From Gavia stellata (Eukaryota; Chordata; Aves; Gaviiformes; Gaviidae): a stretch of 64,000 nt of DNA. The notes under the pieces were generated by a model. That model made no database searches. It was given only the letters and a program-made list of their open reading frames with translations, and was not told the DNA's origin. The stretch covers positions 25,737,943 through 25,801,942 of the forward strand of contig NC_082600.1 in NCBI RefSeq assembly GCF_030936135.1. Reading direction: 5' to 3'. This document shows, piece by piece, positions 1-64,000 of this stretch. The translations under genes and the position numbers were made by a program. How positions within the stretch are numbered: position 1 is the first letter of the stretch; every line of letters begins with the position of its first letter.

Positions 1-146
1 ATTCTACTAACTTAAGCAGTCTCTAACACTAAAAAAGTTCTACATAAATGTTCTAAAAAAGGTAACGTGGAAGGAAATATTAATGCTGTGAGGATTCCTA
101 TTAGAACAGCCATAAGCCAGCAGTATTAGCCTTTAGCTGTGCTTAC

Positions 147-1056
147 CTCAACTTCATCGATGTCATTTTCATCTGAGAGATTAGGAATCTCCACATAACC
201 TTTGTATTTCACTCCTGTCTTTGAGGTGCCTGCAATTACAATTATGTTGTTCAGATGAACATTTCTTACTCCATTTGGTGTAAAAGCAAACTTGTATTGT
301 CTCACAATACAATACTTCCCCTTATTATTTCCCAAATGAGATAAGTATTCCTATCCTTAATCTTATACTTGAATCTGGCCTTGAAACAGGAGGGGATGAC
401 ATCACTCACCAGTCCATGCCAGCTTGATAGCCCACTCATAGAAGAAGATAAGCTTCCCTTTGCGGTTGTTAATGGAGGCCTCTCCATCCAGTTTGCTCAC
501 TTCTGTCACCTCACAAGCCCCTTCCTCACTCTCCACCCTGACAGGCAGGAGGAGATTTTTCAGCCGCTCTGTGGACCAGTTGGAAGCATCCCGCTCCGTC
601 CTGCGAGAAAAGCGGGCGGTGTGAGAATCTGGGACGGGCCACACCACCAGCACACGCTGGGACTATCTAGCCTTCGCCCGGCCCTTCCCTCCCTGCCCCG
701 CTCCGACACACACACAGGGCACCCGCACAAGCATTCCCCGGGCACCCCCACCACACCGGCTCGGGCACCCCCACGCACACATAGAGGCGGGGACCTCCCC
801 GGGGCATCAGCCCGGACACCCCCACCTCAGCACCAACACGCACGTAGGGGAGGGAGGGAAGAGCCCCTCCGCGGGACACCGGCCAGGCAGCCTCCCTCCA
901 CCGAGGAGCACCGGGGCCTCCCGCGGGGCCGCCCGGGGGGGGTCTCGGCGCCGCCCGGCTGGGCCGCCCCGCTCACCAGTGCCAGTTGTTGACGTTGGTG
1001 GCGTCCGCCCGCTGCTCGACGATCCAGCGCGGGTCTCCCTCCCCCCACTTGGCCAT
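147..1056 (-). CDS. AHSA1: AHSA1, activator of Hsp90 ATPase (5' part, three exons)
   Basis: Co-chaperone that binds the Hsp90 middle domain and stimulates its ATPase in the cytosol. Coding exons on the minus strand are 977-1056, 410-600 and 147-229, with phases 2, 1 and 0 and GT-AG borders throughout. They give 118 residues, and the rest of the gene lies beyond the left edge. The start MAKWGEGDPRW is the family start. The NVNNWHW motif at residues 21-27 is the conserved N-terminal element linked to ATPase stimulation. The Aha1 N-domain follows, with KLDGEASINNRKGKLIFFYE in exon 2 and YVEIPNLSDEND in exon 3. The match to human AHSA1, recalled from memory, is near-identical in these blocks. The gene is head-to-head with VIPAS39, with 592 bp between the two start codons. 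Identification is very secure; only the 3' part is missing. Confidence 0.96.
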
Positions 1057-1360
1057 CGGGACCGCCGCCGCCTCCGCACCGACCGCCCGTGGAAACTGCT
1101 AGAACCGCCGGCCGCCGCGCCACCTCCCGGCTTCCGTCACCGGCACGGTCCCTTCCGGCGCCCTTCCCCCGCCTCGCGCGCGGCCTGGCTCCTTGGTTCC
1201 GCCGCGCCGCCTCCAGCTGGCGCTCCCGCCCCGTCCCCGCCGGTCGGCAGCTCCCGGAGCCGGCCTCTCTTCGCCTCGTCTCGCAGCCGTCCCGAATCCA
1301 GCTGCCGGCAGCCCAGCCCTCAGCAACCCGCCCGGACACCGCACCGCCGCGCGCGGCCCG

Positions 1361-1482
1361 CTGGGAGTTGCAGTCCGGCCCCTGTGGCAGCGCGGCGCGC
1401 GGGGCACGCCGGTACTCGTAGTGCGCGAGCGGGGAAACGCCGGGCGGGGCCGCGGCGGAGAGACTACCAGTCCCGGCGTGCC
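1361..1482. promoter_or_regulatory. Three ZNF143/STAF (SBS, M4)-type motifs
   Basis: Three close matches to the ACTAYRNNNCCCRGMATGC-type element occur. They are at 1361-1376 (minus, GGACTGCAACTCCCAG), 1404-1422 (minus, ACTACGAGTACCGGCGTGC) and 1463-1482 (plus, ACTACCAGTCCCGGCGTGCC). This element is known to be enriched in bidirectional CpG-island promoters and is bound by ZNF143. Three copies within about 120 bp between divergent genes make a real control element likely. Binding itself is inferred. Confidence 0.65.
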
Positions 1483-1501
1483 CTGCGCGACAGCCGCCCT
1501 T

Positions 1502-1522
1502 CCTCCCCTCCCCTCCCCTCCC
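1502..1522. repeat. Short CCTCC/CCCCT pentanucleotide repeat
   Basis: About four copies of a CCCCT-type unit lie in the 5' noncoding region of VIPAS39. The tract is simple and pyrimidine-rich on the plus strand. No function is assigned beyond a possible Sp/KLF-binding GC box tract. Confidence 0.7.
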
Positions 1523-1648
1523 GTTCCCTGCCGTGCCCTGCCGGTGGCGGTCCCCGGCGCGGGAGGTGAGCGGGACCGAGTGGCGGGACGCGTGGACCCG
1601 GGACCCGGGAGGTGATTTCTCTGAGGCAGCCGCGCGGTGCTGTTGCAG

Positions 1649-4600
1649 ATGAGCAGGGCGAGAGCGGACGAGGAGGAGTACTGGCACAGCTCCAAGTTCC
1701 GGGCCTTCACCTTCGACGACGAGGATGATGAGCTGTCACAGGTAGGGTCCGGCCCCGGGTCTGCCGGGACGCCGCGGCCCGGCGTGAGATCCCTCCCTAC
1801 AGGCCCCTCCGTGGCCGTCTCAGCCCAGTCCTCGGCCCCACGCTTCGCTGGGGGTATGTGCTTCGTGGGTGGGGTGGATGCTGGCCTCCTGCCCTGCATA
1901 GAGGCCGCCAAGGGCTCCCGTCTCACCCCCCACGGTAGCCAGTCCGAAATCTCATTAGGACCGTGCTTCCTCCCCCGCGCACCAAACTGCCTGTCCCGCT
2001 GGTTGAGCTGTCAGTGTCTGTACAGGTGTCGCGGCCTTTGGATTCCCAGTGGTGAGGAAGGGCTGCTGTGTCTGTTGTACACCTACAAGCGTAAAATAGC
2101 TCCTCCAGAAGAGGCAGTGGAAGCTGAAGAAACTGTATTCAAAACTCTGAGGGAGATTGTTTCAAAGTAATATGAAACAAAGCGCACTCTGCAACACTTG
2201 TGGTCTTTATACAAGCTCTTTCTTTTGTCCATAGCTAAAGGAATCCAAGCGGGCAGTGAATAGCCTTCGGGATATTGTCGATGATGATGATGACGACCTT
2301 GAGAGGGTCAGCTGGAGTGGAGAACCTGTGGGAAGTAAGTGCAGAAGTACTGCAAGTTATCAGCAAGACAGAGGGAGTTTAAAATTACCACTTAAGTTAT
2401 GTCATGTAGTCGAGGTCAGGAGTACTACTTGCTATCTAATCCTGTATATCTAATCTAATTCTAGTCTCCTCAGGTCACGTTGTGAGCCACTTGATTGACC
2501 TGTGTGGATCCACTGAAAAGAGAGCAAGCAGAAGCCCAAATTACATAAAGGAGTGTAGACAAGTGGAGGGAATTCACTGTGTTTTTCTCAATATGTAGCC
2601 CAGCTTAGAGCAGATATTTTGGAGGTTATGGCTTGATATTCATCATGCTCAGCTGGCCTGCAGGATTCTAGGTGATTATTTCCTTCACACTGCTGCCTGA
2701 AATGGCACCATTTAAAGTTCTCTGTGCTTTGTCCTCACAGCACTTCAAGAAGATATTCCAAGGTTTAGTGTGTGTTTATAGACTGCCTCTTATGCTTGAA
2801 GTTTAAAAGGGAATTGTAAGCATTAAGCAAATGCGTTTTTAGTGATGGTGGGAGCAAGCTTATGACCCACAATGCTGTCTGCTGTGCTTTGGAGTTCATG
2901 ACCCACAGAATATGTGGCACTTGCTAGCCAGTGCCAAAGAGTGAAAATTTACATTTGGATCACCCAGAGGACCTTCAAAGAGTCAGTTCTTCTTGTCCTA
3001 TGCTGTAGCTCCTCCCTCTGATTCAGGCCATTTCTTTTCCCACCCAAGGTCTCTACCTATTGGCTTTTTTGCTCTATCACCCTGTCCTAAAATATGTGTT
3101 GTGCAGCTGCGTGAAAAGAAGGGAAAACTGTGTCTCAAACAAGCAGGAGGGAGACATATGCATTGTTGCCAGCAGCATATGCGCATTGATAGCTGTTTTG
3201 TCTATGTGGGGAGGAAAACTATCTTAGTTTTCCAGTATTCAGGAAGGTATGCTCTTATGCTTCTGTAATTTGAGGTAAGCCAGGGATTCTCTGTCTTGCT
3301 CTGTACCTTTAGAGCAAGGATTATGCTTTACCCCGGGTGGTTTATGCATTTTTTTATATAAGCCATAAACAGCTGTACAACATTACTGAAATCAACCATT
3401 TCTGGAGGACAATGTGCAACTGTTTAACAAGCAGTATTACACGAGACTGGGATTCTGTGTCCTGCATCTACTTAGTGCTGAGGATCAAAGTTATCAGAAT
3501 ATGCTAGTACAGAACTGACCAGGACGCACTTGGTAACATGCCTGCTGTGCCATAAGATCATTCTTTACAGACTGATTTTCTCTTTCTCTGTTGTGAATTA
3601 CCTCTGTCCACATATAGGTATTTCCTGGTCAATCAAAGAGACAGCCTCCAGCAGCACGAGCTCGCTGGAGGGGCAAGACTCCAGCCTACAGAGGGGCTCT
3701 TCCTCCTATGCTGCTTTTCCCAAACAAGTTTCCTCCTACTCCCTAAGCAGCCTATTCAAAGGTGAGGTTCCTCATATACAATATGGACAAATGGGTTTTC
3801 CCTCAAGAGTGTCAAGGGGCAATTGTGTTACCTTATGTAAATAATTTTCTCTTAAGTATATTGCAAAACAGGGAAGCTCTGATCTCTCCTCGGTGTGGGA
3901 GTGTATCTCTCACTGGTCAGAAACTGAAGACTGTCTTGTGCAGAAGATCACATGCTCTTGTGGTGTGGGAAGGGGCTTTGTAGATTATGGCTTCTTAAAA
4001 GCCAGGTTCCCCCGAACAGCAAGGTAGAGCAGAGCACTGTACAGCAATCTGTTTGCATGGTGGAAAAGACCAGGCTACAAAGGAACTGGCTTGACCAGTG
4101 TGGCCCTCATTTGATCTTCAGTACTGTAGACAAGACAGGTTGATTATCCTTTATTTGGAGCTCAGCTGGCTGCTGTTGATGTTATAGTTGATTCAGCAAA
4201 CACATGGTAGCAGCACTGGTAGCATAGCTGGTTATGGGGGAAACTGCGCAGCAGGCCATGGGGAGCCTTACACAGCTGACAAGAGTTCAGCTCTGTTGTT
4301 TCACAACCAGACAATAAACCAGCTTTTACTTTGTGTCTCTTTCTCTGGGGTGGTTTTTTACTCTCAACTTTCATAGTACTGTGATAATGAAAGGCATCTA
4401 AATCACAGCCCTGGTGAACGAAGCTGTCCATGTTGCCATGGCCTAAGCGGTGCTGTATGCTTGAGCCTCTGCTCTGCAGGTAGATGAGTGAATTCAGGCT
4501 CTCTAACCTCTCCTGGCCTCAGCAACAAGAGGGTAGATAAGGCTGGGGTGTGATATGGTTTATGATGCCACAGACAGCTTCAAAGCCTTAGACTGCAAGC

Positions 4601-7600
4601 AGGTGAGTCCCAGCTATGCTGGTGTAGTGTGAGTCACTATACAGAGTGGCTTGTTCTACAGTGGCATAGCTGCAGCGCACTGGCTTGCAGTCTAGGCTTG
4701 TGTTCCCTCTGCAAGGGATGTTGCTGATGAAGAGACAGTCTCTCATGAGTGTTTGTTTTGATTTCAGGACGAAACAAACTTCCAAGTTTCCAGTCCCTTT
4801 CAGATGGTAAGTTTTTAATCCCTGCCTCATTTTGGGAGGGGTGCAGATTTACGTAAACCAAAGCATATCCAAAGAAAGGGAAGATCATCTTCCTTATGTT
4901 GCAGAATGGGAAACTGAATCATGGGTTGTCTGAAAGTCATTCAGCATAGAAGCAAAAGAGTTGGCATGATGGTTTGGGGTAATCTGCTTATGTACAACTG
5001 ACAACTGTTGGGTTTAGAGCAACTTTGTAGTGCCATTTGGTGCTTGAGTTTGGGTCTTCTACCACAAAAACCAAGAAAAGGGCAGTTTTGTAAGTGGGTG
5101 TGAATCAGGATTTTGATACGCTATTCAGCTTTGCCTTTCCCTCTCAGCCCTCTCTGATACAGGAGTTAAAAACTACGCCCCAGAGCTGCGCAGACCGAAA
5201 GCTGAGTACAAGGTGAGCAGCCTGTGTTGGTAGTGTGCTGAGATCAGAGTACTACCAGGAGAACTTCCTACTCTATTAGTTTCATGGGAAGTGATTAATT
5301 GCTATTTCAGACAGCAGAGGACAATGCAGGGAATAGGACAGGGAGCTGCAAAATGCAGCCTCACAATAATTTAGGTGTTCTCTGGTTTTGCCTAGAAGTA
5401 GGGAGCTTTGCTGGGGGGTCTTAGTTAGTTCTTCTCCTAAAGAATAGCCCAGTAGTCTTTGTGAAAAGGATTTCTAAATAGTGCTTTGCCTGTAAGCTGT
5501 TTTCATGCTGGGTCAGATGAATTGGCATCACATGTGCTTTTTAATTTTTTTAAATCTAAAGGCTTCTAAATTTCTTGTTCACAAATCACTGGGACAGCAG
5601 AGAGGGAGTTGCACAGATGTGGAGTTCCAGTTGGCAGTAATCTTCTTCCAGATAGGAAGTGTTAGGTGTTGCAGAATCTAGTGGATTTCGGGATTGGGTG
5701 GATGTCTCCTACTAGGTGTGAGGTTGTGGTTCCACATCCCCAGGTCCAGCCAGTAACAGGACTGAGCACATATTCCCAGCAAATACAGACATGCACAGTA
5801 CTAACACAGCTGCCCACACGGATTAATACAGACAGAAGCCAATGCCTTTATCAACAGTCACATAAACACGCAACACTCAAGCCTGATCCTGAGCCTCCTT
5901 TCTGTCTGAACAGGATTGAATTCCGCTAGTGGAACGTACACACACTCTATGGGTCTCTCTCTCTCCAGTAGCTGGTCTTAGACATGCAGTTTGTTTTGTA
6001 GCTGAATCCCAGACCCTGGTCTCCTCTAGTTGCTGGCACCTGGACCCTTGAGCCCCTAGCGTCCTTGGTCCCATTCTGGTTCCTGGTACTCAGACTACTT
6101 ATTCTGCTCACTGGCTGGTTGAGCTTGAAGTTCACTAGCATTTATATGAACACATACACTTGGAATAGAGAGCCCACCCACACAGAAGGTGGTTAAATAT
6201 AGAATTTAATGAGACTATAAGACAGACTGCAGTGATCCATTGCAGGGCTCAGTCAGACAGGCACAGTAACTAACCACTTGTTTAAACTTGGCTGGCACCC
6301 TATGGCCCCTTTTCCCTCTATTTTCCTATGCTTGTTCCTGCCAAATTCATTTTGGTCCCTCCCTTTCCCTGCTTTCTGTCTTTCCCATAAACTTCCATAA
6401 CAAGCCTCACACATTTACACAAGCCTCTTAAAACATCCCAGGATTCTCTTTCCCCTGCATCTCGTACTAAGTCCTGTGCCTCTTTAGGGTTACATGGTGT
6501 TTGGGGAAAGCTTCTTTGGTTTACTCATCTTGGAGGGTTTTACACAATGGATAATGACCTAATCTGTTTCATTTGATGGTGGCAGGGAGTGGCCAAGTCA
6601 GTGCGCTCAGATTGCGCTGATTAGGTTACTGGGTTTTCTCCACCTGTCCTTGGCCATCTGATCCTCACCAGGTTGGTGTTTATGTTGATTAGCCATTAAT
6701 CACATAACCTAACAGGCAGCACTTCCTGAAAGCACAGTAGGAGAAGTAAGTGTGCCCTGTTATGTTCTGTGCCTGCAGAGGCAGTGAAGCAGGAAGGAGA
6801 AGGGTTGTACAGCCCCTTAAAAGCAGGCAGGAGTATTGTAAGCGGGGTGGAACAAAGAAGGGAAAGTTAATGGCAGCTTTGAACCAATGTCCTGACAGCG
6901 ACAGGCTGAGGAGCTGCCTCTGGCCAGAGGTGCTGGAGGGAATCCTGGTGCTCAGGATATTTGCCATTCAGCTATACATTGACTTGAGGGATTCATGTGC
7001 AGTGGTCCCCTAATAGGACTGGGTCAGCTTTTTTTTTTGCCTTTAGATTTGGGCTTTCAATAAATCTTCAATTAATTTAAAATTCAATGTCCTCAGAGCT
7101 GGTTCTGGTTAATCCCTTTCTCTGGCTCTTTTGAGGCAGAAGGCTGAATTACAACCACTGGGTCAAGTGCCTCACAAAGACTTAGATGCCGCCTTGGAGT
7201 CTGAGTTCAGGAGTGGTTCAGGCCACTGCCACTTTTTATCCAGTGCTTCCAGATCATAGTGTCTGCAGGCAAAGAACTTTGGTCATTGCAGCAGTGGTAG
7301 CATATTACCTTAAGATGGTCTTACTACAGGCTTTAGTGCTCTTGTCACATTGTACTAGTCCTGTGTGACTCTCTAGGCTCTTGCCTGAGGCTGTTGTGGC
7401 AGTGTTCTCCACACTGCTGTGGAAGGCTCACCAGCAGAAGTCTGTCTGAATTGTAACAAGAAACTGACTCCTTCCTCGTCAGTTTTGGGTTTGTCAGTTT
7501 TGCATGTATTGTGTTTGTCCTTCTGAAAGCAACATTGGAGCTTTAATTTGCAAGGAGGACAACCTATTGAAATTCACTTCTTATAAAAGATATGATGACT

Positions 7601-10600
7601 GACCTTACTGAAGCAATAGAAAGACTGTTAACATCTGAGCCTCTAGGTTCCCTCCCCACCAGCATGCAGAGTCTGAGGGCCCAGCATCTGCACCTGAACG
7701 CTGTAGGGGCACATCCTACTAACAGCCTGCCTGGAGCAGCTGAATGATAAGTCTGAGAAGCAACACATGACCCATCACTCTGATCCAGCAGAAGGGGAGA
7801 GCAGCTTGAGGACTGCTGGCGTGATCTGGCCTCTTCTCTTGATGCTAAAGAGCTCTTTATTTTTCTTGTGGCAGGATTACAGTAGTGACTGGAGCCCCAA
7901 AGATACAGTCAGGCGAATGCAGAGGGGCAAGGTAAGGACTTTCCACTCCCACCTGCTTGCAAGAGATTGAGGGTGAGTGGTCTTAAACTGCTTTACAATT
8001 CCCTGTGCTCCTGGAGCAGGGAGGGGAGATTGGTGTTGCTTGCAGCATCTAGCAGGGATGGTGCTCTGCCTGTCTGCTGCTTTGCCAGATGGCAGTGCTG
8101 GGATCACACTAGCTCAGGAGCAGTGGGAGACCTTCAGGGTTTTGTAGTGTTGTTTATTTGAGTCATCTCCTCAGCTGGGCTCTGACAGGAGGTATCTGTA
8201 CTGCTGTGTCCCTCTCTACCCTTTCTGCTCCCTGGGGCTGGGTTTATGGAAAAAATCTGAGGGTGTGGGGCTTTACTTCCCTTCTTAGTTGGTGGCAAAT
8301 GGAGTGAGGAAGACAGAAGCAATCTTGGTTACACTAGAGCTGGAATCTTAGTCTCAGCTCTCTCAGTTTGCAGTGCGCGCACAGGAAGCTTGTGATTTTA
8401 CTCTGCATGTGTCTCCTCAAAGGCTGAGGTGAGCTAAAGGCTGAGAGAGCCCACAATTAAGGGGTAAGAAGAAGGGAGGAAGAGACTTACAACTCTACTT
8501 TTCTGGTCTCCTCCATGGAAAGGGCCCTGCAGAGTTCCCTCCTCGTGTCAGGGTTGGTGGTTTGTGGTGTGCAGGAAAGTTTTGCCTTGTTACAAGGGTG
8601 TTTGTGTTGAATGTACAATGTCTGCTGTCCTAGCCTGGGCAGAAATGAGGGCTAACTCTGCAACCCCTGTGGACAGATTCCCAGGGATCATGCAGCACGT
8701 GGTTTCAGCTAAATGAGAAGTTCTCTGCTGGTTGGGAGGGCAGTTATTCTTATTGCTGAAGGGCTCATGAGGGAAGAATAGGTAGTACTCTGGGAGTTGA
8801 TTCAGCCTGGGGATTGTCTGATGTCCCATATGCCTACTTATACCTCTTTTATCTCCAGGTCTGCTCTCTAGAGAGGTTTCGCTCCCTGCAGGACAAGCTG
8901 GTGCTCTTGGATGAAGCTGTGGCAGGGCATGATGGGAATGTCATTACAGCTGTGAGTCCTGCTGGGGCCATATAGGGCTGGGACTTCCTGGCTGCTTGTG
9001 TGAACGCAGTCAGTTGGCCACCTAATCTTGCAAGATGGAGGGTTGTTCTTTACTTAAAACCAATAAGTTACTGAAAAGTGTCAATGCTTAAGACTGGGAA
9101 GTTCCATATTCCTGCTGGCTTTCCTGCCACTCTGCAGAATTCATGTCAGGTTAGTAACAAGGAACCTGATCCTTCAGTCTTACAGATCTTTGCAGCAACT
9201 CCTTGAAGGCTGAGGTTTAATCTGCTCACTGCAGCACAGAAGATTTGAGCAGCCTTTCCAGTTTATCTGGCTTCCAAAGCATCAGGCAGCAAATGGGACT
9301 GTGTCAGAGCTTCCCTCATCCAGTTCTTTTAAGCCTTTGGATCTCTCATGGAAAGGTTTTTCTTTGTAAATCTTGGTCTCACTTATCTAAGCTCCAGAGT
9401 AGGATGTTAGGCACATCCAGGCAGCTGTGGCCCTGGCTCACTGCTTGTCCTGTATCTAGTGGGTAGCAGAATTCAGTTCAGTGCTGTAAGAGCTGTGTCT
9501 TCAGGGGCCCTTTGCAAAAGCTTCCCCAGGCCTTGACCAGTTTGCTGTCTGTCTTAATTCTGGTGAAGACTGATCTGGTCAGCTGAGAGCTGCCTCTCTG
9601 TGCTCACAGGTCCTGATATTCCTGAAACGGACGCTAAGGAGAGGTAAGTGTGACTGGGGCCAGGGTTTCAATAGTGTGTTTCAGTTAAGGGCAGAGGGGC
9701 TAGTTCTTTCACTGGGTGCAAGTCACAAAGAGAGCATCTGGGGTATTGCTGCTTTACTGAGCATGAAATATTTTTGCAGTGAGTGTAGCATGGGAGGGGG
9801 GATGGTGATGCCCACAAAGGCCTCAGATGGGAGCTTTAAGCAGTGGTAGTGGTGATGGGGTGAATGAAAATGAATCTGCAGGAGTAGCACATTGCTGTGA
9901 ATTCAGCTAGTAGCCTGGTGAATGGGCTCTTCTCCTGTGCTCTAGGCTCCAAACTGCTTTGAGATGGGATGAGGTTGTTGAATCCTGCCAATGGCTTGCA
10001 ACTCCATGCACCATGCTTAGCCCCCTCTGGCTTGCTAGTGCTAACTTACTTTACACACCTGTACCTAACTTTCTCCTGTAGAGATCTTGTTTCGGGAGCT
10101 GGAGGTCCGGCAGGTGGCCTTGTGTCATCTGATCCATTTCCTTAAAGAGACGGGTGAGCAGAAGTTGCTTCTGGATCTGCTCAGGTGAGGCTCTTGCCCA
10201 GCCTTCTGGCAGGGCTGAGCACACTGCTAGGAACCTGCCTCCAAATTAATGCTTGCTCATTCCCTTTTGCAGGTTCCTAGACAAGACTGAGGAAGTTGCT
10301 GTGAGTAATCCCAGGAGCAGAAGGTCCCTTTCCTCAGTGAAGAGGGAGTGTAGTGGGCAGAGGGAGGCTGGCGGCAGGGTGTCTGGTAGTCAGGCGAGAG
10401 CTTTGCATCCCCATTTTGCCCTCTGGAGTCCTGTAACTCCCAAATCCATGAGAACAGACTGTGCTTCTTTTCCGTCTCTCTCCAGCTGTCCCAGTACCGG
10501 GAGCACTTGAACATCCAGGATGTAGAAAAAAGGAGGGAATTTCTGAAAGGCTGCATTGGGTAAGAAGAAAATGCAAGAGGGTGGGAGGGATGCGGGTGCT

Positions 10601-13600
10601 TCACGAAGGTGGTAGTAAAGCAAATTAGACCTCTGTCCCAGTGCCACAGCTTACGTAGTTTGAGAGCTGATGTTGGTTTTGCCTCGGTGGGAGTGCGCTG
10701 TTGTGGACACAATGTAGACCAGAGAGGAAGAATTTGTGGTGATCACTAGTCCAGCAGCTTTTGCTGCTTACTTGGGGGCAAAGATGCTTCAGGGACCTTC
10801 TGATCATTGACCCTTCAGGTTGCGAAGGATGAAAGTTTGGGTGCCTAAGCACTTGAGGAAACTCAGGCTGGGGAGAATGGGAGGTGTTCCCCACATCTCT
10901 GTCTCTGGGGAGCATGTTTTGTCAAGAAGAACACTCTTAAGTGTACTGTATTAAGAGCTGCTGACATTAAGTGTACTGTATTAAGAGCTCCTTCCTCCAT
11001 GTCTGTCCAGGCTGCCATTTTCAGCTGAGGATACCTCCCACATCCAAGACCATTATACCCTGTTGGAGCGACAGATCATCATTGAGGTATGAAATCTTCC
11101 CTGCTGCTCAGGAGATGACTGGGACTAGCTGTGAGATCTCTCTCTGTCCCTAACTTACACCACTTTGGATCTAACCAGCCTGCCCTGGGTAGTGCAGTTT
11201 AGCTGTTATCCAAGCTGCTGTGCCAGGCACGTGTGTGAAATACCAGGTCTGAGACTTCATGGCATGTTGAGGCTATGCTTGTGCATTACTATCACAACGC
11301 TCTCCCCAGGTCTCTACCCCACAGCTGGGTCAGGCAGTTGCCCTGGCTCACGTTCACCCTCTCTGTCTTCCTGTTTCTGCAGGCCAATGATCGGCATTTG
11401 GAGACGGCTGGGCAGTCAGAGATATTTCGGAAATATCCTCGCAAGGCTTCAATTCTCAACATGCCACTAGTGACCACCCTTTTCTATTCCTGTTTCTACC
11501 ACTACACAGAGGCTGAGGTGGGGATGATGTGGGAGAAGGGTTACATCTCATGCCTGTAGCCCTCAATATGTGGGGTGGTTAAGCTGGGGTGTGTTAAGGG
11601 AAGAAGGGGAGGGAGGTCATATTTCATCCCTCAGAGAGACCTAGAGGAACCCAACTCCCCTTGTCCATCTGGGACCAGTTTGGAGTTTTCTTTTGTGCTC
11701 TAAGATGGGACATTCAAACTGGGACAGCCTCTCAGGGAGTTGCCTTCTAGAAACCACTGTCTTTTACTTCTGGCGCCAAGGAACCAGAATTTGCCCTTAA
11801 TCCCATGAGGCTGATTTGTGTAATACTGGTCTTGGAAGTGCTGGAGGTGCATTGGTTGAGGATGTAGGGGAAACCAAACCAGAGGGCTAATGGGGTGGCA
11901 TAGTTGCTCGCTTCTGCCAGCTGTTTCCTCCTGTGGCACTGACATGAGCAAAACGCAGTAAAAACTTGGGGAGATTCACCCTGTGCGAGGCAAATGCCTT
12001 ACAACAGGTGTCTGAACCTCTCCCGTGGCCTGCCCTGCTGAGTTTGCACTGACTTGTCTGCTCTCTCTAGGGAACCTTCAGCAGCCCGACCAACCTGAAA
12101 AAAACATTTAAGGTACGTGAGTGTCCTGCTGTTGTGGCAGCACCAGCTGAAAATGTGGGCAGCCAAATTTTATTTAGCAAGGGGACTGGGTAGGAGGAGT
12201 TTGAGGGGCTCAGCACTGAGTGGGGCATGGCATCGTCCTGGGGTGGGGCCATTCTGGAGGCTCAAAAAGGCAAGTGGGAGCCATGTGGAGGCTTTCACTG
12301 GGTGCACCCTGGCTGCAGCAGCACTTGCAAATCCACACCTTCTACTCTCTGCAGTGCCTCAGGCAGCATCTCACCTCCTTGCCTGGATGTTGGTGTGGGC
12401 CCTGACAGGGCTGGGGACAGATGCCATTCCTGTCCAACCCACACAGGCCTTCTGAGCTGTGCTAGTGCTCTGACTGCAGCTTTCTGCCTTACAGATTCCT
12501 GATAAACAGTATGTGCTGACTGCCCTGGCTGCCCGTGCCAAGCTGCGAGCCTGGGATGATGTGGATGCCCTCTTCACCACTAAGGTGAGCTGTGGAAAGC
12601 CTTGCTGGGGACTCGGTTCCAAGTACTGATATCTACTACTGATAGCTGTCTTGTTCTGGAGTTACCGGACAGACAGGTTTTATTTTAGCAGGGTCCAGCA
12701 CCTCTGCTGCAGGGTGTTGCAGTATGTTCCTGCTCTCCCTGCCTAAGACCTCCTCTGCTGGGCCTGGCTTGGCTGCAGCAACAAGGTCAGAGAAGGGGGC
12801 TGCCCTCATGCTGTGTTACCAAAGGGTTTGCAGCCAGCCTGCACCCAGCCACTGCTTGAAGGTCTCTGCCAGTGGTGCATGTGGTGGCTGGTGATGTACA
12901 TTGCTGTCACTGGGGAAAAACATTTTCTTGTGTCTGGAGGGATTGTCCTTTAGGATTAACATAGGGTTTGGCTCTCATTTCAGAACTGGCTGGGCTACAC
13001 CAAGAAGAAGGCACCTATTGGCTTCCATCGGGTGGTGGAGATCTTGCAGAGGAACAATGCTCCTGTGCAGGTGAGCAAGGAACCACTGCTTCTGTCCTCC
13101 TGCTCTTTGTTGGGATTTGGGGTGTCAATGAGTCCCCAGGTGAGCTGCTTCCTTGCTGGGAGTGGGAGAACAGCTTCCCCAGCTGCTGGCTCTGCCAGGT
13201 GGGTGCAGCACTCAGCTGGGCAACCCATGCATCAACAGGAAGTGTGGGTGGTAGTGAGTGCTGGGTCCTAAGTCTGACTGCAAGAGGGACAGCAGGCCTA
13301 GAGTTGTCTGGGAGCTCTCTCCCCACAGTGCATTGCCTCCTTTGTTTGCTACATTAACTTTTTTTAGCTTAATCCGGCTGGCAATGGTTAACCCGATCCA
13401 TAGGAATGAGGTAGCCTAGGACTCTGAGCTTGACCTCTGAGGTTCTGAGCAGTCTTGTCCTGGTCATTTGTTGCCTTAGGAAAGAAGGGGTCAAGTCTGT
13501 GTGACCAGCAACTTTGAAAGGTTTTGTGACTGGGGTGAGAGAATGAAGCAGGAGGTACCTGCAGAAGGGAGCTGAGACACTCTTCTTTCCCTCGCAGGTG

Positions 13601-14396
13601 CTGCAGGAGTATGTGCGCCTGGTGGAAGATGTGGAGACACGGTTGAACCTCGCCACCAAATATAAGTGCCATGATGTTGTCATTGAGGTAGGTCCCTGCT
13701 CTGTGTGTGAAGAGATGGGACAAGAGCCTGCGTTTTCTCCGTGGCTTTCCTGTGCTGGGCCATGTGCCACTGCTGTCATGAGTCTGATGGGGTTTGTTTA
13801 TCCCTGTGGCCTGGGAGCAGTGATAAGGTTCCCAGTGGAAGCCAAGTGAGCCAGGAGAGTGGCTCTGAGTGTTTGTGCTGTGGAATTGTGCTGTGGTGGG
13901 AACCAGAGGGGGGACTGAAGAGATGCTCTGCTCATCTATAGGGCACCATCTAACTGTGGAAGTGTCCTCTTCACTCAGCTGGGTGCTTGTTTTGCTGTTT
14001 ATCTAGACATACAGGGATCTAAAGGATCGCATCCAGCTGACAGCATATAAATGCAAGGTGGAGAGAGGCTCTGCAGAAGAAGAGAAAATAAACAGCATTC
14101 TCAACAACATGGTAAGAAATGCCTACTTTTTCTTCCAGACGCTTTAATCAGAAAAGGACGTAGATTAGGTGTAAGGGCATGGCTGTTCTACATACCTGGT
14201 GGGAAGCTAATCTTATGTTTGGGGTTGCATTCAGTGCAGGAATGAAGGGTGAAACTGATAAAAATAGCACCTTCTGGCCATAGTTGTCCTTGTTGGGGAT
14301 TGGGACTCACTAACTTGGCCTCTGAGGGATATGTGTTCAGCACTGATGTTGGTCTCATCTCATTCGCTCTTTTAGCAAATCCGATGGAAGAACTGA
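1649..14396 (+). CDS. VIPAS39: VIPAS39 (VIPAR/SPE-39), 19 coding exons, complete
   Basis: Partner of VPS33B in endosome-lysosome and apical trafficking. Coding exons: 1649-1741, 2235-2334, 3618-3761, 4768-4806, 5148-5212, 7875-7931, 8859-8951, 9610-9643, 10082-10184, 10273-10300, 10486-10559, 11011-11086, 11383-11517, 12071-12112, 12495-12584, 12984-13070, 13598-13687, 14007-14111, 14376-14396. They sum to 1476 nt with all phases consistent, giving 491 residues against about 493 in human. The N-terminus holds [18 protein letters not shown] and an acidic DDDDDD run. The C-terminal half is the Vps16-C-like region, with [26 protein letters not shown] and [19 protein letters not shown]. The protein ends QIRWKN, as in human. 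The start codon is the first base after an acceptor. The gene looks intact, and I see no frameshift. Confidence 0.96.
5213..7874. other. Largest VIPAS39 intron; contains a possible old LTR-like insertion
   Basis: This 2.7-kb intron interrupts VIPAS39 between the AEYK and DYSSDW blocks. No exon or other gene was found in it. The stretch at about 5690-6560 differs in texture from its surroundings: it is pyrimidine-rich, has several CTGG-type direct echoes and a TATAA-like element. It could be a solo LTR of an avian endogenous retrovirus lying antisense to the gene. I could not define its ends or target-site duplication, so this is only a suspicion. If it is one, it is an old broken fossil. Confidence 0.3.
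10937..10989. repeat. Direct duplication of 23 bp, 30-bp spacing
   Basis: The 23 bases at 10937-10959 recur exactly at 10967-10989, giving a 30-bp period. The pair lies in a VIPAS39 intron and ends 21 bases before the exon that starts at 11011. It looks like a recent local slippage duplication, because the two copies are identical. Confidence 0.9.
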
Positions 14397-15310
14397 GCAC
14401 TTGTGAAGCAGCCTGCTTGGCCGTTGCCGTGCCAGTGAAAGAGGAAACTGCAAAACCCAGTCCAGTGCTAACAGAACAACTCTGTTACTACTCATTGCAT
14501 GATCAATGTTCGTCAGTGATGGTGGGTGCCCATGGCTTGTGGGACAGTGGCATTCAGGCTGGTTGAAGGCAGCTGCTCCAATGTAGCCAACGAAACCATG
14601 GTACTGATCCACCAGGGATGATTCTTTTTGGAATCTGATTCTCTTTGACTTGGCTGTAAGCCAGGCATCGCTTTTGTTTATGGAGGGAAGTTGCTGGGCA
14701 CAGCAATGTTACATTTGCTCTGGGTGATGCCTGGGCTTATTCTCGCAAGAGGAACAGGTCAGTCACACTTGTGGGTCTCTCCACTAAGCAGTGCGGACCA
14801 GTCCCTGTAACACTCAAGCTGGTTTGGGCATCACCAGTCATGGCTGTGGCTGGAGTAAAGCCTACTGGACTGTGTTCTCTCCATCAAAGAGTGTGTTGGG
14901 GGAAAGAACCAGCTGCACCTTACAGGTCTTTTTTTTTGTTGTTGTTGATTTGTTCTGGCTCACCCTAGGAAAAGAGGTGTTGCATGAACTCCTGCAGAGA
15001 GCCAGGACAGCACCCTCTGCCAGCATCCTTGTGCTGGCACTCTGCAGCTCTTGAAAGATCCCTTTATCAGGGAAGAACAGGCACCTAGTGTGGAGCTGGT
15101 CAGGACCCTGCTGGGTTGGATGGAGAGCAAGGAGGGACCCCTCTCGGTTGGCACAAACCTGCTGGCCCCAGCAGCTCTTTTCTCTGAGAGTGTTATGCCA
15201 GGAAGGATTGAATTACACTTCCTCAGAAACACAACTCCTCAGGCAACTGCTGGCTTCATCCTTCCAGACCTCACTTCAATTCCTTAAATAAAGCTGTCTC
15301 TTTCTCCTTG
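14397..15310 (+). other. VIPAS39: VIPAS39 3' UTR with poly(A) signal at 15287-15292
   Basis: The region after the VIPAS39 stop has no conserved coding exon. It ends in the canonical AATAAA at 15287-15292, followed by a T-rich stretch. This gives a 3' UTR of about 0.9 kb. The cleavage site, near 15310, is inferred. Confidence 0.75.
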
Positions 15311-15659
15311 GGTTGTTTATTTCCTTCCCACACTGAGCACTTTGTCACTCTGTGTGCTATTGCTGAGCAATTTATCACACCTCCCACAAAGTGAGTATGC
15401 GAGGTGTTTTCTCAGCCCTGAAAAGCACACTGCGTGTCACCATGGAGTGACTTTGCTTGCAGCAGTACCTTATTTCACACCTTCAGTGCCGTTGGGACAG
15501 ATGAATTGATTTTAATGTTGTAGGAGAGTTTGCTGCCGCAGGGGCAGTCACACAAAGGTGAAGGTTGTATGTAGTGATGTACCAGTCTGAGGGTAGGTTT
15601 GGGTTCCAGCCTCCCTGCTGCACTGTGCGCTCTCAATTTTTTTCTGCTGGTGTTTGGAC

Positions 15660-16260
15660 TTTTTTCTCACAGAATTGTTTAGGTTGGAAGGAACCTCTTG
15701 ATCATCTAGTCCAATCCTGCTCAAGCAGGGTCACCTGGAACAGGCAGACCAGGACTGTGTCTATTTGGGTTTTTGGTATCTTCACAGCTGGAGATGACTT
15801 GGCTTCTCTGGGCAACCTGTTCCTGAATTTGACCACCCTCAAAAAGTTGTTTTCTTGTCTTCAGATGGACTCTCACATTTCAGTTTGTGCCCACTGCCTC
15901 TTGTCATCACTGGGCACCACTGAAAAGAGTCTGGGTCCCTTTTCTTCATTCCCTCTCATCAGATACTTACATTGATAAGATTCCCCCCTGAGCCTTCTCC
16001 AGGTTGAACAGTCCTAGCTCTTGGCCTCTCCTCATACAAGAGATGCTCTAGTCCCTTAGTCATCTTAGTGGCCCTTTGCTGGACTCTCACCAGTATGTCT
16101 ATATCTCTTTTGTACTAAGGAGCCCAGAACTGGACACGGCACTCTGGATTTAGAGAGGAAGGATCACCTTCCTTAACCTGCTGTCAGCATTCATCCTAAG
16201 GCAACCCGGGATGCTGTTGTCTAGGGTAAGGTTTTCTGCCAGGCTCTCCCATATGCCCCA
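15660..16260 (-). mobile_element. CR1 LINE, 5'-truncated, antisense
   Basis: On the plus strand the block opens with a diagnostic reverse-complemented CR1 3' end, CACAGAATTGTTTAGGTTGG, then GAACCTCTTGATCATCTAGT. It continues through CAACCTGTTCCTGAATTTGA, AGGTTGAACAGTCCTAGCTC, GAGCCCAGAACTGGACACGG and CTTCCTTAACCTGCTGTCAG. These are standard segments of the CR1 reverse-transcriptase C-terminal region and 3' UTR. The element's 3' end is therefore on the left and its truncated 5' end on the right. It carries no intact reading frame and lies about 350 bp downstream of the VIPAS39 poly(A) signal. Confidence 0.92.
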
Positions 16261-18784
16261 GGCCAGGACATTGCTTGGTTGTAGGAACTGGAATGGTGTC
16301 ACGGGTTGGGATTTATGTCAGGGAGCAACAGGAGAAGCTGAATTCCTTAGAGGAATCTGATGAAGCCATAAAATAAATCTTCACACCTGTATTCTCCAGC
16401 ATGGGTCTGGGATGCCCCTCTTGTGGTATGACTAATGATACAGATGTGTAAGGAGATGTGTAAGTCCAGCAGCAGGGGAGCCATGATCTGGCTATGCCTA
16501 CTGATCCCCCAACCTCAGTGTGCAGTTTGCAGGACGCAGTGCTTCTGACCTGTGCATATTGGCACTGCTAATGTCCCACTCAAAGCAGGACCACTTGTAA
16601 CAGAAAGTACTGATGTGCCACATGGCATGGGGTTAGTGATTTAGTTGTTCCTCACACCCCAGTACTAGAAGCTGTATACCAGCTTTGTGAGCACCTTCCA
16701 GAGCACCAGGATACCGTGGCTGGTGTAGGTGTGATAGATTGTGCGTGGTACATCAAGGAAAATTTGTCTATAAGGCAGCATCTGGGAGCCCCAACAGTTA
16801 TTCCTGGGTTCCTCTGAGGCCACGGCTCACAGGCTACCCATGACTACTCTGTGTGGGCAGGAAGAGGAGGATTTCCAGGGAAATGTGTCCTATGGCTGGG
16901 GAGGGTGGGGGTTTTGTAAGTAGTAAAGCTAAAATTAATGTAGAGCTGGTGGTTTTGTTGGATTTTTTTTTTTTTAAGCAATGTGGCAGGCAGACATTTT
17001 GGGACAGCCTCAGTGGGATACAGGTTTACTCTTTAATACCTGTCCTAGGCCCTGTGTGCTTTTGGCATGTATCTGCTTTTAGGCAGCGCAGTCCAGCTGA
17101 TGAAGTAGATAATGGATAGAATTTGCGTGAAGGTTGCTTCCTTTGGAAATTCAACCCATCTGCCCCCACTGGAGAGGCCAACCTTCTTCTAGTTGAGAGC
17201 ACCTTTTTCCTGTGAACATGTGTGGGCAGGAACGTAAAGACATGTTCAACCCCTGCCCTCTTAGTTTTTTCATGCTAACCTAGCTGCTGGCTCTCAGGGT
17301 GGCACAGCTGTACCCAGCAGGAAAAAACAGACTGCTGCAGGGAAGGTGGTCCTCCCCATGACTGTTTTCTGCTTTCGCCTGTGCTCCAGGGGATGCTGTG
17401 GTGGCTCTGGAAAAGACCACACTCCCAGCTTCCCTGTGTGAAAGTGTGCAGTTCTCTGGTAACCAGGTGCTCGCAGTGGTAGTGCCCAGGCTGGGCTGGC
17501 TGGACGCCCCCAGGGGTCTGGGCTCACTGCCTGTGCAGGTAGGGCTGGTGCCTGCCACACCATCAGGGCACATGAACCAGGACAGAACCTGAGCGGGTTA
17601 AAACTTGGGGGCCTCATTCAGGCCACCCTTGCTCCTCGTGCTGACTATGGTGCCATGGGCAGCAGCGGGCTGTGGGTGGTGAACATTGCAATACAGGACT
17701 CCAGCTGCTTGCGATGAGGCATGGGGTCATTTCTGTCCCTGATGAGCTTGGCTGAGGGTGTTTCAGTGCAGTTGATGCTTCTCACCCTGTGGGAGTTGTG
17801 CCTGAGTTGGGTGAGCTGCAGAGTGCCTTAGGGAACGGGCCAGTTTTTGCCTCTCTCCATCTCCAGTGCAGGTTTGTGATCCACTGAAGCGTGCTCCAGG
17901 TTCCATCAGGAGACACAAGTAATTCAGACAGCTCAGCAGTGTCCTGCTCTGGCCAAAAGCACTGTACATTTGCTTCCCGTCAGGCTAAATGGTGCACCAG
18001 ACTGTCCTCTGCTGAAGCAGGCAGGGCTGGGAGGTGCTGCTCCAGCCACCTCTAAACCCCCAGCACCTTTGCCAGCTGAAACACCATCTCCTTAGGAAAG
18101 GAGGGAACCAGCTGCTTGGGTTTTCAGAGTTTCTGGGCTAGTCATAGTCACTTTGTTGTTGTGACGATTGCCTTGTACCCCTGAAAGCATCCCTGCAGCT
18201 CTCTTCAAGCATTACGGCAGGTCCTGGGCAATGGTTCCCACACCTGGACGCTGCTGAACTGGCCATGCCATGACATGCAGACTTCATAGCAAATATGTGC
18301 AGGGAGAAGGATCTGAGAGGCTGCTCAGCTGGAGAGGCACAGTACTTGGCTAGGAAAGCTGAGGGCGAATGAAAAAATAGCTTTGAACTGGAAAACTGAA
18401 CCACTTGCCGAAGGTTTGATTTTCTCATTACTTCCAGCCCAGGAGCAGCTCTAATGAACTCTGTCCCAAGCGCTGTGCCGGCAGCTTAGAGGTGTCTGGG
18501 CTTTAAAGTCCAGCTGAGACTTGCGTAATAGAGAAATGTAACATCAGAGAAAGTACAGGTTCAGATGTCTTCTGATGCATCTTGTTCTCGGTGGCTGCAT
18601 TGCATGTGGGGACCAGCCACTTTTCTAGGTCCTGTGTTGGCAAGGAGAAACCCTGAGAAGTGCTGGGGTCTCAAACTGCAGGTAGAATGCTGGAAGGTGC
18701 TGGGATGGACTGTGATGCTGCGTAGGTAGAGGCCATGTCCATCTTCTAAATCCTCACTGCTGATGCTTGTTCTTCTGGGCCAAG
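16261..18784. other. Intergenic stretch, nothing recognised
   Basis: This is about 2.5 kb between the CR1 element and the first NOXRED1 coding exon. I see no coding block with recognisable homology, no RNA gene and no clear repeat beyond a T-run near 16963-16975. A 5' UTR exon and promoter for NOXRED1 may lie here, but no CpG island marks them. Confidence 0.6.
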
Positions 18785-21700
18785 ATGTGGGACGTTACAG
18801 AGCTTTTGAAGTCCTCTCAGGCTGATGAAGCAGTAGAAGGTGAGGGGGCCTTGATGTATCTGACAAGGTGCCGCAAGGGGCTGGCAGTCAGTGCATGTGC
18901 CCATGCCATCTTCTACAAACTTCTCCATGACCTCAGGTAAGGTGGAAGCGAGCTCCTCACTGTTGGTAGAACGTGCTGGCTGGGTGACACAGTCATGTCA
19001 GAGAGAAACCTTGACATGCCAAACTCTTCCCAAACTACTGCATCTTTACGGAGCTAAAACATGACACAGGCACGTCACTGGTCATTCTGTTGTCGGTCTA
19101 AACAGCATGAACGTGTCACTAGGAGGACTGGGGAAGGTAGCTGGTCTCTGTAGGGAGTTTCTTGTGTGATTCACACCAGCTCTGTATGAAGTTAAGCTTT
19201 ATATAGGTATTCCTACACAATGCTACAGTTTGTTAGCTTTTTTTCTGTTTCTGCATGGTTAAAAACTCACCTACTGTTTATACCCACACTTGTTTGTTAC
19301 TGAACATCTGCATTTGTATAAACTTACTGTCAGTCTTAAATTACATGGACTAGTTTTTCCCTGAGAAAACCAGGGAATAGAGATTGTCTCTAGCACAAAA
19401 TGGGGGTTTCATCCCAGAAACCTTGTAGTGCCCAACGCTTGTGACTTGTTCCTGCCACTAGTCTGTATGATTTATAATGAGCCAATCATCCTCCACCAGC
19501 ATGTGCTGTCCCATGTCCCTTCTCAGCAGCAGCCTCTGCTGTCACTAGTCTATCATCCTTATGCTGACTTGTCCCTGAGCTTGGCCATCATGTCAGTTGA
19601 TGTGTCTGCCTGGTACCAGCTCTTAATTGCTGAGCTGCTTTACAGTTAGTGGCCAGTTAGCCTCAGCATGGGTGGTGTGTTTGGTGATGGGGACACCATG
19701 CTCCCTGGGGTCTAGCCCCAAGCCCTATGGATGCTGTGCATGCCAGGCTGCAGCCATCAAGTTTCTGCTTCTCTGGCAATCCCACTGGAGAGCAGGCACA
19801 TGAGTTGGGCAGGATGCAAGGAGTGGGGTTGGGATGTGCTATACAGACACATGGCACGGGACCCTTCCTGGAAGGGTAGGACCACACGTGGTCGGGGGAA
19901 ACCATGGCTTGTGCTGGGCTGATGCCAACTTCTCTGCTTCCCCAGGAAGAGTGGGACTGAGAAGGGTTTGCCAACTTCCTTGGGGGACAGCCACAGCCTG
20001 AAGGTTGGGATTAGCAGCAGGGGGCACCTTGGGAAGCAACTGGCCCATGTGCTCCTGACACTGAGCTGGGCTCCATGCCCCAGTATCCATGTTTCCACCA
20101 GGTGCCCTGAGAGCCTGGATAAGTGCTCCCCAGCCTGGGCCTGGAAGTGGGACTGAACTTATGTGGACTTTTAACCGCACTTTTTTCATAGCACTTCAGG
20201 CAGAACTTACTAAATAATGTTTTTCTGCCAAAAATATTAAAGGTATGGAAACTATAGGGTTTTTTTTATTGGGAAGCAGAGGATGATCTTTATTTGATTG
20301 GAAAAGATCTTTATTTGGTTGGAAGCTCACTGTCCACCAAACATTAATTTAGTTGTTTGCTTGTTTTTTACCAGTCCCATCTGAGTGTGGTGGAGATATT
20401 AATCCTGTTCATTGAACGTTGGCTAGTTTAAGGCCCGTTTTACCCCCATTTTTGTGGCTCTTCAAAATTCTCCTTGTCATTTGCCAAGAGCCTGGTCAGT
20501 GACTGAGACTCCAGGTTGTTAAATATTCAACCAACAGAGAAAACATCTCCCCAAATGAGCAGCAGTGCTGAAACAGAGACGTCCCTCTCCTTGTTGGCTG
20601 CAGGGTCAGTTGTAGCAGACAAGCCTCTCACTGGGCTCTGAACACCCAGCCAGGAGAGATCAGCCTGCAGCATTACAGCAACTGTTTGCATATAAACTGT
20701 CAACTGCCCCGTAAACTCTTATATAAAACAAGACAAGTGGGGAGAACAGTCCTCCAGGGAGATGCTTGGAACAATAAAATCCTCTTTCTAACCGTCTCAG
20801 GGCAGAGAGGAAGCAGGGATTATTAAATGGCTTTTTATAGATCTTGAAAACTAGCCAGGTCCCAAGGCTCGGCTGTTTCAGCTAAAGGGTTTAAATCAGC
20901 CTGCATGAACTGTGGCCAGGCAGCTGAGCTCTCTGCATGTTTATTCCTGGCAGAGATGCTGCCTGCTTTGTGTCACTCTGCTGCTGCCCTTTGCCATGCA
21001 GGAACGGTGATGGGCAGCAGCCGAAGTCCCTCTGTGCCACTTTGGGCAGGCAGCGAGTGGTCCCAGCCTGGGAGCAGTGGTTTGTGTTTCACCTACATGT
21101 GGCAGAGCACAGGTAACCATGCTGGTGGTGCCCGGAGGTGCTGGTTCCATAGGCTCTTGAGTCCCTTTCTCCTTGCTTATCAAAGCAGACCTGCAGAAGC
21201 AGGGGCTTGCGTGCTTTTATGACAACACTCAGTTGGTGGCCTGGGCGGACATTGCATTCCTCTGCTGCCTCCCATCTCACGTGCTGTCCATCTGCTCTGT
21301 CATTCAGCCTGCCATCCAGAAACCCTGCGTTGTGTACAGCCTCGTCAGCGCCATCCCTCTCCTCAGGTAAAACGGACCATGTCATTTCAGAGCCTGGATA
21401 TCCTGCCATCGTTTGGGACCTCAAGGGGCAAGCACAGCATGTGTGCTCTGGCCGGGCTGGAGCTGTGCAGGAGCACAGCTCTTATTGCCTCTTACAATTG
21501 TATTGTGAAACGTCATTGCAAACCTTGTCACGGTTGGTCACCTCCCCAAGTCCCCAACTGCTGGAGTCATGGAAACACTTTAGAGTTTCAGCTTTCTGTT
21601 TGTCTAGAGGAAGTGTAGACTTTGTGGCTATAAACTTGAAAACATGATCAAAAGAAGTCAAGGGAGCTCCAGATCAAACACGATGCTGGCATTGAAACCC

Positions 21701-24694
21701 CGCTCATGCCAGGGCCTCAGATTATCGCTGCAAGATAACCTGTTGTGAGACAGCACAGGAACCAAGGTGCGAAGAAGCAGCCCACAGTCTCCACAGTCGA
21801 AAAAGCAAACCCACGCTATCATGTTTCACTTTAAACTGCTGCCGAAGCTCTCCCCAGGGCTCTGAGTGCAGGGGTATGACCTGTACCCCCTGCTCCTGAC
21901 CCCTGGGGGTGCCCGGCCCCTGTGGGCACGCCAGTCCTGGCCTTCTGCTGAGGTGACGAGTGAGGGGCCAGAGGTGACACTGCTCTTCATGCTATGGGCA
22001 AAGCTGTTTACTAGTAAAAGATTTGCAGATCCTGCAAAGGATAACTGCTTCCTCTTCGTGACCAGCTAAACCTAGTTTCTCCTCCATCAGATAAACCTGG
22101 CTGATGCTGGCTGTTCATTGCAGGGCTGAGGGAGGGCAGACAAGTAGTGGGGATCCAGCTGGAGAGGGGAGAGCCGAGGAAAAGATAGGAGAGACCTTGC
22201 TTGAGGGAATCTGCCTGCAGTGGGGAGGGACCTGGACCTCAACGTGTTCCTGTGCTGCTGCGGCTGTGGTACGACCTATGTGCCCTGGGGGACAAAATGC
22301 AAGGGATGATTTTTACACACACATCCCTTTTTCTTTTTTTTAAACAGACCACTACACGGCAAAATCAACAACCCTACTGGGGCCATCTCTCCATTGGCAG
22401 CATTAAGGCCCATGGATTAACTTTAACACAAGGCAACGAGGGCCCATCAAATAGAACCTTTCTAGCCGGTTAAGATGGCTATTTTAAAGGAGTCGTTATA
22501 AGACACATTTATGGGATGAATCGCAGCAACTGTTGACTCCGCCATGTATGGTGCAGTGGGATATTCCCTGCGGCTTCCTCCCAGTTTGCCTCACACGGGA
22601 CCTTAAAACCCCACGACCCCACCCGTGCTGTGCGGCCACCGCCGGCTCCGGGCACGTACTCCGCCGCAGCGCAGCCCGGGCTCTCCGGGAGCACCCGCTC
22701 CCTCTCCCGGTGCGCGCTTTCGGCTGCCTCCTCTTTCAGGTTGAAGCAACTCCTTTGCTACAGTGCCATCGTGAGGGCGCAGTACGAGCGCTCTGGCCAG
22801 GAGCCTACCGATGAATGTGGGGCGACGGGGACAGTCCCAGCGGCGCTGCAAGACCCTGCTGCTGCGCAGGCAGCGTGCCCCTGCAGTTCCCGAGGTCAAA
22901 GCTCTCTTTCTGCTTAAACTTGGTAGCAGTTCTTCTGAGGAGTTGCACTCGGTGGTTCCCCTGCCTGTGTGATTCAAGGCTGGGTCTGGGCTGGCGACAA
23001 CTTTATCAGTTAAGAGCGTAGCGTGGGGAAGAAAACCCTCCTAGAGAAACCCTGCCACTGTACAGCTAACGCTGGAGTGGAAATAGCGTGCGTAGAAAGG
23101 GGTAGTCATGCACGAGAAGTGGATGGGTAAAATGAGGCAGTATGTACCTCCTTCACCAGTTTCTCTGATTAGCACCCGGAGGGGTCACCCGTTCTTTCAG
23201 GAGCACTGCTTTCCATGTACCTGCCATCAGTTTCTAAAGAGCTACGGTTTACCTTCACAAAACAATAGTAGTTCTGAGGCTAAATCAGTCAGCAGGAGCT
23301 GAGGTCTACATTCTGAGCAAGAACATCGTCCACAAATCTTTTTCTCTTCCCTCAGACACAACTTCAGTTTCCATGGACGTGCTGTTCCTATTGTCAGCTG
23401 CTACCTCTGTTCATCACAATTTCATTATACGCTTCTGCGTGCACTTCTAGTTCTTGGTTCCTGAATGCTCTTAAAGCAGCTACAGTGCTCATCATGCCAT
23501 GATGGCTGAATGGTTATATGACTTTATATGCAGCCTGTAAAGGACTGCTGCTTACTCAATGAGAATGAGCTACAGAAAACTCAAGCTGTACTAGACTTGT
23601 TACTATTAATTTCAGCATCCCTCAACTAAAATGATCCTAGATCAGAGGTTTCAGATAAACCAGCTCTGATTGATTGCAAATGCAATGCCTCACAGGAGCG
23701 GGAGATGAGAATAACTCTTTACACCTGTGTGCGCACTGGTAATTGACATTTGATTTTGTTTGTCCTGCAGGGAAAATAAGAGTCAATGCTGAATGGCTGG
23801 TGGCCATTTTCTACGCAGCCCTGAACAGCAGTACGTGGCAGAGCCTGCCTCACCAGAAGGCACTGAAATTACTCAGTGACCTCTGTTTTCCTGAATGCTG
23901 CCCCATCTGTACAGAGCAGAAAACCTCCTGTCCACGGTTTGTGCACAAGAGTTCTGTCAGCAAAGGTTTTCCCTTGTGACTCAAGAGGAGTAAGTAAAGG
24001 GTTGAATGCTGAGGTACTGCTTGTCCAAGCTTCCTCTTTGCTCTTGAAACTTGCCTCATCCCACAGCTGAAGCATGGGCTGTCTTGTTGGGTTGGAAGGT
24101 GCTGAACTGTGTGTTGCCCTTAGGACCACATACCTGCCAGGGAAGATTGCCTTAGAAGTTGTATTAGCAATAAAAGACCTGGACTACCATCCCTGAGTTA
24201 TTTTGTCCCTGGTTCCTGTTTGGCTGCTTATCAGGGTTGTCTGAAGCCACTGATCAGGACTGGGACAGTGGATGCAGGAAAAAAAAATCCTATGGGAATA
24301 TCTAGAGAGGACCGTTCTTATGGGTAATGAACTTATGGTAGTTCATGGACTAGACTATTGAGGATGTTAAGTCAGGGGAACACTGCTTGAGGGAAAGGAC
24401 TCCTGTTTGTGCAGGATTGTTCTAGAGTCATTAGGCTCAGTTTTGCTCCGCATGGCAGAGTAATGCCTGGAACACTTCAGATTCGAGTCTCTGAGTCTGG
24501 TTGTTTCTCAAAGACCTAAGAAAGAGACTCGTAGTCAGACATTGAAGAAAACCATTATTTGTTAAGTTATTAGCAAGCTGCTTCAGACTGTTATTGCCCA
24601 TAAATGTTTCCACTTGTTTTCTCTTCCCAGAACCTTCCCCTGGTCTGACCTGACTTGTTCGTTCTTGGGATCTTTAAAATATTCCAGCCAATAA
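18785..24694 (+). pseudogene. NOXRED1: NOXRED1 homologue, six exons, probably decaying
   Basis: Homologue of NADP-dependent oxidoreductase domain-containing protein 1, a P5CR/ProC-like protein of unclear substrate. Recognisable exons: 18785-18936, 19946-20118, 21186-21366, 22740-22894, 23771-23989 and 24631-24694. They match human blocks recalled from memory: GLAVSACAHA, GHLGKQLAHVLL, WADIAFLCCLPSH, ALQDPA, EWLVAIFYAALN and TFPWSDLT. Phases agree across the first five exons. Three faults are seen. The Rossmann glycine motif reads VGISSRGHLG where human has VGIIGGGHLG. The exon 2 donor is ATAAGT (20119-20124), and nearby GT donors would break frame. In exon 5 the main frame stops at 23977-23979, while the homologous tail runs in another frame to a good donor at 23990. 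The exon 4 donor, GTCAAA, is weak. A shorter functional transcript using AATAAA at 24169-24174 cannot be excluded. Confidence 0.65.
24169..24174 (+). terminator. Poly(A) signal, possible end of short NOXRED1 transcript
   Basis: A canonical AATAAA lies 190 bases after the in-frame stop of exon 5 and before the last homologous exon. It could terminate a transcript that never includes that exon. Its use is inferred. Confidence 0.45.
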
Positions 24695-24950
24695 CTCTAC
24701 ATACACATTTGCTTCTACAAGTTTCACTCTCTAGACTGCTCAGCAAACTTGCTTCTCCCTGGCTGCCTGAGTCTTGCTTTGTTTTGGTCTGAATTTGCTT
24801 ATTACATAGTCATCTTGTCCTACAAACTGCTTCAGTTTCACCAGGTTTCCGTTCAGTTTCAAAAGAAAACTAAATTACAAAATCAAATTAAAGTTATTTT
24901 GTAGTGGCTACAGCTTTGATATAAATAAACAAACCGGGTTGGGCCCAGAC

Positions 24951-24973
24951 TTTTTTTTTTTTTTTTTTTTTTT
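24951..24973 (-). repeat. 23-nt poly(T), poly(A) on the minus strand
   Basis: An uninterrupted run of 23 T lies between the NOXRED1 and SAMD15 3' ends. Read on the minus strand it is a poly(A) that could be the tail of a retroposed sequence lying at about 24974-25100. I did not recognise that sequence. Simple slippage is the plain alternative. Confidence 0.8.
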
Positions 24974-25190
24974 CCATGGGGGATCTCGAGGAAGCCGTTG
25001 ATGCCAGACAAAATTGTAATGGTGTAGTCAGGAGCACTCTTTCTGTTGAGCCAGGCTTTAATCAGAACTTACTCATACTTCCTAGCTGGTGATAATGCAC
25101 CCCACCACCACCACAGACTACGTGATACTTTTTTCTAGGAAAATGGAGGCACCTGGATATTCTGTCCAAATCCACCCAGGACAAAGCATT

Positions 25191-25196
25191 TTTATT
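25191..25196 (-). terminator. SAMD15: Candidate SAMD15 poly(A) signal
   Basis: AATAAA on the minus strand, 620 bases beyond the SAMD15 stop codon, is the first canonical signal I find in that direction. It would keep the SAMD15 transcript from running into NOXRED1. Confidence 0.5.
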
Positions 25197-25734
25197 GCCT
25201 AAAATCTTTAGTTCAGCTTACAGTATTCTCTTATATTTCCTGCCATCATCTATCATGTGTTTCCGTACTGTTTACTATAATAAACCACTGCCTGGTCTTG
25301 CCTCACAGCAAATCATTTCTGTGGTGAGACCAGGGATTAGTTGTGCATGTTCTAACTAGGCCCCTTGCTTAATTTCAGTCACCAACAGCAGCTGGTATCA
25401 CACCTGTATACCAGTTATTGTATATACCATTTATCTTACAACTGGGCTTTACAGCGAGCCCATTCTGCAGATACTAAAGCCTGGGAGAAATCTATTCACT
25501 TGAGCTGCAAGGAAGTTGTTACCAATCACTGGTAATTAAAATATGTCTACGATTGTTTTTTGTCTTTTTAATCAACTGTGAAGCAGAAGTGAAAGACAGA
25601 TAGTGGTACAGTCTGATTTATAGCTTCTGCTTCACTTAGTTCCTGGAAGCAAATGAAGGATTGCAGAAAAGAGCCAATGTGGGGGATGTGTTTGCTGTCA
25701 TCAAATGGCTAAGAGCTGCAATGGCCTTTTCTAT

Positions 25735-28960
<3,226 letters not shown>

Positions 28961-29338
28961 CGGCGCCGGCCCCAGGCCGCCATGGTAATGCGTCCTTCCG
29001 GGCCCCTGTTCCCATGGCAACCGCCACTTCCTGGAGGTGCACCCCATTTTCCCTTCCGCCACCCCTCCGTGCTGTGAGCCTACACAGCCGCCCACGCCCT
29101 GCGGCTCTGTGGAACTAGTTTTTGATTGGCTGCGTTGTGGAGGGGGGAGGCTGAGGGGTGAGCAACGAGGCACCACCCTCTCCCTGGCTCACACGCACCC
29201 CTCGGCTCTTGCCGCCCTCCCCACTCGGGTGTTTCCGCCGGCGCTGGACGCAGCGCTTCGGCCCCGCTCGGCTCTTTCCGCTGCGGCGGGCTGCCGCCTT
29301 CTGCTCCGCGCGCAGCGGCCGCCCGCTCAGCCCTGCCC
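28961..29338. promoter_or_regulatory. CpG-island bidirectional promoter of SAMD15 and TMED8
   Basis: Only 378 bp separate the SAMD15 ATG from the TMED8 ATG. The surrounding 28450-29640 is CpG-dense. ETS-like cores are visible at about 28994-29001 (CTTCCGGG) and 29027-29032 (CTTCCT). No TATA box is seen between the two start codons. A shared divergent promoter is inferred from the spacing. Confidence 0.8.
29008..29021. promoter_or_regulatory. RFX X-box
   Basis: GTTCCCATGGCAAC fits the RFX consensus RYYNYY-N(1-3)-RRNRAC at every position. It lies 48 bp upstream of the SAMD15 start codon and 318 bp upstream of that of TMED8. RFX factors drive ciliary and testis genes, so SAMD15 is the likelier target. 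This is inferred from the motif alone. Confidence 0.65.
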
Positions 29339-32300
29339 ATGTCGGACGTGCTGGCCGCCGCTGCCGGCTCCCGCTTCGAGCCTCCGGCCGCCGGGGCGCC
29401 GGGCGGCTGCGCGCCCCAGGTCCCCTCAGGTAACGGGCTCGGCAGGGGAGGGAGCAGCCGGCCTGGCCGCGGGGGCAGCGGGAGCGGCTCCCCGCCTGCA
29501 CTCTTCCCTCCCAGCGGCGGCGAGCGCTTGCAGCCCGGCCGGGGTCCCTGAGGAGGAGCCGCCCCCGCCCCCGGCGGCGGGGCGGGCTGCCCGCGGGTTG
29601 CCGGCCGGTGCCTGAGGGGCTGCCGGCGGCAGGCCCGGAGGCGCGTATTTTAGCGTTGGCCTTACGGCCAGGGAGAATGCTGTAAGCTTCCTTTCCGTGG
29701 TGCGTTTCCTCGTTTCTCCTGGAGAAGCCTTATTTCCACGGTGGCAGTTTGCTTCGGTGAAAATACGGTACCCCTTGCGAAGAGAAGCATCGGGAATTAG
29801 TCCCTGGCTAACATTTGCGGTACCGGGCGGGTTGGCTGCTGGCGGGGGAAGGGGCAGGCTGTGATGTCCAGGTGTACCCTTCTGTAGCTGGCACCTGTGC
29901 TGAGGGAGGGCCTGCACCACCGCTGTGCCCTGGGGTGCTCGGCTCACCTGCCGCTGGAGCACCTGAAACTACAGCAACAGTTCCTGGTGTTTCTTCCCTG
30001 CAGTGGAAAGAGCGAGGACTGATGGAGGTTTATTAGAGACAGGGTACTTTCCCCGGTGAAAGAGGCTGCGTCTAGCCGGGAGTTGGACTGCCCCTGCCAT
30101 GCGGTCTGTGCTATGGGCCTGGTGCTGTATTCCCATGGGCTGGAGGAGCCTCCCAGCTCCAAACCGACTCCATGAAATGGCCAGCAGCTGTAAGGCTTAT
30201 TATCAGAGAGCTGCAAAAGCTGGAACTTGGCCGTGCCCAGTTCACTGCCTTAATGTGATCTGACAGCGGAGCTGTGGAGCGTGTACCACAGTCGTAAGGG
30301 GACAGAGCTTTCCCAGAGTTCAGGAGACTCAGGGGAGACCAGGATCCATCTTTGTAGACGATCCTTTTAGCAGTGACCTAGGAATTTCCATCTCATCAGT
30401 GCCCTGTGGGAACCACTGCATGATTGCTTTTTCCAGGGCTTTGTCAGCCCAGTTTTACATGATGAAATTTGGCCTTGTTCTGTCCTTCTAAAGATAGGAT
30501 GGGTGGTTCCTGAACGAAACCTGCTTCTGAGAGTGGTTCTGCACCAAAAACATGCATGGGTTTTTGTTCTCCCTTTCCTAGGGTTGAGACAATTAAAAAT
30601 CTGTGTTCTGTAAGGTGCTAGATACAGCTCATAACATGAAAAACTGCTTGGCGTAGCTCTTCATTCCACAGCCATGTGACCTTGTTAACATTTGGGTGCT
30701 GGCTGTAGTTTTTCCTCCTGTCTGTGTATTCTAAAGACCGAAATTTATTTCACCTTCTCTCCATATATTCTGTTTGTTGTTAGAAAATGAAGACTCAGCC
30801 CAAAAGACAGAGCCTGCAGATCAGCTGGTTAATTCTTTGGAGTCCAGTACTTCGCAGAGCGGGTAGGAGAATCTTTTTGTGTATTGCATGACAGTCTGTT
30901 TCACCCCTGTGACCCCCTCCGTATGGCAGTTTCTGTGCAGGTGACGAGAAGGGACTGGAGACTGAATTGTCTGCTTTGGGACAGTATATACTGGAATCAG
31001 TACAGGAAGCACTGTTCTTGCAGGCTTAAGATTGTTTTAAAACTTTTAAAATTATGAAGTGTAGTTCATGGCTCAGCTGTTCAAATCACAGAATCATTCA
31101 GCTTGGAAGGAACCCTGCAAGGTTTTGTAGTCCATTGTAAGAGCTAATAACCTTTCAGCAGGACATTTTCTCTATCCTGTCTGAAGGATACTTTAATAAT
31201 TAAGCATTCCCACTGTCTATAATTCTGGTGGAAGCTGAGCAAGAAAACACCTTTTACTGTTTTCTTGACAATGTTTTGGTTTTTTCTTCACCCTTTGTTT
31301 TCTGTGTCACTCCTTCATTAATGCTGCTTATAGACCCTGTTATCAGATGTTTGGCTTGTTATTATCTGTTGGGCATGTGGTGCTTGTGGCCGAGTCATTG
31401 CATTGGTTACAAGTGCTAATACCTTATGCAGTGGAGTTTTGTTTGCCATCGTATGTTTGTTGCACAGGATAAAGTTTCAGAAATGTGTGAGCTAATTACC
31501 TCAGACAGTAGATAAACCACAACCTCATTGAAAAAGAGGGGAAAAAAAAATCCACCAAAAAACTGTAACAAACTCCCCTACTTAACTAAAACAGCGGTTT
31601 GATGCCATCTTGGCTTGATGGTAATGACATCTTTATTAGCCTTCTTTGGCTCCAAACATGTGTTCTTCCAGCTCTTTATTATGTCCTCTAATTTTCTTCA
31701 AAGAGATTAGTATAGACTGTGAGCAAAATGGCCGGAGTAGGTGCTGGATACTTGTGGATGTTACCTGATAAATTTGTCTAAGATCTCCTTTAAAAGGGAC
31801 GGGTGTGGCCCAAAAGGGTTGTGTGAGGAGGAATCAGCTGAACGCTGTCTTTGTAAATCTGCTTATAAAGCTTGTGTAGCTCTTCCTAATCTTTCAGTGA
31901 GACTGTTGAGCTCAGTGGTGTCTGGAGGAAAAAACTCCCAAGCTGTTAGCTCCTATGTTGATGGAGAGCCTTTTGAGTAGATGTGTGCACCTATGCTAGC
32001 AAGTGACCAAATAGCCCTTATATCATGCAACTGCTAAGCTAAAAAGCAGATGGGTTGGAAAATGATGGCATAGAAGTCCAAATTTGTCTTGGGCTGCCAC
32101 AGAAATTGTTACGGATCACTGTGAGAGTTCTTCCTTTAAAAAATGGTCCCCTCCAAGTGTCCCTTCTTTTCTTATATTGTCCATCTGCTGCCATTTTGGG
32201 TATCCTGGTATTCAGCTCATTTGAGTTGTTCTTACAGACCTTCTGGTCTATCGTGCCATTTCTAGGAAATGAAATCACACTGTTGAAAGAATTTAAGTAA

Positions 32301-35300
32301 GAAATGGCTTTATTTCTGGATAAAATCTGCACCCCTATAGGATTAAAGATTTGGAAACAAAAGCCACATTTCCCTTGTTCTAGTCTTCTCTATGGATGCA
32401 GCAAGGAATGTGTCTGAGTTGAGCTGTGTATGTTTTTTTTTTTTAGATTATTATTTTAAACTATTCTACACTGTACTGATAGTCTGCTCCCTTGCTAATG
32501 AGAATATGCCTCATTTCTGAAAGGAGACATTTGAAGAAATGTACATATTTTCCATTATTGCTGTGTTCTCATGTTTCTGATCCTTTAGACCAAGGCAGTT
32601 GACATTGGTTTTATAGTGCTGTGAGAAGGCTTTGCTCTTCTATTCTTATTGAAGACTAGGTTGCTTCTTGTGGAAGTTTCACATAGTATCTGAGAGTATG
32701 ACAGGGGACACTCTTCTGGCATCCATCTGAGTTCATTTGGGATCATAGTTCTTTCCAGCTATAGACAATACGCAGCATTTTTTTAATATCATTTAGAAGA
32801 AAACCCTCAACAGAGAATGAATGCCGAAGATGTTTTCTTTTTTGCCCATTCTTCTCCTGCTACGTACCTTTCTTTTTGTTCTAACTTGTCCATCTCCTCT
32901 TGTCACAGTGCAGTACTTGGACTTCTTTGCTATTATTGTGCTGTCATTGTATGTCTTACAGCTTGCTTGTCTGTGCAGCATATTTGAATATGGCAGAGGC
33001 ACACCTGGGCGCTCCCTGTATCTCTTGGGATTGCTAATAGGAAAGGCATAATGGGCCACTTAAATAGAGGACACTTTCAGGATGGCTGTCAAAACTGATT
33101 TGAATCCTTTCACTGATCCAGTTGTCCTCTGATGGAATATGCAGATGTCATGTAGTAGCTGGCATAAAAGAAGTTGTGCTTTCTTGAGCAGAAAAGTTGC
33201 TACTGATTTCTGCACTTAGTACAGTGTTGGTGAGCTAGCATGCTGTGGGGCGAGTGCAGTGAATTACTGCTGTCTAAAGGACGGTAAATACGGAGTATCT
33301 TACTGAAGTTGCTCCCTCTGGCTCTCATGGAAGATAGTCACATGGAAATGAGGGCAGGACTGGGGGGCAAAGGGGTCTTTGTGCAGTTGGCAGGTGCTGA
33401 CTACGGAAGTTTGTTCCCTTCAGTCCATTTGAATTCGAGTTCCAGAGCAGAGCGATTCCTCTGCTGGCTGTGCTCTGGGTGCAAGCACTGAATTGTGCTC
33501 TCTTCCTCCAAAAGATTGCAGATTGGCTTGCTGTTGAGTGCGGGTGTGACAGAGGATTCGAAGGAAGAAGCTGGCACTTTGGAGGACCAGAAAGTGGCTG
33601 AACTAGAAGAGAAGCTGCCTGACCAAACCCAGGCCCTCAGAGAGGTAGGTGGGTGTTTCTTATGTCTGAAAGCAAGGACAGAGGTGCAGCAATAGTTCTT
33701 CCACTGTACTCCTGTGCTTATGGCTATGGGACTGAGGCTTTAAGGGTTGCATTAAAACAAAAGTAGTATTAGCATGGATTCAGTTATCTTTTTTCCTGTA
33801 CGTTAGTGGGAGGTAAATGTTACCCGTCTGACTTGCAGAATCCCTCTTGTGTCTTTGGCTAGCTGTCACTTCCTTGCAGTTTTTGGCTCGCTAAGGCTTC
33901 AAGGTTATTCTCAATTTCTGCCTCCTGTCTGGGGCTTCTGGGAGTTCCCTTCTTGCAGATTTATGGAAGAGGGACTGCTGTCTTCTGTTTCTTTTGGTGA
34001 GCAGCCAATTTGTTTGCATTACAGATACAGTTGGGAAAACCTGTGCAAGTGGCACCCAGCTCAGGACCTGTGAGTTTGCATATATGAGGAGAGAGGGCTG
34101 GCCCTAGTGAACCAGATAGACTTTTAACTGGGACACAGCAAATGACAGTGTGATTGTGGCTGTAGTCTAGATGCACACAGAGCTGAAAGGCTCTCCCTAA
34201 AGAGATTGTGTCTTGGGAATTCTTTCCAAGAGTAGTCAGCTAAATCTGTAAGGCTGTTGCTTTTGTTGAGAGGTGACAATTAACTCTGAAGCAGATGCAA
34301 AGATGTGCCTGCGCAGGGACCCTCGGGGAGGCCAAGGGGAGTGTAATTTGTGAGACTAATGCAGCATTTGACTTCAAAGATCATGACTTTGGTGCTGTGG
34401 AGGAAATAATGCAGAGAGGTATCTTGGAGCCAGCCAGTTCTTTTTAACTAACAGAAGCTTCTGCAGGGTCTGATTTGGCTTCAGAAAGATGCCTGAATTA
34501 CTAATGAGTTGTTTTAAATCCAGCAGGGGACTTTCTTACCACGATGGTCTTTGTGACGATGTTTCTTATGTGTTTTGTGCAGGAAGCTGTTGTTCAGATA
34601 ACCAGCTACCATGTACCTCAAGGAGCAGGGGATATAGTCATGATTCAGTCAGATCACACTGGTGCCGTGGATATCCTTTCAGCTGAGCTGGAGACTGCAG
34701 ACCTCCTTGGGGAGCAGAGGAAAGGTGAGTCCTGAAAGGAAAACACTTGTTGGGGCCACTTTTTAAGTGCCTGCCCTGGCTAAAGAAGAGCACAGGCTGT
34801 CCTGGGGACACTGCTAATTCCTGCTGGAAATTTGGGCTCCTGGCTAGCAAGTGGGAAAACTTCATATCCAAGGCTTCTGGGAGCAGGCTCCAGAATGCAA
34901 AAGCCTTATCAGAAATAGCTTCACTGTTTTCAGACAACAGTTTGTCAGTAGTGAAAAGTCAGGTGAGTCCATGATCTTTTCCCTTGTCTCAGCTCAGCCT
35001 CCCCCTCTGGCTCCACCCACCATGTGGACTACTGAGAAGACAAAGGAATTCAAAGCCAAGATGGGAAAGGAGAAGAATGGCCGGATGGTGGTGAAGCGAG
35101 GCGAGGTGGTGACAGTCCGTGTGCCAACCCATCCTGATGGGAAATGCATTTGCTGGGAGTTTGCTACAGATGACTATGACATTGGATTTGGAGTCTATTT
35201 TGACTGGACCACGGTTACTAGTACTGCCATTACTGTTCAGGTCAGCGAATCCAGTGATGAGGAGGATGAAGAGGAGGAGGAGGAAATTGAAGGTTAGTGC

Positions 35301-36514
35301 AGAGCTTATAAGGGTTAATTTGTGGTCCTTCTTGCCTTGCTGCTGAGAGTGTCTGTTAGATGCTGCAATTTCCATCTACTTTGTTTACTCAGCCCACTTG
35401 TTATCTCTGCAGCCTTTTGGGTTCATGGTTAGGCTGTGATGAGAAAGCATTTAGCCCTTCCTGCTTCAGCATATGTCAATGGCTGTCCTTCTCCAAGAGC
35501 GTTCTTAAAATTGAACACATTGAAAAATAAAATCAGAATTTACTTGTTCAACTTCCAGCTGATAAAAAGATTAGGGTCTGAAATTTTAACTTGACTGTTT
35601 TTCTTAGCCTCTCAGACTGAGAAATTTCTGGTGGTGAGTAGGAGCAAAAAGGTTTTGTTTCTGGGTTTTTGTTTGGTTGTTTTTTCCCCCAGTACATCAG
35701 TAGCTCCTGCTGACTGCGTTTGAGAAGACTGCTACCTGTGTCATTGTACTTGTGAAACACACAGAGATGTTGCCTGTTCTGTGGCTTCAGTGTATGTGTG
35801 ACCAGTGTAGCTGGGGGGTTGGTGTCTGAAATTAACTTTACAGGCTCTCCAAAGAGGGGCAGGTTCCTGTATGAGGAATCCTCTTGGAGAAGTGAATTGA
35901 GGACATAAACACAGTGAGGTTATAGCTAAGAGCTTTCCTGCCTTTCTTTGCTTCATGTCTGTATCACAGGACCACTATTGTGTGTATGAAAGCAGTGAGG
36001 CATCTAAAAGGTAAGTCCAGGGAGAGGAGACCAGGCTGGCAGGCAACTGTATACTGTCCCATCAGTATTCCCAAGAGAACTGGTTCTCGGCATGTCCTTT
36101 GTCATTATAAGAAAAGCTGGACTTTCTGGGTATTATTTGCAGGAAGGTCAGAGCAGGCGCTATGGGTAATGCTATCATAGTTAGCCTTCCATATATCTGC
36201 ATGTCTCTGCTGCATTCTGGACTTGTTGATCTTTTTCTGGACTGACTAGTGGCTTAACTGACTGGCCTGCTTACTTGTCTCCTCTCTCCCATTAAGGACT
36301 CACCCCTGTTGGTGACGTGGAAAGGGGCTCCAAAAGCTATCTGCGGAACCGCTACGGAGAGATCATGCCTGTATATCGGAGGAACAGCCATCGGGAGGTG
36401 CAGGCAGGCAGCCACGAGTACCCAGGCGAGGGCATCTACCTGCTGAAATTTGATAACTCGTACTCTCTCCTCCGCAATAAGACTCTGTTCTTTCATGTCT
36501 ATTACACTAGCTGA
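29339..36514 (+). CDS. TMED8: TMED8, GOLD-domain protein, six coding exons, complete
   Basis: TMED8 has a GOLD domain like p24/TMED cargo receptors but no signal peptide or membrane span. Exons: 29339-29429, 30784-30862, 33515-33644, 34583-34724, 34993-35292 and 36297-36514. They sum to 960 nt with consistent phases, giving 319 residues against about 325 in human. The N-terminus ([14 protein letters not shown]...) is low-complexity and diverged. The last two exons hold the GOLD domain from about residue 160: [55 protein letters not shown] and an acidic run ([10 protein letters not shown]). Then come [27 protein letters not shown] and the terminal [12 protein letters not shown], almost as in human. 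Its exact cargo or partner is not established. No lesion is seen. Confidence 0.96.
31086..31260 (-). mobile_element. Degraded CR1 LINE 3' fragment in TMED8 intron 2
   Basis: TCACAGAATCATTCAGCTTG, then GAAGGAACCCTGCAAGG and a TAGTCCA, is the reverse complement of a CR1 3' end. The following sequence drifts quickly from the consensus. It is older than the copy at 15660, and its right end is uncertain. Confidence 0.65.
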
Positions 36515-39500
36515 AGAAATGGGAAGGGGCAGGGACGGCAGGTAATGGTGAGTGTAGCAGGCTGCCACCCAGCCCTGGTACCACCTCATGGGCACTGCTA
36601 TGTGACAGAACCAAGGCACAATTCTGCTGGCTCCTCTTCAGACACTAACTGGTTTCTCCCCACACCCTCCTTCCCCGCTGTCCCAGTGGAGAAAAGGTAG
36701 TTGTGACTGCCTGGTCGTCCACAGGCAGCTGCTCTTCCTGTAAAACTTTGGCAGGTCTGGTCTGTGCAGGCATCAGGCTGTGCCTTCACAGCCCGTAAAT
36801 GCCCAGAGGCCAGGTTCAGGTGGTCATGGTTTCGATCTGTTGCGCTGGTACAAAATTAAGTGAAAATATTCTTGATCTGTTACTATTTTGTGAGTAACTT
36901 TTCTGACTCTTCTGCTGCATCTGCATCGCTAGAGGGCAGCTGTCAGCTGCAATGAACCAAAAGCACAGCTGGCTTGTTACCTGGCCACTGATAATCTCTT
37001 CACCTACTGCCACTATATGTCACCAGCAGCCAGTGCTTCCTTCACTCGTGTGGGTGGGGGTGCAGCTGGCTAGTGGCTGCCCATGCTGCAGTGGCTAGGC
37101 CATGCTACAACAGGCGGGCCCCAAATGGCAGTCACAGCATGTGTTTGAACAGGGGTTAGGGGAGGGTGCACACCTAGAAGTCCGTAAGAAGGTTTTCCTG
37201 CAGATTAAGCATTGGATGTTATACCTGTTGATTGTACGGATCTGTAGATGATTAAAACTTCAGTGACCACCAAAAGTTTTTTCTGTAATCCAGATGTGAA
37301 GCAGAAGAAATTACTGCCGTGCTGAATCAATACAAAAAGGTTGGAGTACAACCAATAAATATACAGGAAATGTTTCTTAGTAGCAGCATGTTGGTTCACT
37401 GGTATTGCTGCCAGCTTGATAATACCATATGTAGCAAGGAAAAGGCTCCCCAGAGAAGTGTAGCTTGTCAGCTGCTACTGCTGTTGCAAAGGTATTGTTA
37501 GAAAAGAACATCTCTGCTCAGAGACTCGAAAGGTGTGGGATTTAACCAATCCTTTCTGTGAACCGGAATCAGCAAGGCCATTGCTAGCCCTGACCACGTG
37601 GTAAAGGATGGAGTTCCTTGGTGTGTTTTGGTGTCTAGCAATGGCATTAGTGACGTTCTGCTCAAGTGCTGGCAGAGTTGAACAAGGATTAAGTTAATCC
37701 TTCAGAGATGAATTTTAACTCATGTTTATCTGTAACTGTTGTTTATTTTAATACTTTTAACTTGAAATCATGCTCTTTTCTAAGAATACTGCTGTATTTT
37801 GATACCTCTTTGCAGAGGCACAAAATGGCTGTTTGCATGGTGATTACAGTAGAGTTCTGAGTTTTATTTTTAAATCCTCCAGGTAAAGCACCTCTACTTG
37901 GTCCATTCCTTCTATTGAGAGGGAATGATGGACAAAATGATTTTGGGGTAGATAAAGCCAAAGATTTCACTCTTGTAGGAGGGCCATATATTTCTTAAGG
38001 CTATATTGTAATGCTGTGCAATTTGCTCCATATTCAAGCTCTTCTTCTTTTAACTATCTCTGCTTACTTATTCACTGCCCCAGAGCACGTAGTAGGTCAA
38101 AACAGTAAGAGAGAGAGAGCAGTCAGTCTACAGTAGAGCAGTTCAAGCTGGGAGCAGTGGGAGTGGAAATGCAAAGAACACTGGTTGGAGCACAGTGGCT
38201 TTCTGGGTGAGCAGGCAGTGGGCAGAGTTGGTCAGGGTAAGGAGCAGAGCTGTTGCTGCTTTGGGCCCTGAGATGGGGAGGAAACAGCTGCCTTTCTCAA
38301 AAGAGAGAGAGCATGCACCTGGGCAGGAAGGGAAGTGCAAAGCTGCCTTATTCAAGCAGGGGCAACCGGAGGACAACCTTGCAGGGAGACAGTATGGCTT
38401 GGTATCTGTCAGAGTAAGATGCTCTTTCATTTAGCAGCTTGAGGAGGACTATTCCTTTATCCTCTCTTGGGGGAGATGAAGGACCATCCTGTGGCCTTTG
38501 TACAGCACTTGAATCAGGCCTGAGCAACTTGGGTAAGGTGCTCTCCTTTTTTTCATCCTTTGTCCATCAAGTTCCTAGACACTAAACAGAACAAGATAAA
38601 AAAGACCCTTAATTCTCACCACAATATCAGCACTGCCCTACTTGATGACTGACTTTGGTCCTTTGCTGTGAGATCTGCAGAACCCTGCGTGCACTTGCTG
38701 GTTAATGTATGATGCACTGTCTGGCACCCACTCCACTTTTTAATTAGGATTTATTTATGATGAAGGGAACTCTGACCTGTGCATACATTAGATATTCCAG
38801 AATTATTGATCCTCAGTTGCACGGCTTATTGCAGGCTAGTAGGTTGTCTCCACTAAAAAACTGCTTCTCTTGTAGTGTGGCCTCCCTGTTGCTAACTCAC
38901 AGCTACTTCCCCTTCCTGTCTGTCTGTTGCTCATACTAAGGTTCGAAATACATTTTTGTCATGTTATGAGAAGTTAATAAGGCCTGCCTTGCAACCGATG
39001 TTGATCACCCACTGACACATGAATAGTATGTGCCAATTCTCAAGCCATTAGTTAGTGGTTTTAGTTAAGATAAGTTGCACTGTAGATGGTAATCCTGTTG
39101 CTCAGTTCTAGCTTTCTGAAGCGTGGATCAACCTTTAAGGCTCAGGTCACTTGTCTGGAACTGTACCTGTCTCCGGTTATCATTGATTTAGGCCCAACAG
39201 CAGCATTGAATATGGTATGTTGCCCCAATCAGCTTGTGCCTGGTCTGCAAATGCATTTTGCCCATAGATAGGCCTGCTGCAGTGGAACTGAAGGCATTCA
39301 GTGTGTGTAATTTCACTGCTTAAGTTTCCTAGAAGTATCTGGTATCTCTTATGAACACAACATAGTTTTTGGCACAGAATGTTTCATCTGTGGGAAACAA
39401 AAGCTTCACAGTTGTACAGGATAATTCCTCTTTTTGTTTATTTTTTTAATTTCCACATTACATGAGCATGTTGTTTCTCAGGTATTCAGATAGCATTCAT

Positions 39501-42470
39501 TATCCCAGTGGCAACTTCTTTTTGGAAGGATATATAGTCTTTATTCATTTTCTGATAAATCCAATAGCTTGGCTGTGTGGCTAGTGATTAACAGCAGCCA
39601 TTCCCATTCAAAATTGAACCCGTAGTTGGTTCAAAGAAGTAATCTTATTTCTCATGTGTCCTTTTTTTCAGTTTGGTGTATCTCCTGGATTTGTGTTCAA
39701 TCCTGCTATCTTGCTGAGGCAGTGATGGAAACCCTTATTATTTTCATTGGAGGCCTTTGGAACTAGACCTTGGGTCTAGAAAGAAAAATTAATTAAAAAG
39801 GCAGTTGCACTTCAGAGAGGGAATTTAATCTTCGAGAAAGGAAAATTCTTTCTTTGTTTCTGTGGAAGGAAGATTTCAGATAGGTTTTTAAAATGTGTTT
39901 CTTCTCCCTGTAAATTATGTCTAGAAATTAAAAAAACTAAATCAAGGGAGAAGCTTCTTTTGCATTTTGGGTTTGCTTTTGTGAAAGCACAAAGTTGTTT
40001 TTCCATTTTGTTTTGAATATAATTTAGATCTAGAAAGAAGATTCACATGTTCAGCCAGAGATATAAGACAGTCATGTAGTGCAGGACTTGTATAAAAATT
40101 AGCTTGTATAATTGTTTATTTATAATAATTGTAACAGTCTGTTGGGTATTTTGTGTATCTTTATGTCAAAGGAGGTCATAAGTGCTCCATTGTTTTCTTT
40201 TTTTAGGTGTAATGTAGCAGCAGGAGTTTAAAATGCATGTGTTTTACTGAGGACAGAGAGTTAAAATTGCTTAAATCAGGGACCACTTATACTGATTTAA
40301 TTTACTCACAAACCCTTTGGAGGCCTGTAATACAGATTCTTGTGAAAGGTTATTGGTGTCAGACATAGGCTAGTTGCAAATTAATGCTTGGGACCCATTT
40401 AATAGTTATGTAGATTATTATTGGCAATGAGCCATTTACATGAACAGGTAAGATGAAAATGCATAAGAGAAAGCTTAGTTGTCTTACTTCAGATGCTAAG
40501 AAGAAAGTCAAGTCACTATGCAACTGAGTCTAAAAGACAGCCACACGCTTTTCTTTTTGGCTCTACTTTGTGCACTTCTCTCCTTGTAACTGTGTTTGCG
40601 TGTAACCTTCATCCATGGCCTGCAGTGGGTCAGTTGTTACGGTGCTGGACCTCATGAGGTAGGTTAGAGGTGAACCTCATCACATGCCTAGTTGCTGAAA
40701 GACTTACTCATTCTTGTGGGGAATTAGGGTAGAGAATGAATCCCTAAATGAGTTCACTTTTATCCCCACTGCTTATACCCTTCCTTCTTGTCTCAGTACC
40801 CCTACTAAAGCTACTCTACAGAGGATTTATCACAAGGTGCCTTAGGAAGAAGGAGCATGTCTGAAATAAGAGCCATAGATGTCACTAATCCAAGGGATTT
40901 CTGCTCCTTGTTTCTCTGCGCATTTGGGTAGAGGGGAGGCACTTCCTAAGGTCAGGTAAGGAGAGCCCCTGTAAGCTGTTCCTGGAGATTTAAGCTGTTT
41001 ATTACACTGCCTTGTTGCTGTAAGATGAGTAGTAGAATGTGTTTGAGTTTCCTGGCACCGTAAGAGCTTTGCCTTTTAAAATCATATGTTGCTGTCAGAT
41101 ACTGAGAAACACCGGAAGACTACTCTTTTTAATATGCTGATGCTAAACCTGAGGACCAGAGGAACACTAGATAGACTTAAAAGAGTGTTCCTTGTGGCCA
41201 CTCATCATTTTCTCTAAAAAGTGTCAGAATCCAGCATTGTGAGTGGTGTGTGCTTATGTGTATTGAGGCTGGATAAGAGACCAAAGCAAAAAAGTGGGTT
41301 TTGATCTACAAGTGTGAAAGAAAAGACTGTTTCTCCTTTTCTCATATGTGGGAAAATATTGGATGTGACAATGTCCTGTAGATGTAGCAGAACATCTCAA
41401 TTGGTAGAACGAAAAACTGGGAACTGATCATGTTAAATACATTGGCTAATTAGACTGTGAAAGGAGCCAGGAGTTTAGTAGGAGTCAAAATGCTAAGTCA
41501 TCTATCTAAATAAGTTGATGTGCAGCACATACCAACTAAATAAAGTTTTAGAAGGTACATAAGATTTATTTGAACTCTGCAGTTTTGCTAGGAGGAGAAT
41601 TTTCTGTGAGGTTATTCCACGTTTGCCTGCAAAGAGTCTCTGGCAACTTACTCGGAAATGCTGGTGCTGTTGCAGCTGAAGACACATCAGGCCAGGTGGA
41701 CAGCGGGTCTGGCTCCCCTTGGCTTTTCTGCATTCCATTCTGGATTTTACATGTTGCTTTCTCAGAAGCTTCATCACAAGAAATGTACCCTTTATCAGGC
41801 AGGGAGAGAGAGGAAGAATTTTGTGATCATCAGTGAGGGTCATCTGGTTTAAGCCCATCTGGACTGGTGAGTCAAGTCCCTCAGGCAAGAAGCTGGATGC
41901 CAACCATTGAGCTCAGAGCTAAAGAGGCTTTGCCAAGTAATGACCTTGAAGTTCAGGAGCAGCATTTGGAAATTATAAATAGCTGGAGATGGGTCTCCCT
42001 GCAACCTCCAGGATGCCCTGGTGACTATCTGCTTTCCTCAGAGGGAAGCAGTCTGCTCTCAACTCACTGCTCCAAGCTACTAGCATAGTCTTTCAATGGG
42101 GTGCACCTTGTAGCTGGTCATAGCTTTTTTCAGACCTATATTCTTGTGAAGTGTGATGGTTGTCTGTCAGTCCTTATCTGTGATGTGAATATTTTTGATG
42201 TCCTGTGATTTCAAAATTTAGTTCTCGGTGCCAAACCGTTTGCTTTTCATGTCCTCCCAAGATAGGAGTTTTAAATGGAGGAGAGGTTATTTTAACAAAA
42301 CGTGGCACTGAACCTCTTGCTGAAGGGCACATATGAAGACTATATTTATAGCGTGCTTGCATTCCTTCTACGCTTGGTTTGTATTGTTTATATTTGATGT
42401 GTTGTGGCTGATTTGTAATACTCTATTGGAACTTATTCCCTTTAAATAAACTTTTCACTATGCAACCAAG
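36515..42470 (+). other. TMED8: Candidate long TMED8 3' UTR, poly(A) signal 42445-42450
   Basis: There are nearly 6 kb after the TMED8 stop without a recognisable gene on either strand. It is AT-rich, with AU-rich tracts such as 40116-40132. AATAAA-type hexamers occur at about 37355 and 41539-41544, and a strong one at 42445-42450. The window gives no promoter for another gene until about 43.9 kb, so a long TMED8 3' UTR with alternative poly(A) sites is the simplest reading. Part of it may instead be plain intergenic DNA. Confidence 0.5.
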
Positions 42471-43920
42471 AACTTTGTCTTCTGTTTAAAGCAAGTGAGT
42501 GTCCTGATATGAAAAACTGAACTACAGACTTTTCAACAAAACAAGAATATGATTAAACTTAGTTTTATGAGCAAGAAGAGGCAAATACGCAAAATGTACT
42601 TTGCAGTGTACTGGACATTCTGGTTGTAAATGGGTAGGAAAATGCTCTGTTGTCAGCTGGTGATGATGGTTCCAGCCAGGAATTTTTCTGTCTGTTAAAA
42701 TGACTTGCTGGGACTTTTTTTTTTTTTTTTAATTCTTCAAATTGTCTGCAATGCTTGAGATTATACTGAATGCCTGAAGTATTGGAGAGGAACAGGCAAG
42801 TTGCCAAGCTCGTATCATGGACATGGGTACAGTTTGAATGCTTTACCATCCAGAGCTTCATATCGGTACTTTTCACCTCCATTTGCAGAGATCCCCTATA
42901 GCTAGCTATTATGTTACTTAAGCTTTCAATCTGAAGGATTAAAAACATCTCTTCAGTTACCAGGTACTGATTAAATTATCTAGCGAAAAGTGTTTTGATC
43001 TTCTTAGCTCCTCAACTCCATCAACTTTATCTTACTATGAAGACTAGATTTACATGGCTGTAAGGAAGCACGTACTGGTCAAAATGAGGAACGGTACCTG
43101 CAGCCTGAGCCATCCTTCCTCACTTGTCTCGTTATGAAGTTCAGTAGGACAAGTGCTGCAGAAGTTCAGTTGTCTCTGTTCTAGGCCTGTGTTTCTTTGG
43201 ACCACTTCTTATAAAATAATTGATGGGCAAGAGCAATCATAAAGCAAGTTGATCAAAGGGATAGATGACTGGCCAGTTAAAAATGTTTCATCTTGTTTTA
43301 AGGCCACCAAAGAGAAACAGCGCTGCAGCTATTTGATTACCATGCGCTCAGTATGAATCCTTGTGCTTGGCTCAGGCATATGGCCAAGAGGAAAAGTAAG
43401 CAACTTGGTGGGGATGCAGGGAAGTGATCTGAAATTTCACAACATTAGTTCTTTCCCACCCTTTCTGTAATTTTTGTGGTTGGGCTGCAGAAGAAACGCT
43501 CTGATCACGCACTGCTCAGTGAAGGGCTTGCAGCAGGCTTTGTTGGCCCTGCCTGGGAAGTGACTCTTCCCTGTTTCAGTTGCACACAGAGAATATTGTT
43601 CTTCGGCTGCTGAAGCTCTGTCATTGTTTTTAGTGGTGCTTCATTATCAACAGCAGCTTTGAGCTTAGCAAAGCTATTCATTGTTACACTGGTGGTACTG
43701 GATACACAGTGGAGCCTCTGTAGTAACACACAGATTTAGTTATTGTTTGAGGAGGATCTGCCACTGTTCTGCCTTCTCTGGGCACCGTTCTGCCTTCACA
43801 CCTGCTCCTTTTTATGAGAGCTACAAGAAGCGTGTACAGATACCATAGTTTAGGAATCCGGAAACAAACTGTCCCTCCCCGGAAAGGGATGTGTGGCTTG
43901 GGCTCTAGCAATGAGTGTAA
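42471..43920. other. Intergenic stretch, nothing recognised
   Basis: A run of about 17 T lies at 42715-42731. Beyond this I see no coding block with recognisable homology and no defined repeat before the CpG island upstream of the kelch gene. Confidence 0.55.
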
Positions 43921-43929
43921 CTGGCTATG

Positions 43930-44480
43930 GAGGGGAGGGTGGGCCTGGCTGAGGGCGGGCAGAGCTGCTGGCCCAGCTCTCCCGAGCTCCTCCCTGCCGC
44001 CAGGGCTGCGCCTCAGGCACTGCCGTGAGCGGCGCGCACTGCGGCCTCGGCCGCTCCTAAGGCCGACCGAGGCGGTGCGGCTGGGGCGGGCCCCGCCGGG
44101 TGCCCCCGCAGGAGGCCGGGGCCGCTGGATGGCCGGCGGCCGCCCGCAGCTGCGCCGCGGCGCCTTAATGGCGGCAGCCCGCTGCTCAGGCCCCCGCCCG
44201 CCGCCATGCTGCCCGCCTGCTGCCGGGCGCGGCCGAGGCCGGGGGGCAACGCCGAGGAGGGCGGCCTCGCCTTCTACGTGCTGTGGGCGCTGCGGGAGCC
44301 GCCGCGGCGGCTCGGCAGGTGCGGACCGGCCCTGCCAGGGGCAGCGCGGCAGCGGCTGCCCCGGGGCTTGCGAGGGAGCGGTGGGGCCGGGCCGGCCCCG
44401 TCCCTGTCCAGGGGTGGGCTCCCCCGCGGGCCGGGGCCGACCTGCACGCCTCGCCTCGCCTCGCCTCGCCTGTCTGCAGC
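43930..44480 (+). promoter_or_regulatory. CpG-island promoter of the kelch-repeat gene
   Basis: GC and CpG density rise abruptly from about 43930, peak around the ATG at 44206 (context GCCGCCATGC) and fall after exon 1. No partner gene is divergent from it, unlike the other three islands in the window. The transcription start is inferred to lie within it. Confidence 0.7.
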
Positions 44481-47400
44481 TGCCCCTGGCCGCATGGCTG
44501 CGCTGCCCCAGCTCATGGCTGCGCCGCCGCCCCAGGCTGCCACTTTATTTTCTTCATCGCATTTCTGCGCAGTCTCATCTTTAAATCACACAGACCCTCT
44601 TCTTGTGCCCTCCCCTGGCATAAATGCCTTTTCAAGCCTTTTCATACATTTTCCAGACTTTCCGTTTTACTCCTTGATGATTATCTCTTGTTTTTGTCCA
44701 TCCTCTCGCAGCCAGTCCAGCAAGATGGGTTTCCAGGCTTGGCTGCCTCTGCCGTTGCCGAAGCAGCTGGTGGTGTTTGGGCTGGGAGACTGGAGCTGTT
44801 ACTCTCCGGACACAAGCATCGCAGCAGACGTGCTGGTGTCCCCAGGCGTTGCGCCGCAGCGGGTCGGCACGCTGGAGCCTGCCCGCAGGTCACAGTGGGA
44901 GCTGGCGCTGCCGGGGTGTCAGGAGGGGTGTCCTGGAAAAGCTTTCTGCTCTGTGGTGCTGCCTGGTTCTGCTGGTGTCGTCCCAAAGCTGCTCGGGCCT
45001 GCCAGCCCTCCACCATGGTGTTTCTCTCTAGTGATGCTTTCCGCTTCCTCTTGGCTGCTTTCAGGGCTGGATCTTTTTTGGCTTTGGGGTGTTACCAGCT
45101 AGTGTGGGAGCAGGAATTTTTCACTAGTCAGTGTCACTTGTGGGCTGAAAACCCATGGTCCCCTGTGCAGGTCTCTGGTGTGGGAAGGTGACTGGAGGAC
45201 AGATGTTTTCATGGCCTCATTGAAAGAGATGGACAAAGGCAACTCTGTGAAGCTTGTCCTGACTGTCAATGGACAGGTAAAAGAACCGACATCATCCTCT
45301 CTTCCTGCCCTGGGTCCCAAATATTGTCAGTTCTGAGCTACAGAACTTCCTCTCCCATCCTCTCCTTTTCCTCATCTTTGCTGCTCCAAAGCAGAGCCGC
45401 AAATGCAGATCTGTTAACACACGTCTGTGCTGAGCCTAAACCCTCTGTGATGCTCCAGGCCTATTCCCTAAACACAGCTTTGCCAAAACACCTAGTGTGT
45501 CACCGGAGATGGGCAGCAGAGAACGGTTCACTTCCAGTTCCACTCTCTCCTGGGTCTGTGGTACTTAGACAGTTTATTTACCTTGCGCTGAAGCCCTTGG
45601 ATTTAGCATCTCCCAGTGCCTGGCTTTGCTTTTCTTTGTTTATTCTGTTGGTGCTGGAGATGAAAGCTGGGCTATTCCCTTGCAGAGAATCTGTCCCTTA
45701 CAAGATATCTTTTTGCTCACCCTTTGTGGATGGAGGCCAGCACACTTGGTGTGTCCTTTTATTCTCACTGTCACTGTTTCTGCCACAGTTGCTCCGAGGT
45801 GTCTCCAGCAGTACGCCTGCCCGCCCCTTCCTCGTCCCGCAGACCACCCAGTCACCAGTGCTCCCAGCAGATGATATGCCCCTTGGCCAGGACCTGGAGG
45901 ATCCTACTGTGGTATGTGTATCCTGGAGCCTTCCTCTCGTTATTTCACCCTCTCCTTAGTATCTTCTCCCTCACTAGTAGCTGCTCAGTTGATGTCTAGC
46001 AGAAACATTTGCTGCCGCTCTGTTAGTGGAGACCTGGCTAAGCAAGTTTTGGAACCAAAGATTTAGTTCTGCTAAACAAAGTGATACTCTCCATTGAAAT
46101 GCCTTTGGAAGGGTTGAATTTAACAGCCTTTGGTGGGATGATCGATCAGCCTGGTTACTCCTAGCACAGATGGCCTTTCTCCCTTTCCAGTGCTAGCTGT
46201 GCGTGTCGCAGCCAGCAGCCTGAAAACAGACCTCTGGGCGTATAGCAGCAGGTAGCTGCATTGCTCAGCATATATTTGGTGGCTGATACTGTTAACGTGA
46301 TAGCCCTTAAGACTCAACGGGAAGAAGAGCCTGAAAACAGTCACGACGTGAAACTAATCTCTGGCCCAGTAACAGACAACTCACAGTAGCCTCAGGTCTT
46401 TTTCTTCAGGGCTGATTTGACTGGGACTCTCGTCACAGGTTAAGAGTCAGAGCTCAGAGGTGGCTGCTAGAGCATCCAGGCCTGGGAGGAAGGACGTCCG
46501 CCCACCACTGAGGACTCTGATGGTACCCTGTGCCCTAAAGCCACCATCTGGCAAGGTGGAAGCCACTGAGGCCTGGAGGAAGAGTTCTGTCCAACCCAAG
46601 AAGCCCAGGAAAGTTTTATTTGAACCCACAGCGTCTGAGAGAGATCTCAGTGAAGAAGGTAACTCTGGCAGCTTCCAGGTTTATTTTACAGTTCTTGTCT
46701 GAATAATCTGTCAATGCTGCTGGGCAACAACTTCCCAGTCCATTTTTCTGTATACCTCCAAGGCAAGATAGGCTTGTCTCTCTTGGCTTGCGAAATACCG
46801 AGAATGCTCCTTAGTCCTGGATAAACCGCTTGATGAATTCTTGCCTGTTGGGAAAAGGCCAGAAATAGAAGATGGGATACTCTTAGTGCCAACATTCTGT
46901 ACCATAACATAATAAGCCTATCTCTTCATGTGAGTAAAAGTGCTTTATAAATGAAGGCAAGTATCGTTAGCCTTGTTTTACAAAAGAGTAAATTTGAGGC
47001 ACAAGAAGGTTACCTACTGTAACGTTCTGTAACCTCTCCATTAGTCTGTTTGTTCCCCTACTAACAGCATACCACTTGGTCCATAGAAGACATTGGTTAT
47101 TATTAAAGTATAGAGCATGAAAAGGTCTGTATGTATAATTAGTATAACTGTACTGACTTTTCAGTAGTGAGAAGGTAGCTGCCAAGGGGTTTGGAAACAA
47201 AACCTTTAGCTTCTGGAGTGTGAATTCCAAGTCAGCTCCAGGGTGTGACCAAGTTTGTGTGTAAACGTTTGACAATAGCTCAGTGGTCCCCATGTGGAGT
47301 GACTAGGGACTTGGCTTGCTTCTCACAAAGGCAAATACAGCTCCATCATAAAGTTGCTTCCCCTGTAGGCAGTGTGAGAAAGGGGGAAATGAGCTTCCAC

Positions 47401-50400
47401 CAGAGGGGTAAAATGCGATGGTGACAGCATGATGGCAAAGGAGGTATGCCCTGCTCTTACCTGTCTTCTGCATTTCTTCTGATGAGACTTTCTTCAGGAT
47501 TCTTGGTCTTGCACCTTGTTTGTTGCAGTGAGGTAGCTTTGTGCTGGGGGTTGGAGGAAGGGAGGCCAAAGGGCTCTTAAACCGTGGAGCTGAGCATTTT
47601 CCAGGGTATGTCTGCTGGCTGCTTTCTTTATGGGGCCATTTTTGTGTTTCCTCTGCAGATCTAGCGGTGGAGGAGTTGCAAGGTGAGGATCTGGTTCGTA
47701 GACCCTGGTTTGTCTTTTCAGCCAGTCGGTGATGCCATTCCCTTTAATGTCACAGGCTTCATCCTTTATCTCCCCAGTGATCAAGAATAACAAGTAGGTT
47801 GTGTGTATATGCTGTTCCTCTCCATGCAACTGCACTCAGTATAGGTGCTTCCTGTACTGTCAGTCTCTCCAGTACGATTCTGTAGCCCCTCTGAATCTCA
47901 GGCACACCTCTGGGTGCATAACCCTTTGAGGCAAAGGGTAAGATGTGGAATAGACTTTGATTAAAAAGTACTTTTTAGCTTGCTCAGCCAACCACAGCGG
48001 CCTGGGAGAGGAAAGGAGGAGGAACAGAGCAGCACGAGGAGTATCTCTGAAAGCAGCTCCAGGCTTCTGGTTGCTGTATCTTAGGCACTATTGAGCTGTC
48101 CCTGGGTAGCCCTCCTTCACAAGGAGTAACACAGGGGGATAGCACAATTGGGATATCCCTTCTGGGGGTGGGTAATCAATGGGGGGCATCCAAGCCTGTT
48201 TGAAGTGGCAGCCTGTATGCGTCCTACATCCAGCCAGACTCTTTGCTGGCTCCCTCTGCTAGCGATGTCTCTCCTAGTGCAGCAGTTATTCCCCAAAGCC
48301 AACAGAAAATCTTCCTCAGGGAGCTATGTCTCTTGCCACCCCAGAGGGAAGGCACCTGGGGCCCTTGCCTTCCCATTTCTCCCCTCTGAGCCTTCAGCTG
48401 CCTTGTTCTTCCCAGCAGGGAAGGGAGCTGGGGGTGTCTCATCTGACTCTGCTCACAGGCCTGTGGTCTCCCTTCCCCAGGCACTCCCAGCCCACGGTGG
48501 TGCCATGCCATGTGCCTCGGTGACCTGGGGACAGCTGTTTTGATCGGTGGAGAAGGTGTTGATCAGCAGTCCTGCAAGGATGCACTCTGGAAGCTGGAAA
48601 TTGGTGGGGACTTTAGGGCTATCAAAGGCAATGGGGGCAGTGGGACTTGAGGACAACTCATGCAGATGGGAGGGTGTACTCAAGGGTCTGTGCATAGGGA
48701 GGGGACAGCAAAGGTGTCACATCTCCTAGCACAGTCACCAGGCTGAGCTGACAGTATAGGATGCCATGAGAGGCTGTGGGGTTTATGTGAGAGCCCTCCA
48801 GGAGCTAAGGTATAATAAGTTCTGGAAAGAGTTGGATGAGTTTTAAGGGGTGAAAGCAACAGTGCAGTTTGCAATCTGCGTGTGATGATTGGTGGAGAAG
48901 TGTGAGATACAATTCCAGTGCCTTGCAGCTTTCTGCACCTCACTGATCCTCTCTTCCACCTTACTATTCCCTGCCTTGTTAGTGTTCCCCTTCATTCCTT
49001 ACACAGAAACGTTTCTGTATGAGTCCCCTCTAGCCCTGAATCAAAGGAGAGGAGGAGATGAAGGGAGCAAGGTCTTGAGTAAAGACTTTATTACATATTC
49101 TTTAAATCTGGAGAAATCAAGAGTATCTTTGAACTCCCACACCACCTGCCTGGTGTTGCTCCCACAGACAGTGATTTCTGGCTTCCACTGGGCTTCCAGC
49201 TACAAAACACCAAGCCATTGTGCTTGCATGGTCACACAGCTACCTATGACCCAGACACCAAGCGTATCTACATCTTTGGGGGCATAAGGGAGGACAAAGA
49301 CTGCAGTGGCATCTACATTCTGGACACAGTCACCTGGAAATGGCTCCCCGTGGCTGTAAGTACTGCCGCTCTTCCAAGACAAAAGCACAGGAGGGGTGGC
49401 AGGTCCTGCCTGAATGTGGCAATTGATGTGCCCTTATCCTTACTTCAGTAGTCTTGGCCCACTGTTGCTGCAGGTTGTCTGAGCTGCTTAGTTGGGATTG
49501 AGAGATACAAGAAGGCTATGTTGAAAGGCCACAAGCTTGGCAGAAACCAGGGGCTGTGCCTACAATGAATGAAGCAAGGTGGGGAAAAAATGGTTGCTGC
49601 AGAGTGCTGTGTCTGACCGAGGTCGCGGGTGGGAGGTACTGTACGAGCAGCAGAGGGAAATGGCCTCTCATTTTATATGATGCTTTTGAGAGCTGCACTG
49701 GATGCTGAGGTGAAGAGCTAGTCTTCCCAAATCAGGGACTGCTCTGAGCACAGCAGATCTCTGAGCTCTTTAGTTGCCTGTCATGTCCTTGCAGAGGGCC
49801 CTGTCAGTGAGGGACTATTTGTCTCTTTCCTGGCTAAGTCACAAGATGGCTTTTACAGAATAAGCCTGGATGAGATCTTTCGGTTCTCTGTTGTCTTCTG
49901 AGGAAGCTGGGGTAAGAGGTTGACTTCCCTCTCTTGTCAAAGCATTCTGGTGGTGCAGAGTATGCAAAGGATGTACTATTTGCCTGTGTGACAAAGATCA
50001 GGCTGGGGAGCCAATAAAGTGAAAATTGAGACTTGTTGAACTCACTGCATGATGTGGGCCAGTTTCCTACAGGTCATGCAGCAAACAATGCACTTGTAAC
50101 AAATGTATGTTGAACTTTTTCCAGGCTAAAGGGAGGATGCCAGTGCTCACCTACCACAGTGCAACTATCTACCGCAAGGAGCTCTTTGTTTTTGGAGGCA
50201 CTTTCCCCAAAAAGGCATCACTGGCAGTTGGACCCTGCAGCAATGTGCTCTATGTCTTCAATCCAGAGCATGAAATTTGGTACCAGCCCATCTCAGAAGG
50301 GGAGAAGCCTCTGCCTAGGCTTGGGTGAGAGTGCTCTTATTCCAGCTCTCTAAAATAGAGCAGGAAACCCCTGATCACCTTCCCTCCCACCCCAGTGTAA

Positions 50401-52258
50401 TTTCCTAAATATTAGGTAGTTGTTCTCCACGGTTTGCTCCTTAAGATAGGGCTGTGATTTGAGCAATGTGACTCCCAGTATCTCCTGTCATGAATCCTGA
50501 TGGGATTCTGTCCTTGGGCTGCAGTGGCTGGGGGTAGAGGCAGGTGTAGACTGAAGCTATGGCAGCCCAATACTAGAAGCCAAGGCTGAAACATCAGTTT
50601 GGGGAACTTGCTGAAGATGCTTTGTTCGCTTGCTTCTTCTCTGCCCAGGCATTCAGCTACTCTACTGAAGAACAAGCTGCTGATTTTTGGGGGTCGGGGA
50701 ACTTCTCTTTACCTCAGTGACATGCACATCCTGGATCTGGGTAAGAAAGGCTGTGCTAGATGGCTGCCTGGAAGGTCTGTTCTAAGGCAGGGACTGGGGA
50801 GTGAGGCATGCTCGATGGGAAGGTAGCATTAACATTATAAAAACTCCTGACTAGGCATTGGAGATGGAAAACTATGGGGTAAAAAAACCCTTTCTGGGGT
50901 AAGAGGGGAGGGAATAGGGAAAAACAAGACTGCTTTTTTGGAAGAACCTGGGTAATAGCGAGGCAGGTTGCTGATGCGGCAGACTATGGAAGTTTTTGTC
51001 TAGTTACGAGGCTGAGCTTTTTGGACATTTCACCTGCTTTTCCCCTGGCTGTCAGGTTTCATGGAGTACACACCTGTCCCCCTCCTCGCAGGACAGCCTT
51101 CCGCACGTTGGTAAGATCCTATTGCAGACCAAGGAGCTATCTTCTTCCTCTGTCCTTTCTCTCTGAAGCCAGGTTTAAACAGTGCTTGTAATCAGTCCCA
51201 GTTGCGTATTTCTGTCCCAGTAGTCAAAATATAGTGGACAGCCCCTCTGCTGTGGGACCAGAAATTCCTGTGCTGTCCTAGTTGGTGCCTGTAGGGCGCA
51301 GGGGGTACAGACCCCTTAGTCTCCCTGGAAATCTGCCTTTCAGGCTAGGGGAGGTTTTCTGCTGTGTGCGAGTGAACTGTATTGCCTGCTGTTTGGTCTC
51401 CACAGTACTTGGAGTACAACAAACACACAGAGAGGAAGAAACTCTTGTACCAGGACTCTGCTGTTCCTGAAGAGACACTGTTGCCCACTAGAACAATGAC
51501 CTAAATCAGACCAAAGCCCAGCTAGCCTGCTATCTCACTCCATAGAGCAAAACACAGGAGTTTTGATAGCTCTTTCTGGGATAATGAGGTGTTTTTCAGG
51601 CCTGATTATGGTCTGACCTGCAGAGGCAAACAAACAGCTCTTTCAGGGTTATTCAGCAAGTCAGGGCAGAAGAGAAGTTAACTTCCATTCTGCAGCTTAA
51701 GGCCCCAGCCTCCTGCTGCAGTCTGCCCACCCCTGCCCATTGCTGACTGAGGCAACCCCAGCAGGTTTTGCTGTTGTCACCTTTCAGCTTTGCTTTGGTT
51801 GCAGTTTTCATGCAGCTCTGGCTGTGTCAGACCAGAAGGTTCTGATCAGTGGAGGCTGCAATGCCAAGGGAGCCCTGCAGGATGCCTTTGTCTTCCACCT
51901 AGGTGAGTGATTCTCTCTTCCTGTTTCCATAGCTGAAGGTGACTATGGGGCTGCAGTGGTGTTTCTGAACACCTAGTCTGGTCCATTTGTTTCATCACAC
52001 TAGGAATGGGCTTGTCAGTATTAATAGCCCCTTTCTACTCCAGATACTCTTTCATGGAGCACAGTGATCCACCATGACCTCTGCTCTCTGCCCCGAGCTG
52101 GCCACACATTGCTTGACCTGACTCCTTCCCACCTGATGGATGTGGACAAGGAGAACAAAGAGGAGCATAACCTGCACACGGTGTTGGTCTTTGGGGGCTC
52201 CAACTGTGCTGGGACCTTTTACAACAGCACAGTCAAGATCCAGCTGGACCTAGGGTAA
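44206..52258 (+). CDS. Unnamed six-kelch-repeat protein, 13 exons, looks intact
   Basis: Not recognised by name. Exons: 44206-44318, 44712-44888, 45171-45276, 45789-45911, 46439-46658, 47659-47682, 48481-48603, 49168-49355, 50125-50324, 50649-50740, 51056-51110, 51805-51902 and 52044-52258. All phases chain without a stop, giving about 577 residues. The N-terminal half has LVVFGLGDWS and WEGDWRTDVFMASLKEMDKG, a Pro/Ser-rich linker and a basic PKKPRK at about 226-231, possibly a nuclear signal. From about 255 a kelch propeller follows. Its double glycines lie at about 277 (VLIGG), 333 (IYIFGG), 382 (LFVFGG), 439 (LLIFGG), 490 (VLISGG) and 557 (VLVFGG), with spacing near 50-65 residues: six blades. 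The start was chosen by Kozak context and because only this frame joins exon 2. The ATG at 44168 is out of phase. The end may differ, since a splice from 52254 to 52602 would give a 600-residue form. Kelch propellers usually bind proteins; no function is claimed. Confidence 0.82.
44448..44471. repeat. GCCTC pentanucleotide repeat
   Basis: Nearly five tandem copies of GCCTC lie in intron 1 of the kelch gene, inside its CpG island. It is a simple repeat. Confidence 0.85.
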
Positions 52259-52327
52259 TGCACAATACTCAGAATGAGCCTGGAACAGCAAGGGCTTTTC
52301 ACCAGCCTGAACACAGACATGGATGGC

Positions 52328-52333
52328 AATAAA
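52328..52333 (+). terminator. Poly(A) signal of the kelch gene
   Basis: A canonical AATAAA lies 70 bases after the stop codon read straight through exon 13. I find no other plus-strand AATAAA until about 57137, inside GSTZ1. This is the main reason for preferring the stop at 52256-52258. Confidence 0.55.
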
Positions 52334-52924
52334 TGAGTCTAAGCAATGCGACAGTCCAAGTATCTATATGTAGGTAAATGCTACCTTGGCATAAGAGATC
52401 ACAGGTTTGTGAAGCCTTTCTGAAGGCTGTGGGCATTGCCTTCCTAGGGTAGCTGATACACAGCATCAGACTGGAAGAAATTCCCTCCCATATCCCTGGC
52501 TTGGTACCTGGGCTTGGGTGCCAAAACAGTCAGTGGGATCTGAGCTGAGCCTGCACAAGCACAGAGTCACAGGCTTCTGGGTTTCCCTTCTTGCCCTACA
52601 GGTTTCTTGGCCGGAATTCCCCAGGTGCTTTCAGCTCTGAAGGTGACTCAGGTGTTGGGTTTCATTTGGGATGAGTGGAATGGGATTTACTCCTGCCACT
52701 TGGAAGGTCCTCACAGTGAAAGTACAGACATGATTCTGGTTTGGAGGGAATCTGGGGTGGGATTCCCTTGGGAAATAGTCTGCAGCTGAGGACTAGGAAA
52801 ACACGTAGAGTAGTGTCTGAGGATGGGAGAAGGAAGAGAGCACCATCTTTTTCAGCATATGGGAGTGAGCTGGTTGTGTGTTGCTGACTATGGCACAACC
52901 ACCTAGCTTTGCTTTAGACAGACC

Positions 52925-52930
52925 TTTATT
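52925..52930 (-). terminator. GSTZ1: Candidate GSTZ1 poly(A) signal
   Basis: AATAAA on the minus strand, about 665 bases beyond the GSTZ1 stop. With it, GSTZ1 and the convergent kelch gene end roughly 600 bp apart. Confidence 0.5.
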
Positions 52931-53594
52931 ATAAATTCCACAAGACTGCTTCTAGAAATAAGGAAGAGGTACAAATCAGCTGTCCCAGGTAGTAATTCTC
53001 GTCATTGCAAGGGGTGGCAGAGTTGCTGACTGTTGGCTCTTGCAAGACCCACAGGACCCAACAAGGGTTGAGATTAAGCTGTCTTCTGTCAGAGACTAGC
53101 TCTTACTGTTTATATCCATGGCACTGCTGATTATGCCATAGCTCTGAGGCAGCTGCAAGGACAAGCAGGCCTGCTAGGTTAGTAGCACACTGTATACACT
53201 GGTTCCTTGATGCTCTTTCTGTAGATGGTAGAAAGAAGCAGCCCCTGTGGGGAGCCCAGAATTGGCTCAATGCCTCACAGTTGTTTGTGGCCACATTCCC
53301 CAACCCAAAGCCATACAAAGGGGACTTCTGATAATTATAGATAATTCTGCTTTAATCTGCTTCATGGAGATATATCAGATAGATAGAAAAAAAGTCAAGT
53401 AGCAGCAAGCTTTCCAGCACAGGCATAGCTCCTGTAAGTCATCCAGGCTACTTCCAGGTCCTCTGTCCTTCTTCCAACCCAGATGAAAGTGAGACAATAG
53501 TACTACAGCTTCCTGCTGGCACTGAAGTCCTACAGGCTGTAGCTCTTGTCCTCTTTGACACTCCAGTTTACTTGATTTGATGAGTAGAAGGGCT

Positions 53595-56500
53595 TCAAGC
53601 TTGCAGCTCTGCAGGAGTATCTGGCTGCCGGGATGGGTGGCTTACTTTGAATGCCTCTAACTCTAGGAGAGCTTTGTTTATTCTGGTTATTGTGGGATAT
53701 GGACCCATGTCCACTTTGAATCTACAAAAGGAAAAGAATTTGTGAGGTACTATGAGTCAGACAGGCAGTGCAGCAGTGAGCAGAAGGGCAGAACAGTGTG
53801 CTGTACCTGCCCAGTATGAGAGAATTTCACAGGCTGTGGTACATTTGCATTAAGAGAAAAGGTTCATCCTTGTAGGTTTAAAAACAAATACTACAGGAAA
53901 GGTTAGTTAGTTCTTCCATCTTCACTGGGCTTTTGCATAGTGTGCAGCACAGGGTAAGAAGGCACTATGCTTTTCATGGGAATCATGCAGCCACTACTTG
54001 CATAGATTTAAGGCTTTCAACAAATACAGTCAAATTAATTTTTTCCCCCCTGTGTGCAGTGTAAATATAGGGCAAACAGGGAGAGAGGATGTGGAGTGCA
54101 GGCAACCTTAGCTTTTCTAAGGACGTCAATCAGGTTTCCTCCAGGGGCCTCTGAGAACAGAGCACAGCTCCTTATTTCCAAGAGCTTCCAAAAGAGACAG
54201 TATTTGTGGCATAGGAAAATTCATGCAGAGAAGAATCCATAACTGGATAGGGCAGGCAGGAGGGATGCTTCCCTAACAGGCACAAGGAGTAGCAGAAGGT
54301 AAGCTCTGACAGCCCAGCACAAGGAGTAGGTGCCCTTGAAGAGCGCCTCAAGCTTAGCCTTAATTACCTTTCAGCATTGGAAACTTGAGGCACCAAGCAC
54401 AGATCAGCCATGGAAACCTGCAAATGTAGCAGAGAAAAGGGGTCAGAGTAACTCAGAGCCTGTCCCATCATGCTTCACTGTGGTAGCAGGCTTTGAGAGC
54501 AGGATAGAAATTACTTTATTAGCCAGTACAGAGGAGTTGTCACAACAATCTCATTCTTTAATCCAGCATTAATAATACAAGAATTGTACAAGGAAAGGAA
54601 CTTCATAGCAGTCACTACTAGAAGAAGCCATCAGCCTTCAGGGAGCTTCATATTTACTGGCTGATCATGATGACCTCAAGGACACAGTGCTTCTATGGCA
54701 CTGCCTCTGAGCAAAAAAGTCTGCTGGCAAGCTGCAGAGGGAGGCGATGGAGGGAGGGGGGAGTTTGCATTGGCTGGGAAAAGGTGAGTAAATTTTGCTT
54801 GTTTGCATTGCAGGAGTATCGAGCGGCTCCTGCCAATGTCAAGACCTGATATGCGATAGGGTCTTTGCGCATAGGCTCAGGGACTCACAATCTGAAAAGA
54901 AGACTCAAGGACAATACAGCTAGCTGCCTATCTGCACAGAGACCACTGCCCCCACCCCACTCCCCAGGTCACAAAGCCCTGGGTGCCTTTTAGAGCACAC
55001 ATTATTCTCCAGCATAAGATCTCATAACTAGCCTTTTCCTACTATTGGCTCCAGTTCCATAAAGCTCCTACTAGACAATCCTCTGCATCACAGGATATTG
55101 CAGGAGCCTTCCTTTTTTCTCAGGCTTTTATAGGAAAGATCCAATTGCCTGCCAAACAGGACTACTATGTGGAAGAGGCCTGAGTGGCCTCTAGCTTGGT
55201 AAGGGTCAGAACAGCTTATATGTGAGCTATCTGGAATCTGTCCATGTTAAAGTTGAACAAACAGAGCAGAAAAATACAATCCAACTTGGTTAAAGGTCCC
55301 ACAGAGCAGAGCTAAGAACTGAACCTGTGTTTCTTGAGTCAAGCTTTGCCCCTATGACAGGACACTTTGAACTCCAAATCTCTTAAAGATGAAATATGTA
55401 TAATCTGTTTCCACATCCTCTAGGAGCAGACAGATCCTAGATAGAGCTGCAGAATCTAGCCATCATCAGGTTATAGGCAGGGACAAGTAAACAGCTCCGT
55501 AACTATTTGCAAGTCAATAATGGCCTAAAAGGATCCATAGAGCTGTTTTTCTTATGGTGAAGGCACCGCATGTAACTCCAGGCACAGGATGGGGTTGTGC
55601 TGTGTCTCCACAACTAATTTCCTTTCCTGTTTTATAGAATATACTGAGGTTTTCAGTTCTCCAATCGTACACAACACTCTAGATAGATACTTACTTCATC
55701 CCCCACACAGTAGCGCCCGGAAGTGTGCTGCAGAATCTGCTCCAGTGCTGTCAAGAGAGGTGGTACACTGGAGTGAGGCATTGGAAACTAATTCTAAAGG
55801 GACACCAAAGACCTTTTAGACTGGGAATTATGAGCAAGGGCATTTTGACCCTGAGATGAATGTGACAAAGGGGCAATTTGGGACAGAACCTAGAAGGAAC
55901 AGAAATCTTACAACAGCATAGTTATGGGAGTCTTTAGGGTCCTTCAGCTTTTTGGGACCCAGGGTGATTTCAGTTGCTTCAGGCAATGCAGCTGAAATAC
56001 TAAGAAGATGCTGTAGAGATGTGTGAGTGGGGATGGGGAAAATGCAAAGGTTCAGTCAGTTTGCATCTGTCCAGAAGTGAAGATGGGCCTGCCATTCCAG
56101 CACATCCGGGAGGGGTTTTGAGGAAACAAAAGGCACCCTGTTTCTCCCAGGGAGGTAAAGAAATACTCTGCTACTTGCTAGATTCTGTGGGAGTTTGCCA
56201 TTACATATCTTTTGTCTGATTACAAAAACATAAATATAGATTGATAGAACTTTAAAGCAAAAGGCACTAGTTTGGGAGCAGCTGGGTGGAAAGGAGAAGT
56301 GCTGTCAGCCTTCATACTTCAGGGTGAGTCAACTGTTGCAGTGTACAGGATGGCCCCAGGCTTCCCCTCTTCCATGCACAGCAGTGGAAGTGCCCTGTAG
56401 ACAGCATCTTTCCTCCAAGACCCTGGAGAGCTACCGGTCCTGGACAAGGGACTCTGGGCAGGAAGAGCACTGTCTCTGCCAGCAGGGCAGGACCCCAGCA

Positions 56501-59500
56501 CACCAGCCTAGGGAGATCTGCTGTTCTGCTTGAAGAGGAAATTAGGACCCCAGCAGTGCAGTGTTTTGAAGGATCAGTATAAGTGCTGATCATTTTGAAT
56601 GTGGGACGCACCTTGGAAGCCAGACGCAATGCAGTTCTGAGCCCATTCTGTTTTTTTCTCCCCCATTTTTTTTAGGATGCTCAGGTTCTGTGGAGGCAAG
56701 CAATCTCCAGGTTAGATTGATCGCTGCTGGCTGGATCTTGCCCACTGATTCATCCAGTGGAGGAGGGGGGAGATGAGGAGTTGCCAAGCCTGAACCCCCA
56801 GCCTGAGTTCAGCCTGCTGGGTCAGCCCTGACCTCAACCTCATTGAATCATGTACCCTGCTGTATCTCTCTCTTGGGACTGTCCTTCTGTAACAGCTGCC
56901 AGGGTATCCCTTTGCCTCTGCCCTTTGGGTTGCTCAATTGTCTTCTTCCTAAGATGTCCTAGACCCAGCAGTGAAACTATATGGATTCAGCCATTTCTGG
57001 AAAGAACCCTGGGGTGCTATAGGATTTTCTGTGTAGGAAATACTGTATTGTTGCCATTGGCAGATCAGGCAGAGGCTAAGCAGAATTTTCATCTGCTAAT
57101 ACACAGTCTTAAGGTCTGCCACTCTATTGGCTGGCAATAAAGAGACTGAGCTTTTCAGAGATACAGACTCCTGGAAACCCATCCTGGTTTTCTCATTTGC
57201 ATGAATATGACAAGGCAATACCTGGAGAGGCTGAATGCCGGAGACAATGTGATCGGCAATCATTCTGACTTTGGCTCTCTTCTTCGGATCTTGGGGCAGG
57301 AGCCTGGGGTTAGGACGGGTGTCTTCTAGGTAATGAATTATAGCTAGCTGTAATGAACAAAGAGATAAGGAGAGGTTATTGGAGACCCAAGGAAAAGTTC
57401 ACATCCTGAACACCTGGGAAAGGAGAGCTGATCCAAGAGAATACAACAGCTTTTGAATGAAGTTTGTTACCAATGCAAGCAACAGAATATCCCCTTTGAT
57501 GTCTGCTTGGGACCTTGTTGTCATTTAGCCCAGCTTTAATTTCAGGCAAACCCTGGCACGGCCATCTAAGTCAGACTACAAAGTGCTCAGTGAAAGGTGG
57601 AGTTACGAACCGAAGCTAAATTGAGCTTAAATCCTTGACAGCAGTTTCCCAGCAGAGGCTATGTGCTATTTCTACCCCCAAGTGGGATTGTTTATCACAA
57701 ATGCCATCTCTTTTCCAATGCACAGATGAGAGCTCCGGGGGAAGAGATGGGGTAAAGCCATTCCCTCCAGACTGGCAGCAGGCTGGAGTGAATGGTTAAC
57801 AGGGATGTGGCTGGTAACTCACTGACTGAGAAAGGGTGATGCCATCAATTTTCAAGACTGGGACTTGCTGCATTGGATTCACTGCCTTGAATTCAGCAGA
57901 AAACTGTGGAAACAAACTTGAGATTACTCTACGGCAACAAGAAATTCTTCTTCCTCATTTTCTTCCCCTAGAACCCAGTTACCAAATTATTTTATTTTTT
58001 TTACCTAGCTTTTCCCTCTTCCTCAGTACTAATATTTGCAGTAAGTTATGCTGTACTATTAGCCTACAGCAAGCTGTCACTGGGGCTCAGGGGTCACTGC
58101 ATCCAGGGCCAGACTGCCTTCCCTTTTGATAAACCGTCTATACAAAGCCCAGGATGGGTGGTACTGCAGCAGTGTCACTATTGCTGTTCTAGTTCTCCAA
58201 CTCCATCTTAGCCCATACTGGCACATCAAGCTGGTGGTACTAGGGTGGCACTACTAGGTGCACAACTCCACGCTATGGCCCCCCAAATAAGTTCTCAGTG
58301 AAGATCTCTTCTGGCAACCCACCCCTTCCTTTGGCAGGCCCTTTGCAGCCCCTTGCTGTATCGTTTAGCATCTTTTGGACGCATGCCCCCTGCCACACAC
58401 ACTCTTTCTGGTGCTAAGTGAATGAGGTCGAGTCTGTGTTTAAATTGCAGAGCAACTTCTCTGAAGTCTGTGCACCAAATATGTTCAGTTATGCTAAGCA
58501 GGAGCAAAAGATCTTCAGCCTCATGAAATTCAGTCACAGATGTTTAAGAGATGAAAAAACCTTTAGTCTCCTGTAGTCATCTTCTCCCTCTCTCTTGCAT
58601 GCCAGGGAATACTGGCTGAACGCAACTATTAATTACAGAGAAGCAGTGAGGTATTCAGTGACTTTGCCTTTGAACTTTCTAGTGCTAATCCCAATTCTCC
58701 TAATGATCCCCAAGTTCAGTACCCCTGGAGAGAGCAATGGTAGCTGTATCTTACCTGCTGCCCCCCATCCTTCAGGAGGTTCACTGGCACCAGGTCATAG
58801 GAAATCCCTTTCAGAGCCAGTGCTAGGGAAAGCAGAGTGTACAGCTTCAGACAGGCACACTGAGACCAGTTTAATTGGTAATGGGCTCAGGGAAGTGTTA
58901 CCATCTCCATTTGAGAGAAGAATGGCTTTAAAACCAAAAAAGACCCTATCCCTCAAGAAAGGTTGCCTGAGTCCACCAAGAAAATATAGTGCTCTGGCAA
59001 ATGAAGGACTAAAGCACTAAAGATCAGTCCTGGCAAAAACACTGCATTTTTCAAAGTAAGTTTTGCCACTCTTTGCAGCACAGCCCCTCCTGATTTGGCT
59101 TATAGAGGGCAGGAGGCCCTGTGCTTACCTGTAAAACCTTGCTTAAGACTGACTCAGTACAAGTAGGGACCATTCCCAGCCCTGCTTAGCTCTCAAGACC
59201 TGGGCAGACCAGAGTCTGAGGCAGTATCCGTGTAAAAACAGAGTGTAGGGCCTCTCTAGATAATGTGGAAGAAACAGCCATCTGTATCGTGTTAGCTTTA
59301 CAAAAGGAGTAATTCCCTCTAACTAGCTGCAGGCTGAGCAAAGCCCTCCTGTTTGTTCCTCTCCCTTCCCCCTGCCCCAGGTAAGCTGTGGTAGTCCCTT
59401 CCCTCCCACTGGGGAAACACCTCACTGTCCCAAGTTCATGTTTGCTGATCTCTCTCTTAATAAGTGACTGATTAATCAGGTTAGTGAAGGGAAGGATACT

Positions 59501-62500
59501 GCAATAACACCAAGACAATAAAAAAGAGATAATACTGGATCTTACCGATTCTCACTCTCCAAGAGCAGGAACTTCGGAAATAGCTATAAAGTATCGGCTG
59601 AGAAAAGAAAGAGAGATAAAGTGGTTATATGGTGGGAACACCAGAGTATTGTAAGGAGAACAATGCATGAAGAGAATGCATTTCAGAAACTGTAAGACAG
59701 GGAAGAGCAACATTTGAGGGCAAGAGGGCTCCTTTCTGAAAGTGACTTCCTGTTTTGGGCGTACAAGGTAGTATCACTGTCTTTCATGCTGGCCCTCTGA
59801 ATATTTAGCTGCACCTGATGTTTCCAGCAATGCAAAAGTGACCCTAAAATTATCCCCTACAAAGCTTCCGTCTTTGTCCCTATCAGATATTGCTAACTTC
59901 TATCCCATCTTAGATTTTTGAAACAAATTCCTCACTGACTGTGCCAAGCACCTGCAATGGGTATTTGCATGGCATGAAATAGCTTTTCCAGTCACACAGG
60001 GCAGGGCCAGGCCTCTTTCCAAACAAGCAGAGCTTCTGCTGTTTGAGATGAAGGCCAAGAGGTAAGACAATTCATCTCTACCCGAACTCTAGCACGGAGG
60101 CAGCTTTCCTGGATGCTTCCACCCTGTCCAAGCTCTCACCTTTTCAGATGCCATCATCAGTGTGTGCAATCTACTCCAAGAGATTAAAACAACCGCTTCG
60201 CTTTCCCTTTTGACTCAGCTGGGATGGGGGAAGGCTTCTCTCCTAAAGCCAGTGAGAAAAGGACTATGCCCCCAGGTCTGTGCCCAGGAAACAGAAAACA
60301 GCCAGTCAGATCCAATCCTGAGTGACTGCAGTCAGCTGCATCTGTATACCCGTGTGTTGCGCTGCAGCCCCAGCCCTGATATCAGAGCCATTAACCAGCT
60401 TTGAGGTTGGAAGCACGTTTAGGAACCATCCTTATTTCCCTGGCTTTTTGTCCAGAAGCAAATAAGATATCTAGAGAGCCTGTCAGGCTCTCAGCACTTG
60501 CAAATGCAGGAATATAGCCCTGGGGAACAAAACAAGGAAACCGAAGCCACATGCAGAATTTGTTTCACTAAGGAACAACTGCCAGCTCCCTGAACAGGGG
60601 CTGCCTTTGTGGGGAGGTCCCTTAGGGTCTTCCTGTAGCCCTACTCCCATCAGTACTAGCCAGTGCAGAGGGTTTTCTACATTGTAGGCCTGGGAGAGGC
60701 TGCTACTCTGCTCCTGGGCCAACTTTGTGCAAAATATGAAGCTTGCTTTTTTGTGTTAGGGTCTTTTCTTTCCACACAGGAAACTGGTACTCATGCATGT
60801 CTCTAAATAAACCCATAATCATGCCTATTCTTCCTTCCATAGATCCCATGGCACGCCAGGGATCAGTCTGTGTCTCTGCCCTCCCAAAATGCAGAGAAAT
60901 TATATCAGAGACTGACAGCAAGGCAGAAAAAGGCAGGGATTTGCTCACTGACACGCGATCTGTCAACAGAAAACCAGAGAGACACCGAGGATGTCTGTGC
61001 TCCAGTCCTCTTTGTAAGCTTGATGCTTCTCTTGCAGTTTAGATTGGTTCAAATAACTTTAAATGAGGTATGCATTTGATTAAATTACTCTAGTCAAATG
61101 TTTACTGGAAAAATAGTTTGTAAGTAAGGAGGGAAGTGATGGTAGTATTGGCAACCCTTGTGGACAAAGTATTTACTGATTTTCTTAAATTCTCTGCTTC
61201 TGGAATCAGGGCATCAGAAATCTCAGCTATGCTTTTTTTCAAATGTCTAGCCTGCTGGGTTGCAGGGAAAGAAGCAGTAACCATGACTTCAAAAGGGAAA
61301 TATACAGCATTCATGCCATACTATTTTTAGTTGTTTTTCCTGGGGACCTTGCTGATGATTTTTTGGCTCGGAAATTCATGTCCTTCACCACATCTGTTTT
61401 GGACTCTGGCTCTCAGCTGGCAGAGACATTTCTCCTGATCCTCTCTACAGTTCTTTGTTGTTTTTGCAGCCTGTGCTATGATTTGTAATAAATTGTGCTA
61501 AGCTAATTGCTTTGCTCTATAATTTCAAGGACCCAGGGGATGTCACCAAAAAGAACACGGAAAACAACCCGTCCCTCAGCTGGGAACTGTGTCTCCAGAG
61601 TCTGGGGCTTGGAGCGATCTCTTAAGTTCACGCTATTTTGCTCCCAGCGGCACAGCAGATCACAGGCAAAACAATCAGCTAAGTAAAGACTAGAGACAGC
61701 AGAAGTGGTTTGTCCTCAGTGGATGGGTCCCAGAGTGACATTACATCTAGTCTTCCTTGGAGGAAGAGCTGAGCATGGGCCAGGGAAGTAGTGGGGAAGA
61801 ACTGTCTCCATTTACAACCCTGTGGGGTACAAGCGCTACAAGCTGCAGGTTAGACCGGTTGGAGCTGGGAAGATAGCAGGAGGACAACATTTGCTTGATG
61901 TCTACTGAGATTTCTGGTTTAGTTCTGTTTTCATTTCCAGCATCAGTGGTGCAGTGAGGGAAGTTTGGGCTTAAATCCCCATCCAAAATAAAAATCTGGG
62001 AAATGCATTTCACTGTTTAGGAAGATGGAAGAGACACCCCAAACTTTGTGTGTTGAGCTCTCAGGTTTCCAAGCCTTTCCGCTTCAGTATGGTCTCCTCT
62101 GGATACCACCTCTTTCCAGGCTATATTCGGGATGCACTTGGAAAGGCAAAGTCTTTCACCCATTTCTTGAGACCCATCACTTCAAGCAGCCTGCCCACAG
62201 GGACTGACGCAGGGCAGTCACCCAAGTGGGACAGGAGAGAGAAAGCTGCTCCTTGGAGGCTTGCATAGGGGAAACCTCGGTGTCTGAAAGGCACTGCTTA
62301 TATTCTGCTGGGTTAAAACGTAAAGGTATAAGCAGAAGGAACAGGTTTGCTCCTAAACTCTCAGGATCTCTGCAGCAGGCATTGGTGTTAACAGCTCACA
62401 TGGATAAGCTATTTTAAGTAAACATCACCACTGCTTTGTAAAGCATTAGTTTTATTTGCACGGGGACAAATTGCTTGCTTGCCACTGAGACAGAGACACG

Positions 62501-62825
62501 GGTGCAGGCCGGGACAGCAGAAACCTATTTAAGAGACGCTGTGCACGGCGGTGCAGTCCTCTGGGTAACCACCGTCCCGGCCTCTGCGGGGAGCCCGGGG
62601 CACCAGAAGCTGAGTTAGGCCGAGATCCCAGGCAGCTGCCGCAGCCGGCGGCAAGGCCAAACCGAGCTCCTCCCGCGCGGGCCGAGGGCTGAGCCGCCGC
62701 CCCAAGCCCCGCTCCCTCCAGCTCCGGCGCCGCCATCGCCTCCCGTTCCGCTCCCGCCCGGCGGGGACGCTCCGCAGGGAGAGCGGGGAGCCAGCACCGC
62801 GTACCTTGGCCGCGGCAGAGCTCAT
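53595..62825 (-). CDS. GSTZ1: GSTZ1, maleylacetoacetate isomerase, nine exons, complete
   Basis: Zeta-class glutathione transferase that isomerises maleylacetoacetate to fumarylacetoacetate in tyrosine breakdown (cytosol and mitochondria). Minus-strand exons: 62805-62825, 59546-59597, 58755-58822, 57823-57903, 57222-57347, 56612-56687, 55695-55747, 54368-54417 and 53595-53721. They sum to 654 nt in consistent phase, giving 217 residues (human 216). The catalytic Ser-Ser-Cys motif of the zeta class is at residues 16-18 ([12 protein letters not shown]). NPMQQVP at 56-62 carries the cis-proline. DGITLSQS ends with the glutathione-contacting Gln-Ser pair at 73-74. The helical domain follows: [38 protein letters not shown] and [18 protein letters not shown]. 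Exon 1 encodes only MSSAAAK. The gene is intact and head-to-head with POMT2. Confidence 0.96.
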
Positions 62826-62953
62826 CCCGCGCCGTCACCCTCCGCGGGGACTGCGGTGTCAGCCCCGTCCCGGCCTCGGACCGCCGCCGGCCGCAGAGCC
62901 GTGCCCTCACCTCAGGGCTCGGCTGCAGCTGTGACAGCAGCCGCCCTGGCAGG

Positions 62954-63017
62954 ACTACATCTCCCAGCGTGCCCCGCGTCCCTCCCGCCCGTCCCGGACT
63001 CCGTCTCCCGGGATGCG
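62954..63017 (+). promoter_or_regulatory. Two ZNF143/SBS-type motifs
   Basis: ACTACATCTCCCAGCGTGCC (62954-62973) is a near-consensus SBS. ACTCCGTCTCCCGGGATGCG (62998-63017) is a second, weaker one whose ATGC overlaps the upstream POMT2-frame ATG at 63013. These are the same element class as in the AHSA1/VIPAS39 promoter. Confidence 0.65.
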
Positions 63018-63048
63018 CCGCGCCCGCCCCGGGGCTGGAGCCACGCGG

Positions 63049-64000
63049 ATGACGGCGGCGGGGGGCAGCCAGGCCGAGCCGGGCCCGCGCGGCGGCCCGC
63101 TGCGGCAGCGGGAGTCCCGCCGGTTGCCGGGGGGGTCGGCGCGCCCCGCCGCCCCTCCCGCTCCGGCTCCGGCTCGCCCGGCGGCGCTGGGCCTCGTCAC
63201 CCTCCTCAGCTTCGCCTCCCGCTTCCACCGCCTGCCGGAGCCGCCGCACGTCTGGTACGGGCCGGGGCAGGGCCCGTGCCCCTCCGGCGGGGCATTGCCC
63301 CGGGGGCGGCGGGTCTGGTCTGAGCCCCCGGTTGTGGGTGGGTGTCTGCCTCCTCCCGGGAGGCGCCCCGGAAACAGCCGGCCTTCGTCCCCGCGCCCGG
63401 CCCCTCGGCCGGGAGTGCGCCCAAGCTCCCAGCCTTCGCCCCGTTTCCCCGCCCCGTTCTCGAGCACCCGCCCACCCCTGCCTTGCCCGGCTGGGGGGAT
63501 CCCTGTCTGTTCCAGGCAGGTGGCGGGACGGGATCCTGGCAGTGAGGGCCCCAGGGAAGCGCTGCGCTCTCTGCCGGCCCCGGCCCCGGTCCCGGTCCCG
63601 GTCCCTGCCCCGGTCCCTGCCCCTCTCTCACCGCTGCTCTCGGGACATGTTGCAGAGAGGGGACCGGGTCTCGGGGAGGCGGTTTTGGGGATCTGTGGGC
63701 TGCAGGATGATTTTTTTAACATCTCTAAGATCAGCCTGGAATCAGAAGGGCACACTAGAGGTTTTGGAGTGCTAATATCAAACTCTTTAAAAAGGACCCT
63801 GCCTAGAATGGCTGAAATACTCTCCATGATTTCCCGGTGAATTTAATGCATTGTCTCATATCGAATGTATGGCAGTAACCCTCTATATGATGAAAAGCAT
63901 GAGTAAAAAGGCCTTCCTGGATTTTTTTACTGTCTTCAGCATTATAGCATGTTGTTTGGTGTTGGGTTTTTTTTCCAGTTGGGATGAAACTCATTTTGGG
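63049..64000 (+). CDS. POMT2: POMT2, protein O-mannosyltransferase 2 (5' end only)
   Basis: An ER membrane enzyme that, with POMT1, transfers mannose from dolichyl-phosphate-mannose to Ser/Thr, for example on dystroglycan. Exon 1 is 63049-63254 (phase 2). Exon 2 starts at 63979 after ttttccag and runs off the right edge. The joined product reads LVTLLSFASRFHRLPEPPHV, then C-WDETHFG. This matches the start of the first membrane span and the conserved luminal WDETHFGK of the PMT family, whose Asp-Glu is essential in catalysis. The chosen start MTAAGGSQAEPG resembles the human N-terminus. An in-frame ATG 36 bases upstream (63013) would add 12 residues and cannot be excluded. Confidence 0.93.
63574..63623. 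repeat. GC-rich hexanucleotide repeat in POMT2 intron 1
   Basis: About eight imperfect CCGGTC/CCGGCC-type hexamers lie in tandem just inside POMT2 intron 1. This simple repeat in a CpG island could be length-variable. Confidence 0.75.

What the first reader, a model, noticed from the sequence alone, without database searches (positions are those of the whole stretch)
44206..52258. Intact six-kelch gene between TMED8 and GSTZ1 that I cannot name
Thirteen exons chain in phase with no lesion. Six kelch double-glycine motifs are seen at regular spacing, along with an N-terminal half unlike any kelch family I can recall. The gene has its own CpG island and poly(A) signal. Human has TMED8 directly beside GSTZ1 (from memory), so this gene may have been lost or moved in the mammalian lineage, or gained in sauropsids.
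Basis: partly seen in the sequence, partly recalled or inferred. Interest (0 to 1): 0.78.

Follow-up and report, generated by a model that had tools for sequence, protein, structure and literature searches.

The report
Unnamed bird kelch gene beside GSTZ1
A bird chromosome carries an intact gene for a kelch-propeller protein in a block of neighbours where a published list of human genes shows no kelch gene, so it may be an old vertebrate gene that the human lineage lost.

Summary
Thirteen GT-AG exons at 44206-52258 (+) join in phase into 577 aa with six kelch GG motifs, a CpG island and an AATAAA. Pfam gives a kelch propeller at 177.5 bits; residues 1-254 match no Pfam family and no PDB chain at E<0.1. 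An exon-by-exon search of its own 1.32-Gb genome found one copy. RABEPK, the best-scoring vertebrate single-propeller kelch protein I scored, has its own locus. AHSA1, VIPAS39 (recalled), TMED8 and GSTZ1 flank the gene; a published list of human protein-coding genes for that block holds these four and no kelch gene (PMC11061283). With no close paralogue, an old gene absent from the human block fits better than a recent sauropsid gain; loss across mammals was not testable. Fish KRCP, called 'teleost-specific' and expressed in neural stem cell niches (PMC4326923), is a candidate orthologue; no fish sequence was available. My mechanism, a nuclear kelch adaptor, rests on motifs only. Weak points: exons 1-6 lack homology support, intron 1 and the 24-nt exon 6 do not disturb the frame, and there is no RNA evidence.

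The parts
43800..44800 (+). CpG island over promoter and exon 1 (approximate bounds)
   Evidence: GC 0.58-0.82, CpG o/e 0.53-0.88 in 400-base windows starting 43801-44601; two CCGGAA sites at 43858 and 43879, no TATA, E2F, CHR or CCAAT match in 43700-44330
44206..44318 (+). exon 1, start ATG, aa 1-38
   Evidence: first ATG of the open frame, GCCGCC before ATG; no homology support
44712..44888 (+). exon 2
   Evidence: GT-AG, in phase; intron 1 is itself open in frame
45171..45276 (+). exon 3
   Evidence: GT-AG, in phase
45789..45911 (+). exon 4 (start of disorder-prone linker)
   Evidence: GT-AG, in phase; TOP-IDP rise from about aa 136
46439..46658 (+). exon 5, basic linker
   Evidence: GT-AG, in phase
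46595..46621 (+). PKKPRKVLF (aa 226-234): NLS-like basic run and loose RVxF-type PP1 docking motif
   Evidence: pattern match only; the strict RVxF pattern is not met
46499..46519 (+). RPPLRTL (aa 194-200), D-box-like
   Evidence: pattern match only
47659..47682 (+). exon 6, 24-nt microexon, phase-neutral
   Evidence: GT-AG; inclusion not required by the frame
48481..48603 (+). exon 7, kelch blade 1
49168..49355 (+). exon 8, kelch blade 2
50125..50324 (+). exon 9, kelch blade 3
50649..50740 (+). exon 10, kelch blade 4
51056..51110 (+). exon 11, between the GG motifs of blades 4 and 5
51805..51902 (+). exon 12, kelch blade 5
52044..52258 (+). exon 13, kelch blade 6, acidic loop and stop
52148..52156 (+). 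KEN triplet (aa 542-544) in the blade 6 loop
   Evidence: pattern match only
52328..52333 (+). AATAAA poly(A) signal
35091..36511 (+). TMED8 GOLD-domain exons (upstream neighbour; 5' exons not mapped)
   Evidence: GOLD_2 PF13897: two genome matches in the window, 239.5 bits when joined; frames
53595..59624 (-). span of the open frames that hold GSTZ1 exons (downstream neighbour, tail to tail; exon bounds not set)
   Evidence: frames; TIGR01262 maiA, 216.5 bits over its cut-off

Best explanation
It is a working protein-coding gene for a six-bladed kelch beta-propeller protein of its own family. Shown: an in-phase exon chain, a kelch propeller at the C terminus, no Pfam domain in the first 254 residues, no other copy found in the genome, and a place inside a gene block whose published human gene list has no kelch gene. 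Inferred: it is an old vertebrate gene that has gone from the human block rather than a new sauropsid gene. It probably acts as a nuclear adaptor. The N-terminal part (about aa 20-135) would be a small folded module, the linker (about 136-250) would carry a nuclear import run (PKKPRKV) and dock a partner, and the propeller would hold a client protein on its face, as other kelch propellers do. It is probably not a KLHDC2-type C-degron receptor of a cullin-2 ligase: the protein ends at blade 6, with no BC-box after it. If fish KRCP is its orthologue, the setting is dividing progenitor cells.
For: In-phase exons and promoter/poly(A) context; frame control; PF24681 at 177.5 bits and no Pfam family in aa 1-254; no PDB relative of aa 1-254 at E<0.1; 11 of 12 genome matches lie on its own exons and the 12th is a BTB-BACK-kelch frame (named by eye) at E 9e-5; RABEPK at a separate locus, 27.5% identical over 320 aligned positions; human list without a kelch gene (PMC11061283); no BC-box pattern and a basic run at 226-232; KLHDC2 pocket positions only partly kept (FGGR arginine kept as R441, but Y446, C474 and F475 at the places I recall as R241, S269 and W270).
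Against: No transcript or protein evidence. All functional motifs are short patterns that occur by chance; the strict RVxF pattern failed, and no E2F, CHR or CCAAT site was found in 43700-44330, which does not support cell-cycle control. Exons 1-6 have no homology support. Absence from mammals other than human was not tested. Orthology to KRCP rests on a shared domain name only.
Confidence: 0.5

Rival explanations
1. It is a known mammalian kelch gene that sits elsewhere in mammals (moved, not lost).
For: Kelch proteins are many, and I scored only RABEPK, KLHDC3 and those with solved structures.
Against: The vertebrate proteins scored are far away (bird RABEPK 27.5% identity; LZTR1, KLHDC2, KLHDC3, KLHDC10 and FBXO42 at 57-72 bits with the full 577 aa), while bird and human RABEPK (human recalled) are 57% identical. 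The N-terminal half matches nothing in Pfam.
Confidence: 0.15
2. It arose in sauropsids by duplication of another kelch gene, RABEPK the likeliest parent.
For: RABEPK is the best-scoring vertebrate single-propeller protein tried (bird 84.6, human 88.1 bits). Three of RABEPK's six introns fall at the same aligned place and phase, and both genes have a long loop before the last GG.
Against: Only 27.5% identity to the bird's own RABEPK. The matching phase-1 introns after strand d also occur in KLHDC3 and HCFC2, so they are not special to RABEPK. A multi-propeller dynein heavy chain scores slightly higher overall (89.9 bits).
Confidence: 0.12
3. It works like KLHDC2/3/10: a substrate receptor of a cullin-2 ubiquitin ligase.
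For: The Pfam family name includes KLHDC2; aa 400-529 align with KLHDC2 over 130 aa.
Against: The protein stops after blade 6 and no BC-box pattern is found. Of the four pocket positions I recall, one is kept.
Confidence: 0.12
4. The N-terminal half is mis-built: the real protein starts near exon 7 or uses other 5' exons.
For: No homology for aa 1-254. Intron 1 is open in frame, and exon 6 is phase-neutral.
Against: CpG island with a well-placed ATG at exon 1; GT-AG sites throughout; codon-position GC of 0.646/0.512/0.693 in the N-terminal half against GC 0.485 in introns 2-12.
Confidence: 0.15

Closest known systems
RABEPK (Rab9 effector p40)
   Same: Six-kelch propeller, colinear over blades 2-6, long loop before the last GG
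   Different: RABEPK is 372-374 aa with no N-terminal half; separate locus C24:12744076-12746544 in the same genome; 27.5% identity
KLHDC2 / KLHDC3 / KLHDC10
   Same: Kelch propeller; KLHDC3 shares phase-1 introns after strand d
   Different: These carry a cullin-binding box after the propeller (recalled); here the protein ends at blade 6 and no BC-box pattern was found
Fish KRCP (kelch repeat containing protein)
   Same: A kelch-repeat protein called teleost-specific by its authors (PMC4326923, passages)
   Different: Sequence and chromosome place not available here; orthology untested
LZTR1
   Same: Kelch repeats, 72.0 bits
   Different: LZTR1 also has BTB/BACK domains (recalled); no match to these families was listed here

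Membership tests
Kelch-repeat superfamily (Pfam PF24681 and kelch clan) | Matches the kelch propeller model above the curated cut-off | tested here: met
   177.5 bits against 50
Kelch-repeat superfamily (Pfam PF24681 and kelch clan) | Several kelch repeats with GG doublets | tested here: met
   Six GG at aa 277, 333, 382, 439, 490, 557
RABEPK | One-to-one orthologue of RABEPK | tested here: not met
   The bird's RABEPK is a different locus, 57% identical to human RABEPK (human sequence recalled); the window gene is 27.5% identical to it
RABEPK | About 370 aa, all propeller | tested here: not met
   577 aa with a 254-aa N-terminal half
KLHDC2-type cullin-2 receptor | BC-box after the propeller | tested here: not met
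   Ends at blade 6; no BC-box pattern in 577 aa
KLHDC2-type cullin-2 receptor | C-degron pocket residues (R236, R241, S269, W270 as recalled) | tested here: not met
   Only the FGGR arginine is kept
KLHL (BTB-BACK-kelch) | BTB and BACK domains before the kelch repeats | tested here: not met
   No Pfam match in aa 1-254 at E<=1
KRCP (fish) | Sequence orthology | not testable with these tools
   No fish proteome or genome in the collections; no letters in the paper passages read
KRCP (fish) | Place between TMED8 and GSTZ1 | not testable with these tools
   A paper search for two or more of krcp, gstz1, tmed8, pomt2 and vipas39 gave 20 papers, 0 of 20 holding krcp

The most novel reading that the evidence does not exclude
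An ancient vertebrate nuclear kelch gene, still present in birds and, as KRCP, in fish, has been lost from mammals. It serves dividing progenitor cells, so the 'teleost-specific' label for KRCP is wrong and mammals lack a regulator that regenerating vertebrates keep.
Probability: 0.3. Interest if true: 0.65.

Novelty: new member of a known kind. Interest (0 to 1): 0.42.

Why it matters
A clean gene difference inside an otherwise conserved block makes gene loss in the human lineage easy to date and test. If it is KRCP, a gene reported in neural stem cell niches of fish could be studied in birds and its loss in mammals linked to phenotype. Otherwise it is one more unnamed kelch adaptor, probably already present as an automatic gene model in bird annotations (not checked).

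Tried and rejected
RABEPK as the identity: rejected, because the bird's RABEPK has its own locus. Shared intron positions as proof of RABEPK kinship: rejected, because KLHDC3 and HCFC2 show the same phase-1 site.

Relatives outside vertebrates, searched with the propeller half: genome contigs (14 pattern matches, 0 of 14 a relative by tblastn) and viral contigs (2 pattern matches, 0 of 2). NCBIfam gave only weak sub-cut-off matches for the whole protein.

Print searches for the gene or its loss (10 searches, listings only unless said): TMED8+kelch (2 papers, by title unrelated to the locus, not opened); GSTZ1+POMT2+neuroglobin+synteny (1 paper, PMC3087553, one passage read: GSTZ1 and POMT2 are also near each other in amphioxus, no kelch gene mentioned); krcp with kelch (53 papers, 20 listed), zebrafish (103, 25 listed), chicken (63, 20 listed) and mcm5 (1) (among the rows listed only PMC4326923 was clearly about the gene; the others I did not open); at least two of 'kelch repeat-containing protein', zebrafish, neurogenesis, 'lost in mammals' (12,785 papers, 15 listed, none with the first term); RABEPK duplication in vertebrates (0); two or more of krcp/gstz1/tmed8/pomt2/vipas39 (20 papers); two or more of kelch and four phrases for loss in mammals (28 papers, 20 listed). 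Passages of PMC10416458 describe a method that lists genes absent in mammals; its main text holds 0 mentions of kelch, GSTZ1, TMED8 or KRCP, and its supplements could not be read. Passages of PMC4734686 and PMC12840616 name Tmed8 and Gstz1 but say nothing of what lies between them.

Cell-cycle promoter motifs: none of those tried was found. The VIPAS39 pieces matched no fitting Pfam family, so that name rests on recall.
Full report
What is there. The first script mis-set exon 9; one search corrects it. The six GG doublets are 49-67 residues apart. A CpG island covers the start and AATAAA follows the stop by 70 bases. Pfam scores the kelch propeller at 177.5 bits against a cut-off of 50, and lists nothing in residues 1-254 even at E 1. 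Random pieces of the same lengths and phases from 36.6-61 kb would all be open with a chance of about 10^-9.9; the sampled stretch still contained the gene's exons, and the figure ignores the freedom of choosing splice sites. For the kelch half chance is out of the question. For exons 1-6 the case is weaker: there is no homology, intron 1 is 393 nt and open in frame, and exon 6 (24 nt) can be skipped without a frame change.

Surroundings. On the same window AHSA1 lies on the - strand (Aha1_N, 107 bits) and VIPAS39 on the + strand (recognised by eye from recalled human sequence in the frames; its pieces matched no fitting Pfam family). Next come TMED8 on the + strand (GOLD_2), then the kelch gene, then GSTZ1 on the - strand, tail to tail with it (TIGR01262 over its cut-off). 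A paper on Papua New Guinean genomes prints the human protein-coding genes of chr14:77312867-77558267 as POMT2, GSTZ1, SAMD15, NOXRED1, VIPAS39, ISM2, SPTLC2, TMED8 and AHSA1 (PMC11061283, table row and column heading seen as passages). The list is not in map order; that the human order is the same is recalled, and I did not identify NOXRED1 or SAMD15 in the window. Four of the nine listed genes were recognised in the window, and no kelch gene is in the list. The genome is most likely a bird's: its nuclear copy of mitochondrial cytochrome b matches the 1bcc chain at 455.6 bits, 70 bits above the next distinct sequence (that 1bcc is chicken is recalled).

Is it a known gene under another address? 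A search of the whole genome with the protein, exon by exon, gave 12 matches. Eleven lie on its own exons, and the twelfth (C3, E 9e-5) is a BTB-BACK-kelch frame by eye. RABEPK, the six-kelch Rab9 effector, sits at C24:12744076-12746544 with seven exons and 57% identity to human RABEPK as I recall that protein. The window gene is 27.5% identical to the bird's RABEPK (88 of 320 aligned positions). On one scale (phmmer, full 577 aa) the scores are: human RABEPK 88.1, bird RABEPK 84.6, LZTR1 72.0, KLHDC3 70.1, FBXO42 69.2, KLHDC2 about 58 and KLHDC10 57.2 bits. One protein, a multi-propeller dynein heavy chain, scores 89.9 in total, but its best single stretch is weaker (48.2 against 70.7). KLHDC1, 4, 8, 9, HCFC and others were not scored, so 'no mammalian orthologue' is not proven.

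Intron positions. Three of the six RABEPK introns fall at the same aligned place and phase (1) as introns of the window gene; the other three RABEPK introns and three of the window gene's six propeller introns are private. As a control I read seven strand-d ends in four other kelch loci of this genome (gene names by eye): 3 of 7 have a phase-1 donor right there (KLHDC3 two, HCFC2 one) and 4 of 7 do not (KLHDC10 three, an ATRN-like locus one). So the site is found in other kelch genes and is no proof of RABEPK kinship. The low identity to everything else scored speaks for an old split and against a recent sauropsid duplication.

A lead in print. Baumgart and colleagues (authors recalled; [quoted passage not shown] KRCP is expressed much like PCNA in zebrafish embryos, is found in neural stem cell niches in young killifish and falls with age; they call it a putative transcription factor. 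The window gene could be its orthologue, which would make the label 'teleost-specific' wrong. I could not test this: no fish sequence is in the collections, and a paper search for two or more of krcp and the neighbours' names gave 20 papers, none holding krcp. The window gene's promoter stretch shows no E2F, CHR or CCAAT match, which does not favour cell-cycle control.

How it may work. From sequence alone: an ordered-looking N-terminal stretch (about 20-135), a disorder-prone basic linker (about 136-250), then the propeller to the very end (one disorder scale). The linker holds PKKPRKVLF, which reads as a nuclear import run and a loose PP1 docking motif (the strict pattern is not met), and a D-box-like RPPLRTL; a KEN lies in the blade 6 loop. 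All are patterns without test. There is no BC-box pattern and no tail after blade 6, so a KLHDC2-like ligase receptor is unlikely. Against KLHDC2 the FGGR arginine is kept (R441), but the other three pocket positions that I recall are Y446, C474 and F475. My best guess is a nuclear adaptor that holds a client on its propeller; I put the nuclear-adaptor step at about one in three, and the identity as a real single-copy gene at about nine in ten.

Verdict. It is a new or at least unnamed member of a known kind. The single most telling result would be a search of fish, frog and mammal proteomes with the N-terminal half.

Noticed in passing
G000:C44:60660367-60660909 (L051): A stretch of a large contig with cytochrome b and an ND5-like frame (by eye) that stay open over long runs under the vertebrate mitochondrial code: a nuclear mitochondrial insert, or a mitochondrial piece built into a chromosome.
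   Followed up: partly
window 25819-26166, - strand: An open frame with exon-like protein sequence ([16 protein letters not shown]...) between VIPAS39 and TMED8, where human has NOXRED1 and SAMD15 (recalled); no Pfam match, not named.
   Followed up: partly
window 44319-44711: Intron 1 of the kelch gene is 393 nt, a multiple of three, and has no in-frame stop, so retention would lengthen the protein by 131 residues.
   Followed up: no
window 36512-44205: A 7.7-kb gap between the TMED8 stop and the kelch gene in which I recognised no further gene by eye among the open frames of 70 aa or more listed.
   Followed up: no
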